From positions 186,001 through 250,000 of the forward strand of contig JALBUN010000003.1 of NCBI GenBank assembly GCA_025174535.1: 64,000 bases of DNA. Reading direction: 5' to 3'. The position numbers and the translations under genes were made by a program. Source of the stretch: Cantharellus purpuraceus. Taxonomy: Eukaryota > Basidiomycota > Agaricomycetes > Cantharellales > Hydnaceae. This document shows, piece by piece, positions 1 through 64,000 of this stretch. Below the pieces are notes generated by a model. It had not been told where the DNA came from and did no database searches. It was given only the letters and a program-made list of their open reading frames with translations. Each line of letters starts with the position of its first letter. The first letter of the stretch is position 1.

Positions 1-964
1 GTCAACGAGGAAAGTCCCTGGGTTGCCGGCTGCACTGACTCCAGCCATGGCCTGCTCTGCAACCTCGATAAAGGGATCACCCGTAGGACGAGCCTGTATT
101 CCGTAAACTATCTGGTGTCCGCGGATTTTCAAAAGAAGGACGACTCCTTTCAGACATAATTTTACCTCCAAAATAGTTGCACCTGCTAGGTATCTCAGAT
201 GGTCACGGAATCTCCCTGGAGAATAGTAATAGCGTTGAAGCAATGTTCTGCCAGTATCACTGAGTAAGCAACCATCCTGGTGTAGGCTAGTGACTGAATA
301 ACTTGGTTTGTTTGACATGGGTTGTATGGTATGCCATCGCGGCCTTGGCATGAAATTTCTCGTTGAACATCCGACGATGTCGTCGCCACCGCTCCCCGTA
401 TGGCATGAATCCGAAGTTGAAGTTCCAACCCATCCTTATCAACATGAACCTAATCAGACCTAATGTATAGGGAGGGACTCACAAGTCAAGCATCGGGAAT
501 TCAATCCTATCAGAATAAATCGAAGATCGTCTTTCACAAAGTTCCCAGGCGACCTCCATGGTGTTGAGAATGACTGTATGCTTTCCATACACATTGACAT
601 ATACTATAGGGCCTGAGGGGCGATCGAAGTATTGTTTCTACCAGAGCTTGACATTGACTGACCGTACTCCTTAGCCCATCGGTCATATGTCTCCCACTCG
701 TGGTGAGAAGGCATGTCCTTTGCATTTCCTCCAATAAGCTTGGCTGGTGGACCAGGTGGACGGCATACACCTGATAAGGCATACTGTGTCAGGGATGTTT
801 GCTCGTATACAAAGGACTGCGTTCGATAAGGATTTGTGAATATCCGAACCTTTTCGAATACGACCAGGCCTTGCGTTTATGATCACGGATATGATAAGTG
901 GACATGCTATGAGAGCACCAAACAGTGTGTAGAGACTTGTAGATTTGAGGTCGAGTAGTACCAT
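1..964 (-). CDS. Cytochrome P450 monooxygenase, N-terminal half (C-terminus beyond window)
   Basis: A membrane-anchored heme monooxygenase of the fungal microsomal P450 type; the substrate cannot be told. The start at 964 opens with a hydrophobic anchor of about 30 residues. After an intron comes the proline hinge (CRPPGPPAKLIGGN), then YDRWAKEYG, then GPIVYVNVYGKHTVILNTME and a CERRSSIYSDR segment, all typical of the N-terminal P450 fold. The next exon reads MGWNFNFGFMPYGERWRRHR, the usual helix C region with the heme-propionate-binding W/R residues. Further exons read FRDHLRYLAGATILE and DPFIEVAEQAMAGVSAAGNP, then the window ends. I infer at least five introns; one (about 43 bases, near 340-385) is needed to avoid an apparent stop and restores the family spacing. 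The heme Cys exon lies outside the window, so intactness cannot be judged. Confidence 0.85.
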
Positions 965-1299
965 GGTTCACATCAAGGGGGGCGGGGGAGAGGTTCCAAG
1001 TGGAGTAGCATGTACAAACAGAGAGATTTCCTAAGGCAATGAAAGTACCCCCATGGGATGCGGCCAAAGCGAAGGTTTACATTATATTGGCAGCCTACCG
1101 TCCACCTACAGTAAATGTAGGCTACCCCTATCTCATCTTGGGTTTGAGTTTGTGTTACAAGTATCATTCTGACATGTTCTGATCCAACATTTGAAATATC
1201 TGACAACACAAGCCTTATCTGATAGCTTATCAGCTACTCTACAGTATGTCCTGTTACCTTTCAATCCTCATTTAACAATTGTGTTTAGTGCAAGGTACA

Positions 1300-1738
1300 A
1301 GATGACTAAGCTCAAAATGGCTGCCTAAGATGAGTCAGAGAATGATTGCATAATCATTCTCCTATAGCCTCCTACTGTCATCTTAGGAGCCAAAGATCAT
1401 TCAGACTCATGGTGTTCTGGTTGTTAGGTGAACTGAAGCCTTGTGTGTTGCAAAATGAACATGTGATGTATAAGTGGGTCCACTATGGTCCATAACCCTG
1501 ATGAGAGTATAACAAGCTTACCCTTGTTATGCTGGAACAGCATTCATAATGCTGTTCCAAGGGTCAGATCCACAGCAGGAGCCTGGATCCATATAGGGGG
1601 AATTTCTAGTCTAACCCTAACCCTATGAGACTGAGGTTTGTTCGTTACATTTTCTATCTATTGTTACTTGTCTAACTCTAGTACAGTTTACACTACAGCT
1701 TCGCTGTGCTTCAACTTTGAAAAGGTTATGGGCCCCAC
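1300..1738 (+). repeat. Probable Ty1/copia LTR remnant abutting a second LTR
   Basis: The segment has no coding sequence. It contains GAGACTGAGGTTTGT and later a motif ending GGTTATGGGCCC, the same string found just before the copia-like gag at 43.7 kb (TTAGTTATGGGCCC). The phrase TTAGGTGAACTGAAG near 1,424 is also shared with the copia upstream region near 43,480. This suggests an LTR plus leader of a copia element, cut off by the LTR that begins at 1,739. Bases 965-1,300 hold nothing I can recognise beyond the likely promoter of the P450 on the minus strand. Confidence 0.4.
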
Positions 1739-3172
1739 TGTATGGGAACCACCTTTTCCCTATCAAATCCTATTTATGCAGCACCAATGTGCTATTCTTT
1801 GCTTTTCCATTCCTAAATATCTGCATATATTTGATGCTTGTACCTGGAATGGACTTATTCAAATATTCTCTATTTTTCCATATTTTTTCGGGAATATTCC
1901 ATGCAGAACTCGGCTCAGAATCATTTATTTCTGCTGTGCTACAGTTGTGGACCCATAGGCGCCCACAAACCTTCGCACAGCCGCCTCTCCCCTTTTGGAC
2001 CAGGCATTTGGCCTGAATTCAAGCTCAGATGTCTCTGATCAATAAATATTCTGTAACTTAACAACCACAGCCTCTCAGGGCACTATTTTCCATGCAGATC
2101 ATCACATGACATGTGGCTATCCATGGCTGTCCAAACCAGTGCAGAAAACAGGGTGGACACCCTTCTTTTTGCCTGATCAGTGCCTAGCTCAGGGATCAGA
2201 TCAGCTGATGGGTGATCAAATCAGGTGATTGCCTTGGAATATTCTACCCCTTTCCATAACATTCTAGCTGTTTCCTTCTATTATTAGATAGAACTTTCCA
2301 GAACCATTATTCAGCTCCTGATCAGTGTTAGTGCTGTGATCAGATCCTGTGATTGGCTTGGAATATTCTACCCCTTTCTTCCACCTTCCACAACCTTCCA
2401 GTAGTTTCCATCTATTAATAGGTAGAATATTCCAGAACCATTAGTCAGCCCCTGTAAATACAATATATAAGGAGGCCATTCTGCCTCTGAAAGAATAACA
2501 TATATCATCATATTCTACCCATCTTCTGCACACCAGTGTGACTAGAGTGACATACAGTGTCATCCTCTATCTCAGTAACTGTTGATTACCAGTTCAAGGA
2601 TCTTTTACAGTTGTGTAACTGTACTTGATTGCACTCAAAGTAGTGATATTCCTGCTTTGGGTGTGAGTGTAGTATCTGCCTCACGTGACTACGAATCTAC
2701 AGGGTGAGATTGTCTGTCAATAGTCCTGCCATTAGTGCTCTTGTTTAAGTAACTAGTGTGTACTGCCTTTGCAGAGCATTAGAAGCTTGAACTCGTGTGA
2801 AGCAGTTGCTAGACTACTTCACACATTGCTGTTACCCGCTTCTGAGTGCCACTGGTTGGACGGTTGGATTCATCCACCTACTTCCTTTAGCCTCTAAGTG
2901 CATTCCCCTCTTTTTGGAATATCTGGACCCCTAAGCGTCCGTGAACTCTAGACTCTGGAAGTCTTATTCATTTCTTGCTGCTAAGAAACGTATTACCTTT
3001 CTGCGTATAGTCTGCATTGACCAATACAAAGGATTGTAACCAAAGTACAAACGTTAAATTGTTTCTGGAGTTGTGCTGCAGCAGGGTTTGATATTCTTCT
3101 CAGCTGTTCATTCACGGAATTGTGGTGATTTAGAGTTTGCCCTAACACCATAATTTTGCGGGTTCCAAAACA
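1739..3172 (+). mobile_element. Long LTR (about 1.44 kb family), copy 1
   Basis: Starts TGTATGGGAACC and ends GGGTTCCAAAACA, the same TG...CA ends as the copies at 47,439 and 52,028. It contains a likely TATA element (ATATATAAGG) about 730 bases in, followed by a transcribed-looking leader. The flanking five bases (CCCAC left, ATGGC right) do not match, so this copy is not a simple solo LTR with a preserved target duplication. It runs directly into a second, truncated copy. Several short open frames inside recur in every copy of the repeat and are not genes. Confidence 0.85.
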
Positions 3173-4195
3173 ATGGCTGTGCAAACCAGTGCAGAAAACA
3201 GGGTGGACACCCTTCTTTTTGCCTGATCAGTGCCTAATTCAGGGATCAGATCAGGTGATTGGCTTGGAATATTCTACCCCTTTCCATAACATTCTAGCTG
3301 TTTCCTTCTATTATTAGATAGAACATTCCAGAACCATTATTCAGCTCCTGATCAGTGTTAATGCAGTGATCAGAACCTGTGATTGGCTTGGAATATTCTA
3401 CCCCTTTCTTCCACCTTCCACAACCTTCCAGTAGTTTCCATCTATTAATAGGTAGAATATTCCAGAAGCATTAGTCACCCCCTGTAAATACAATATATAA
3501 GGAGGTCATTCTGCCTCTAACATATTCAACCTATTCTACCCATCTTCTGCACACCAGTGTGACTAGAGTGACATACAGTGTCATCCTCTATATCTCAGTA
3601 ACTGTTGATTACCAGTTCAAGGATCTTTTACAGTTGTGTAACTGTACTTGATTGCACTCAAAGTAGTGATATTCCTGCTTTGGGCGTGAGTGTAGTATCT
3701 GCCTCACATGACTACAAATCTACAGGGTGAGATTGTCTGTCAATAGTCCTGCCATTAGTGCTCTTGTTCAAGTTACTAGTGTGTACTGCCTTTGCAGAGC
3801 ATTAGAAGCTTGAACTCGTGTGAAGCAGTTGCTAGACTACTTCACACATCGTTGTTACCTGCTCCAGAGTGCCACTGGTTGGACGGTTGGATTCATCCAC
3901 CTACTTCCTTTAGCCTCCAAGTGCATTCCCCTCTTTTTGGAATATCTGGACCCCTAAGTGTCCGTGAACTCTAGACTCTGGAAGTCTTATTCATTTCTTG
4001 CTGCTAAGAAACGTATTACTTTTCTGTGTATAGTCTGCATTGACCAATACAAAGGATTGTAACCAAAGTACAAATGTTAAATTGTTTCTGGAGTTGTGCT
4101 GCAGCAGGGTTTGATATTCTTCTCAGCTGTTCATTCACAGAATTGTGGTGATTTAGAGTTTGCCCTAACACCATAATTTTGTGGGTTCCAAAACA
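3173..4195 (+). mobile_element. Truncated LTR of the same family, copy 2, in tandem
   Basis: Begins with sequence equal to an internal point of copy 1 (near 2,122, GTGCAGAAAACAGGG) and then follows copy 1 to the same end, GGGTTCCAAAACA at 4,195. It lacks the first ~385 bases. It is in the same orientation as copy 1 and directly joined to it. Unequal recombination or template switching between LTRs would give this structure; insertion of copy 1 into copy 2 is not supported because the missing front part is not found upstream of 1,739. Confidence 0.8.
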
Positions 4196-4628
4196 TCAGG
4201 TCAGGCTCCACATCCATCCTGACATCCACACCTGCCTCAGGCTCCACATTTGTGTCAACCTCCATGTCTGCATTGGGATCTGCCTCCACTTCTGCCTTCT
4301 CCAACTCTGCTGTGTTATCCTCTTCAGCTGCACCCACCGCAAACAACAGCCATGGTTGCAAACACACCAGTGAGTCTACTGGTGGGGCAGTTGTCAGACA
4401 GGTCAACTCCATCCAGGTGACCAAGATAATGGTGACCTTGGGAGTCTGTGCCCATACTGGCACGCTTGGACTCCCCGGTTGACTAGTTGCCCCTGCCCCA
4501 GTCACCTCCTCTACCTCCATGGTGGCCTCTAGCTCATGCACCTGTTCTTTGTTATGACTATATTCATTAACGTCCAGATCCCCATCCAATCCACTCAGAT
4601 CCCCACGCATATGAAATCTATACTCCAT
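4196..4628 (-). other. Acidic open frame truncated by the LTR; possible element remnant
   Basis: A minus-strand frame starting at 4,628 reads acidic low-complexity protein (runs such as AEVEADPNADMEVDTNVEPE) and then passes into the LTR at 4,195, so its C-terminal part is repeat sequence. It has no domain I recognise. The position against an LTR suggests a fragment of an element protein, but it may be non-coding. Confidence 0.25.
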
Positions 4629-4659
4629 TTGGAAACCACCATCTCCAGGCTACCTATCT

Positions 4660-5500
4660 GATTGTCATTGCAGATTCTGCCCATCCGTCTCCGGTTCCGA
4701 TTGATGCATCAGCATCACCATAGGAACCCGGACATCCGTTCCCATCGGACTCGGACATACTCACGTAAGGCCATCAGCCTCGGAGACCTGGCACCGGAGT
4801 AATTATTATTAGATTTCATGTATTTAAGTTGCCCGACTGGGGACTTCATTCCCCAGTTTGAATATCGAATCACACCTAGTTCCTAAGTCCGATCCTAACT
4901 CTCTAAGTTGTACTCCATCTCTGAAATCTCAGACACTGGTATTAGTGAGGGCGCAGCACATAAGCTGAAGCCAAGTCCGTTCCAACCCCCATGACATACT
5001 CCGATTCTGACAAAACCTCTGACCCAATCTCCAACTCCCAATTGGACCTAGTGCATAACATTCTTCCACTTCCTTCAGCCTTGTGGCCTCCATCATGACC
5101 TTGCTCATCCACCTCTGGTTCCAATTAATGCATCAGCATCATCATAGGAACCTGGATATCCATCCCTGTCAGACTCAGACATATTCACATAAGGCTGTCA
5201 GCCTTGGAGATCCATCACCAGAGTAACTATTATTAGATTTCAAATATGTATTTAAGTTGTGTGACTGGGGACTTCATTCCCCAGTTCAAATATCAAATCA
5301 TGCCTAGCTCCTAAGTCTGAAGTCATACTCTGTCTCTGAAATCTCAGACACAGGTATTAGTGAGGGTGCAGCACATAAGCTGAAGCCAAGTCCATTCCAA
5401 TCCCCACCATGCACCCTGATCCCCACTCCAATTCCGACCCCCAACTCTGACCCAAGCTCTGACCCCCAATCAAACCTAGTGTATAACACAAATGGAAAAT
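4660..5500 (-). repeat. Two tandem copies of a dispersed ~400-500 bp repeat (family R2)
   Basis: Both copies contain the palindromic CTGGGGACTTCATTCCCCAG (near 4,837 and 5,265), the flanking TGCATCAGCATCA end (near 4,705 and 5,130) and the CCTAGTG(C/T)ATAACA end (near 5,050 and 5,480). The same unit lies in the other orientation at about 44,968-45,460. One end reads TGTTATGCACTAGG and the other GATGCTGATGCA, so it may be a small LTR (TG...CA), but no target duplication was found. Confidence 0.6.
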
Positions 5501-8386
5501 GGGTTCCCATAAGGAGTATAGATTTCATGTGTGTAGAGATCTGATGAGATCTGGTGGGGATCTGGGCATAATGACAGAGGTTGTAACAGTACAGCACATC
5601 ACCCAACCAATATACCTTGGTTGAGTTCTGTGTAATGGTGGGAACTAAGATAAAACCTTTACACCATAACTCAACAACAAATGATAAATCATGCTCTAAG
5701 GCCATGATCTCTTCAAAAATGTGGGCCAACAAGGTGAAACTCATTTCACATTATGACAAGTCATTGAAAGCTCTGAATGCACACAGATGGATGGTGTGCA
5801 GATATTTCCAGCTGAATTGCTGCTCAGTTGATGTTGAAAGCAGGTCAGTTTCAAGGAGTTCATGTGTAGTGTACATAAGAACTGGTTTACATTCAACTAC
5901 ACTGGGATGGGCCGTTCCATCTGCGGTTCACGCATCGCCAGGTCACCGGAGATGATCAGCGGTACCAGTACCTGTTGTAGCAGCAAGCAGCATATGCTCC
6001 CGTGCAAGGGTGGATTGCCCAAACTATCATGGCACCGTTCATTTCCGAGAAAACATCTCTACATACCCCATCATCTACGCACCCACATGCTCAAACTTGA
6101 ATCCACCAGTTTATTCTCCAAATCGCCAAAATGCCATAACTTGCGCCGATCTCATCTCGATCATTTCCGTGATCCACACACATACCGATCTTCCCGAGCC
6201 CTCCCCGGGCCCGATCTTGATTTTCTTGATCAAAATTCCCCGGTGGCCGACTATGCCGTAGCTATCAAAATGGGACTCAAACAGGTTCAGTAGAGGCCAT
6301 TAAATGGTTTAGGCTCCTTTATGTCCGTTGGACACGTCATGTCCTGGCATGTCCTGCGACACTCCCTGGATCGGGAGATCGGGACGCTTGACGTAAGTAA
6401 ATGGAGGACTGGACTTATCGAGCGAGGAAGGAGAAGTGATCACGCGAGCACAAGGGGGCAATCTTAGTGGACAAGGGGAGAGGGGTGGGTGAATGGGTGC
6501 AGATGACCGTCAGCAGGTGGGCTGGAGGCTAGGATATGTGTGAGAGTAATCCCGAGAAGACGTCGTGTCCGGTGTGAGCAGGGATTGGATTGTTTGACGG
6601 ATGCTATTTGCGATGAGACGGTGCGACGTGCGGGATGTTTTCTTCTTCTTTTCGTATGTTGTAGGGGTATGATGATGTGCTAGTACTTATTTGAGATAAT
6701 GAGTGGGACGAGTGACATTTCCCATGTGTACCTGGACTTGGTCTGCCTCGTGCCCACCTTGGCATGGAATGATACTACGCGAAATGAGGTGCCGAGGCTT
6801 CTATAAACTCATGGTGGCGCACGTTCGTACCGGGGACCCGTTGGGAGGTTTTAGACTCGTGTCAGGTGAAGCATGGGAAGAATTTCATATCCGAACGTGG
6901 AAAAAAAGGCGTTGGAGATTAAATATTAAGCATGCAAGACGTCACGCGTTATTCGCATTATTCGCATCCATGGTTGCACGATCATGACGGGTTTAGCGGG
7001 AGATCACGTGCCCATCGCGGCCAGGGATTCTTATCCGCGTAACATCATCATCGTTTACAAGCACACGCCGAGTTTGTGTATGTCATTACCGGTATCCCGA
7101 CACACTGGCAGGTTATGCAACTGAACGGACCTCATGACTATCATCGCATCGCGGCGTGACACCGGTATCCACCCGTCCCGGAAAGCGTTGAGAGAGTGCG
7201 CGCGCCGCGTGACGAGCCCGGAAGGCGGTGCTGCCAGCCAGTGGGTGTTGGGTTGGCCGGTGTGCGTACTACGGCTGGTGGTCATGCGTTGGAGTTGCTG
7301 TAGGTGTATTCGTGTGGGCCTGACTGAATTCATGTGGATACTAGACAGATAGTACAAAGTGCAGGAATTCCATTTACCACCGAGCCACCAATGGGATCAG
7401 TTCCGGTCTGAGGTCCGGTCACCTCAGAGTCCCGTGCCCGTCGTACATACGCATTCACCACTTCCAGGAGAGGAATTAAAATACAACCAAGAACAGCGAG
7501 ACGCAACTAATTTTCATATCGCATCACACTCACACGGCGCTGACAGTGTTCGGGTAAGTGCCGGTCTGGGAAGACGCTGTTGGACGCGTTGCATGGCCAG
7601 GTATGCGCACGAGGCGTCCCCGCACTGCACAGTGCACTTCACTCGGACATCCATCATCCAGATACTAGATAGATGCGCTCGAGATATATCCTCACCGATC
7701 GCGACGCTTACCGTACAGGTGCCGTAAGTTACCCCACACAGTGAATGATATGCCAGGACACGTCAAATATGCCCCTGCAGCGGCATTCGACCGACATCAT
7801 GTTAGCCATTTATCGACGTTTGCCTATCACCGTTTGGCTGCTATCAGAAGAGCGGGACATGTGATGCAGGAGTGGGCACGTTAAGGGTGTGGACGGATAT
7901 GGGAGTATCATTTGTTGGAATTTGGGGTTCCGACAGCGTGGTGGCGCAGGGGAGTTCCGAGTCGATGGCGCTGACTGCGCGGTAATGTGCGTGATGTGCT
8001 GCAATTGTGTGCTTTGAGAGCGGATTTGGAAGGTGTGTGAGGAGTTATATTTTGGCGTGTCTTGTGGGATAATGAGATGGGGGGTTGGGGATGTGTTTTT
8101 CGTTTGGGTCACTTGGGTTTTTTTTTGTCCAACGCGTTTGGGTTTTGCTTCAGGATCTCATGGTCCTGCGACGTTTCACGAGGCCCTACACGACCCGGAA
8201 CTCGGAAAGCCAACAGTCAAACAAAAACACACTCAATACGGTCCGAGTCGAGGACTCTCCCAGGATTCATTGCCTATTCTGCATCCCATCCCATCACAAA
8301 CATATCCCACAATGAGATACATCCCGCCACATCGCAGCAAGTCAATCTCATCATCCCGTTGACAGTTTCCGGCACTTGTTTGGACA

Positions 8387-8410
8387 TGTCAGTCAGTCAG
8401 TCAGTCAGTT
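8387..8410. repeat. Tetranucleotide microsatellite (GTCA)n
   Basis: About six units of GTCA read directly from the sequence, in the non-coding region upstream of the HMG-box gene. Confidence 0.9.
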
Positions 8411-8773
8411 GACGGACCGGCTCGGATGGCGGACGAACGGATCCTAGCATGCACCCCCCCCCCCCCTTTTCCCCTCCCCCCTTACGCGCAAGGGTGCCCT
8501 CCCCACACCTCCCTACGCACTCGTGCTGAACAACAGGTCGTGGCTGGCTGGCACGAGGCCCCCCCCCTCCCCCGTTCTCCCCAGCACCTCCCACCCCACC
8601 CCACCATTGCGATAAGCGTCCCTGTCCCCGTCGCTGGGTATGGATGGGCACGACCTGCATCAGACCCCGGAGGCCCGGAACGGATGCTCCCTGGCTCCCC
8701 CGTGTGATGGGGCTGCGCTACACGAACACGGAGCACGAGCTCGGGCGAGGCGCGACTCAGGCTCGGGTAGCTG

Positions 8774-8840
8774 TCATCATCATCATCATTATCATCGTTA
8801 TTATCGTTATCATCGTTATCATCGTTATCATTATCGTTAT
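8774..8840. repeat. Trinucleotide microsatellite (ATC/ATT/GTT)n
   Basis: A run of about 22 interrupted trinucleotides, mainly CAT, TAT and CGT in register. In different frames it would spell poly-His or poly-Ile, which explains the odd short frames there. Confidence 0.9.
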
Positions 8841-10896
8841 AAATGAGTATGATGACCCACCCCCTTTTTGATACGCGACTCGGCAGATACAGTACGCTCC
8901 TCGCGTTTATATATCTGGTCCTTTCAGCGTCTGCGATGACATTGCCGGCTGAATAAGGCTATAGAGTGTAGATCAGCGCTTTTTGAACTTTTGACGCGCT
9001 GACAGCCGACCCGACGAGGGCTTGCCTCGGTACATATACGCGCGCGCGCTCGCTCGCTTGCCGGCTCGTTTGGCAGTGCTTTAGACGTGCTTTGTGATCG
9101 GGATTTTTGGAGTTCCGACGGCGTTGTGGCGTTGGGGAGTTCCGAGTCGATGGCGGTGTCAGCCTCGAGGTGGTGGGGGGAGGGAGGGTGGGATTCTGGC
9201 GGTGCGGGGACGCCTCGTGTCGCCTCGTGGCTCATGGGAAGACGTTTTTTTCTTCTGGAAGGGTTGTTTGGAAGATGGGCATTTCATTGAGGGCACGTTA
9301 TGTGGGGGCGAGGATGGCGTGCTTTTGTTGTTGAGTTGTTTTTCTGGTTTTCTGGGTTCTGGTTGTTGATGTTGATGTTGATGTGGATGTTTTTTTTTGT
9401 GTTCATTGTATGGGTTTTTTGATACAACATCCGTTATTACTGCAACCGTGCACAGTCGCCCATCATCATCATTTCCAATCCAAGTCACCTCGCAGGACAC
9501 ACATCATCATCGTCACACGATACAGCAACAGCACAGCACATCACATCACATTACAGCAACAGCAACAGCGGCACGGATCCCGGGCCTGGCACGAAACCAG
9601 ACATGAGCACAAGGAACGCAAAGCACGTCCCCCATCCTATCATCGTATCATATCACGCATCACTCGAAATGATCCCATCACCGCGCAGCAACTTCCAGAT
9701 CCAAATCCATCCCATCCGACGCAAACGGGCGGACGGACGCAGACGGAGCTTTTTGGGTTTACGGAGCTCGGGGGTTCGGCGCGAGATCCGGATCCGAACT
9801 GTGGGGGGGGGCTACGCCCAGTAAGAGGACCCAGCCAGACGCCGTGACACGCGACGGTGGTTGAACAAACCGTGGACGAGGACGCGGGGGCCGGGAAAGT
9901 TGTAGGTTTAATGAGATCTAGAGCCGGGGATTGGCGCTTTTTAGCGCGGGGCCGGGGGAATGTCGGTATTATATGGGCACGAAATATCTGGTGCTGTATG
10001 ATGAGCGTTTAAGCGGGACGGTCGAATGGTTGGGTGTTAACCCTGGGCTGGGCGCGCTGTGTGATTTGGCGGTCCGACGACGTGGTGGCGTTGGGGGTTT
10101 TCCGAGGGGATGGCGGGTGGGTTGTGCGTTGCAGGGAGATCCGGGGCGGGAGGGAAGGGGGAGAAGTGGTTCCTGGTCCTGTGTGTCCTGGGCGTAATTA
10201 TATGAGCTGATTACCTATGTTGTGCCTGTGTTGTGTGTACCTGCACTAAGGACTGCTGCGGGTGGTGTGATAAGCAGCGCCTGGGGTCTCGATGTTTGTG
10301 CTTCAACAGCGAATTCGTCGCAGCGCATGGAGACCGAGAAGGAGAACGGCACCGAATGGCCAACGTCACGACAGCCGATATCGCCGGTGGGTGTTGAACA
10401 TTGGCCTCGAAGCGCTGAAGCGCTGACGGGGCTGATTGTGTGCTAGTGGGTGGATGCAGATGCAGATGCGGGGGGGCGCGTCAGACGCTTAGATGCATCG
10501 GCTGATGCCGTGCGAATGTAAACTGTATAGACGCCCGCTGGTGCGGCAGATGCCATGCGCAAGGGATGCGAGAGTTGGTGGTGTGTGTACGTGGGGATGT
10601 CGCGGTCGTTGGGGTGGGCGTGGGGCCGGGTCGCTGGCGAGCCATGTGTGTGGGATGGCGGTGGTGTGAGCACGTGGGAGGGTGGTTCGGAAGGGGCGAC
10701 CGGGAGGGTGGCTCGGAGATCATCGGCGGGAAAAATGGAAGCCGAGGGAGGGGGTGTGTGTGTCTTGCGCCCTTTGTGTGTGTTGCGGTAAAAAAAGACC
10801 CGTGTGCATTCGATCACAGCGTCCGTTCCCCCTGCCCTCCTCTCCTCTCTCGCTCTCCCTCTCTCGTGCACGATCGCGTCCGTCCGATCAACGAAC

Positions 10897-13757
10897 ATGC
10901 CCCCCGTGCGCCGCCACGCGACGCCCCCGCCCTCCGTCGCACCGTACACCCTCCCGCCCCCGCGTCCCGCGCCCTCCCCGCCCCCGCCCCCGCGCGCCTT
11001 CACGTTCGCCCCGAACGTCGCCGCCGAGTCCTTCAACGAGCCCCCGCCCCTCATCGTTCCCCAGGAATCCACCCTCTTCCCCTCCGCCCCCGTCCCCACA
11101 CCCGGCGACCTCGCCTGCGTCCCGCGCAAGCCCTCCCACGCGCGCAAGAAGCCCGACGACTGGATCCCGCGTCCCCCCAATGCCTTTATCCTCTTCCGTT
11201 CCGAGGTCCGTCGCACGCCGTCCCGCCCTCGTCGTCTGCTGACCTCTCCCGCAGTTTATCAAGAGCCAGCACGTCCCCGGGGACGTAGAAGCCAACCACG
11301 GCAACCTCTCCAAGAGTACGTCCTTCCCCGCACCACACGCCCCCTTATCGCTCACCCACACACGCACACACAGTCATCGGTCTCTGCTGGCGCAACCTCC
11401 CCTTCTCCGAGCGCGACGTCTGGGAGTGCAAGGCCCGTCTCGCCATGGCCGCCCACAAGGCAAAATACCCCCACTACCGCTTCCGCCCCGCCCCGCCCCA
11501 CCAGTCCAAACACCCCCCCGCCCACCGCGGCCGCCGTCGTCCCGACCCCACCCGCAGCCCCGACGGCAGTCCCGACCGCGGCGGCGGCGGCGGCGACAGC
11601 CCGCACCACACGCCCAGCCCCAGCCCCACGCGCAACGGCACCCCGCCCCCGCCCCCGCGCCGCCGCCTCAAGGACCCGCCCCCGCCGCCGGACGAGCGAC
11701 GCTGCGCCGCCATCGCCGCGCTCCTCGTGCGCGGCGTCAAGGGCGACCACCTCCTGCGCCACGTGCGCGAGCTCGACGAGGCCCGTCCCGCGGAGGGGAC
11801 GCGTGACGAGCCGGGTGCCGGCACCGACGCGGGCGTCGTGGTGGTGCCGCGGTTTGAGGCGCCGGTGACGCCGGAGGACGTGGCGGGTGCAGCCGGTGCG
11901 GGAGGAGCGCAGGCTGGTCCGGGTGGGTTGCGGAGGTCGGCGAGTGCGTCGTTGCGGGGAGGTCGTCGTGCACACGGTGCCAGTCTGAAGGGCCATCGCA
12001 GGTCCTCCAGTGCCCCCGTTCGGGAGGCGGGGGGACAGCCCGACGTGGTGGGGGGTGGTGGCGAGGACGAGGGAGACGATAATACTCCCGCGACGACGAC
12101 GCACACGGGCAGCCTGAGACGCGCTGCCAGCTCGTCGCCCAGCAAAGCAAGGCACGCCGCGATCAGCAAGCGCGGCCCGAGTGGGATGGGGGGTGGTGTG
12201 GGCGTGTTTAAGCTGGACGTGGGGAGGGAGCGGGCGCACAGCCAGAGTCAGCGTCAGAGGGCGGGTGAGGAGGGCGGCGGGGAGAGCGGGGGCGATACGG
12301 TGACGCGGCGTGTGGAGCATGATGAGACGGGCGCCAGTGTGTTTTTGGATTTGGATCCCTTCACGGTCCCGCAGCAGCAGCAGGCAAACGAGACGTTCGG
12401 GAGGCCGTGTACGCCGGTGAACACGCAGCAGACGCATCCGGGGCTGACGCCGATACATACGCACGCGGCGCCGCCGTATGGCACGTCTACGCCCACGCTG
12501 AGCCCCGCCAGCATGCGCGGCGGGAGGATGGGCCGCGGGCTGGCGGTGCCAGGGAGTGTGTTTGACTCGCCCGTGTCGAGCAGTGTGTTTGATTCGCCGA
12601 GGACGCCGGGGACGCCCGGGACGCCTGGGGGGCAGGTGTGGGAAGGTGAGGGTGAGGAGGGCGTGTGCTGGGGGATGGGATACGCGCAGGATGGTGCGGG
12701 GATGCAGATGGTGTACGCAGAAGAACAGGGCCAGCAGCACCAGCAGCAACAGCAACAGCATCTTGTGTACGCGCACGAGGTGTATACGGGTGTCGATCCC
12801 ATGATGGGCATGGGCGGCATGTATGGCGATGTCGGTGCCGATGCGTATCTGGACGGTGTGTATGACCCGGGGTACGGCGAGGACAGGGACGAGGACGTGG
12901 AGGAGGGCAGCCTGTCCGTCGGGCTGGATCTCGATCTCGAGTCTTGGCAACAGCATCAGCAACGCGCATACGCCTACGCACCACCCCCCGCCCACGCCGC
13001 GTACGCCGCGCCCCTCGCGCTGCTCCCCCCCTTCCAGCTCCCCGGCAGCGTAGCCCACCACCACCCCCACGACGCGTACATGGACCCCGCCGTGGGCGTG
13101 GGCTTTAGCCCCTTTTACGCGTTCGACGCCACGGCGGCAGCAGACAACAACAATAGCACCGCTTTGTCGACCCAGGCGGCGGCGGCGGCGGCGGCTTCTG
13201 GTGTCTCGGATGACGACGCCCGTGTCCACCATCACCACGAGCAGCAGACGCGGCCCAGCACAGCTGCCGCCGCAGGCTCAAACGCAGACCCCGCAGCAGC
13301 AGCAGGAGCTACAGCCGCGGCAACGGCACCCAACGCGACTGCGAGTGTCGACACGTCTCCCGAGGCGTGTTCTACACCCGAGCACACGCACACGCACACG
13401 CGCGCCAACACCGATGCACCCGCGTCTGTAGCCGTGCCCGTAGACACGCCAACGACGCCGACGGACATGGCGATGGCGCGCGGCGGACTGCGCGAGTGCG
13501 AGTACGGGAGGGGTGGCATGCAGATGGGTCTGGGGGGCGTGGTGCCGGGTGTGGTGCGGGAGGGCGGGTGTGAGGGTGAGGGGGAGGATCAGGGGGCGCA
13601 CCTGCAGCAGCACCAGTATCAGTATCAGCACCAGCACCAGCACCAGCACCCGGGGCAGCACCAGGACACGGACGAGTATCCTCACCACCACCACCACGTC
13701 GCAGCGCCCGGCGGCGGCGCGGGCTTGGCCCTCGTGCCGTGTCCCGTGGCGTACTGA
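10897..13757 (+). CDS. HMG-box transcription factor (MATA_HMG-box class), low-complexity tail
   Basis: A nuclear DNA-binding regulator; targets unknown. I read three exons: 10,897-11,205, 11,255-11,315 and 11,374-13,757, joined by GT-AG introns of 49 and 58 bases, giving about 917 residues. Residues ~90-160 form the HMG box: PRPPNAFILFRSE ends exon 1, exon 2 carries FIKSQHVPGDVEANHGNLSK, and exon 3 opens with IIGLCWRNLPFSERDVWE and continues to KYPHYRFRP. Both introns cut inside the box. The N-terminus is Pro-rich. The tail has Gln-rich (~577), Ala-rich (~725) and His/Gln-rich (~860-900) tracts, and no second domain is seen. The ATG at 10,897 is the first one in frame near the box. GC content is far above the neighbours, which produces long antisense frames that are not genes. 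Confidence 0.93.
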
Positions 13758-16700
13758 AACACCACCCGCCCCGGGCGGGATGTTTATCATACCGCCGCGG
13801 ACATTCTCAACTGTGCGTGGTTTTGTTTTCTTCTTGCATCGTTTTTCGTGCTTTGTGCTGCTTCATCCATCGGTCTGACACGATTCTCCCTATTCTGGAT
13901 TCATTTTCCAGCCCTCTGTCACGAAATGTTTTCCAACACTGGACGGATAAAACCGTCCTTCCAGCTCCCCGTCTCTGTATCACCACCCCACGCTGAAAGT
14001 GTCCCACTCGGAAACCTAACATGAGATGCACCCACCCCCAAAAAAAGTATAAAAAACACCACAAAACCCATGCAAAAAAAGTATAAAAACGCCTCAAAAC
14101 CCACAAAAAAATGTTTTTTTCAAGGACACGAACCGAACGCGCAATGAAATTTTTGCTTTTTTGTCCCATCTCGTCGTATTCCCTGTCCGTGTTGTTTCGT
14201 GTCTCGCTCTCGCTCTCACTGTCTTGTGTGTATGTGTATATGTTCACTCTCCTATGCAGCCCCGACCACCCTCCGTCCCCCCCGGGTCCTCTCTCTTCTC
14301 GGCCCCCGACCTTACAACTCGAGGATCGAGAATCAAGAATCGGGAATCGAATCGACGGAAATAGACGTGTCTCTTTGTTTTGGCTCCCTCCCTCTCTCTC
14401 TCTCTCATTTTTTTTTTGGTTTTTTTTTGTTGGTTTTGGGCTTCCTTTTCTTGCGTCGTTCCAGCCCATCATGATGAGTTTGTACGAATACAACAAACCA
14501 CACAAGGTCGGAGTGGTGCTGGTTGGAATGGTGCTGTTGTTGTTCGCCCGCCTGCCGCGTTTTTTGCCGTCGTCGTTGTCACTACCATCATCACTGCCAC
14601 TGCCACTGCCACTGCCACTGCCACTGCCGCGTTGGGTTATATCGTCACTGCCACCCCCTCCCCCGCTGCTATCACCAAGAGTACCTCTTTACCACATTCC
14701 TCCTTTACCACATTCCCCCTTCACCACAACGCCCCTTTACCACATTCCTCCTTTACCACATTCCCCCTTCACCACAACACCCCTTTATCACACACAGCCT
14801 CTTACTCCTCCCGGTCACCTCGTCCGAAAGCGCATCACCCAAAGACACAGGCACACACACACTCCACCACCACCAGCTGTCTGTCTATCTTTGTCCATGC
14901 AGATGCTATCCCCCCCCTCCCCCCCACAGACCTCTCGTCTTTTTTTTTTTTTTGACTTTGAAACTCGGATCTGATTCGATGTTTTTGAGGTTGATTCACA
15001 CGGCTGTCTATGCGTTACCTTTTTTTCTTTCTTGTTTTTGTTCCCACCCTAAATCCCTAAATCCCTCCATCCTGCCTACCCTTGCCACTTCACGCTCCCC
15101 ACCCACCCAACCCCCCGGTCTTGATGACCACAACCACCTTGTTTGTTCCCCCATTGCTATCGCTTGTGTTGATCCACGTCCCCCTTTTTTTTTTTTTCTG
15201 CTTTCACCTCCGCCGTTGTTGTTGTACAGGTTACTTACGCTGTTCGTACAAGTTACAAGCTACACGTTTTATCACTTGTGTCTTTTTTTTTTCTTTTTCT
15301 TTTCCCTTCGTATTGCGTCCAACCCACCACCCTCCTTGTTAAACTGTTGTCTCCTCGTCGTTCTTGGGACTCCTCCGGTCCTACCTACCCCACGGTCTCT
15401 TTTGTCACCTATACCACCACACTGTCTCACGCGCCAATGCTGTGTTTAGTATCTTGCCGTAGCATAGCATTTCTTATCGTGCCTGTACAGTATCTCCCCT
15501 CTCCCATGATAGAAATGGAAATGTTTATACGGAAACAAAATGACAATAGAGCTGCGTGCATCGTGCATCGCGCTTGGGAAAACATAAAGCCCCTACATGA
15601 AGCACCCACCCATATATGTGCATACCGAGCTGCTCGAGTCCAGTTAATCCCGTCAAAAACGGACTCCGATGCGGGGGATACTCCGAGCTCCGAGTCGTGC
15701 ATCGTGCCTTTTGCATTCGTATTTAGCCCGGAGAAGGGAAGTGGAGGTGGGGTGGGGTGGTGGGGGGAGGGAGGGATTAATCTGCTTCGCGTACATGTAT
15801 TTCCACTGGCTCGCTTCCCCGAACTCGGTCTTCCATTCAAACTCTCAAAAAAAAAAAAAAAAGAAAACCTGTATTCATGCCGATGACTTTTGGGTTCCAT
15901 TTCTAATGTCTCCGTGTTTTCATCATCATCGATCCTGCCTGCCTGCTTGCCTGCCGTGGTGGAGTGGCATTCGACGCATCGCGTGTCGAATTCCTGTGCT
16001 CCACCCTCCCACGTGCGAACGAATGCCTTCTGCACAGAACTCCAGAGCCAACCCCGTGCACAACAACACCTCTCTCTGCCTTGTCGTCCCAAAACAAACC
16101 AGCACCAGCACACCTTCCCGAACTCGGACCTTCTCTCCGAGTCGAAATTCTCGAATATGAAAACATCGCCGCCTAAACCAGCCTCTCACAGTTCTTAAGA
16201 AGTTTCCTCATTTCATTCAACCTTATCAAGCGTAGCATGAGGCAAAAGCAAAAGGGCCTCGTGTCTTCCAATCCACGCGCGTCCGTCCCCCCCGTGCAAA
16301 AGGCCGCGGAGCTAACCAAACCCGGATGCGGGCCGAGTGTCGGTCTTCGGAAATAAAGCGGAGCCATAATCGGAGTTAAAGTGTCTGGTGTCGGAGCCGG
16401 AAACATTCCCCACACACTTCATTTCTCCCCACGCACGCGCACGGACGGAGAGACGAACGCCCGGGAGAAGCAGATCTGCAAACGTAGTTTCAGGATATCA
16501 TGCGAAATAGAAGGAATACACCAAAGAGTTTACCTGTGTTTGTACGAATAATCGTACGAGTTGATCTTTTGGAGAAGGGGATCATTGCTGTCCTCAATGG
16601 GTTTCCACGCCGCTGGCCGAGGTCGGCGCACCTACCCTACGACCCCGCATACGCATGCAATACTCACCCTGACCCCCTGCGCCCCGCCCACCGCTGATCA

Positions 16701-18519
16701 TGTGGATCTTCCAGCGAACCTGAGCCCATATCCGCGGAATATACCGTTGAGGCAAGCCAAAACTGATTAATTGCTGATCGCTTTACCAAGCGGCTGGGTC
16801 CACTGCTGAAGGGGGCAAGAATACTTATCAGTGTGTTCCTTGGGCGTGCGAAGCCACCGCGCAGACGCCGTCACGGCCCAGAGCGCTTGGCAGCCAGAGC
16901 CTTCGCACAGAGCCTGGGCGTCAGCCGAGTATTATGGGCACTATAGTCCATGCTTCGCGGACGACAGCGAAGGCTAGTAGTATATCAGCGGCGCGCGGTG
17001 CGCCGCAGGGTAGAGACATGAGCGGAATAGAGATATTGGCGCAAGTAAGATCGTCGTCATGGTTGTCCCGGGGTGGATGGAGGGGAACACAGCGCATCTT
17101 CCGGTATGAGCACCGCCGACGGGGACTGGTTTGTACACCCGGGCCGTATTGTGTGTTCTACTGCCCTAGCCGGGCCGGGCAAGTCGCAGTAGCGATTCCT
17201 TCGTCGTTCTGGGGTGCTGGTAGTCTTCTCATTAAGACAAGAAGCCACGATGGTCGAAATAGTGGCGTGGAAGGGCATATCTTGATCTTTTACATGTATG
17301 GGATTTCAAGCCACAATAAGTAGTCGCAATGTGGCCGGATTCTCACTATGGGTCTATGGGTCTGTGGCGTGTTCTGATGGAGTCTTGCTGGTGGAGGACT
17401 AGGGTACCTGCGCAATTAATTACACAGAGGGATCATTGAAAGGCCAGGATACTTGCCTGGGCATACTTCAGCTTGTTCTGCATTCGGTCTAAAAGAGACG
17501 TAGGAAACCTGACTTCCGCGTTGGATTCCCCTTGTGCTTGTTTTGGAAAGTCGACGGCAGCCAGGCCAGTCTACAGGGTGGGAATAGCGTTCAGTGAGCG
17601 ATAGATAGGCTATTTGCATGAAGGGACAATTACTCTCTGTATGGGTGTGTTGTTCCTTGGGTCCCCCGCTTGGACCTGAAGTGGCAGAGGGTGTATCCAC
17701 GAGTGCTGCGCTCAGAGAGATAAACGCCACATATTTGGACAGCGAGTGGCAGGACTAGGGGTATTTGTTCCCTCAGTTCCCCCACAGGGACCTAAAGTAG
17801 AGGACATGTTCACGATTGCTATCGCTCCCATCACATGGAATTGCTCACCGTTGACAGAGAACAGTTACACGCCAAGGGACACTTCCAAAGGTGAGAGCAT
17901 CCCACTGTCAGTGGCGCTTTGGGAGGGAAAGTGGGTCTGTGAGACGTCGGTGGCACTGCCAGGTGGCAGCCTGAGCTTGGGAGTTTGTTGGTGTTTGACT
18001 TGGTTGGGGGGTTTTCACCAGTGCGTCTGAATTTCTTATGTAACAGTTGGAGTAAGAGATCGTAGAAATCTATACTGTGCTTGGATCGGTCGGGTATGCG
18101 GGTATTTTGTTCAATGTGCGACTCCTGCTTTGGTGGTGTGCAGGGACTTCAATCGAAGAAGAAATCGTGAGCAGACACTTTAGTGCTGGCAAAACTCCTA
18201 GGACTGATTTATACAGTGAACTATACCCAACTTGTCTTTCATTATGCATGATTCCCATCCGGCTGTTCCCCTAGTATGGTAGACATTCACTGCTGCCTAG
18301 CCATCACTGCACTCCATTACAATTGATGATTGGCAGTTATTGTGAGATTCAATTCCAAACTCTCCCAAGTGTTTCCTTCTTGTTACAATCGAAGCATCGG
18401 GTACATCTTGTACTACAGGCACATAAAGGAATAAAGAAATAGATCACCATCGCGTCTTGGATCCGGTGCGTCACCCACGTTGCCCGAATGAGCATGCCAG
18501 CCGTTGTCATCCGTTGTCA
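13758..18519. other. 3' region of the HMG gene and low-complexity intergenic DNA
   Basis: After the stop at 13,757 the sequence is rich in poly-T, CTCT and CCACC tracts, especially 14,380-15,450. I see no exon chain or family motif on either strand. Between 17,650 and 17,815 a ~55-base unit (TTCC-T-GGTCCCCC-GACCT-AAGT) occurs twice in degenerate form. Confidence 0.5.
14689..14790. repeat. Tandem ~48-bp repeat, two units plus partial
   Basis: The unit built from TACCACATTCCTCCTT, TACCACATTCCCCCTT and CACCACAACGCCCCTT repeats in order. It follows a (CACTGC)n run at about 14,598-14,628. Confidence 0.85.
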
Positions 18520-19383
18520 TCATGCAAGCACATTCATAGTACAGCATATCTCCCCCGTCAGTGTCACATAGGCATCCTTGAGGCCACCAAACACGGATTT
18601 CCCTTCGAACCAGTCGATCAGTTTCACACCTCGTCTTCGCTCGTATTCAGGAAGCCCCAAATGGCCTTCTTCGCAGCGTCGATAGTAAGCGCGCTTCACC
18701 CTCGACCTCTTGAGTGGGTCCACCATATCATATCGATCCGGAGAAATGATCGTGTGCAGATGGTAGAATATGCCATCCAGCACATCGCGCAGGGTAAGAG
18801 CTTCAGTTTTAGAAATAACAATAGGCGCAAAGGGCGACTCTTTGATGGTGATTCTCATTTGGTTCACGGAGGGATGTGAAATCGGTGCCGACATTTGATC
18901 TTTGGTAACGGGCACGTGAACGCCGCGGACGCTCCAACGATGAAGCTCCTCCGGAAATTCTTTCATGTTCCATTTCATTAATGGGTATCCCGACGAAGTG
19001 AGGAGGAGTTGATACAGTATCAGCTCTAAGCTTTGTCTCTCCTTTGGTGGCCAATCTTCGACTGGCCATAAAATATCAGTCGGAACAGTGCGGGGAGGCT
19101 CTCGTGTCCGCAGGGGGTCCGTATGTGGAGGGGTGTTGACACGTGGAAGATCCCGCTGCGATACATACATGGGGACCGACCACATCCCATTAATGGGCGG
19201 TGCATATCCTGGAGGTCCGCCGCGTAACGTGTTCATTGGACGATGTGGAAGTGGATAGTGCGGTGGTTCGTTAGACGGAAAAACCGCTGGAAAGGCAGGC
19301 ACAAAAGGTGCTTGGAGGTGAGGTGGAAAGCCACCGGGAGGGTTCTGAGGTGGATAGAATGAATGAAGCGGAGGCACGCTCAT
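18520..19383 (-). CDS. DUF6699 domain protein
   Basis: A single-exon frame of 287 residues from 19,383. The first ~100 residues are Pro-rich and disordered. From about residue 105 it matches the layout of the DUF6699 family of basidiomycetes: ILWPVEDWPPKERQ, then PLMKWNMKEFPEE, a short beta-rich stretch with MRITIKESPFAPIVI, LTLRDVLDGIFYHLHTIISP, a VKRAYYRRCEEG helix, GVKLIDWFEGKSVFGGL, and a final strand before the stop. Function of the family is unknown. It stands alone, with no operon-like neighbour. A further upstream exon is possible (see 19,551-19,805). Confidence 0.8.
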   Translation of the reverse strand: MSVPPLHSFYPPQNPPGGFPPHLQAPFVPAFPAVFPSNEPPHYPLPHRPMNTLRGGPPGYAPPINGMWSVPMYVSQRDLPRVNTPPHTDPLRTREPPRTVPTDILWPVEDWPPKERQSLELILYQLLLTSSGYPLMKWNMKEFPEELHRWSVRGVHVPVTKDQMSAPISHPSVNQMRITIKESPFAPIVISKTEALTLRDVLDGIFYHLHTIISPDRYDMVDPLKRSRVKRAYYRRCEEGHLGLPEYERRRGVKLIDWFEGKSVFGGLKDAYVTLTGEICCTMNVLA

Positions 19384-19550
19384 TGGCCGAGCAAAGTCTG
19401 CCCCTCGTCGTGCGTCTACAGTACATGCTCGTGTGCGTATAATGGTGCAGCTAACAGACTACGTACCATAGGCACTGTCTCGAGAACGTACCGGGTATGA
19501 CCAGTGCACAGCATGGCCGCGGGCTGCGCGCACACGATGAGCACATTGCC

Positions 19551-19805
19551 CTATGGAGAGAGAGACATTGAAGAAGCATACGCACCCGGCGGCTCATTTT
19601 CGTGCAATTGCGCGTTAAATAGGCGAGGACTGTACGCCAGAGGTGTCACGTACGGATCGTCGTCGTCACCCTCCTGCGGTTCGTCCTGGGATCGTTCTGG
19701 GCTGGACTCGTATGCCCTCCGCGCAGACATTCCTCTGCTACATCCTTCGTAATAGGGGTGCGACATGAGTGTCCGTGAAGAAAGACTGGAGGGCTCTGCA
19801 AACAC
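19551..19805 (-). other. Possible upstream exon of the DUF6699 gene
   Basis: An 84-codon minus-strand frame is acidic and Ser/Pro-rich (ARRAYESSPERSQDEPQEGD), a composition like the disordered N-termini of DUF6699 proteins. I could not fix a convincing splice from here to the main exon, so it may be non-coding. Confidence 0.25.
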
Positions 19806-20570
19806 CGCCTTCCCAAGTTTTCATTTCGGTATGTTACTCGGCTCGATGATGCTCTTCTCTACTCCTTTATGTCCGGCACGCGGTGTCACAAAATTGATCC
19901 AATCAAGATACAGCTAGGGGGCATCTAGCTAAAGCCATCGAGACCAGCTCTCGCGTTGCTCTTTGACCTCAGCAGAATATCGGAGTTGAAAACATTCAGT
20001 AGAAACAATTAGCTGTGAAAAAGGCAATGTGGCGCTAATAGCAAAAATACAAAGGCTGTACAAGGGGGCGTTTGGCCGTTGGCCCTTAACCGACGGCATA
20101 GCCTCTGGGATTTCCACGCACATCGGCAATCACATACCGGCGACTTACATCATCGACCATCACGATGGCAACTGCTTCCTTACCTAGGCTAGTGTGTGTA
20201 ACTCTAGGTTGCCGGATATAAACCTGGACGTAGTTAAACCCCTCTCCCCAAGAGAAATTTGAACGGGGGAAACAAGAACATCAGACACCTCCGTAGAGCT
20301 GTAATCCCCTCAGACTAGAACTCCTGGAAAAGCTGCTTGCCATACGAATCAGCGCCGACATGGGCAACGTCCATGGGTCCTTAAATACTTGCAGCACAGA
20401 TGTCAAGCCCGATCTCAGTGAGCGAGCAAAATTGAATACTAAAAAGATCATATTCACAATTGGGGTATTGAGATGGAAGCAATAGAAAGGATTACGTCGT
20501 GTCTAAGCGGGGTATATATCTGCTGCTACATATATGCGGGTTATCCGCTGCCACATGTATGCGGGCCATC

Positions 20571-21699
20571 TCACAATGAACTCCATCGAAAAAGGTGTAT
20601 CGTTATTAGTATTAAGCCAAGTAAGCCGGAGACTTGTGCACGAGGCGTCGCTGCATCAAAAAGAGGTGCTGATGCTCCAATGGTTTGATTCAAGCAGTTT
20701 AAGAACGTGCCGTTGAGGTTCGATGGAAGAGGTGTGTCAGGCGCGTTATCATCGGAAGAAAAAACTGCCGAGTTGTTGTATCCATCCAACGTGAGGACGA
20801 TGCTGCTCGCGCGATAGTATTGAATGGCCTGCTCCGGCTTGGGTTGTGATGGGTCAGAAGTATTGTAAGGAAGAGCCAGGATAAAGTTAGTTTTGAGAGA
20901 GCAATTTGCGGTGATAGATGTAATGAGTTCATGGACAGTGACGTTGTCAGACAAAACACGGTATGTGTTTGAGCCATCACGAGGTTGGAACGCAGCATCG
21001 AGGAGGACGCCGCCTGGACGTGAGGAGTTGGTTGGATCTCCGTACTATGAATAGAATTACGTTTTTTTTGAGACGAAAGAATCGCAATTCGACTAAATTA
21101 CTCACCTCGTCCGATTGATATCGTTTATTCACGTCATAGCCTGCCGCTGCACCGAACGTTACAGGCCAGAAACCGAACGGGAAATCGCGACCAGCTATCC
21201 CTGGTGTGCTTGTGCCAGGGTAGCCACTCCCATATTGTCTTGTGAACACCAGGGTTCAGTGTGCAGCACTTGGAAGAAGTGGAAGAATCCGACAAACCTG
21301 GATCCAAAAACGCCACTTCTCGTTCCTCCTCCGGACGAACGACCAGAGAACAGCTGGCCAGAAGGTATAGTTTGGACCTTTGTTGAACCGCTCCCATACG
21401 ATCTAGCGGTTAATGTTGAGCCTGAGGCTGATCTTACAGAAACTGAAGATGAGCCTCCGGATGGTCCGCCGCCTTTTCCAGTGTTGCTGCCGCCACCCTT
21501 ACTTCCGCCGCCGCCGCCGCCGCCTTTACTCCCACCGCCACCACCTTTACCGCCACCACCACCACCACCACCTGGAATTTACACATGATATTTAGAAAAA
21601 TGACTCGAACGACAATGGGTTGAACATCCACTCACCTCCCTTCCGTCGCAAGTTAGGCCCAGCAGTTTTCGGCCGAGGCGTCACGAGTGAAACGTACAT
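20571..21699 (-). CDS. Glycine-rich basidiomycete surface-type protein, paralogue X1
   Basis: No function is known to me. Start ATG at 21,699 (MYVSLVTPRP). After an intron comes a Gly-rich block with Lys/Ser spacers, then SVSVRSASGST, YGSGSTKVQTIPSGQLFSGR and GVFGSR. The next exon reads QYGSGYPGTSTPGIAGRDFP and FGFWPVTFGAAAGY. The last exon (from about 21,045) begins YGDPTNSSRPGGVLLDAAFQ and has N-glycosylation sites, EQAIQYYRASSIVLTLDGYN, a CLNQTIG motif and a C-terminal hydrophobic stretch (GLLGLILITIHLF) followed by RWSSL. The tail suggests membrane or GPI-type anchoring. Reading frame is open through all joined exons. A close paralogue lies at 29,084-30,164. This exon layout matches a family I associate with many Agaricomycetes. 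Confidence 0.7.
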
Positions 21700-22009
21700 T
21701 GCTGATGGATCTGGGTGTCGTGGTTTTGTGTGGGTGAAGAGAAATGCGTGCAAAACCCCATGCTTTATACACAGTCCAAGGTCAAACTCACGTAATCACA
21801 CACCTGTGACTGAGCCTGTGGCGTCAAGTACTGTGGCGCAGCCTTTCTTTTTTCTTCTTGCACAGGATCCCAACGCCTAAAATTGTGGAATATAATACCA
21901 TTCATCTCCATAATCCAGAGGGGGGATTTTGTTGTTGCATTGGACTTTCTCACGGTGCACAGCCCGTGGATCAAACATGGGACACGAGCATCCACACTAT
22001 GTCTCCTCC

Positions 22010-23760
22010 GATCTCAGATTGCACAGCCCCATTACGCTATGCCTGATAAGTCGGTGTACATTGCCTTATCCAGTCGGTTCCATTACACAACCTAACACAG
22101 CTCTGTCGATCCATGCAGCACTGGTTCCCAGATACGGTGACTATGCCTTCGATCACCATATTCAGCCCAATTACCATCCATGAAATCTGAACCACCATTT
22201 CTCGCTGGGCTCGTTTCAGCCCTCCGCCTAAATCCTTGAATCCCACCCTGCGTGTCACTGCTTTTGGTGACGTATGACAGCCATCCTGTGGACAAAGGTG
22301 ACATATCTAGAGCCCAGATGAGCCCGTGTCGGGGCCACCCAGTCGATCTAATCAATCGATAAAATTTGAACAATTGGACCGCTGCTGTGACCACTTTGCG
22401 ACCGACTGACCGGCTCAGACAAGACTTGAACAGTATGTAACTCCTCTCATCATAAAGAATGTCGGCGGCTGCTGGCAAAGAAAACAACAAAGCATCATTC
22501 TTCTCTATTCTCTCTTCTGCCAGATACCATCCATTATCATCGCAATGGCGTGCACAGGTTAATGGGCCACAATCAGGGAAATTCGGACGTCCAATATCAA
22601 TCTTGCATCACTACCAGCACTGCGAGAACAGCCTTCAGTCATTCCCATTTTCTGGCTCCTCACCCGGCAGGTGTCAATAGGTTTGTGTTCACTGTCTGAA
22701 AGGAACAAGTGGCTTTACTGTTAGTCTCATCAGTGACTCCCCTGGAATGGAAATGATATAAACGAACGTCCACGTTATGAATGGACATGTACTCCCGTGG
22801 GACTCTGCATTTGCCGTTGATGATCGATATAGCCCCCCATATGGGACTGCAGACAGGTGAGAAGGTCATCGTTGGCTTTTTCGGACGTCCAATATAGCCT
22901 CACTACCGGCAGCACGGCAAGGACAGCCTGTTATAGGAATCGCAGGAGTGCGTTGCCAGATACGCGACGGCCCACAGGTGTCCATGTTTGGAGTGCTGCG
23001 TTGCTACTGGATTGAATAGGACGCGCAAGGTATAAAGGATTAAAAATTTTCTTATGCCCCATTCCTCAGTCTTCGTTTCCCCGAGACTGAGGTTTGTACC
23101 TTCGCATTCCTTTCTTCTCAGAGATTATGTAATCTAACTTTTTGGTAGTTTATAACTCTAGGTTAAATACTCATAATATACAGTCTTTGTTTCCCCGAGA
23201 CTGAGTTTATAACTCTAGCTATCCCTTCGTACTTACGGCGCAATGCAGCTTTCAGTCATTCCCATTTTCTGGCTCCCCAGCAGGCCGGTGTTAATAGGTT
23301 TGTATTCATTGTCTGGTGGAACAAGTACTTTATTGTTAGTCTCATCAATGACTCCCCTAGAATGGAAGTGATATAAACGAACGTACACTTTATGAATGGA
23401 CATGGGACTCTGCGCGCGCCACTGTTAATCGATATAGCTTCCTATATATGGCTGCAGACAGGTGAGAATATCATCGTTGGCCTTACCTTTTCGTTGTCGT
23501 TGCTTCCCAACCTCTGTTCGACTATATAGGTGCCCGATCCCGGAGAACGGATGAGCGGTGACGTTAGGTTGTACGTTAATGCGTGAATGGAAATGGATGT
23601 GCTCATGTAGCGTTTTCAAGGCATTTTGTATGCCCTACGTCCTATGCAACTGCCGCCAGGACCAGAGACGAATTGAGAAGATTGGGCCACATGGGAAATC
23701 AAAATTATTGTACTTGGGGTACCTGTTGCATGCACACTGTAGGAAGAGCATAAGCTGAAG
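22010..23760. repeat. Upstream module of X1 (duplicated region, copy 1)
   Basis: Long blocks here reappear in the same order at about 30,500-31,740 and, in part, at 33,240-34,112. Shared phrases include CAGATTGCACAGCCCCATTA, GTGACGTATGACAGCC, GACATATCTAGAGCCCAGATG and GATATAAACGAACGT. The last phrase occurs twice inside this copy (22,757 and 23,371), so part of the module is itself repeated. No coding exon chain was recognised. Confidence 0.7.
23055..23230 (+). repeat. Copia-LTR-like fragment with stem-loops
   Basis: Contains CCTCAGTCT-loop-AGACTGAGG at about 23,065, then GAGACTGAGGTTTGT and TATAACTCTAG, as in the LTR-like segment near 1,620. A second CAGTCT...GAGACTGAG hairpin lies at 23,180. 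A related inverted repeat, CCTCAGTCT-loop-AGACTGAGG, is at about 27,320-27,345. Confidence 0.45.
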
Positions 23761-24518
23761 GTAAGTACTTTGTGCACTTGCATTTTCAGTACAAATGGCG
23801 GATAGCTTAAGCTTTGAAGAACGTCCGCTTAAATTGCATAAACAGTATGTAAGTAACCATTCAACCAGGAGATCAATCTATCTTCAGCCTTTCGTTTCAG
23901 ACAACGAGTCTGCTCTTCTTCCTCATCAACAGAGCATCTCTTCTCTTGCTTTTGTTTGTGACATATTTAATGATGCAAGGTTTGTGTAAGCTGACGTCCA
24001 ACGTGATTTTTCGTTGTCTTTTAACACCAGTGCTAATAGTCTAAGAATGACGAGACTGTACAGATAATCTCAGCGTTTGCACAAACGGTGTCAAAACACT
24101 GAGGGAGGGAACGTGAATGTAGCTACTTAATAATCTTTCAAGAACAAAAAGAAGGATAAAGGGGTAAAACAAAAGAATGCTCTTGCGACTACGCAAGAGC
24201 CAAATACGGCGAACTACAAACATATGGTGACACGGGGTGACACGGTTTGTCACCTCAACACGTCCACACTCCTACAAATAGTATGTAGGACTAGATTTAC
24301 ATAACAACTGTATACATTTATCTCCAAAACAAGGCTGTGAAAAATTTGACCAACACTGTATAGCCCGTGTTATCTATGACATGTCGTCTGCGCTCTATCC
24401 GGTCTCTCGGATCCTTGCTTCTGCCTCCTTAGAGCGCACCTGTATGGAGCAGGGAAACCGCTGTGGGTGCCTAAAAGCCTCACGAAATCAGAGTCTTGCT
24501 TTGGCCTGAAAAATGCGC

Positions 24519-26299
24519 TTACAGGATGAACGCTGGTTCAGGATTGGTAGCGTAGTGAACATCAATTTCTTTGCCCTCTTTGTCTTTGGCAGGTTTGAAG
24601 GTAAATACGGCAAGCATGCTCGCAAGCTCGATCCAAACTGAAGATTCAGCTAGGTCACGTCCTGGACACACTCTTCATAGGAAGGGGAACTGTGAGCGCA
24701 TCATTTAAGAGACGCAATACCACATACCGCCGGCCAAACCCAAACGCCCCAGAGATTCCAGGGTCTAGCTCTTGTAACTTTCCTTCACTTGCCAAAAAAC
24801 GCTCGGGACGAAACACAAATGGGTCAGGATAAATCTTCTCATCACGTAGTATACCCCAGGCATTAGCGATTACAACCGAGCCTTTGGGAATTCTCCAGCC
24901 GCGGTATTCGTCTTCCTCGGTCGTGGCATGAGGTATTCCGGTGGCTAGTGGAGGTAACCAGCGCATCCCTTCCTTCATTATGGCCTCAATATATGGAAGG
25001 TGGGGACGGTCATCATAGGTTGGAAGGCGAAATGTCGGGGAAGCCGGGGAGCCAAGTACAGCATCAAGTTCAGCGTGGGCACGGGCCTGGATATCCGGGT
25101 TGAGAATGAGCGAGAGAATACATGACTGAAGGACAGAGACGGTAGTATCGGATGCGGCTAGAGTTAAGGTTAGTCATTGAAAACGGAAATTTCTAAGAAA
25201 TTCTAACAGTACCTGTGTACATGGTTGCAGCAACCTCCTTGATGTCTTGAAGTAGGTGCATTTGGGAATCATTTGTCAGCTCGGCCAAAGCATTAGAGAT
25301 AAATGAAGGCGGGGCAGTTCCAAGCTCCTTTAAAATAATACTTGTGACCCTACAGCGAACAGTACGGAGGAGGATCACTCACTACCCGCGCCTTCAAGTC
25401 CTCAAAGGGTATTCTTATAAGGTCCTGTGCTAACTTGCGTGTTTGCGCCGCAAACGCTTTAAAATTTGTTCCAGGAAACCATGATGGAATGTACTTGACT
25501 ACGAGCAGCAAAAGCATCTATTAGCACATAAGTTAGCTACGAATTGATGTTGGACTCACGCCACGGGAAGACATTGACCAAGTAGCCCCCTGGACTAACA
25601 CCTCGACTAATTTGGCTTAACATCCGATCGGCAAGCTCCACCAAAGGGTCGTTCACCGGTTGTACCTCATAACCATAGGCAACGCCAAGAATGATGTTCG
25701 CAGCCGCATGCTTCAAGTGAGCCTTTAGCTCTGTCGGGTCATGCAGCAGCGACCTCAGAAGAGTATGCGTCGTTGTGACTTGCTGCTGGAGGAACACGAG
25801 AGCAGTAGTGGGATTGACGAACCGGGTAAAGAGACGACGGTGTCTTCTCCAGCTTGGTGTATACGACTTCATGGCAAATGTCCAGTCTGCATCCATGCTA
25901 TTCATTATGTAGAGGATCGGTAACACAAATGGCAGAAGCTTCAGAGACACATGCTTACAGGTTACGCTCATGCATCATCGGCACGTAAGGCCGGGCAGAA
26001 TAGATAGCGGAGCGCTGCTCAAGCAACTCACTTGCAGCTTCGACAGAGTTGAGGACAATGATATGCTGGCCAAGAGCGCTAACATGAACTACATCACCGA
26101 ATTCTTTTCCCCATCTTCTATAGGTCTCATACTCATGACAGGTGGGCAAATCTAACACATTTCCCAGAAGCGGTAGAGGTCTGGGACCAGGTGGGAATGG
26201 CAATTTGGAACGGGAGGTACTGTGCTGACGATAAAGATGTAGTATGATCCCTGCGATTACCAAAAAACAGCCCAGGAGGATAGATAGGAATTGAGACAT
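24519..26299 (-). CDS. Cytochrome P450 monooxygenase, complete
   Basis: A full-length microsomal P450 of roughly 510 residues. I start at 26,299 (MSQFLSILLGCFL) because it opens directly on the membrane anchor; an ATG 18 codons upstream is less likely. In order: anchor; LPFPPGPRPLPLLGN hinge; DADWTFAMKSYTPSWRRHRR in helix C; a helix I region with AASDTT; the ExxR region with KEGMRW; RPERF; and FGFGRRVCPGRDLAESS around the heme Cys. An intron splits the Arg codon just before V-C-P-G, and other introns follow MMHERNL and VFPW; all give continuous frames. The stop is at 24,519. The product is likely a secondary-metabolism or detoxifying enzyme; the substrate is unknown. It neighbours a related broken copy at 27.7-28.9 kb that shares the intron position in the heme loop. 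Confidence 0.93.
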
Positions 26300-27736
26300 G
26301 CTGAATTGACCAATGATCTTGATGCTATAAGTCCTTGGTGACGCTCCAGACAACTCAAGGGGTGGTGTCTAGCAAAGGCTGTCGCTGCAAGCTAAATGAT
26401 AAGGAGAACCAGCAGGCAACAACTCATCCATCATTACGGCTATTATGCGCATTACTAGTATGTGCTCGCTGCATGACAGCTAGCGCTTAGCACACAACAT
26501 TACTAACCACCCAAGCTTGAGCCGAACCAAGCGGCCACTGGCAGGACAAGCGCAAACCATATGGGAAGTAAGAAATCAGAGTCTCTATCTAGCATGCCCA
26601 ACACCAGCCATAGGACATTCAGCATCAGGTCGAGGAAAACCATATACTTACTTAGTTGGATGGCGGTGGCGTCGCGACGTAATGGATTGTCACAGTAAAG
26701 AACCGCCGGTTAGCTTACGCGCGCGCAAAGCTTGCCCCACAACCCCATGCGTTCTCGGATGTTCCTTGATCAAGCCGTTGTACACTCTCATGGCTTAAGA
26801 AAGAGTATATATATTTAAGGACGTGTCGAAACCATCTCTAAATCAATAGAGTAAACGGTGTAAATTATTCGTAGTGACAAAAAGAGGTGAAATCATCGGA
26901 AGGCTTTAATTCCGCGTAGAGCAAATTTCAAATCAGGCTGTGAGTCTAATATCTGATGGAATCGAACGAACCTTCGCAGCTTTGGTTCCTTGCAAGCCGG
27001 AAAACAATGCCAAAAAGCAGCAATGAGCGTTGGCGTCTGTTACAATTCCTGTGAAGTCATGATTTTGTGCACGGTAATTACTTACTCAACGTTTGAACCC
27101 AACTAGCATGTCTCTGTGAGTTGCACCTAACTTAATGAGTAAAAATCCCATGGTTTCGTATGAGTAAATGTGAGGTGTGTAGAATATTATATATACGCAG
27201 CAGAGATACTCAGTCTCAATTGTACGAAGACTAATATATTATTGTCTAGCCTAGAAGAAATACTATAAAAGGACGATTAGTTCGTTATTAAACTATGAGG
27301 GAGGGACTATAGTACGAACCTCAGTCTCGATTGTACAAAGACTGAGGAAAATATAAACGAGTGGAATTTTTCTCTTATATATATCTCCGGCGGCATCCAT
27401 AAACAGTTAGTGCCACCGCTCCGGCTGTAGGACTGTGGACCGCCGTGGATCCAAACAAATGCGTCGACGCGTCCATGTTCAACAAGGTGGGGTCCTAATA
27501 AGAAGTTACTGTGCATACGAAGTAGCCAACAGCATGAATACATTTTCGCCAATCACAAAGACAGAGAAATCTCTGGGGACGGATGAGAAGGTTGAGGGAC
27601 TTCAAGATATGGATTCAGAAATATGACACTTGCCTCTCTCATTTCAAATATTAGCCAACCAGCAGTTCCTGAGAAGAAGACCCATGCTTCTTCTGTATTT
27701 CGATGAGCCCCAAGCAAACGTGATGGGAGTTGGCCA
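26300..27736. other. Intergenic region between the two P450 loci
   Basis: AT-rich sequence with no supported exon. It contains copia-LTR-like stem-loop fragments at 27,205-27,240 and 27,320-27,345 (AGTCT...AGACT). The first 100-200 bases are the likely promoter of the complete P450. Confidence 0.5.
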
Positions 27737-28890
27737 TCATTGGAAGCGAATGGAGCCAACGATTGTATGGGGCGATAAAGAATAAACATTAGTATTGAAA
27801 GGAATGTGTGGTAGGAATTGATAGACCTGGGTTGGTATTAGCAAGTGCTTTGAAAGGGCTAAAACGAAGCATGGCAACGATGCCCACATGCACAACACTG
27901 CACAAGAAGCGACTTTGCTGGAGAGATGACGGATCCCAAGCCTTGGGAAGATAGAGCATGGAAAACTCTTGGGTCCCCTGAAGCCAGCGTGAGTCCCCTA
28001 ATATTTAGAAAGGGCAGAGACTCACGATATCAAGCCCGACTCGTATCTGATGTCGGCCGGTATTACTTTCCCATCCTCGTCTTTCGCTGGAAAGATATCA
28101 AATGCATGGAGAATAGATGCAATGGCCAACCATATTGAGTTGTCCGCCACATAACGGCCAGGACAGATGCTGTAGCTGAAGTCAGGACAGATCTCAGCAT
28201 GACAGGAATCTTCAAAGAACCACACCGTTGTCCCAAACCAAATTGTGCGACCGGATCGATAATGTCCCCTCGCAGGAATCGCTCAGGCTCAAATTCATCA
28301 GTCCTTGGGCCGTATACTTTCTCGTCGGGAAGTATCGACCTCGAAACAACGCTCGTTCATACCGTCTCTGAATAAGGCAGCGCAGACATACCAGGCATTT
28401 ATGAGGACAGTGCTTCCAACTGGGATGAAATAATTTCCATACACTTGGTAGGGCATTAGGAGGCCATTCGGTCAAAATCTAGGTGGTGGAAAAACCTACC
28501 ATCATCTCGTGTTGATCGATGTGCCACGCCCAATAGGAGTGTTGGATGCCATCTATGTACTTCTTTGTGTATCGCGCTGAATAGGGAAGACTCTTGCGAT
28601 CGTCAAGCTCGGGAAGACGATCCATACCAACGACTGAATCAAGTTCTGTCTGTGCCTTCTTTTGGACTTTGGGATAAAGAATCATCGTTAACATGAATGT
28701 GGACAATGCCACAAATGTCTGTATATGTTGGTCATCGACCACAGTTCGATGAGCCTCTGCTGATGTGCATACCGTATCAGTTCCTGCGGCATATGTGTCA
28801 GCGGTGGTATTGCGAATGACCTCTTGATTTCCAGTACCATTCCAGACTGCCACTCCCGTTGCTGCATACCGAAGTTTAGTAGTGATCAGC
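27737..28890 (-). pseudogene. Cytochrome P450 pseudogene, 5'-truncated and frameshifted
   Basis: Only the C-terminal half of a P450 is present. Exons read in order: helix I with TADTYAAGTDT, an intron, then TFVALSTFMLTMILYPKV and PELDDRKSLPY; a one-base frameshift; then KEVHRWHPTLLLGVAH (ExxR helix); an intron; VYGNYFIPVGSTVLINAW; an intron; PDEKVYGPRTDEFEPERFL; and FGLGQR split by an intron before ICPGRYVADNSIW. The heme Cys and ExxR are intact. The Arg codon is interrupted by an intron exactly as in the complete P450 at 24.5 kb. The first ~280 residues are missing, and the C-terminal frame runs past the usual end to 27,737, so the normal stop appears lost. All of this argues for a non-functional copy. 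Confidence 0.8.
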
Positions 28891-29083
28891 ACCCACATGG
28901 AAAGGAAAAATCATGCGCGTGAGTCCCAATCCTAGTGAGCCAGGTCCTTCAGAATCAAATTTGAAAACATGTCATGTTCACGAGTACGGCACCGGAATCG
29001 AAAGTAATAAGTACATGCATAAGATTATATCAGGGTATACCAATACTCTACTGCCACATGTATCTACATGTGTGCGTGCTATC

Positions 29084-30164
29084 TCATAATGAACTCCATC
29101 GCAGGAAGTGTATCGTCACTAATATCAAGCCAAGTAAGCCGGAGACTTGTGCACGAGGCGTCCCTACGTCAAAAAGAGGGGCTGCTGATCCAATGGTTTG
29201 ATTCAAACAGTCTAAGAACGTGCTGTTGAGGTTCGATGGAAGAGGTGTGTCAGGCGCGTTATCATCAGAAGAAAAAACTGCTGTATCATTGTATCCGTCC
29301 AACGTGAGGACGATGCTGCTTGCACGATAGTATTGAATGGCCTGCTCCGGCTTGGGCTGTGTTGAGTCAGAAGTATTGTAGGGAACGGCAGAGATGGAGG
29401 TAGTGCTGAGAGAACAATTTGCGGTGATAGATGCAATGAGTGCCTGGACAGTGACGTTGTCAGACATAACACGGTATGTATTTGAGCCATCAGGAGGTTG
29501 GAACGGAGCATCGACGAGGGCGCCGCCTGGACGTGAGGAATTGGTTGGATCTCCATACTATGAATAGCATCACGTTTTTGAGACGAAAGGATCGGAATGC
29601 GACCACATTATTCACCTCTTGCGAATGAAATCGGCTATTTGCGCCTATGCCTGCCGCTGCACCGAACGTTATAGGCCAGAAACCGAACGGGAAACCGCGA
29701 CCAGCTATCCCTGGTGTGCTTGTACCGGGGTAGCCGCTCCCATATTGTCTTGTGAAGCCCATGGTTCAGTGTGTGGCAACTTGAGCCAAAGACGTAGAAG
29801 AATCCGACAAACCTGGATCCAAAAACGTCATTTCTTGTCCCTCCTCCAAACAAACGACCAGAGAACAGCTGGCCAGAAGGTATAGTTCCAACCTTTGTTG
29901 AACCGCTCCCATAGGATCGAGCGGTTGATGTTGAACCTGAGGCAGACTTCACAGAAACCGAAGATGAGCCTCCACCCCCTCCCGACGGTCCGCCGCTTTT
30001 GCCGCCACCACCGCCTTTACCTCCACCACCGCCACCTGGAATTCGCACGGGACATTTGAGAATAACTTAAAGGACAATGAATGGGTTGAACACATCCACT
30101 CACCCCTCCGTTGCAAGTTACGCGCGCTGGGATTCAGCCATGCGGTTATGAGTGGGATGTACAT
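29084..30164 (-). CDS. Glycine-rich basidiomycete surface-type protein, paralogue X2
   Basis: Same exon plan as X1: MYIPLITAWLNPSARN start at 30,164, a Gly-rich block with GGGKGGGGGKSGG, SVSVKSASGST, YGSGSTKVGTIPSGQLFSGR, then QYGSGYPGTSTPGIAGRGFP and FGFWPITFGAAAG. The final exon carries EQAIQYYRASSIVLTLDGYN, CLNQTIGSAAP and the hydrophobic GLLGLILVTIHFL tail ending RWSSL. It is collinear with X1, with most differences in the Gly-rich block and scattered substitutions. All joined exons stay open, so both copies look functional. The truncated P450 lies immediately downstream of its stop (below 28,890). Confidence 0.7.
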
Positions 30165-30499
30165 TACTGTGAACCTGGGTGGTTCGTGACTGTGCCGGGT
30201 GGGTGAGGTGAGTGCGGAATTAAGTTGCCGTTAGCTCTTGTATATATAGATTGTCATTTCAAAAGGTCATTGAACTCACGTAATCCCAAACGACGCTGAC
30301 GTCGAGGTGACTAGTTGGCTACTTTGACGCCTTCTTTGACAGGTAATGCCTAGTCGGAGCTATCAGGGACGTCTGAGTCCTGATACATTTATAGATGAAC
30401 CGATGACGACACAGCCATACGTATAATTTAGCCTTTGTCTTCCGCGCTCTACATGTCGAATATCACTCTTTCACGGACTTGGCTTCATACATCTGCAAC

Positions 30500-31740
30500 A
30501 CCACCCACTGCTAATGATGGGGTTTCTCCCGTTTGTTGTTGCTGATGACAGATACAGTGGACGTTTTCACGATGCATGGCCCAAGCATGGACTGGAACGA
30601 CCATGGGACGTGAACAGACACCATCAAGTATCCTGCTGCATATGTCTCAGATTGCATATCCTAATAGCCACCCCTTATGCTATGCATTATAGAAACCCTA
30701 CTTTACACTGGCATTGCGAGTCGGTTTCATTCCAGAACCTGTACATGGAGAGCGCACAGCTCTCTGTTGATCCATGCAGTATTCACAGGCGTGAGGCAGT
30801 GGCTATGCCTTTTAGCCACGTTATCCACCCAATCTGACATTCTGAACCATCATTTTTCTTGGCTCACTCATTTCACGGCCTTCTGCCTGAATACCTGGAT
30901 CTTATGCTACATGCCCCTGATTTTGGTGATGAAAAACGTGTCACAGCAATCCTGTCGACAGAGGAGATGTATCTAGAGCCAAGATCGAGCCCCGGGGCCA
31001 CCTACTTGAGACATTTTGACGTCAATTGGGTCACTGTTGTGGCCACTTTGGGACTGACCCGAACCGACCCAGGATAAGACTTGAACAGCGTGCAACTCCT
31101 CTTACTATCAAGAATGTCTGCGGCTTCTAGCAACGATGCAAATCACGGTCATCCCCCATTCCTTCTGCTGGACATCATCCATTGCCATCCTAATGGCATG
31201 CACAGGTTAATGAGCCGCAACGAGGGAAATTCGGGCGTCCAATGCAAATCTAGTTTCACTACCAGCACTACCAGTACAGCCTGCAGCCATCCCCATTTTT
31301 CTGGCTCCTCGGCAACAGGCTTGTCTGAAGGAACCCTTCACCGCCAATCTCCTCATCGGTACTCCCTGGACGTGATATAAACGAACGTCCATTTTATGAC
31401 CGGACATGCACCGCTGTGGGACTCTGCATGTATTGCCGCCAATAATTGATATAGCTTCCCATCTATGCCAGTGAATGCAGACAGCGGTGTTCCACAGTTT
31501 ATAGTATACTTGGACCCACGGGTTTGTCTTCTCGATCTCTGTTCAGCTACACGGGTACGCTATTCCCGGAGAACGGATGGCGGCGGCGTTAAGATGTACG
31601 TTAGATCAATTAAAGTTGTGTGTTCTCCTGAAGCATTTGAAGGCATTTTGTATGATCCACGTCCTATGCAACTGCCGCCGAATCACAAGCCACACATGGA
31701 TGATCTTGGGCCCTAGCACATGCGCATGAACAGCTTAGCG
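30500..31740. repeat. Upstream module of X2 (duplicated region, copy 2)
   Basis: Collinear with 22,010-23,760: CAGATTGCATATCC..., GAGATGTATCTAGAGCC, GATATAAACGAACGTCCA, and GGCATTTTGTATG-CC-ACGTCCTATGC near 31,660. It lies upstream of X2 as copy 1 lies upstream of X1, so gene and upstream region were duplicated together. Confidence 0.7.
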
Positions 31741-32000
31741 GATGGAGCACTCGATTATCAGTTGTATCGAAGAACATATTCGTACGGGTGCATTCCAATC
31801 GCTAAACACGAATACCAATAACATCCCTTCTTTCGCTTCTATTTAGATATTTGACGCACCTGTGTAATATCGAGGACGGTAGCTCAAATATCGGGCTCTT
31901 GATGCCGTGAACGCAGAGCATGATATAATCTTGAAACAATAGTAGTACACGTTATTGCAGCATTCCCCAAACACTACAAGTAAACCACTATGGTACCAGC

Positions 32001-33180
32001 CTACTCCGAAAGCTCCATAAACTCGATATCTCCCAGATATGCGCGCTCGACTTCCGCTACGACACTCTTCATAGCTTGAACAAAAGAAACATGAGCACTT
32101 GTGCCGCCGGCCACGAAGAGGGCACAAGGCACCTTCTTGTCTTTTGATACGTCTTTCGGGTGTGCCAGCACTACAGCGCCAGCATCTCCAGGAAATCCGG
32201 ACGATCCACCCACAGAAATGACACGATAGCGTAGTCATACCTGCGTATTCCAGGTTCGTCGCGTGGGAGCCTATACAACGACCTGGCACCATTGACAGTG
32301 CCGACAGTACAGCCCGTCGTACGTCCTCTCTTTGAAACAGTGAGCCCTGGAATGAGTGGATGTATATTTGATTGCGTATGAGGGCCTTCTCTAACCGGCC
32401 ATCGTTTTTTGGTATGGGAAAGAGACGTAATGGTTGTCTCTCGGATAAACCTCCAATATGGCGCAGTTATTCGATGCGCGTGCTAGTGACTGACTCGAAC
32501 TTCTTTTCTTCGGCTGACTCCCATCCCGTACGAAATTGGAATACTTACTTCCTTCTGTCTTGAGCTCTTCTGTGGAAGTTGACTGCACCCCAAAAGCTAA
32601 TCTCACAGTGCGTGCCAATTCAAAAGTCTTCGAGGCTTGGAAGAAAATTTTCTAACAGGTTGGAGCGGGGGCTCCCAATTGTCAGGACTGGCTGTACCAT
32701 CGCTGTCTGCACCACCGCTGTCATGGCATCTCGCAATCTGGTATAAAAGGTCACTCGGATAGGTAATGAGAGGAAAGGTGGATTACGTATGGAACGTCGA
32801 GACTTGGAAGAAATTCTTTTAACCGGTTGGAGCGGGGGTTCCCAAATCTCAGGACTGGCATCAATGTCATGGTATTTCGCAATCTGGTATAAAAAGTCAA
32901 TCGCCGCGAGCACGTGTAGTGTCAACTAAAGCCGACCCAAACAAATTGATCTCGTAGGGCTCTTTTGACCCTATGAGTTGTTCAATCTGATCCGCAACAC
33001 TGCTCATGATGTCCAGAGAGCCTTTGATAGCGTAATGGCCCACAGGAGGCGGCTGGTAAAGGTGGTCGCCATCTGCAAGGTCTCTTATATGCGGCGTATG
33101 CGAGGACGTATAGGCTAGAATTACAAGTCAGCCTTGAATTTGATGGGAAACAGAAGTCGCTCACTGAAACAGGATCCATT
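32001..33180 (-). CDS. Unidentified gene, exon structure uncertain
   Basis: I do not recognise a family. Exon-like stretches on the minus strand include DLADGDHLYQPPPVGHYAIK followed by SVADQIEQLIGSKEPYEINL (about 33,100-32,930), ARTVRLAFGVQSTSTEELK (about 32,615) and a final block with GGSSGFPGDAGAVVLAHPK and VPCALFVAGGTSAHVSFVQA ending FMELSE at 32,001. They look like real protein but I could not join them with confidence. The middle holds a degenerate duplication (32,645-32,760 against 32,800-32,900) that repeats GGGAGCCCCCGCTCCAACC with small changes. It may be a decaying gene. Confidence 0.35.
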
Positions 33181-33239
33181 ACCTAGCTTCCGCAACAAGG
33201 AGGGAAGTAGGGTGGTACCAAGCCACTGACTGTGAAGAG

Positions 33240-34112
33240 AAGTGCGCGCAGAAACTCATGCTTTATACACAGTCGGGTCAAATTCACGCTGAGTCCGTGG
33301 CTTCAAGTACTGTGACGCAGCCTTTGTTTCTTCTTGCACACCAACGCCTAAAATTGTGGAATATAATAATCATTCACCTATCCACAACCCAGAGGGGGGA
33401 TTTTATGGTTCTCAGATACAGTGGACAAACATGGGACACGAGCAGTCCACACTATGTAACAAAGTCCGTACTATTGACCCTGGGATAGTGTGTATAGCGT
33501 GAGCGATGCCTTGTAGTCAACAACGTCGACAGCAGGTTGTTAGTGGAGAGTATTGAAAACTTCTTGTGCTTATGTAATCGCCCTAATCAACATTTTGTAA
33601 ATAAGTACGGAGTCCCCACGCGCAGTGTTGGGCGCCTGGGCGATAGCTACGCTCGTTCATAGAAAGGATAAACTGTATCATTCTCTGTCACTATGCCTCT
33701 TCAGATTCCAGATTGCACAGCCCCATTACGCCATGCCTTATAAGTCAACTGTACATTGCCTTATCGAGTCGGTTTCATTACAGAACCTGGCAATACAGCT
33801 CTGTCGATGCAGTGTAGGCGATGACTATGCCTTCGATCACCATATTCAGCCCAATGGCCATCCATGCAATCTGAACCACCATTTTCTCTTCGCTCGCTCT
33901 CATTTCAGCCCTCCGCCTAAATCCCTGAATCCAACCCTACGTGTCACTGCTCTTGGTGACGTATGACAGCCATCCTGTGGACAAAGGTGACATATCTAGA
34001 GCCCAGATGAGCCCTTGTCGGGGCCACCTAGTCAATTTAATTAGCCGATACAGTTTGAACAACTGGGTCGCTGCTGTGAACACTTTGCGACCGACTGACC
34101 AGCTCAGATGTC
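33240..34112. repeat. Third, partial copy of the X upstream module without an X gene
   Basis: Matches copy 1 from the ACTCATGCTTTATACACAGTC segment (21,768) through CAGATTGCACAGCCCCATTA to GACATATCTAGAGCCCAGATG and CACTTTGCGACCGACTGACC. There is no X coding exon next to it; its far end abuts the 3' end of the GH71 gene at 34,221. This copy is a remnant of a larger duplication. Confidence 0.7.
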
Positions 34113-34220
34113 ACGCCGCCAATCACCAGATTGAGCAAGAGGCAAACAAGTTCCACGCCACAATCAAAGAGATAACGGCCGTTGCGACATCAAAACAAGA
34201 CCCAGAGCGCTGTGATCTCC

Positions 34221-35909
34221 TCAAGAAGACGCGGCAGCAACAAATGCATTGAAATTATACGTTTCAGGGTGTGTTATGAAATTGAAACCTATCGGGTTCA
34301 GTTCAATCAAGCTGGCTTGATCCCGTGAGAGGTTGGCCGACTGGGGTCCTGGCCTACAGGGCAACTTGAGTTTGGTTACACCACTGGAAACTTCAAAACA
34401 TTGGCGCGCCGAGCCCGAGATCAGTGTGACCTGCGCAGGAGCAATCGCGAAGACAACAGCCCAAAGGTAGTCCTGAGTCTATCCAATGATTCGTACTTTG
34501 TTAGCAGAAATTAAGATATGGTGGACATACCCAATGAGAATTTTTAGGCCGAGGTGCAGCTGGGTTGCTGGCATTTGCTGATGCTGCATGAGGTCTGGCC
34601 CAAAGGTATATTCTGTCCTTGTGTAAGACTGGGTACGACCCAGTCTTGAATGCCGTTGCGTAGTATCCTGTCATTTCTAGCCATCCTGATCACATTTCAA
34701 TGACATTTCGCAATAATATGTTCATGCCACATACCTTGATGTTCAAACCCGTCAACCCAGGCTTGAGAATTTGGTTGATCAGATCGGATGGGTCCTATGT
34801 AATGGGATTCTCCGTAGTCTGCGTGAATAGTCCGATTTATCACCACATGTTCTGCATTTCAACTGAGACGTACCGTTCCAACTCAGGATCTGCACGATAT
34901 CAATATGCTCCCGACCTTCCACTAGCATCTCCCAGCGTTTGTTGTAGAGCCATTCATCCCCACGATAGATCCAATTCTTATTCCATGAATCAGGCCCATA
35001 ATGCTGCAAATAGGGCAGACAGAAAAAATTGGAAAAAGGGTTGAACGAATGAAATAACGCACAGTGAAAAACCATGGACTAACAGCAGCCATATACGTCT
35101 TACCACTGTTCATCTCTATATGTTGTCTATCACTTTTAAAATCGATTCCACAATTTCCCATGGGCCAGCCACCATTCCACTATATCCGAATCGAAACAGA
35201 TATGGTAGAGCGGTTAGGAAGAGGGTCTGAAAGGAACACTCACATTGAAAGAGCCATCAACAACATCATCATTGATCAGCGAGATGTCGAAGAATGAAGG
35301 AACGAAATGTACCTGCAATGTGACAAACAGGGGGTATGTTGAGATTATTGTCTATGCCAGATTTACACTCACTGGCGGCATTGCATCTGTGATCACACGT
35401 CGCCATCCAGCAGCCACACTCCTCTCCCCGAATGTGCACTTCTCGCCTCCAAATGTACTCACGACGACGTTTCCATTCCATCTCAGTTGGTTTGGACTAG
35501 TCGCACAAGTCTTTATCAAATCTCTCAAGAAGGTAGCATCGGAGTTGGATGACCCGGGGAGAGATGTCATATCGAAGGAAAGAAAGAGCTTGAAAGAGGT
35601 TCCTAATGCAGCAGCATAAGCGGCTGCTATTTGCTTTGCCTGCCATGAATTGTTGCCAACATTGAGAGCGAACCCATCGATGCCGTGCAAGGACGCAAGT
35701 TGAATGTCTTCGGTCCACTCAGTAGCAGTGTATGACTAGCCGACTAAAGTTAACATTTTTGCAACGTCCATCAGGTTGTAACTTACATATGTATTTCCAA
35801 CCATATGGTGAGCGACAACCAACTTTGCACATTGAGGTCGGACTGGTATCACAAGCAGCGGGGACTATAACTACACACCGCAACTGAAATCATGACAATA
35901 GCTCACCAT
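34221..35909 (-). CDS. Glycoside hydrolase family 71, alpha-1,3-glucanase (mutanase)
   Basis: Hydrolyses alpha-1,3-glucan in fungal cell walls. GH71 landmarks in order: KLVVAHHMVGNTY, an intron, SYTATEWTEDIQLASLHGID, GFALNVGNNSWQAKQIAAAY, FKLFLSFDMTSLP, WNGNVVVSTFGGEKC, then PSFFDISLINDDVVDGSFN, WPMGNCGIDF, KTYMAAVSPWFFT, an intron, HYGPDSWNKNWIYRGDEWLY, REHIDIVQILSWN, an intron, DYGESHYIGPIR, AWVDGFEHQG, an intron, WLEMTGYYATAFKTGSYP, YLWARPHAA, and the C-terminal strand block ending NFNAFVAAASS at 34,221. At least six introns are implied and every join keeps frame. I see no signal peptide: the exon before KLVVAHH is short, and the ATG at 35,909 with a 43-base intron is only one option, so the 5' end is uncertain and an upstream exon may be missing. 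Confidence 0.9.
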
Positions 35910-36403
35910 GCCTTTTGAAGAATGATGACAGTTTCCAGGAGCCAAAGCGTTTTTGAGACGGAGCGTCTGCAGCCATCCTTGTTGTAATTGTCGACTCGTC
36001 ACGGTAACATCCGAGTCCGCCGCCGCGTGAAGTGTGCCACACCGTGATGATTTTTTGTTATCCATCAGCCTCGAATACGCATCTGCCTAAGTTGGGTGCT
36101 GGTGGACACAACAACTCTTTTCTTTGTAGCCTCCCTTGTTCGGAGCGGGGACTTGAAGACGTTATTCTTTTGACATCATCTCTCTTATTCCCTAATTTTG
36201 CACAATTAGGCTGAGCGCCGTAGTCAAAGTAGGATCTAATAAAGGACAACAACTCGACTTCGACATAAACAGCTATGTTCATGGTAATAAGATGTTTATA
36301 ATGAGTGACCCGTTGCCTGATCCGCTTCGCAGCCCTCAAATGCATTTTCATCTCTTGTGATTGATGGCCTCGTCAAAAAGAACGATGTCCGTATCTCATT
36401 GAC
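35910..36403. other. Divergent intergenic region between GH71 and kinase-like pseudogene
   Basis: No supported coding sequence other than the possible 5' exon of GH71 on the minus strand. It would hold promoters in both directions. Confidence 0.4.
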
Positions 36404-37318
36404 TTGTTTCAGAGACTATCAAAGCCAGCGAAAGCAGCCATACCCCCTATAGGATTCCGAAGTCCCGAGGGGGTGCCTATTCGTCCACCCTCCAAACTCC
36501 CTGCCCCCGGTCAATTCAGCATCCACGTTTCTATAGAACAAGAGCAACTCGGCTACGGCAGAGTGGGAACAGTATACCCCGTATAGACAACCCCAGTCAG
36601 CTCTCTCTACTACCACTTGTCATCAAATTTGCTGGTCGGCGCCGCTCTGAGAACCTGGCTCGTGAAGTGTGCTTCTACGAAGAGATGGAGTACATGCAAG
36701 GATTAGCCATCGCACGGTGCTATGGCTTTTTCTCAACAGAGATTGACCACAACAGTGAGGTTTTAGGATGGGCAGAATCTGATGCCAAGTATAACCCCGA
36801 TGAGGTCGACTCTCAAGATGATAGTGAGGACACTAGTGACATGGCTCCTCACGCCCTAGACTCTCATCCATGTGAAGATAAGGGAGACATGGAAGAGGAC
36901 TCGGTTTCTCCTTCTCCTGGTAATGAGACGACTTTCGTCTCCATTATGGTGTTGGAAAGGCTCGGCGGACTGATACCTATGGATGTTCAAATGATTCCAC
37001 GTAGGTTTCACGCATCTATCTACACTTTTGAGTTGACCTTCTTTCATAGGCCAGATATCTTTGAGATTTATCATGACATTGGTCGATTCGGGATTGAGCA
37101 CAATGATGTTCGATGGAGAAATATTCTAGAGGCACCCACTACTCATTATTCTCTTGTCTGTCCACACCACGGACACACGCATCAATAGCGCATAGTGGAT
37201 TTCGATCGTTCGAAGAAGTCTGCCTGCTTTCTGGAGTTCATAGACACCTGGCATGAATCATGGCTTTCACCATTGCTTAAAGGTTTATCCAATGGATACG
37301 TTGTCGAACCATGGGATT
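36404..37318 (+). pseudogene. Protein-kinase-like gene, broken by a frameshift and a stop
   Basis: Belongs to a basidiomycete family with a kinase-like fold. In order: a Gly-rich loop LGYGRVGTVY; after a one-base shift near 36,585, LPLVIKFAGRRRSENLARE with the VIK lysine; FYEEMEYMQGLAIARCYGFF; an acidic insert; SIMVLERLGGLIPM in the hinge region; an intron near 37,000; then DIFEIYHDIGRFGIEHNDVR and WRNI, the H-x-D-x-R-W-x-N-I catalytic loop. An in-frame TAG at about 37,186 interrupts the chain just before RIVDFDRSKK, where DFD replaces the usual DFG. The remaining frame ends with a TAG near 37,318. With both breaks the product would lack a complete catalytic core. A sequencing error could explain one but hardly both. 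Confidence 0.75.
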
Positions 37319-37499
37319 AGGTCATGATGACCTTACGTTTACAGCGTACAGTAGTCCATAGAAGCAGAAAGAGACTAACACTAATTGCAAACATATATAG
37401 TACTTTGAGATCAAACATCGCCTGAAAAAAGGAGATGAGTATATAGATTGTAATCTAGTTGATTGTCGCTACTGGTTCATTACACGCCCCTGGTCTGGG

Positions 37500-37830
37500 T
37501 GCCGCTTCAAAGGATAGAGAGAGGACTTCGTCTCTGTAGTGGTGTGAGACAGGCTCAGTGGAATTATACCCATGGATGTCCAGGAGATTCCATCACGTCT
37601 TTGTTCCCTACAACCACACCTTTGAGCAGTTCCCTTTGTTCACATGCCAGATATCTTTGTGATTTATCACGTTATTCGTCGATTCGGGATTAAGCACATT
37701 GACGTACAAATCTTCTAGATGTACTCACCCCTCGTGCTCTCTATCCGCACCATGGACACAAACATCAATAATAGCGCCTAGTGGCTTTCGATCGTGCAGA
37801 ATGTCCGGATTAACACTGTGTCACATTGGC
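37500..37830 (+). pseudogene. Second, more decayed fragment of the same kinase-like gene
   Basis: Matches 36,950-37,230 of the neighbouring pseudogene: CCCATGGATGTCCAGGAGAT near 37,568 against ATGGATGTTCAAATGATTCC, then GCCAGATATCTTTG-GATTTATCA and GTCGATTCGGGATT-AGCACA, then GTGGCTTTCGATCGT against GTGGATTTCGATCGT. No continuous frame remains. Confidence 0.65.
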
Positions 37831-38664
37831 TACACTCATCTTTCATGGATTAATTGAGTGCCCGAGAGATACGCTGTCGGATCGTGGAGTAGAGTTTGTC
37901 GTCTTGCATTCTCAGCACTTAGCCACGAGAATTCATTAATGAAGCAGGAATAGACTGATACTAAATAGAACAAGTGCACACGATACTAGTAACTCAAGAT
38001 CTGACACATGGTTATAAAATGGTCTACGAAACATCAGTGAAAACAGGTGATGGTATAGAGAGGCCTCTTATCTTCCAGCGGGCTGCCGTTGATATGCTAT
38101 TTAGCTCATGAAGGCTTCGGATTCATTGCGGAGGCCGCACCTCGAATCAGTTACCGGTAACTGATTACTAGCTCATTAGTAATTTGGATCTGTAACGCAA
38201 TGGGATACAGTGCCTTCCAATAATCACCCACAGGCGGGTCGGAATATTTGTCATTGGGACTTGGAAGAGTTGGACCCATCGCCTTCCTTATCCCTTAATC
38301 ATTCCTTATCAATCTCCTTCATCCTTCACTTCCCCGGTTCCTTTCATCTTCGTCTCTCTCCTAACCCCCCTTCATTGCATGTCACCAAAGCACCCCTCTC
38401 CTTCAAGTTCGCCATTATTCACTTTGTTACTTGTCTCAAGTGGCGATGGGTCCGATTACGATGTCTGAAACAGCAGTGCAAGATATGTATAATCTAGCTT
38501 CCCGCTTGACCTAAAATTGGATAGCGTGGTGGGCAAGGTCACTATGGTACATGACTTGTGGGTATAAGTGTGCCGACGCAGAACGGGAATAGCTGGTCGT
38601 GGCGGCTCCTGACCATTTTTAATTTTTGCGACGGGAGCCGTGCAGGGAAGATCAAAAACAAGAA
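37831..38664. other. Intergenic, no gene recognised
   Basis: A pyrimidine-rich plus-strand stretch (38,270-38,440) gives a short open frame without family features. The 3' untranslated region of the GT71 gene probably lies at the right end. Confidence 0.4.
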
Positions 38665-40871
38665 CTAAAACCCCTTTCCAATGGGTATGAATCCTAGATC
38701 ATATACAATACCTTCGAATCGAGATAATCGTTCATCGTCACCCCAGAGGACAACCTATACAATAACATGTAAGCTTCTCGACTAAGGCCAGAAGCTTCAC
38801 ACATACCTCTAGCGGTGCAGTGTTCCACTCAATCCCAAGCGGGTTTGGAGCGGAGACTAGCTTCTCCTCACCCGCTTGCTTGACAGTCTGCTTTATCCGC
38901 GGTTTATCCTTCGGCGCTGGATCCTCCCAACCAAGATCAATGCAGAGTGCACTAAAAACACCACCGTGAAAAAACGGCCGGATCCCCCGCTCCAGCGCTG
39001 CGCGCCGTCGCACCTCCTCATTGCCAGGATGTATTGTCCATCCATCATCATCCGCGTTCGCCAACATGTCTGCATCGACGTCATCTGCGCCATGTGTGAC
39101 TGGGTCAGGATACGGCACCTCGCGCAGACGTCGTGGCATTGTATCCAGATTGATGCCATGCAAGTCCCATGAGCCACTGGCAGGAACTGATACAGGTGCG
39201 ACAGGATGCGGGTACGGCCTGACTTGCTTGGTGCGTCCCCAAGAGAAGCCACGATATACGCCTGAAGGTATTTGTTTTAGCAAGTTGTAATGAATGAAAG
39301 CAGGGCGGCCGGCGTTGTCGTATTGTTGCATTGTGTGACCGCAGAATTCCCCAGAACCGGTACCTCGGGGAAATCCACCTGCACCGACGTAACGTCCTGG
39401 TAACGCCCAGCGCTTCCTTAACGCAAGCATCGCAAACCTAAGATAACGATTTACGCATCGAAGTTGAGCCAATGTTAAACAAATTCAAACCCAAATTCAC
39501 AGACTCACCTAAAAACATCCTTGTCACCGTCACTGAAATAAAACCAAAATTTCCAGTCGGTGAGCATGTACAGCGACAGGAGCATCGCATCTAGATGACG
39601 TCGTTTATCAATAATGATCTGACCAGCCTCTTGCTCCCATTCATCGCGACATTGTACGCCAATGATCTGCCAAATCGGATTATTTGCGGATGTTTTCCAA
39701 TAATCTGGTGTAAAGTAAACGCCGAGGCGTTTATAGTTGGGGGCCTCGAATAGAAGCTCGGGATCTATTGCTGGGAGGTTGTCCGAATCCTGAAACATAT
39801 CAGACAGGCGTCAGATGATGACGGAAGAGAAAAATCCGGAAAACGCACCAAGTAGATGACCTCAGCCCACTCGCACTCAACGATACTCTGTGCCTTGAGG
39901 TGATAGTTTTTTGTTCTAGTAGGGTCACGGTCTCTTCCGGACGCTTCTACAAGTTTCGCATTAAGAGAATGTAGCTCGGCTACGATGGGCGAGTTAGGGT
40001 CTGGTCTCTCTGATGGGAAATGAAATATAGCAGCAGGAAGCGTGCATTTGTAGTGCCGTCGAAGTAGCCGGAGCGTCCATACCACACGATGGAGTGTGTC
40101 CTAAAATGGTACTTGTTCGAGTGAGAAAAGTGATCAGCCAAGAACAATGACGAACTGCGTTCCCAGCCGTAAACACTATGCCACGACCCTTGCCTATGAG
40201 TCCTCGTCCACCTCCAGCTACAGGAACGGGATCAAAGGCGCCACTCGCCACCTTCTGTTCTAGAAACCGTGCCATGCGCTCGCGATGATTAATAATTGTC
40301 GAAGAGTTTAGCACGCCCCATACGAGACTGCTTTTGACAAGGAGATCTTTATTGTGATTTGGTACTACATTCGAACATGTCTGCATGCATCTATTAGAAT
40401 AACATATATGGCAAAAGGCAGCCAAACTTACCTCCATGTTCCATGCTACAAAGTCTGCGGGTTCCCATCCCACTCCAGGAGCATTGCGAAATGCTTGCAA
40501 ACGTTCTGGAAGAGTGGCATTGATAGACAAAGGATACAAGTGCGTAGATGAAGCCTCAGTGATTTTCGATGTTGGTCTGAATCCAGCAGAATAATATCTA
40601 CGGAGAGGTTGAAGAGGTGACAACTAGAGCCGGTACAATTGATGATGATATACCGCAACGACAGACTCGGGCTCACTGAAAGAGACAATGTAACAACAAC
40701 CAGGCTCCCCAGAACAGCGGTCAAGACAACCAGTAAAAAGCGCTTTGATGCCCCTCCTCCAGGATTTTTCCTGATAAGTTTCCATTGATGAATAATCCAC
40801 TTCAGCCAATTCGACTTTCCAACTGTCGAGTCGGCCAAAAAAGTAGGCAGGACAAGGGACGAGGGAGCCAT
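38665..40871 (-). CDS. GT71 family alpha-mannosyltransferase (MNN1/MNN2-like), type II membrane protein
   Basis: A Golgi-type enzyme adding mannose to glycans. Start at 40,871 (MAPSSLVLPT); residues ~45-65 form a single membrane anchor (FLLVVLTAVLGSLVVVTLSL). A GT-AG intron at 40,650-40,595 joins it to YYSAGFRPTSK. Later exons show RGIVFTAGNA, an intron, TLHRVVWTLRLLRRHYKC, KAQSIVECEWAEVIYLDSDN (the DSD nucleotide-sugar motif, followed by LPAIDP), then GQIIIDKRRHLDAMLLSLYM, WFYFSDGDKDVFRFAMLALR, FCGHTMQQYD and AFIHYNLLKQIP. A last intron (38,796-38,749) leads to VVLWGDDERLSRFEGIVYDL and a stop at 38,665. Another frame starting MDSTQQ at 40,950 meets a stop and lacks the anchor, so I reject it. 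All catalytic landmarks appear intact. Confidence 0.9.
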
Positions 40872-41526
40872 TGCGGCTGTACGTTACTGACGGTTGGCCA
40901 GGAGGCGAAGGAGATCTATGGCGACGGGTCAACTGCTGCGTACTATCCATAGCGCAGGTGGAACAGGCGCCTGAGCCACTAAATTAGCTACGCCAGAAAT
41001 ATAGGGCGCATCATTGGCTCCATAACTCCCGAGCTCCAATTCAGGGTTCCTGTTGCAAGTTGACGCATGTGCATGATCGACCAACGAACGGCAGCTAGTA
41101 ACAGTGCCGGTGACAGTTCTTGTTGGTGTAACAATATGACAGTTTCAACTGAACATGTCATCTCAAAAACGACCGCGCACATCCTTGCCAATATACATAT
41201 CGTGCCTGTTTTCCTTGAGCGTGTTTCTCGACGCCTTGAAGCAGGCTGAGTCGCAGCAGCGCCAGCCAAGGGAAGCATCCTTCCTGTGTGCAGGCATTCG
41301 GATTAATATTATCAGAGCGAGTACATGGCTCTCAGACTTATCAGTGGTACGTATGAATTGCAGTATGGGTTGCGAGTGTATTACACGTGCTAGAGTAACT
41401 GTATTATGCGGTGACGTCGTTGCTAAAAAATGAGAGTCACTCCCTGACAATAATTGAGGATAGAGATCACGAGATCTGGATTATAGCAATCATTGTATGA
41501 AGACTACAACACGTAATTACTATCGG
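40872..41526. other. Intergenic between GT71 and membrane-protein genes
   Basis: No supported exon. Both neighbours are on the minus strand; the left end should hold the GT71 promoter and the right end the terminator of the membrane-protein gene. Confidence 0.4.
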
Positions 41527-42620
41527 TCATGCAATTTGCGCCTCAATGTGACACTCAGGGAATTCTTTATGACGTTCTGCCCACCACAGTTTCTCGTCTT
41601 GAAGAGCTCGCTTAGTATAAGCAATAGCGAATAATGCTGAGAGTCCGCTCCATCCCCATAAAATAACAGTTGAGGCAGCTACAAAAACCGTTTCATCGGT
41701 AAGGAGCAGTATGGCAACCTGCGCAACAGTCTGAATGAGAAATCCAAGTCCAAGATATAGCGTAAGATCCTCTAGGAGTTTTCGGAACGGTGGAGAGGCC
41801 GTCCAACGCACATCCAGTCGGTTGCGAAAATCTTGCCCACCGGCACCATCACATGCTGTAACATCCTCTATGCTAAGTGTGGAAAGGCATGTATTAGAGG
41901 CTCGAGAGGTCGAAGCACTTGGGGGAAAGGTACTTACAGGAAATATAACATAGGGCGGAGGGGCTTGCCTCCCGGCAAGGAGGACATGCGAAAAGGAACT
42001 GACACTTTTGCACGAGCCAAGAACCAGGTGAGGACCATCTGCACTGCAGCCTCTGCGAAAAGCATGACAGGCCCAAACATGTACCAGCGCATAGACTCCT
42101 TGACTCCTGCAAACGCGCAACAAGTTGTTACGGGGAGCACACCAATTACTAAAGCAATGTGATGAGCAAGGTGGCCATGGAGGTCCAAGGGTACACACGG
42201 AAATTCCATTGAAATGTGTCCCATGTGAGTGCCGTCCTATCTTTTGGTGCACGCTGTCCGCCTTTGCGCAAAAGTTGCCATAGTCTCCACGGCCATTGAG
42301 GGAGATTGAGGGTTGTTGCAACCTCGACTACATTGATCACAGTGGATCTGGATACAGTCGTGCCTGGGTTATCGCGTACACATTAGCAAAACATGAGTCA
42401 AATTTAGAGACGCACCATACTTTAGGCCATAAAATAACACAGCAGGAGTCACGCCGTTGATGAGGACTATGCCTAGTGAAGAAATAGCTATAGACCACCG
42501 TTTTGACGCGATGTCATAGTCCAACGACGGTGGGCCCTCGGATGGGGAAAGGGTGACCTTGGGTGTGCTTAAATGGGATTCAAGTGGGAAAGTCGAGGGA
42601 TTAGTTTGTGAGTCGTCCAT
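41527..42620 (-). CDS. Multi-pass fungal membrane protein, function unknown
   Basis: Start at 42,620 (MDDSQTNPSTFP). The first exon has one membrane segment (IAISSLGIVLINGVTPAVLF) and ends at GLKY. A 54-base intron joins it to GTTVSRSTVINVVEVATTLN, WPWRLWQLLRKGGQRAPKDR, then a membrane segment (SMATLLITL), LPVTTCCAFAGV, MFGPVMLFAEAAVQMVLTWF, an intron, and the C-terminal domain with FRNRLDVRWTASPPFRKLLE, LTLYLGLGFLIQTVAQVAIL, a final pair of membrane segments and the hydrophilic end ECHIEAQIA. The F-x-x-R-x-x-x-x-x-F/W-x-A-S-x-P-F-R pattern is one I know from uncharacterised ascomycete and basidiomycete integral membrane proteins. About six to seven membrane helices in total; no catalytic motif. 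Confidence 0.65.
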
Positions 42621-43710
42621 GTGAGTGAGGAGTACGTATCACGATACGTAGGTCGAAGGAGTGTATGTACCGTACCTGAACGATTCCATTCCTTATAGCT
42701 CCTGGAAGGCAGATACCCAAAACACTGTCATGCACTGCAGTAGAGAATGTACCCATTGGAGTCGACAAGCAGTTAAGAAGGAGCGATTTCGTAACGACGA
42801 TGACAATCTTCATGCCCATCCGTGGGGGCCAGTGAAGTTGTGGGATGTTGCGACCTGACAGGTTACTTCAACTGTGCCATGGAGTTTAATTGGGGCAAAC
42901 GAGAGTTGAGAAGCAGCAATTTGATAAGGAGGATGACAATTATCTTGCCGGTCCTTTCCGACAAACTTCAGGGAGTCCAAGGCTACCCGCTGGAAGCCAA
43001 TCCAATCGTAATATGTTATGTTGATCCAATCAGCCACAGGCTACTACTACCATCAGACCCCGGGATTTTGAACTCCCCAAGTATTTGAAATGATTTTTTT
43101 ACCGACTGTCTAGAGCTTGGAACAATCCCAAATATTAATAAAACCTTAAAAAAGCATGTAAAGACTGTATGACTAGAATTACAGCCTGTCAGGCTAGCCT
43201 GATTTAATGTTACATTAGCAAGCAAGCATGAGGAGCAGGCTGCATGAGCTTGTATGCCCCAGAACGTGTGAGACACGTGATTTTCTACCACAGATTTTTG
43301 TCACTTTGCTTTATATACTTGATATTTAAATTTCTGAATTTTCTCTGAGCTCCTAATGAGCTCTGGCAAGAAGTTCTTAATTTTTTATTTGTCTGCATGA
43401 CACATTGCTGATGCTGCTGGTTCAAGCAGAGATGAAAATGCAAGTCTTGTGCCACAATTCTCCCTCCTATGGTCATCTAGGTGAACTGAAGTCTTGCACT
43501 CAGTTGTAAATCCTTTTTTCTTTGGTCTATCCTATGATGAAGCTTTTACTATGAAGTGACTCGCCCTCAACATGGATGCATATGGGTCCATGGCTCAGCA
43601 GGGCATACAAGAGAATTTTTTCTAGCACCTGCTGGAGTTCACATCTTTGTCCATGAACACCAGCTGTAGATAAGGTCCAGCTCACTGTCTGAACCTACAA
43701 GTTGTTAGTT
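42621..43710. other. Boundary between gene region and transposon-rich region
   Basis: No supported gene. From about 43,100 the sequence is AT-rich and CpG-poor. At 43,470-43,500 the phrase CTAGGTGAACTGAAG matches the copia-like segment near 1,424, suggesting a decayed copia LTR or leader leads into the gag at 43,711. Confidence 0.4.
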
Positions 43711-44965
43711 ATGGGCCCTGCCAGCAAACCAGAATTGCATGCCTTCAAGTTTCCAGGCTCAATGGCCAGAACTACCCACTCTGGGCCAAGCATATGCAAG
43801 CTGCACTGCAGTCTTGCTACCTTTGGCCAATAGTCAATGGTATGGAGACATGTCCAGACCATCTGGTGCAAAAGCAGCTACTGCAGAATGGAAGCTTGAG
43901 TGGAAGGAGCACATGGATTGGTTGCTGTGTGATCAGGCAGCTCAGGGTCTCATGAAGGGCACCACTGAGAGTTCTCAATGGCTGCACATTTCAAAAGCCC
44001 AAACTTTGAAGCAGATATGGGAAACGTGGCATGACATATATGTGACCAATCAGCAACAGATAAATGTCCACTACTGCTTTGAGGAACTATATACTTGGAA
44101 GTATATAGATATGAGCTCTATGGCTGACCACATTGCTACCATGCTTGACCTTGGGCAGAAGATCACAGCAGCAGGTGAGATGCTCCCTGATATACATGTC
44201 ACTTGAGTGCTCACCCTCTCACTCCCCTACAATCAGTCATGGGATGTCATCAAGATCCAACTATTTAACCTGGAATCACCTAAGCTCACCTCTGCCACTG
44301 TCAGCAGCACACTCATTGCAGAATCCAAACATCATTCTAGAGAGAAAGCTAGTGAAACAGCACTACTGGCTGGCAAGAAGATGCACCAGAGCAAAGCCAA
44401 AACCAGATGATGAATGTCACTATTGTCATGAAAAGGGACATTGGGCCATAAGTGTCCCAAGCATGAGGAGGATGAGGGAAAGAAAGGTGGTGGAGGTGCA
44501 GCTAACTTCACTGTCAACAACCTCCAGGAGCTAGGAGAACACTGGATTGGACAGGTATTCATGGTGGAAGGGACTCCAAAGTCAGCCAAGTTAATATTGG
44601 ACTGTGGCACAACATCACACATGTTCTGTGATAAGAGTTTCTTCACTTCCTCACCATCAGGTTCATGCAAATCAATTGCAGTTGGGGATGCCCACAACAT
44701 CCCTGTAGCCAGTCATGGTTCCATTCAATTCAGGAGCATACTACCAGAAGGGTTCCAAACAATCATCCTATTTGGCACTCTGCACATTCCCATGCTCACT
44801 GCAAACTTGGTCAGCCTTGGCAAGTTGCAAATTACTTACCAGTGATAGTGATACATTATACCATATCAAATGCCTCAAGATGCAGAGACAAGCTGCCTAT
44901 GTTGTAATGAGTGGGAGCCTCTGCCTCTGGCATCAGTGCTTAGGCCACCTGCATTTAGATGCAAT
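43711..44965 (+). pseudogene. Ty1/copia retrotransposon Gag-protease remnant
   Basis: The gag starts at 43,711 (MGPASKPELHAF). Another frame continues with RLNGQNYPLWAKHMQAALQS, the usual copia Gag opening, then WLLCDQAAQGLMKGTTES and LKQIWETWHDIY of the UBN2-type Gag. After a TGA in place of an Arg codon (near 44,205) comes LTLSLPYNQSWD. A CCHC knuckle, CHYCHEKGHWA, is at about 44,420. The protease motif LDCGTTSHMFCD is at about 44,598, where the family has L-D-S-G-A. A GAG-pre-integrase-like LWHQCLGHLHLDA is at 44,930. Several frame changes are needed. Integrase, reverse transcriptase and RNase H are absent: the element is cut by the R2 repeat at 44,968. Confidence 0.8.
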
Positions 44966-44967
44966 CT

Positions 44968-45460
44968 TGTTATGCACTAGGTCTGATTGGGGGTTAGAGA
45001 TTGGGTTGGAGATTGGGTTGGAGATTGGGTTGGAGATTGGGTTGGAGATTGGGTTGGAGATTGGGTTGGAGATTGGGTTGGAGATTGGGTTGGAGATTGG
45101 GTTGGAGATTGAGTTGGAGATTGGGTTGGAGTTGACAGTTGGAGTTGGAGCAGGGATCAGGGTGCATCATGGGGGTTGGAACAGACTTGGCTTCAGCTTA
45201 TGTGCTGTTCCCTCACTAATACCTGTGTCTGAGATTTTGGAGATGGAGTATGACTTAGATAGTTCAGATTGGATTTAGAAGCTAGGTGTGATTTGATATT
45301 CAAACTGGGGAATGAAGTCCCCAGTCAGGCAACTTAAATACATATTTGAAATCTAATAATAATTACTCTGGTGATGGGTCTCCGAGGCCAACAGCCTTAT
45401 GTGAGTATGTCTGAGTCCGATGGGGACGGATGTCTGGGTTCCTATGGTGATGCTGATGCA
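44968..45460 (+). repeat. R2 repeat copy with internal 12-bp minisatellite
   Basis: Starts TGTTATGCACTAGG and ends GATGCTGATGCA; shares CTGGGGAATGAAGTCCCCAG and AATCTAATAATAATTACTC with the tandem copies at 4.66-5.5 kb. Target duplications were not found (AATCT left, TCAAT right). It interrupts the copia remnant. Confidence 0.6.
44990..45130. repeat. 12-bp minisatellite GGAGATTGGGTT, about 11-12 units
   Basis: A nearly perfect tandem array inside the R2 repeat. The copies at 4.66-5.5 kb carry only a few degenerate units, so the array expanded here. In frame it spells a Gly-Leu-Glu-Ile repeat, which is not a protein gene. Confidence 0.95.
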
Positions 45461-45852
45461 TCAATTGGATGAGTGAGATTGACTGTGTGTGAGGGCTACG
45501 CTGAATGATGAGGCCACAACAACAAGATACTCAATAAGTGAGAGCTGATAAGAGATAATGCCAGCTGGTACAGCGGATATCCTCAGAGATCACGCTGAGG
45601 AAACTGTGCTGCACCAGGCAAGTTCTTTATACTAGATGATGCAAGGAATAGGGGAACCAAGATAGGGGAACAATAGGGGAGAGATAGGAGAGCGCACCCT
45701 GACAGGCTGTGCTGATAGGGGCGATAAGAAAGGGACTAAAAATAGAAACTGAGTCATATGAACCCTGACATCACCCCTCTCTCAATGCATGTCATCTTGA
45801 TATGCACCATCGTCCTATCCATCTCAGCAGAGACATACCGCAAAGCACTCTA

Positions 45853-47268
45853 TGTTTTGGAACCCACAAAATTATGGTGTTAGGGCAAACTCTAAATCAC
45901 CACAATTCTGTGAATGAACAGCTGAGAAGAATATCAAATCCTACTGCAGCACAACTCCAGAAACGATTTAATGTTTGTACTTTGGTTACAATCGGTTGTA
46001 ATGGTCAATGCAGACAATACACAGGAAGGTAATACATTTCTTAGCAGTAGGGAATGAATAAGACTTCCAGAGTCTAGAGTTCACAGACACTTAGGGGTCC
46101 AGATATTCCAAAAAGAGGGGAATGCACTTAGAGGCTAGAGGAAGTAGGTGGATGAATCCAACCATCCAACCAGTGACACTCTGAAGTGGGTAACAGCAAT
46201 GCACGAAGTAGTCTAGCAACTGCTTCACATGAGTTCAAGATCCTAATGCTCTGCAAAGGCAGTACACACTAGTAACTTAAACAAGAGCACTAATGGCAGG
46301 ACTATCAACAGACAATCTCACCCTGTAGATTCGTAGTCATGCGAGGTAGATACTACACTCATGCCCAAAGCAGGACAATCACTACTTCGAGTGCAATCAA
46401 GTACAGTTACACAACTGTAAGCAACCCTTGAACTGGACAATCAACAGTTACTGAGATATAGAGGATGACACTGTATGTCACTCTAGTCACACTGATGTGC
46501 AAATGATGGGGTAGAAAATGGTTATTATTTTCAGAGGCAGAATGGGCTCCTTTTATATTGTATTTACAGGAGCTGACTAATACTACTGGAAACTTCTACC
46601 TATTAATAGATGGAAACTACTGGAAGCTAGTGGAATATGTGAGAAGGGGGTGGAAGTTTCCTAGCCAATGAGCTGCTTGGATTTGCTCTGACTCATGGCA
46701 TGAGTCATGGATGGAGTCATAGTATGAGTAATCACAGGAGTCATGGTATGAGTCATGGAAGGAGTCATAGCATGAGTCATGGCAGGAGTCATTGCATGAG
46801 TCACCATTACTCAAATAACTCAGTCAATACTTCATTTCCCAGGCTGATCAGCACAGCTATGGGTAGGCACAGCTTCTATTGAACTCTCCACTGAAAATGG
46901 AGTCAGGAGGTGCAGTGGTTGTGAAGATATTGAGCATTTACTGGCAGTGGTGACCAGATTGAGTTGGAGATAGAAATGAGTCATGTGATTGAAAATGAGT
47001 CAGTTGTCTGGGTGACTCTGGCTGACTTTGGGGCTGCTGACATCTGTGAAGGTTTGTGGGTCCATGTGGGTCCCAAAACTTTGCCCAGCAGAACAATAAG
47101 TTTGTAGACTCATTTCTGCATGGAAAATTCCCAAAAAAATATGAAAGAATAGAGAATATTTGAATGGCCCTGAATCAAGAGAAAGCAGCACATATATGCT
47201 GATATTTTGAGGCCATGAAGCAAAATTGTATAGTTTCAGGACTTTAAGGGAAAACCAGTTCCCATACA
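45853..47268 (-). mobile_element. Solo LTR of the 1.44-kb family, copy 3, diverged, TSD CTCTA
   Basis: Starts TGTTTTGGAACCC and ends CCCATACA on the plus strand, the reverse of copies 1 and 4. The five bases CTCTA stand on both sides (45,848-45,852 and 47,269-47,273), a perfect target duplication. The middle and right parts differ clearly from the other copies and contain a local minisatellite, so this is the oldest copy in the window. Confidence 0.88.
46690..46804. repeat. GAGTCATG-type minisatellite inside LTR copy 3
   Basis: About ten imperfect ~11-base units with the core GAGTCATGG/GAGTCATAG. It is absent from the other LTR copies, so it arose after insertion. Confidence 0.9.
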
Positions 47269-47438
47269 CTCTACAAGGTGCTCCCTCACTTTCTGCCAGA
47301 GTCAAGTCCATGAAGAGTCTTGACACTGGTTGTTCTCTTCCCTGAGATAAAGTGGGATGGTAAAATTGCCTTAAAGACTGCTCCTAGCACCATCTCTCCT
47401 GCCCTATAGGTGACCCTGCCTGCGAGCCCTTGGAACAT

Positions 47439-48878
47439 TGTATGGGAACCACCTTTTCCATATCAAATCCTATTTATGCAGCACCAATGTGCTATATTTT
47501 GCTTTTCCATTCCTAAATATCAGCATATATTTGGTGCTTGTACCTGGAATGGACTTATTCAAATATTCTCTAATTTTTCATATTTTTTCAGGAATATTCC
47601 ATGCAGAACTTGGCCCAGAATGATTTATTTCTGCTGTGCTACAGTTGTGGACCCATAGGCACCCACAAACCTTCACACCTGGCTCTCCCCCTTTGGACCA
47701 GGCATTTGGCCTGAATTCAAGCTCAGATGTCTCTGATCAATAAATATTCTCTAACTTGACAACCACAGCCTCTCAGGGCACTATTTTCCATGGAGATCAT
47801 CACCTGAGATGTGGCTATCCATGGCTGTCCAAACCAGTGCAGAAAACAGGGTGGACACCCTTCTTTTTGCCTGATCAGTGCCTAGTTCAGGGATCAGATC
47901 AGCTAATGGGTGATCAAATCAGGTGATTGCCTTGGAATATTCTACCCCTTTCCATAACATTCTAGCTGTTTCCCTCTATTATTAGATAGAACTTTCCAGA
48001 ACCATTATTCAGCTCCTGATCAGTGTTAGTCCAGTGATCAGATCCTGTGATTGGCTTGGAATATTCTACCCCTTTCTTCCACCTTCCACAACCTTCCACA
48101 ACCTTCCAGTAGCTTCCATCTATTAATAGGTAGAATATTCCAGAAGCATTAGTCAGCCCCTGTAAATACAATATATAAGGAGGCCATTCTGCCTCTAAAA
48201 GAATAACATATCATCATATTCTACCCATCTTCTGCACACCAGTGTGACTAGAGTGACATACAGTGTCATCCTCTATCTCAGTAACTGTTGATTACCAGTT
48301 CAAGGATCTTTTACAGTTGTGTAACTGTACTTGATTGCACTCAAAGTAGTGATATTCCTGCTTTGGGTGTGAGTGTAGTATCTGCCTCACGTGACTACAA
48401 ATCTACAGGGTGAGATTGTCTGTCAATAGTCCTGCCATTAGTGCTCTTGTTTAAGTTACTAGTGTGTACTGCCTTTGCAGAGCATTAGAAGCTTGAACTC
48501 ATGTGAAGCAGTTGCTAGACTACTTCACACATCGCTGTTACCCGCTTCTGAGTGCCACTGGTTGGACGGTTGGATTCATCCACCTACTTCCTTTAGCCTC
48601 TAAGTGCATTCCCCTCTTTTTGGGATATCTGGACCCCTAAGCGTCCGTGAACTCTAGACTCTGGAAGTCTTATTCATTTCTTGCTGCTAAGAAACGTATT
48701 ACCTTTCTGCGTATAGTCTGCATTGACCAATACAAAGGATTGTAACCAAAGTACAAACGTTAAATTGTTTCTGGAGTTGTGCTGCAGCAGGGTTTGATAT
48801 TCTTCTCAGCTGTTCATTCACGGAATTGTGGTGATTTAGAGTTTGCCCTAACACCATAATTTTGCGGGTTCCAAAACA
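47439..48878 (+). mobile_element. Solo LTR of the 1.44-kb family, copy 4, TSD AACAT
   Basis: Runs from TGTATGGGAACC to GGGTTCCAAAACA, 1,440 bases, flanked on both sides by AACAT (47,434-47,438 and 48,879-48,883). A TATA-like ATATATAAGG at about 48,170 marks the likely promoter. No retrotransposon coding sequence is attached, as expected after recombination between two LTRs. Confidence 0.92.
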
Positions 48879-49163
48879 AACATGTATGGTATATCGGAGC
48901 CATTGATGAATATGGGGTCCCCGATGTAGTATATTTGGCACCTTGAGGATGTGCCTTCACACCAAAGGTGGAATCAAGCTGGTGGGGGTGGGGATGGGAG
49001 GTTGTAATCCTCTATGGCATGTGCAGTATCCCTTGAATCAATGGTCCAGTTGGATGATGGGTGTCAAGAATTTATTCAAGTAATATTACAATCTATTGGA
49101 GCAAGAAGGGGGAGTTTTATGATAAGGAAAAGTTGTGAAAAGTTTGGGAATTTTTTTGATTAA
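48879..49163. other. Unassigned element-like sequence
   Basis: No coding sequence I can support. The stretch GCAAGAAGGGGGAGTTTTAT resembles a polypurine tract next to an LTR start, so this may be the 3' end of another retroelement. Confidence 0.3.
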
Positions 49164-49729
49164 GACGCTTATTCAGAAATACAACAAATACGTATGTACA
49201 ACCTATTTTCCTCAAATTTTATACAATACACTTCAATTCAAACTTATTTTCATATTTCAACATGATTCTCAAATTTTACACAATATACTAGATTAAAACA
49301 TATTTTGATATTTTGGCATAATTCTCAAAAATAATTCTTTTTTTCCTGATTTAGTGGTGGCAACTCTCTTGAGGGAACATCCAAATATCATTGATTCTTT
49401 CTTATACAATACTTGTAACATAATTTGAACTATCTTTAATCCCCACCTGGTATTTGTATATCTAAATACCCTATATAATACCAATTATATTCATATATAC
49501 ATTCCTATTATGTACATGTAAATGATTATGTTCATCTCAACCAAATGTCTTATCTTTAAAAGTTTATTAAAATATAGAATATATGTTTATATTTATGAAA
49601 ATTTCACACATCCGAAATCTTTTAAGATATCCAAATTGTAACTCCCTGGCTTTATGTATCATTGAAATTCTGATGTATATCTCATATACATCAGAATATT
49701 GTATACTGACATGATTCCGAACAAGCGTC
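49164..49729. mobile_element. 566-bp TIR element, single copy A, TSD TAA
   Basis: Begins GACGCTTATTCAGAA and ends TTCCGAACAAGCGTC, so the two ends are imperfect inverted repeats of about 15 bases. TAA stands on both sides (49,161-49,163 and 49,730-49,732). It is AT-rich, has no coding capacity and is nearly identical to the terminal repeats of the 7.46-kb element at 55,071, in inverted orientation relative to them. Confidence 0.88.
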
Positions 49730-49815
49730 TAAGGGATGAGGAGGAGGTGATTTTTGATTTTATTTTGTGAGCCATCCTTTCATTCTACGGGGGTGGCTAC
49801 TACTCAAAAAGGGAG

Positions 49816-50300
49816 GTATTATGATGATTTTCATTCGTCATAAACCTCAAGTCAAACGGGTAAAAACTCCTTTCTCTATAAAAAGTTTTTCCCCATGACA
49901 TCACATATTATCAGTATCCACATCATTTCTTTTATCATATGATTGTCAAATTGTATATTAACTACAACTGTGTACGAGTATCAATAAGGAGATTCACTAT
50001 TCTTAATCCCTTCCAAGCTGCAAACAAACAGCTTGTGTCAACTTTCTGTCATTCCTGAAATAACTCCTAAACGACCTATTTGATTGGAAATCTTTTGCAT
50101 ATCCTATTAGGATATTGCATCAACTATTTCTATCTCAAATCACGAACAATTTGGATTATTACATCCATTTCTATTAAGCAAACACTTTTTTCGAAGTGTT
50201 GCTATTTCCATTTCTGCTCAAATATTTTGCAGAAGTCCCAGTTCTTAACCAAATATTCTGATATTTGGTAAAATTACTCTAATAAACAACACCTTTCCAT
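49816..50300 (+). repeat. Possible retrotransposon LTR
   Basis: AAAAAGGGAGGTATT looks like a polypurine tract followed by an LTR-like sequence with TATAAAAAG at about 49,880 and AATAAGGAG at about 49,984. The ends could not be fixed. Confidence 0.3.
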
Positions 50301-50644
50301 CAACCCCGCATATATCTGCATCCTTGCAGTAATTGCTCCCCTATTCAAAATCTACTTCGCCACCATCCCTCACCTTTATCTTACACTCACCCACAACACC
50401 CCTCCATATCTTTTCTTAACAATGGGGAGGAGGGAATTGGGTGTAGGAGGATAGTGTCAGGCTGGTAGGGCATGGTGAGAATATGGATAGTGAACGACAG
50501 TGGGTTTACTGAGGAAGAGAGGAAGTGGTTGACTTGATTTATATGGTTGGTGAGGCGTCGATATGGATAGGGTTGGTGAGTGCTAAGCTTAACTGTGCCT
50601 ATTCTGTGACTTTGAACCATGTCCATTACCATGTGCTGGGGTCC

Positions 50645-52027
50645 TCCCTACTGTCCAATCAAAGAGGACTTGTTTGGGAGGTTCTGTAAAGTTTGCAAGG
50701 GGTCAGAAAGGAAGAGTTGCATAGGTGGCAGCTGAAATATGCCTTGGAGCTTCAGGATATACTTTCTAGCTCTGCTGGCATCCTTGGCTGGTATCCAAAG
50801 GTCATCAGCAGCTCCATAGCCCTTCCAATGCACCAAGTACTCCAGTTTTCCTCAGAAAACCCTGCTATCAAGGATTTTCTCAATTTCATATTCCTGGACT
50901 CCATCTTGAATGATAGGAGGTGGTGGGGGAAATGAATGGCGTTCAGGGATAGGATCCTCTTCATAGGGGCACAGGAGAATGACAGAGAATACTGGATGAG
51001 TGTGACCAAAGAGTGGAGGAAGTTGCAGACCATAGGCATTCCAAGAGGCCACCTTGTTAATCATGTAAGGCCCTAGCCACTTGTGATCTAGCTTCTTGGT
51101 TGGATGGGTTGTTGCAATATTTTGTGCATTGAGCCAGACCTTGTCACCAACCTTATACACTGGTGCTGCTTGACAATGGATATCATAGAATCATGCCATA
51201 TCATCTGCTGCCTTTTCCAGGGCTGAATGAGCCTCACTTGTGGCCATCTCCATGTGTTCAGTGAATTCCTCCAGTGCTTCAAGCTGTGTCTCTCGGGCTG
51301 GCTCTAACCCTAGCCTTGGGTGTTGACCTGTGTCGAGCATAAAGGGGGTTGATTGTGTGGAAGAGTGGATGTGGTTGTTGTATGTAAATTCAGCAAAAGC
51401 AACCCACTTGACCCAGTCATCTTGGTGCTGATTGACAAAGAGCCTCAGATACTGTTCAATCTCTTGGTTGACCCGTTCCATCTGACCATCGGATTGTGGG
51501 TGATATGCTGTGGATGCTGCAACCTTGATTCCCAAGAGCTTATTGAGCTCGCACATAAATTGGGAGATGAATTGGGTGCCACGGTCACTGATGACTTCTT
51601 CAGGGAGGCCATGGTGTTTCCACACATAGTCATGGAAGAGTTGTGCAATCCCTATGGAATTAATGTCAGAGGTGGTAGGGATCACATGTACTCATTTGGA
51701 GAGTTGGTCCACAACAACAAGAAGTGCATTGTAGCCATGGCCAGTAGGTAACTCCACAATTAAGTCAACAGATATCACTTGCCATCTTTGGTCTGGGGCA
51801 CGATTAGGTAGGAGTTTACCCATTGGAGCAGCTGAGAAGGTTTTGGTCTGATTGCAAAGATCACAGCCCTTTATGTACTTTGCAATATATCGTCCACCAG
51901 TAGCTGTGTGATACAAGCTCTGTTGTCCTCCAGTGACCAGGGTGACCTGTGATGCGAGTATCATGGTGTGCCCTTACAATATCATGGTGCAGTTTTGAGT
52001 CAAGGGGAACATACACCTTGCCATGAT
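50645..52027 (-). pseudogene. Chromovirus integrase and chromodomain (3' part of pol)
   Basis: The continuation of the minus-strand Ty3/gypsy pol. In order: the zinc-binding end with CDLCNQTK, the integrase core with VISVDLIVELP (first Asp), EVISDRGTQFISQF (second Asp) and a catalytic Glu in QMERVNQEIE, the GKDKVWL-like KVGDKVWLNAQNI domain, and a C-terminal chromodomain (EYEIEKILDSRVF, then KLEYLVHWKGYG and LWIPAKDA). A TGA replaces an expected CGA Arg codon at three points: before VHVIPTT (51,686), before FYDIH (51,191) and inside the chromodomain after DSRVF (50,850). The chromodomain places it among chromoviruses, whose integrases use it to read histone marks. The reading is interrupted at its N-terminal side by the solo LTR at 52,028. 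Confidence 0.92.
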
Positions 52028-53467
52028 TGTTTTGGAACCCGCAAAATTATGGTGTTAGGGCAAACTCTAAATCACCACAATTCCGTGAATGAACAGCTGA
52101 GAAGAATATCAAACCCTGCTGCAGCACAACTCCAGAAACAATTTAACGTTTGTACTTTGGTTACAATCCTTTGTATTGGTCAATGCAGACTATACGCAGA
52201 AAGGTAATACGTTTCTTAGCAGCAAGAAATGAATAAGACTTCCAGAGTCTAGAGTTCATGGACGCTTAGGGGTCCAGATATCCCAAAAAGAGGGGAATGC
52301 ACTTAGAGGCTAAAGGAAGTAGGTGGATGAATCCAACCGTCCAACCAGTGGCACTCAGAAGCGGGTAACAGCGATGTGTGAAGTAGTCTAGCAACTGCTT
52401 CACATGAGTTCAAGCTTCTAATGCTCTGCAAAGGCAGTACACACTAGTAACTTAAACAAGAGCACTAATGGCAGGACTATTGACAGACAATCTCACCCTG
52501 TAGATTTGTAGTCACGTGAGGCAGATACTACACTCACACCCAAAGCAGGAATATCACTACTTTGAGTGCAATCAAGTACAGTTACACAACTGTAAAAGAT
52601 CCTTGAACTGGTAATCAACAGTTACTGAGATAGAGGATGACACTGTATGTCACTCTAGTCACACTGGTGTGCAGAAGATGGGTAGAATATGATGATATGT
52701 TATTCTTTTAGAGGCAGAATGGCCTCCTTATATATTGTATTTACAGGGGCTGACTAATGCTTCTGGAATATTCTACCTATTAATAGATGGAAGCTACTGG
52801 AAGGTTGTGGAAGGTTGTGGAAGGTGGAAGAAAGGGGTAGAATATTCCAAGCCAATCACAGGATCTGATCACTGGACTAACACTGATCAGGAGCTGAATA
52901 ATGGTTCTGGAAAGTTCTATCTAATAATAGAGGGAAACAGCTAGAATGTTATGGAAAGGGGTAGAATATTCCAAGGCAATCACCTGATTTGATCACCCAT
53001 TAGCTGATCTGATCCCTGAACTAGGCACTGATCAGGCAAAAAGAAGGGTGTCCACCCTGTTTTCTGCACTGGTTTGGACAGCCATGGATAGCCACATCTC
53101 AGGTGATGATCTCCATGGAAAATAGTGCCCTGAGAGGCTGTGGTTGTCAAGTTAGAGAATATTTATTGATCAGAGACATCTGAGCTTGAATTCAGGCCAA
53201 ATGCCTGGTCCAAAGGGGGAGAGCCGGGTGTGAAGGTTTGTGGGTGCCTATGGGTCCACAACTGTAGCACAGCAGAAATAAATCATTCTGAGCTGAGTTC
53301 TGCATGGAATATTCCCAGAAAAATATGGAAAAATAGAGAATATTTGAATAAGTCCATTCCAGGTACAAGCATCAAATATATGCTGATATTTAGGAATGGA
53401 AAAGCAAAGTATAGCACATTGGTGCTGCATAAATGGAATTTGATAGGGAAAAGGTGGTTCCCATACA
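52028..53467 (-). mobile_element. Solo LTR of the 1.44-kb family, copy 5, TSD ATGAT, inside pol
   Basis: Exactly 1,440 bases, TGTTTTGGAACC to TCCCATACA on the plus strand, flanked by ATGAT (52,023-52,027 and 53,468-53,472). It is a near-identical reverse copy of copy 4. Removing it with one ATGAT joins the two parts of the chromovirus pol at the linker between RNase H and integrase (the reading passes from GLVLYH into HGKVYVPLDS). Confidence 0.94.
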
Positions 53468-55070
53468 ATGATAGAGAACAAGTCCATTCTCCTTGGTCCA
53501 TTCCTGTCCTCATAGGTTTCCAGAAGAACTGAGTTCCTTGAGAGCTTTCACAACCTTTTTGTCTCTGTTGTTGCAGTTCCACACATGATCCAGAAATATG
53601 TCCCCTTCTCCTGTGACCATTTGAGCTCCTGGTCCTGAATAGGTGGATGTTGCATTAATGTGAAACAGCTCAGGGCCAAGGAGAATCTGATTTTGATTAT
53701 CTTCCTCCCCCCGTTTATGATCTACATGTCATGAGAGGGCATCAGGTTTAGCTGAATGGCGTCCAGGATGATGGATCAGTTCAAAATCAAAGTGAGAGAG
53801 GTAGAGTGACCAGCGAGCTTGTTGGCGATTAAGGTTCTGAACTGTATGGAAATATGTGAGGTTTTGATGGTCATTGAGGATCTCAATCTTGTGTTTGGTT
53901 CCTTCCAGGATGCGGCACCATTCCTCTAATCCACATATGACAGAGAGCAATTCCTTATCATGGATGGCATAGTTGCGCTCTGCATCTGAAAGACTCTTGG
54001 ATACGAATCCTATGGGTCTCCATTTCCCATCATCACAGAGCTGAGATAGAACGGCACCTGTTGCATATGCTGAAGCATCTGTCTCAAGTTGGAATCGCTT
54101 GGTTTGATCAGGGAGGACAAGGATTGGAGTTGATGTGACAAGTTGCTTGAGTTCCTCAAAGGCTTCTTGTTCTGGGCCATTGGACATCCAGGACCATTGT
54201 GAATTTGCCTTTGTTAATAGGTTCAGGGGTTTTGCAATGTGTGAGAAGTCCTCAATGAAACAACAGTAGAAGTTGATGAAGCCCAGGAAGGATTTGACTT
54301 CAGTGACATTGCAGGGTGTAGGCCAGTCTTGAACTCCAGCTACCTTGACTGGATCCATAGCAACCTGCCCCTGTGAGAGAATAAGTCCAAGATAATCTAC
54401 CTTCTGTTGCATGAAGAGGCATTTCTCTGGTTTGAGGTATAAGTGGTTGACCTGAAGGATTTCAAGTATGGATTGCACAATCCTGTGGTGTTGTTCTAGG
54501 GATTCAGTGAAGATGAGAATGTCATCCATGAAAACCACCATGATGCCATCATCAATGAGCTCCTTGAAAATGTCATTTATCATAGTCTGGAAAGTTGCTG
54601 GGCTGTTTGTGAGACCAAAGAACATGACTAGGGGTTCATATAGGCCACAGTTGGTCTGAAAGGCTGCCTTCCACTCATCACCCTCTTTAATGCACACATT
54701 GTTATATCCCCATCAGATGTCAAGCTTGGTGAAGTACCTGGCATTGGCGGCAGCAATTTTGTTCATGATATTGGGTACCAGAGGTAGAGGATAGGCATTC
54801 TTAATTGTGATGTCATTCAGTTTGCAGTAGTCCTGCACAAACCAAAGGTTGCCATCCTTCTTCTTCACAAAGAAAACAGGGGATGCCATTGGTGACTTGG
54901 AAGGGTGTACACGGTGATTCCACAGGTTCTCTTCAAGGAAGGCATCTAACTCCTTCTGCTCATTTGGGGACATTGGATAGATCTTTGTGCTGAAAGGTTG
55001 GGCTCCTGGAGTGAGTTCAATGGCATGGTCCCATGGTTTCCGAGGTGGAAGCTGATCAAATGACTCCTTT
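53468..55070 (-). pseudogene. Chromovirus reverse transcriptase and RNase H (middle part of pol)
   Basis: Reading from the right: a segment with PRKPWDHAIELTPGAQPF, SPFASP-like SKSPMASPVFFVKKKDG, FVQDYCKLNDITIKNAYPLP, then after a TGA in place of CGA at about 54,711 (after FTKLDI) GDEWKAAFQTNCGLYEPLVM, the catalytic VFMDDILIFTE (the Y/F-x-D-D box at about 54,530), KCLFMQQKVDYLGLILSQ, the thumb, and RNase H with FQLETDASAYATGAVLSQ, NYAIHDKELLSVI and HHPGRHSAKPDALS. Another TGA replaces CGA right after DALS (53,729). It is otherwise collinear with Ty3/gypsy pol. It is cut on its 5' side by the 7.46-kb element and on its 3' side by LTR copy 5. Confidence 0.95.
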
Positions 55071-55635
55071 GACGCTTGTTTGGAATCATGTCAGTATACA
55101 ATATTCTGATGTATAGGAGATATACATCAGGATTTCAATGATACATAAAGCCAGGGAGTTACAATTTGGATATCTTAAAAGATTTCGGATGTGTGAAATT
55201 TTCATAAATATAAACATATATTCTATATTTTAATAAACTTTTAAAGATAAGACATTTGGTTGAGATGAACATAATCATTTACATGTACATAATAGGAATG
55301 TATATATGAATATAATTGGTATTATATAGGGTATTTAGATATACAAATACCAGGTGGGGATTAAAGATAGTTCAAATTATGTTACAAGTATTGTATAAGA
55401 AAGAATCAATGATATTTGGATGTTCCTTCAAGAGAGTTGCCACCACTAAATCAGGAAAAAAGAATTATTTTTGAGAATTATGCCAAAATATCAAAATATG
55501 TTTTAATCTAGTATATTGTGTAAAATTTGAGAATCATGTTGAAATATGAAAATAAGTTTGAATTGAAGTGTATTGTATAAAATTTGAGGAAAATAGGTTG
55601 TACATACGTATTTGTTGTATTTCTGAATAAGCGTC
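55071..55635. repeat. Left terminal repeat (B) of the 7.46-kb element
   Basis: 565 bases, GACGCTTGTTTGGAATC to TTTCTGAATAAGCGTC. It is in the same orientation as the right repeat C and differs from it at about five positions by my reading. A perfect stem, CTGATGTATA / TATACATCAG with loop GGAGA, lies at 55,106-55,130. Confidence 0.93.
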
Positions 55636-56175
55636 TTAGGAAAGTCTTGGAAACAAACACCTTTAATGCAGTGAAGCTATTTTTAAAACAAAGTAACTTA
55701 GTTAGGGCATAGTGGTAGATAATCTTGTTCTAACATAAGACTGTATGACTATCCCTCGTACTTTAGGGTGCAATACCATCAGATTTTCCATCCAAAGTGG
55801 TGGAAAATAATGATCCTGCTCCATACTAGTATATAACTCTGTTAATTTCTGTTCCAGAAGTGTGCCATCAGTACATCTGTATAAAGTCAGTGATTGGAAC
55901 CTTGATATTTATAAAGGAACTTACCTCAGAAACAAATCATGGAGGGATCCTATCCGAGATATATACCAATCATTAACTCTTCTATCAAACTCTATCTTGC
56001 ATTGAAGCATAAAAGAGAGCATCTTCATAATGCTTATAACATAAAAACATAATAATCATTTTATTAAGAAAGCAAGATGTATATATCTACTGCCTATACA
56101 AAATATCAAATGTTCAGAAAAAAATGATTTTCATATTTTTTCATTTCTGTTTTATAAGCAGAGAGGGATTTGAAA

Positions 56176-57225
56176 ATGCCACAAATCTTTGAAGATATAA
56201 AAGCAATCAAAGGCTGGATAAGTGACAATGATGCACTGATAAAAGCTATGGCAAGTCAAATGGAAGTAAAAGATGAATTAATATCTGATCTTATAAATGT
56301 CAAGTCTTGGATGAGTGAAAAGGATAGGCAGATCACTATACTTGAACAACAGGTTAATTCCCAGAGTCAGGAAATTCAGGTGCTTAAGAAACAGGTTGAG
56401 GAAAAAAATACAATTAGAACTACTTTGACAGACAGGAAAGAGAATTTAGATGAATGGATGAGTGAAATGAATGATATTGTATCAGGATTTGGAACAGATA
56501 TTCATAAACTTCAGAGACAGGTTAATAGGTGTGTTGCCACAATATCAGACCATGGAACAGATATTCATCAACAGGTCAATACACATAATGCAGAGAATCT
56601 TATATTGGACCATAGAACAGACATTAATAAACTTCAGAAACAGGTTAATAGATGTATTGCAACAATATCAGACATTGTGGAATGGAAATCTGAAGTGCAT
56701 GAGTGGATTGTAGAAACAGATGATACTGTAGTGGAACTTGGAACAGACATTAATAAACTTCAGAAACAGGGTGATAAATATAAAGCAATAATATCTGAGA
56801 TTGTTGACTGGAAATTTGATATGAATCACTGGGCTGGAAAACAAGAACAGGAGGTAACAAGGTTACAGGAAAATGGTACCAGAAAGGTGACATTTAAGAT
56901 AGTGAAAAGAGGTGTAGACTATATACTTATAGACTCAGATCAGTCTTGTAGACTAAATAGAATGGAATTATTCATAAATGGTGAGCCTAGAAAACTATCT
57001 ACAATATATACTAGGAAGAATGAAATGTCATCATATGGCGTAGATGGTAATAGGATTAATTTTCAAACATGGAAGCAAGGAATGACTCAAGGTTCAAGGC
57101 ATCAAGAAAAAGGTCTAATGAACGATCTCAAACTCCTAGTTCAAGGCATCAAGAAAAAAGGTCTAAGGAACGATCTGATTCAGACTCTGATCAATCTCAA
57201 ATTCCTAGTTCAAGAAAAGATGTAG
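56176..57225 (+). CDS. Coiled-coil repeat protein of the 7.46-kb element
   Basis: I start at the ATG at 56,176 (MPQIFEDIKAIKGW), giving about 349 residues. Almost the whole chain is heptad-like with I/L/V spacing and few prolines. A ~40-residue unit recurs about three times with the core GTDI(H/N)KLQ(R/K)Q and NRC(V/I)ATISD, starting near residues 100, 155 and 195. A conserved-looking C-terminal part (RKVTFKIVKRGVDYILIDSD) precedes an Arg/Ser-rich tail. The tail is encoded by a ~45-base tandem repeat, and a one-base difference in its A-run moves the frame: the neighbouring frame from about 57,070 (SSRHQEKRSKERSDSDSDQS) looks more natural, so the true C-terminus may lie there, near 57,287. I know no homologous family. 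It could be a DNA- or multimer-binding accessory factor. Confidence 0.6.
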   Translation: MPQIFEDIKAIKGWISDNDALIKAMASQMEVKDELISDLINVKSWMSEKDRQITILEQQVNSQSQEIQVLKKQVEEKNTIRTTLTDRKENLDEWMSEMNDIVSGFGTDIHKLQRQVNRCVATISDHGTDIHQQVNTHNAENLILDHRTDINKLQKQVNRCIATISDIVEWKSEVHEWIVETDDTVVELGTDINKLQKQGDKYKAIISEIVDWKFDMNHWAGKQEQEVTRLQENGTRKVTFKIVKRGVDYILIDSDQSCRLNRMELFINGEPRKLSTIYTRKNEMSSYGVDGNRINFQTWKQGMTQGSRHQEKGLMNDLKLLVQGIKKKGLRNDLIQTLINLKFLVQEKM

Positions 57226-57279
57226 AGGGAGAACCCAGTAATGTAAGCCTCCGAAGACATAGGATACAAGGCATTCCAT

Positions 57280-57550
57280 GCTTCTGACAAGGTCACCTTG
57301 GAGTGAATGGCTGTCCATGAGCACTCGGATCACATCATTAGACTGCTCAAGGACAACGATTCAATTATCTGGTACACCATGCCGCTGCAAAGTCTCACCT
57401 ACTGTCTGCTCAGTAAGTGCATCATTATCAACCCTCACAGCCAAAAGGCTGTCCTTTGATAATGTGATCAAACTGCTCCTGACAAGGTGACCTTCCATCC
57501 GATGTCATTATCATGATATGATAATATCCAATCGGCTGGTACACCTATTT
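57280..57550. repeat. Duplicated segment between element genes
   Basis: CTGACAAGGTCACCTT (57,283) and CTGACAAGGTGACCTT (57,479) differ by one base; the core AAGGT-S-ACCTT is palindromic apart from the centre. CTGGTACACC also occurs twice (57,370 and 57,537). It may be a small insertion within the element. No coding sequence is supported here or up to 57,828. Confidence 0.4.
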
Positions 57551-57828
57551 AGCTATGCAGCAAAGAATTTGGAATGAAAGACTGGCAAGATAGGAAACAA
57601 GGAACTGGTAGAAGAATGATAGATGAAAGGACAGGAAATTCTGTATGGGACTTTGTTGTAGTATTCAGAACGAGTGCATGCATCTGGCTATTGACAACTT
57701 TAGAAAATATATATAATTCAATTTATAAATATTAGATAAAAATATGGATGTTTACTACAACATTCTGTTCTTCAGAACTATCTAGTAAAAAATGAAATAA
57801 ATTTTATATATCCTTCTTTATTGACATC

Positions 57829-58599
57829 ATGGGTAAAGATAAGAAGTGCAATGATTGGAGTTCTCGTGATCTTTGGGATTATGGTATAATGGTTGACACA
57901 CAATGGACTAAACAGTTTTTTGAGACAGATTTTAGAGATATTACTTTAGATATTGATGATGAGATCCTCAGTTTTGATTACAAAAAAGATGATGTGAAAT
58001 GTTTAAAGGAGTCTTCAAGAAAATTTTTTACATACTTAGATAGATCTACTAGAGTCAGGGAAGGATCTACGTTGGTTAATGATTTTACCAGAGAAGTGCT
58101 CTTTCTCATGAAATATGACAAGGATGAAAGATTAATCATCACTCATAATAAAATCCCTATGAATGTGAGGGGAAATATAACAAGAAATGTTATAGAGATG
58201 TGTGTTATAAAAAATGATAATGAGATACTGTTTTTTACACATGAGAACACAAATCAGATAAATCCAGAACCGCAGATTATAGCAAGAGCTATAGCAGTTT
58301 TTCAATTGAATAACAAGATTAGGAAGAATAAGGGAAAAAGTGCTTTAGAGGAAATGACAATACCTTGCATTCAAACATCGAGAAAAGTCCCCCAGTTTTA
58401 CCTAGTAACTGTTACAAGAGAGCTTGATCATGCTATCACAGAAGGGTTGTTTTCAGAAGTGAAAACAAATGTAAGGTGTTGTTTTCCTGTAACAGTAACA
58501 GGTATGAAACATATTAATAGTAGAAAGAATGTTCTACAGTGTTTTGAAGCATTTAAGAAGTTTGTAGATATACTTGATAGGAAATTAGATGAGAAATAA
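57829..58599 (+). CDS. PD-(D/E)XK-like hypothetical protein of the 7.46-kb element
   Basis: 256 residues from an ATG at 57,829 (MGKDKKCNDWSSR). The second half has the layout of a hypothetical family found in many basidiomycete genomes: a beta strand with VIEMCVIKNDNEILFFTHEN, then PEPQIIARAIAVFQLNNKIR, then EEMTIPCIQTSRKVPQFYLV and TVTRELDHAITEGLF, and a C-terminal helix with GMKHINSRKNVLQCFEAFKK. From memory this family is fold-related to PD-(D/E)XK nucleases, where the last strand usually carries E-x-K; here that position reads HEN, so nuclease activity is doubtful. Structure prediction would settle this. Confidence 0.55.
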   Translation: MGKDKKCNDWSSRDLWDYGIMVDTQWTKQFFETDFRDITLDIDDEILSFDYKKDDVKCLKESSRKFFTYLDRSTRVREGSTLVNDFTREVLFLMKYDKDERLIITHNKIPMNVRGNITRNVIEMCVIKNDNEILFFTHENTNQINPEPQIIARAIAVFQLNNKIRKNKGKSALEEMTIPCIQTSRKVPQFYLVTVTRELDHAITEGLFSEVKTNVRCCFPVTVTGMKHINSRKNVLQCFEAFKKFVDILDRKLDEK

Positions 58600-58637
58600 T
58601 GAGTTTTTAAAATTAATATATAATAACCAGAGACACC

Positions 58638-58817
58638 ATGTTGAATATACCCGAGATTGGTGATAAGGTATCATTTATCAATGCAAGAACACAAATGACA
58701 GTGACAGGTATTGTTACATTAGTAACTGGCACTTTGTCAGATGACACTTTGCTAATAACTGTTACTTATGATGACAATGAGATTCAGCTACCACTACATG
58801 CACTACAACAAGTATAA
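58638..58817 (+). CDS. Small 59-residue beta-rich protein
   Basis: ATG at 58,638 (MLNIPEIGDKVSFIN), stop at 58,817. The pattern GDKVSFIN...VTGIVTLV...LLITVTYDDNEIQLPL resembles a small SH3/Tudor-like barrel. It follows the preceding gene by 38 bases on the same strand. No homologue is known to me. Confidence 0.45.
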   Translation: MLNIPEIGDKVSFINARTQMTVTGIVTLVTGTLSDDTLLITVTYDDNEIQLPLHALQQV

Positions 58818-58868
58818 GATAAATCAGATAAGTGAATATGCAATATTTTTATTCACTCAAATGAAGGC

Positions 58869-59093
58869 ATGTGTGGTGATAGTGAAAAAATTCAAATTAC
58901 TTGGAAGTGCAATCATATAACTACTACATCTGTAGTTACAGATTGTAAGGATATTAAATGTCCTAAGAGCTCTGAACATTCAAAAAATACTCATCATGAT
59001 ACTAATGGTACTTATTGTTGTGTGAACAAAAGTTCAAATCTTGAAATTATCCAAGTGAAAATAGATGAAAAATGTTGTGAGTGTAGAAACTAG
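58869..59093 (+). CDS. Cys/His-rich small protein, possible zinc binder
   Basis: 74 residues from 58,869 (MCGDSEKIQITWKCNH). It has about nine Cys and several His, in the order W-K-C-N-H, C-K-D-I-K-C, S-S-E-H-S, T-Y-C-C and E-K-C-C-E-C. The C-x-H ... C-x(3)-C-x-x-S-x-x-H order is like a small zinc-binding fold I have seen in fungal hypothetical proteins. It is too short for a firm family call. Confidence 0.45.
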   Translation: MCGDSEKIQITWKCNHITTTSVVTDCKDIKCPKSSEHSKNTHHDTNGTYCCVNKSSNLEIIQVKIDEKCCECRN

Positions 59094-59111
59094 GACTTTT
59101 AAATCAACTCC

Positions 59112-59762
59112 TTATGAGGATTCTTTGAACATCTGATTTCTTATACTTTGGAATATAATGTCAATAGCATTAGAACACTCTTCAAACTGAGCTTCTATGC
59201 TGTATCCAGAGGAAGGATATACAACAATTGAAACACCCTGATTGTTATTGGTGGTTTCATATAATTTTAACCTACCATCCTTAGTTATGATCATACCATA
59301 GATTGTGATTTTACTTTTCTTGAAAACTCTCTGCTGTTGTTTCAATGCAACAACCATTGATGTAACCAAATTGTTATACACATCACAGTTCTTACAAGTT
59401 TCCCCAGCAATAGAAATATCACACTTCTTGCCAGTTTCTCTAGCAATAGAAATATTACAACTAGGCAGATTATCCTGTTGCATGGTTTGCAGACTTGACA
59501 TACAATGATTTTGTTGAATCCAGGTTGAATTACTTATTTCATTGCCCTTTTCAATCATCTTATTGTACAGTGCTTCTGGTGTTTTATCTCTTTCCTGAGA
59601 AACCAATCCAGCTGGAAAGAAGTCCTTTGGGGGATTTCTTAATCTGAATTTTATGTAGATGGTGTCAGAGTCTATATACAAAGGATTTTCATCATCCTCT
59701 GGTTCTTTTTTAACAAAGACAGTAGATATTTTACGAACAACTTGCTTAGAGACAGACAACAT
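59112..59762 (-). CDS. Unidentified 216-residue protein on the opposite strand
   Basis: Start at 59,762 (MLSVSKQVVRKISTVF), stop at 59,112. It is the only minus-strand frame of the element, convergent with the preceding small gene (18 bases apart). Features are an acidic stretch KKEPEDDENPLYIDSDT, a Cys-bearing repeat (NISIARETGKKCDISIAGE), and a long amphipathic helix. No domain recognised. The start faces the charged small gene and the DDE gene, so about 100 bases at 59,763-59,858 would be a bidirectional promoter. Confidence 0.5.
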   Translation of the reverse strand: MLSVSKQVVRKISTVFVKKEPEDDENPLYIDSDTIYIKFRLRNPPKDFFPAGLVSQERDKTPEALYNKMIEKGNEISNSTWIQQNHCMSSLQTMQQDNLPSCNISIARETGKKCDISIAGETCKNCDVYNNLVTSMVVALKQQQRVFKKSKITIYGMIITKDGRLKLYETTNNNQGVSIVVYPSSGYSIEAQFEECSNAIDIIFQSIRNQMFKESS

Positions 59763-59858
59763 AGCTTCATAGAATAAATATTATTTAATTTAAAATTCAA
59801 TTATCAAAAAAATGAACATATTTTTGTTTTACTGTAATATAAGAGTATCTTAGTCAAA

Positions 59859-60059
59859 ATGCCCTCAGACCAGCAAAAACGCACAAAGGAGCAAAAAGAG
59901 AAAGAGCAAAAAGAGAAAGAAGAAAAAGAGCTTCAGCAACTTAAAATGTGGAATGATCAAAGGGACAGAGCATATAATAAGTTGATGGACAATCATTGGA
60001 ATTTTCTATACACAAAGTGGCCTGTCTTAGAACACAAAAATATCATAGAACAAAACTAA
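59859..60059 (+). CDS. Small charged protein or 5' exon of the DDE gene
   Basis: 66 residues from 59,859 (MPSDQQKRTKEQKEKE), a Lys/Glu-rich helix followed by NKLMDNHWNFLYTKWP. The next gene's frame begins at a likely intron acceptor (TTGTTTTCAG at about 60,141-60,150) without a good ATG, so this segment may be its first exon; I could not find a donor that keeps frame. Confidence 0.4.
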   Translation: MPSDQQKRTKEQKEKEQKEKEEKELQQLKMWNDQRDRAYNKLMDNHWNFLYTKWPVLEHKNIIEQN

Positions 60060-60135
60060 AAGATATGAATGACATGGATGATGTAAAAAAGTAGTATATA
60101 ACAAGCTTGGACCAATACCAGTATTTTTCTTTCTT

Positions 60136-61333
60136 GTGGTATTGTTTTCAGTTGAAGAACATTCTACACCTTATAGAGAGATAGAAAAAGGCTTGTTAGT
60201 ACTATATCATCTACTCAAAGGTCCTACTTATGAAGAAATAGGAAATTTCATGCCATCAAGTAGCTTTTATGATGTTCATAAGGAATTTTATGGTCGTCTG
60301 CATCATCTTAACTTTGATCTAGATAAACAAGTTACTGATTCACTGCGTACAATGTTCTCAAATATAATAATAAGGATATTATCAGCTCTTATAAAGAATC
60401 CTCCAAAAATGGAATCAGTGACATTACTTCTTGATGGTCATGATACAAGAGGAATTTTGATTGGATCGACATCTGAAGAGGGGTACTCACATAAATTTAA
60501 AAAGGCAGGATTTCGTACTCAAGTATGCATTGACATTAATCAAATGGTTCTATTCACCTCACCTTCATTGGCATGTAAACTAAATCCTGATGCAAAAATG
60601 TTTGTAGAGATGGCTGTATGGAATAAAATAGATAAGAATGATCAGATAGACTTTGATGGAGCTTATCCATCTGCTATTCCAGAAGTAGTAAAGGCAAGTA
60701 TATTAAAGCCTAAGAACTTCTTTTATCCTTTTCGGAAGCCAAAAAATGTTGAACTTAAACCTGAAGAAAAGATTTTTAATAAGAAGTTTGGTGCCTTTCG
60801 TTCAACAGTAGAAGCATTCTTTGGAGGGCCTGCAATATTGTTTGAAAAATTTGATAATAAGAGATCTATTAGAACTACAAATCCTGCTGTCTTTAATCTG
60901 GAATTAAAGGTAGCATGTCTATTATGGAATATTAAGAAATTTGTAGAACTACGTAAGATCAAACCATCCCCTTATCATGAAAAATGGTGTGAACAATATT
61001 TTGATTACCCTGAGGAAGAGGACCCAGATATTGAGCCACCCAGATCATTACTGGAAAGAGCAGAAGATGTTGACAAGATGACTCTATCTCAACAACGACT
61101 ATTAGAAAGATGTGAGTATGATGTGGAGATGCATTATGAGACTGAAAATGAAGTAGAACAAATAATAAGGCAAAGAAAAAGGAAAGTACGTAGAATATTT
61201 AGTTAAATGGAAATGTTATGCAGAGAAAACTTGGGAAGCAACATCAAGCTTTAAATCTACAGAATGTATTAAAGAGTATTGGAAAGACAATAGTAATAGT
61301 ATTATTGTATACCTATGCTACATTCAACTGTAA
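60136..61333 (+). CDS. DDE_Tnp_4/Harbinger-like nuclease with C-terminal chromodomain (one-base frameshift)
   Basis: The presumed transposase. The open frame from 60,136 has no ATG and probably starts at the acceptor near 60,150. Counting from 60,136: an N-terminal helical part with TYEEIGNFM; LLLDGHDTRG with Asp100; GYSHKFKKAGFRTQVCIDIN; QIDFDGAYPS with Asp174; FNKKFGAFRSTVEAFFGGP with Glu226. This D-D-E order and the Y-S-H-K ... F-N-K-x-F-G-A-x-R-x-x-V-E-x-F-F-G pattern are those of DDE_Tnp_4 nucleases. After an acidic linker the frame reaches NEVEQIIRQRK and stops at 61,203. Skipping one base in the A5 run at 61,176-61,180 continues as GKYVEYLVKWKCYAEKTWE and IKEYWK, a clear chromodomain, to a stop at 61,333. 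The cause may be mutation, a sequencing error or frameshifting. Confidence 0.78.
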
Positions 61334-61389
61334 ATTTTTTTTCCCAGAATAAAATTGAATATTTGTATGTTTTATACTTATAGGTATCT

Positions 61390-61887
61390 ATGGAGACTGA
61401 TCCATTACTGAAACAGCGTCTCAATCAACAGTTTTACCAAAAGCCTTTTCACAGCAATCCACACCGGCTAGCTAATTGTACAACGTGTGACTGGTACCCC
61501 TTTGGGCAGTATCTGGACCGTTCATATGCTGAAGGTGAAGTGTTCCAGCTTTCAAAGTATCCTCATATCAAATATGTATTTCTTGGTCTACAACCTGATA
61601 AAATAGGCTATAATGAAAGTGATCCTATTTTTGTAGCAGAATTTGTAGGTTTTCTGAATAAAACCAACAGATTTGTAAGTGGTTCTGATCCAACCTCTGG
61701 ATATGCACACATTATAACCACACATGTGAATCAGGCGTTTGTTAGACAGCCAGGCCCAGATATAAATAGGCAGAAACTATATCTTGGCCGTACAGTGCAC
61801 ATGATCTACATAACTAGTATTCTTATACTATTGGCTTTGCTGTGTTGGACAGTGTCCAGACATACCAATGAAGATAAGAATTCATAA
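61390..61887 (+). CDS. Tail-anchored hypothetical protein of the 7.46-kb element
   Basis: 165 residues from 61,390 (METDPLLKQRLNQQFY). A globular part (C-TTCDWYPFGQYLDRSYA, FVAEFVGFLNKTNRF, AHIITTHVNQAFV) precedes one membrane segment near the C-terminus (MIYITSILILLALLCW) and a short polar tail ending HTNEDKNS. No signal peptide, so it fits the tail-anchored pattern. Unknown family. A membrane protein is unexpected in a DNA transposon. Confidence 0.5.
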   Translation: METDPLLKQRLNQQFYQKPFHSNPHRLANCTTCDWYPFGQYLDRSYAEGEVFQLSKYPHIKYVFLGLQPDKIGYNESDPIFVAEFVGFLNKTNRFVSGSDPTSGYAHIITTHVNQAFVRQPGPDINRQKLYLGRTVHMIYITSILILLALLCWTVSRHTNEDKNS

Positions 61888-61966
61888 TGGCATGTCTAAA
61901 TCTATGGAGAAAGAAGCTTGTTGATGATATAAGGTGATGATTTTTGTTTTTAAAATGACCTCCCTA

Positions 61967-62532
61967 GACGCTTGTTCGGAATCATGTCAGTATACAATAT
62001 TCTGATGTATAGGAGATATACATCAGGATTTCAATGATACATAAAGCCAGGGAGTTACAATTTGGATATCTTAAAAAGATTTGGATGTGTGAAATTTTCA
62101 TAAATATAAACATATATTCTATATTTTAATAAACTTTTAAAGATAAGACATTTGGTTGAGATGAACATAATCATTTACATGTACATAATAGGAATGTATA
62201 TATGAATATAATTGGTATTATACAGGGTATTTAGATATACAAATACCAGGTGGGGATTAAAGATAGTTCAAATTATGTTACAAGTATTGTATAAGAAAGA
62301 ATCAATGATATTTGGATGTTCCTTCAAGAGAGTTGCCACCACTAAATCAGGAAAAAAAGAATTATTTTTGAGAATTATGCCAAAATATCAAAATATGTTT
62401 TAATCTAGTATATTGTGTAAAATTTGAGAATCATGTTGAAATATGAAAATAAGTTTGAATTGAAGTGTATTGTATAAAATTTGAGGAAAATAGGTTGTAC
62501 ATACGTATTTGTTGTATTTCTGAATAAGCGTC
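61967..62532. repeat. Right terminal repeat (C) of the 7.46-kb element
   Basis: 566 bases in the same orientation as B: GACGCTTGTTCGGAATC to TTTCTGAATAAGCGTC. By eye it differs from B at position 11, in the ATCTTAAAA(A)GATTT(C)GG stretch, at TATATAGGG/TATACAGGG and in one A-run. Confidence 0.93.
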
Positions 62533-62722
62533 TTTGAGAAAACATCCTTAAATCCCCAATATGCCTTTGGGATGATATCTTCAAGAAGTTTGACAGGAGC
62601 AGATTCTGCAGCCTTCTGTGCAAGCTGTTGTGAGACTGTTGAGCCTGCACAGATCTTCTCCAAGTCTTCTTCCACAAAGATGACAAAGGTTCGGTCTCCC
62701 TCCTTGAGTAGGGGTTGCCTAT
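62533..62722 (-). pseudogene. Chromovirus pol segment between two insertions
   Basis: Minus-strand reading QPLLKEGDRTFVIFVEEDLE through VSQQLAQKAAESAP to FKDVFSK, the linker between protease and reverse transcriptase in Ty3/gypsy pol. It joins the protease segment at 63,288 once element D is removed (NPHR with QPLLK) and the RT segment once the 7.46-kb element is removed. Confidence 0.9.
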
Positions 62723-63287
62723 GACGCTTGTTCAGAAATACAACAAATACGTATGTACAACCTATTTTCCTCAAATTTTATACAATACACTTCAATTCAA
62801 ACTTATTTTCATATTTCAACATGATTCTCAAATTTTACACAATATACTAGATTAAAACATATTTTGATATTTTGGTATAATTCTCAAAAATAATTCTTTT
62901 TTCCCCATTTAGTGGTGGCAACTCTCTTGAGGGAACATCCAAATATCATTGATTCTTTCTTATACAATACTTGTAACATAATTTGAACTATCTTTAATCC
63001 CCACCTGGTATTTGTATATCTAAATACCCTATATAATACCAATTATATTAATACATACATTCCTATTATATCCATGTAAATAATTATGTTCATCTCAACC
63101 AAATATCTTATCTTTTAAAGTTTATTAAAATATAGAATATATGTTTATATTTATGAAAATTTCACACATCCGAAATCTTTTAAGATATCCAAATTGTAAC
63201 TCCCTGGCTTTATGTATCATTGAAATCCTGATGTATATCTCCTATACATCAGAATATTGTATACTGACATGATTCCAAACAAGCGTC
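62723..63287. mobile_element. 565-bp TIR element, single copy D, TSD TAT
   Basis: Begins GACGCTTGTTCAGAA and ends TTCCAAACAAGCGTC, flanked by TAT on both sides (62,720-62,722 and 63,288-63,290). It is in the opposite orientation to B and C. It interrupts the same chromovirus pol only 187 bases from the 7.46-kb element. Confidence 0.9.
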
Positions 63288-64000
63288 TATGTGGGTTCTT
63301 GCCATTCAACAGAGTGGTTCTGGTTAAGGGCTCTCTGTTTTCTGGTACTTCTCCACATGAATCAGAGCAACGAGTCATCTTTATCTCTCCTGTGTGCCAG
63401 TTCACCTCTGGATTGTGTTTTACGAGCCAAGTGTGACCAATGATGATACCAAGGCTTCCCAAGCTTGTAACAGAGAATGTGGCACGTTCCATATGAGTCC
63501 CATATGTGCAGATGAGGTCAACTTCTTCCTTGATTGAACCGGCTTCATTGGGGGTCCCATCAATGTTATAAACAGGTATGGCATGTTGCAGGGGACGTGT
63601 TTGAAGTTTTTCTGCCTTGACATATTCTACATCAATGAACATCCCTGTAGCTCCACTGTCAAGAAGCGCATCCACTGCTAGAGGGTATCCAGTGTCTACA
63701 GAGTGGATTTTCAGAGGAATTCTTGTACATTGATGGATGTCTGCAGATTGAACATAAATGTGGGGAGAGTCATAGTGTTCAGTTAGGAGTTGAGAAGAAG
63801 TTTTAGGCATGGCTGTTTTGGTTTCAGTCTGATCACAGGGGGGATATGAGTGTAGCATATCACTTGTGAGCCCTATTGTACATGATTCAAGAACTGAAAA
63901 CTGATTTGTCAAGCAGGGCATGCTCTTCACCGCTGACTGGCCTGAAAACCCTGCTTTTCCTCTTGTGCTGGAGTGGATGCCTTCTGTGCTGTTTCTTTGG
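63288..64000 (-). pseudogene. Chromovirus aspartic protease region (runs off the window)
   Basis: Minus-strand reading from the window end: HIYVQSADIHQCTR, PLAVDALLDSGATGMFIDVE with the D-S-G active site, AIPVYNIDGTPNEAG, GSLGIIIGHTWLVKHNPEVN (the I-I-G-x-x-W-L turn of retropepsins), and REPLTRTTLLNGKNPH. Gag would lie to the right, outside the window. No stop is seen within this segment. Confidence 0.92.

Follow-up and report, generated by a model that had tools for sequence, protein, structure and literature searches.

A DNA transposon family of the fungus Cantharellus purpuraceus with long terminal direct repeats that carry their own inverted ends

PIF/Harbinger elements produce 3-bp TAA/TTA-like duplications and encode a DDE_Tnp_4 transposase. 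Another plan, LTDR-INT-LTDR, is that of the KolobokP elements found in 7 animal phyla. According to the portions of Kojima and Bao 2022 (PMC9587614) covered here, an interior (INT) with a DDD/E transposase lies between LTDRs that measure about 450 or 660 bp and have short terminal inverted repeats (TIRs) of their own; INT mostly holds 2 genes, among them one for a His-Me finger nuclease. The same portions describe many solo LTDRs flanked by duplications, whose length is 3-4 or 4-5 bp depending on the family (TTAA for the Kolobok superfamily), tandem arrays in which LTDRs are shared, and a proposed circular translocatable-unit step, along a pathway that its authors call unknown (PMC9587614); no comparison between left and right LTDRs was found in them. 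Judged by titles and abstract openings, this was the only one among the papers listed to describe DNA transposons of the LTDR plan, subscription papers, preprints and Repbase reports being outside the scope of the search. For the IS26 family, the parts of PMC6952201 covered state that copy-in yields a second copy of both the IS and the target site, and that a lone IS, still with its duplication, is what remains when the direct copies recombine.

The window analysed here is a stretch of 64,000 nucleotides of C. purpuraceus (contig JALBUN010000003.1). It contains a unit of 7462 bp in which two long direct repeats (LDRs) surround a 6.3-kb INT (Table 1). An earlier note on this DNA had described direct repeats of about 566 bp, some 99% identical and with inverted ends, TTT on both outer sides, and about eight frames in between. 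All of this was recovered: the repeats measure 565 and 566 bp and are about 98-99% identical, 13 of the 15 terminal bases pair in the right one, both TTT are present, and about 7 to 8 frames were found. Each LDR has its own TIRs, the termini of the family being GACGC...GCGTC. When 90 bp of each flank were fused with one TTT, an open frame ...AYWGFKDVFSKESFDQLPPRKPWDHAIELTPGA... was obtained which continues the minus-strand frames of both sides. The proposal that removal of the unit restores a host pol frame thus holds as far as reading-through is concerned; the identity as a retroelement-like pol was recognised by eye, and over this short distance one more of the three frames is likewise open.

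Table 1. Features of the unit and of neighbouring solo LDRs, in window positions
Feature	Position	Strand	Remarks
Left 3-bp target site duplication, TTT	55068..55070	.	
Whole unit	55071..62532		
Left LDR, own TIRs	55071..55635	+	
Constant inner flank TTA, 3' of left LDR	55636..55638	+	TTA in 33/33 pairs
ORF1, 349 aa, coiled-coil-like	56176..57225	+	Pfam matches all below cut-offs, several to coiled-coil families
ORF2, 256 aa	57829..58599	+	
ORF3, 59 aa	58638..58817	+	Open in 20/20 copies
Small frame, 74 aa	58869..59093	+	
ORF4, 216 aa	59112..59762	-	Open in 20/20 copies, 204 aa in one
Transposase frame, N-terminal piece	59859..60059	+	
DDE_Tnp_4-type transposase	60250..61206	+	D, D, E conserved; severed from N-terminal piece in window copy
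Chromodomain-like coding stretch	61181..61330	+	Other frame than transposase; Pfam Chromo 22.0 bits, below 25.1 cut-off
ORF7, 165 aa	61390..61887	+	Open in 20/20 copies; hydrophobic near C-terminus by eye
Constant inner flank CTA, 5' of right LDR	61964..61966	+	
Right LDR, own TIRs	61967..62532	+	
Right 3-bp target site duplication, TTT	62533..62535	.	
Solo LDR	49164..49729	-	Matching duplication TTA on LDR strand
Solo LDR	62723..63287	-	Matching duplication ATA on LDR strand

No gene was seen in the LDR itself, and the transposase sits in INT. Its N-terminal piece and its remainder form one continuous frame in copies L013 and L020. Scores against DDE_Tnp_4 were 19.3 bits for the window copy and 17.7 bits for L020, both below the cut-off of 24.8, which two relatives exceed (P0001, 39.8 bits; P0020, 34.5 bits), and residues D193, D267 and E319 are invariant across 23 aligned sequences. 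From its sequence, we class the predicted transposase as PIF/Harbinger-like. At the chromodomain-like site, an A5 run is identical in 23 of 23 matches of the site pattern. ORF1 contains a 21-bp repeat tract whose length differs among copies. Part of the window ORF2 region (278 bp) is missing in all 19 other copies compared, 18 of which retain an 81-aa frame there, none being found in the remaining one. At the limits set, neither ORF2 nor ORF7 had relatives; a single solved-structure match of ORF2 (E 0.23) was taken as chance. As the earlier note had it, reverse transcriptase is absent, by Pfam in the five main ORFs. The scanned frames gave no match to a Myb/SANT-like second gene, nor any Pfam or NCBIfam match to a His-Me finger nuclease, short or fast-evolving forms of which could escape such a scan. 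Among viral_contigs, no relative was confirmed (12 pattern matches), and genome_contigs yielded one 3.7-kb contig with a transposase start at one end, too short to reveal flanking repeats; it is filed as a bacterial MAG and is probably of eukaryotic origin. Named relatives occur in the fungi Apophysomyces, Rhizomucor and Mortierella.

Patterns for the internal junctions matched 61 times on the left and 61 times on the right genome-wide, with 0 matches for reversed-pattern controls; the right-hand count includes at least 1 false match (C1:574401, merely the outer flank of L015). The genome holds about 60 copies of the LDR-INT-LDR element, and the family looks young. Beyond what the earlier note described, two solo LDRs lie near the unit (Table 1), and the LDR is a dispersed family, its 5'-end pattern matching 473 times, and since each internal junction matched only 61 times, most LDRs are solo. 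Tandem arrays are present on C38, C44 and C45; the right end of the one on C38 (L074) aligned poorly (45 differences over 449) and was set aside.

We examined 33 complete LDR pairs. One is a haplotig duplicate. The left-right comparison covered 32 units; these are not a random sample, the first 19 coming from the top of the transposase match list, nor are the 22 solos studied, most of which are best matches to the window left LDR. Omitted from the set were L014 (5'-truncated, without left LDR), L045/L046 and L067/L068 (left LDR not wholly within the stretch examined) and L071/L072 (no left LDR in the stretch). E61, a duplicate of L027 with identical flanks, was excluded from the counts, and E59, whose left LDR is an array-inner LDR, was kept among the 32 units and excluded from the duplication count. 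Of 31 units, 27 had matching outer 3-bp duplications, where shuffling predicts 6.0 and never exceeded 15 in 100,000 rounds, and 19 of 22 solos had a matching duplication (3.6 expected, maximum 11). The left-side target was TAA or TTA in 19 of 31 units. Because the inner junction bases TTA/CTA are constant in all 33 pairs and the outer flanks vary, we conclude that the unit moves by its outer ends; the inner TTA is possibly a relic of an old duplication made by LDR insertion. In the pairs examined, both LDRs have the same orientation, as a cointegrate requires. L012 and E47, considered as a same-site pair, were rejected as such: over 411 bases, the flanks on the left show 86% identity, short right-flank matches reach 94-95% and the LDRs differ at 14 sites, so that they are probably independent insertions. 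The check proposed at the outset asked for complete copies with 3-bp duplications at a number of unrelated locations, and such copies were found; recurrence, matching duplications and constant inner junctions together support movement of the unit as a whole. The alternative offered there, a composite formed by a pair of small TIR elements around a captured gene cluster, fails as a one-off account of the present element, as all 33 pairs share TTA/CTA, and is plausible as a past origin.

Within a unit, the left and right LDRs differed on average by 2.25 changes (median 1, largest 9, 32 units). Between units, the means were 11.87 for left-left, 11.59 for right-right and 11.73 for left-right comparisons, and none of 100,000 random re-pairings of LDRs reached 2.25 (minimum 7.78). 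If the two ends were simply inherited, one would expect separate left and right LDR classes; no such classes are formed in the 32 units, and in only 15 of them was the left LDR strictly closer to its own partner than to the LDRs of all other units. Substitution divergence among units was 1.84% for left and 1.90% for right LDRs, with 0.43% for the interior, and LDR and interior distances were uncorrelated (0.04). The interior is not uniformly low, the non-coding segment 57240-57790 diverging by 1.08% and the non-coding segment next to the left LDR by 0.40%. New one-sided LDR substitutions (0.00062 per site) were about as frequent as private interior ones (0.00067 per site) in 20 units, a count to which the window copy contributes 4 of 14 LDR and 20 of 78 interior changes; the two were weakly rank-correlated (rho 0.27, p 0.26). 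As these rates are close, the LDRs appear alike from birth rather than through continuing conversion. Over the 64 LDRs, the private one-sided rate was 0.00044 per site, below the 20-unit value. LDRs also exchange sequence with one another, after insertion or during it, since 56 of the 72 one-sided differences in the 32 units involve alleles found elsewhere, the other 16 being private.

On balance, we favour a composite-like DNA transposon whose intermediate has one repeat and is probably circular, with integration by copy-in in the manner of IS26. The LDR-INT-LDR unit itself is well documented; the circle is what we infer. The DDE_Tnp_4 transposase encoded in INT would act on the LDR inverted ends with a 3-bp duplication, TAA or TTA being preferred, a role suggested by its domain and by the duplication. 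Recombination between the two LDRs would leave a solo LDR and release a circle made up of INT and a single LDR. Repeats and interiors would then be reshuffled among copies, for which mosaic haplotypes are observed and the circle may be the venue; such reshuffling in the one-repeat form is an extra step, demanded by the uncoupling of LDR and interior. Finally, the transposase would treat the single LDR of the circle as a transposon and connect the two ends of this LDR with a new target (copy-in, cointegrate), so that INT becomes flanked by two LDRs in direct orientation and a 3-bp duplication arises. We propose this last step because the LDRs look alike at birth. Tandem arrays could result from unequal exchange or from a second circle entering a unit, and the solos and arrays present in the genome speak for the one-repeat cycle.

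Cut-and-paste of the whole unit by its outer ends, with LDRs kept alike by within-unit gene conversion or unequal exchange, would also fit the outer duplications. Nearby direct repeats undergo conversion, and the arrays and one-sided shared alleles show that LDRs are exchanged in place. Conversion within a unit would nevertheless have to outnumber exchange with the hundreds of other LDRs by about 5 to 1, judging from 2.25 against 11.7 differences, and the similar rates of new one-sided and private interior mutations in the 20 units give no clear sign of continuing erasure; we regard this scenario as unlikely, though worth keeping in mind. That the one-LDR circle with INT inserts into solo LDRs already in place, through homologous recombination or a targeted conservative reaction, and reuses the old duplication of the solo, strikes us as improbable. 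This is the pathway of Fig. 5b1 in the covered portions of the KolobokP paper (PMC9587614). It accounts for the uncoupling from the interior, and full-unit LDRs are indeed about as diverse as solos (solo-solo distance 10.69, solo-full 11.84), with 24 of the 38 alleles present in at least 2 units also occurring among the 22 solos. A crossover or conservative join, however, predicts left-right distances of about 11.7, against a median of 1 and a maximum of 9, so that crossover into solos is disfavoured, and variants shared by both LDRs extend to position 559 of 566 in L016, L021 and L022, which should be rare under long gap repair.

Reverse transcription, too, would be expected to produce matching left and right repeats, solos and mosaic repeats. 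A non-autonomous LTR retrotransposon using a reverse transcriptase in trans is nonetheless very improbable here: besides the lack of that enzyme in the five main ORFs by Pfam, the ends are GACGC...GCGTC and not TG...CA, the duplications are 3 bp and of TAA/TTA type, a DDE_Tnp_4 gene is present, and LDR diversity is about 4 times the interior mean, with 0.40% in the adjoining non-coding interior, a pattern not expected of copies made from a single RNA. Neither a pair of like repeats nor the presence of solos proves reverse transcription. As to an assembly artefact or a chance arrangement, the setting is repeat-rich and some small contigs repeat others, but each kind of junction recurs some 60 times, on many contigs, and the units examined have varied flanks with matching duplications; this leaves it practically no credit, and genome-wide recurrence rules out a chance or assembly join. 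Extending the favoured one-repeat, copy-in reading, we tentatively suggest, at somewhat less than even confidence, a eukaryotic copy-in transposon in which a 566-bp inverted-end transposon devoid of genes makes one selfish unit with a separate circle that bears the genes. Its single repeat would be replicated at integration and both end repeats renewed at each insertion without reverse transcription, with solos and repeat reshuffling through a shared pool arising by recombination.

Compared with known systems, the element resembles LTR retrotransposons in its long direct repeats, alike within a copy, its solos and its mosaics, and departs from them in its TIRs, its 3-bp duplication, its DDE_Tnp_4 gene and the absence of a reverse transcriptase from the five main ORFs. 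With PIF/Harbinger it shares a DDE_Tnp_4-type transposase with its DDE triad and the 3-bp TAA/TTA duplications; unlike them, it has direct repeats of 565/566 bp, not short TIRs alone, and no Myb/SANT partner in the scanned frames. As in the translocatable units and pseudo-composite transposons of IS26 (IS6), the direct repeats are themselves transposons, and a single repeat with its duplication is left behind. IS26 holds its own transposase within its repeat, whereas here it lies in the interior, and the duplication is of 3 bp instead of 8 bp. KolobokP is alike in its INT between two long direct repeats with their own TIRs, its solos with duplications and its tandem arrays, so that the "new type" of the earlier note stands as a DNA transposon with terminal direct repeats, on a plan already known from animals. 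It differs from the present element, which has a DDE_Tnp_4 transposase, 3-bp duplications, 7 to 8 frames with no nuclease match, and a fungal host; neither mark of the Kolobok superfamily, a Kolobok transposase with TTAA-type 4-bp duplication and, in the frames scanned, a His-Me finger nuclease, was found. In the literature searched, DNA transposons of the LTDR plan appear once, in animals and within one superfamily; their occurrence here in a fungus, under a different class of transposase, points to convergence. New with respect to KolobokP are the likeness of LDRs within a unit (2.25 against about 11.7), the absence of left and right classes and the lack of correlation between LDR and interior distances. 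With about 60 copies and hundreds of solos, this likeness and uncoupling make the one-repeat intermediate directly testable.

Two long direct repeats (LDRs), which start with GACGCTTGTT and end with AATAAGCGTC, enclose the 6.3-kb interior of the window's unit. An LDR has inverted ends of its own, 13 of 15 bases matching in the right one, and TTT stands on either side of the unit. By eye, the host site resembles a pol frame from a Ty3/gypsy-like element. When 90 bp of each flank were joined without the unit, an open frame continuous with the frames on either side was obtained, which agrees with the earlier claim that removal of the unit restores the host frame. Near the LDR 3′ end, here at 55470-55588 and also in other LDRs, are two subrepeats of ~62 bp, 81% alike, which are possibly transposase binding sites.

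LDRs and other repeats in the window
Feature	Position	Remark
Left LDR	55071-55635	direct repeat
Right LDR	61967-62532	direct repeat
Solo LDR	49164-49729	in window
Solo LDR	62723-63287	in window
Ty3/gypsy-like pol pieces	50752-54712	minus strand; by eye, frames resembling RT/RNase H and integrase; LDR insertions sit in it
1.45-kb repeat	1736-3174, 47436-48884, 52022-53470	three copies 96-99% alike, one inverted
1.45-kb repeat, partial copies	3173-4195, 45852-46669	
~0.9-kb direct repeat	20553-21458, 29066-29973	88% alike; further diverged matches nearby

The 40.15-Mb genome (50 contigs) was searched for both junctions between interior and LDR, with up to 2 mismatches. Each pattern gave 61 matches, and the reversed patterns gave 0 in the same search. 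Matches to the left junction were exact (56) or had one mismatch (5). For the right junction 48 were exact, 8 had one mismatch and 5 had two, one of the latter (C1:574401, on contig C1) being the outer flank of locus L015 and no junction. Since 61 matches were found per pattern, the genome holds about 60 interior copies. The LDR 5′ end (24-base pattern) had 473 matches, which puts the number of solo LDRs at roughly 350 or more, an estimate that misses diverged copies.

For comparison, 20 loci of ~9.9 kb were taken around transposase matches. Both LDRs were present in 19, locus L014 being truncated, and these 19 with the window form a set of 20 units. Thirteen further LDR pairs brought the total to 33. 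One pair is a haplotig duplicate, which leaves 32 measured units of about 60 in the genome. Of 31 testable units, 27 had equal outer 3-bp flanks (100,000 shuffles gave a mean of 6.0 and a maximum of 15), as had 19 of 22 solo LDRs (mean 3.6, maximum 11); the left flank was TAA or TTA in 19 of the 31 units. Exchange between units could have produced the four with unequal flanks (L010, L022, E53, E57). Inner flanks were invariant in all 33 pairs, with TTA 3′ of the left LDR and CTA 5′ of the right one. Constant inner flanks together with matching outer duplications indicate that the mobile ends are the outer ones, the interior being inherited along with its junctions. The TTA/CTA pair looks like the degenerate remnant of a duplication made when an LDR entered the interior long ago. 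Full copies with constant junctions and matching 3-bp duplications thus recur at other loci, as the earlier note had asked of a unit that moves as a whole, and the transposon family is real, recent-looking and multi-copy.

Tandem arrays were found at L068 (contig C38), L077 (C44) and L076 with L059 (C45). The array LDR, preceded by CCCTA and followed by TTAGGAAAG, is common to two interiors; on C44, left junctions lie at 3999, 11180 and 18357, and right junctions at 10608 and 17786. Nested insertions were also seen: a full unit within a solo LDR at L017 (C23:3500000-3509900, duplication TAT), and a solo LDR within an older LDR at L036. Contigs C37 and C1 (~3.85 Mb) share near-identical flanks; between C26 (~131 kb) and C15 (~74 kb) the 499-bp left flanks are identical, yet the LDRs differ at 4 sites each. 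Such likeness of flanks suggests that both pairs are haplotigs or recent duplications.

Left and right LDRs of a unit differ at a mean of 2.25 sites (median 1, 32 units), against 11.87 (left-left), 11.59 (right-right) and 11.73 (left-right) between units; none of 100,000 random re-pairings reached 2.25, the minimum being 7.78. Simple inheritance of each end predicts likeness among left ends, but these do not form a class. Instead, LDR haplotypes consist of shared variants in blocks that have been reshuffled; these blocks occur in both LDRs of a unit and extend as far as position 559 of 566 (20 units). Substitution divergence between the 20 units is 1.84% for left and 1.90% for right LDRs, roughly fourfold the interior value (0.43%); non-coding interior adjoining the left LDR stands at 0.40%, and the non-coding stretch 57240-57790 at 1.08%. 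Distances between LDRs do not correlate with those between interiors (r 0.04 overall, from -0.18 to 0.16 in the single regions). L018 and L019, whose LDRs are identical, show 14 differences in the interior, the mean being 20.8. The interior is mosaic too, with four or more combinations in 460 of 1081 site pairs.

New one-sided LDR substitutions (0.00062 per site) are close in rate to private interior substitutions (0.00067; 20 units), so the two LDRs seem to have been alike at insertion and to have drifted afterwards. Against this reading, the per-unit rank correlation of these changes was not significant (rho 0.27, p 0.26), and the partner LDR is strictly nearest among the units' LDRs in 15 of 32 units only. 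In addition, of the 72 one-sided differences counted in the 32 units, 56 involve alleles that also occur elsewhere, 16 being private, so exchange in place happens as well. Such exchange cannot by itself explain the pattern, since the link between the two LDRs would be expected to be lost as fast as that between LDR and interior. An intermediate that carries a single LDR accounts for these data most simply. Recombination of the two LDRs would yield a circle and a solo LDR; the transposase would then act on both ends of the circle's single LDR in a copy-in reaction, giving two like LDRs in direct orientation around the interior, with a target duplication. We infer the circle, the copy-in step, the place of reshuffling and this transposase as agent; the units, duplications, likeness, uncoupling, solos and arrays were observed. 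For the bacterial IS26 family, copy-in is described as duplicating IS and target, with recombination resolving the product to a single IS (PMC6952201).

L013 and L020 have a transposase frame of 449 aa, which in the window copy is broken into pieces of 66 aa and 318 aa; the longest frame per unit ranges from 110 to 449 aa (20 units). A search gave 58 relatives; PF13359 and PF00385 are present in many of them, and those named are from Apophysomyces, Rhizomucor, Mortierella, Actinomortierella and Thamnidium. D193, D267 and E319 (L020 numbering), invariant across 23 aligned sequences, are the putative catalytic residues, judging from the family. The chromodomain-like stretch lies out of frame, past an A5 run, in 23 of 23 site-pattern matches (61170-61190 in the window), and was therefore either lost or is reached via a frame change. 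Many of the relatives have a chromodomain within the same protein as the transposase. All 20 copies keep ORF3, ORF4 and ORF7 open (ORF4 with 204 aa in one), which is weak evidence because the copies are so alike; pN/pS, on few sites, was 0.38 for ORF1, 0.31 for ORF4, 1.11 for ORF7, 1.62 for ORF3 and 0.91 for the transposase part. A whole ORF2 (256 aa) was present in the window copy alone, 278 bp being missing in the other 19 units. Among 40 of 63 search candidates scored, 15 were full-length, 1 covered positions 1-756 and 24 were in two pieces without the middle; the shortened form being commoner, an element can probably do without ORF2 in cis. ORF1 contains a 21-bp tandem tract (window 57172 region; L020 2592-3374), the length of which differs widely from copy to copy; in a different frame it reads as a long SDSDSDQ repeat.

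With PIF/Harbinger elements, the Cantharellus family agrees in domain and duplication, but not in termini or partner gene. The plan of two direct repeats around an interior is identical to that described for the KolobokP transposons of animals (PMC9587614), which differ from the DDE_Tnp_4 type in transposase class and have a homing-type nuclease; their authors suggested a circular unit and described the pathway as unknown (PMC9587614). The Cantharellus family is outside KolobokP by its transposase, its duplication and the lack of a nuclease match in the frames scanned, and the plan is common to both.
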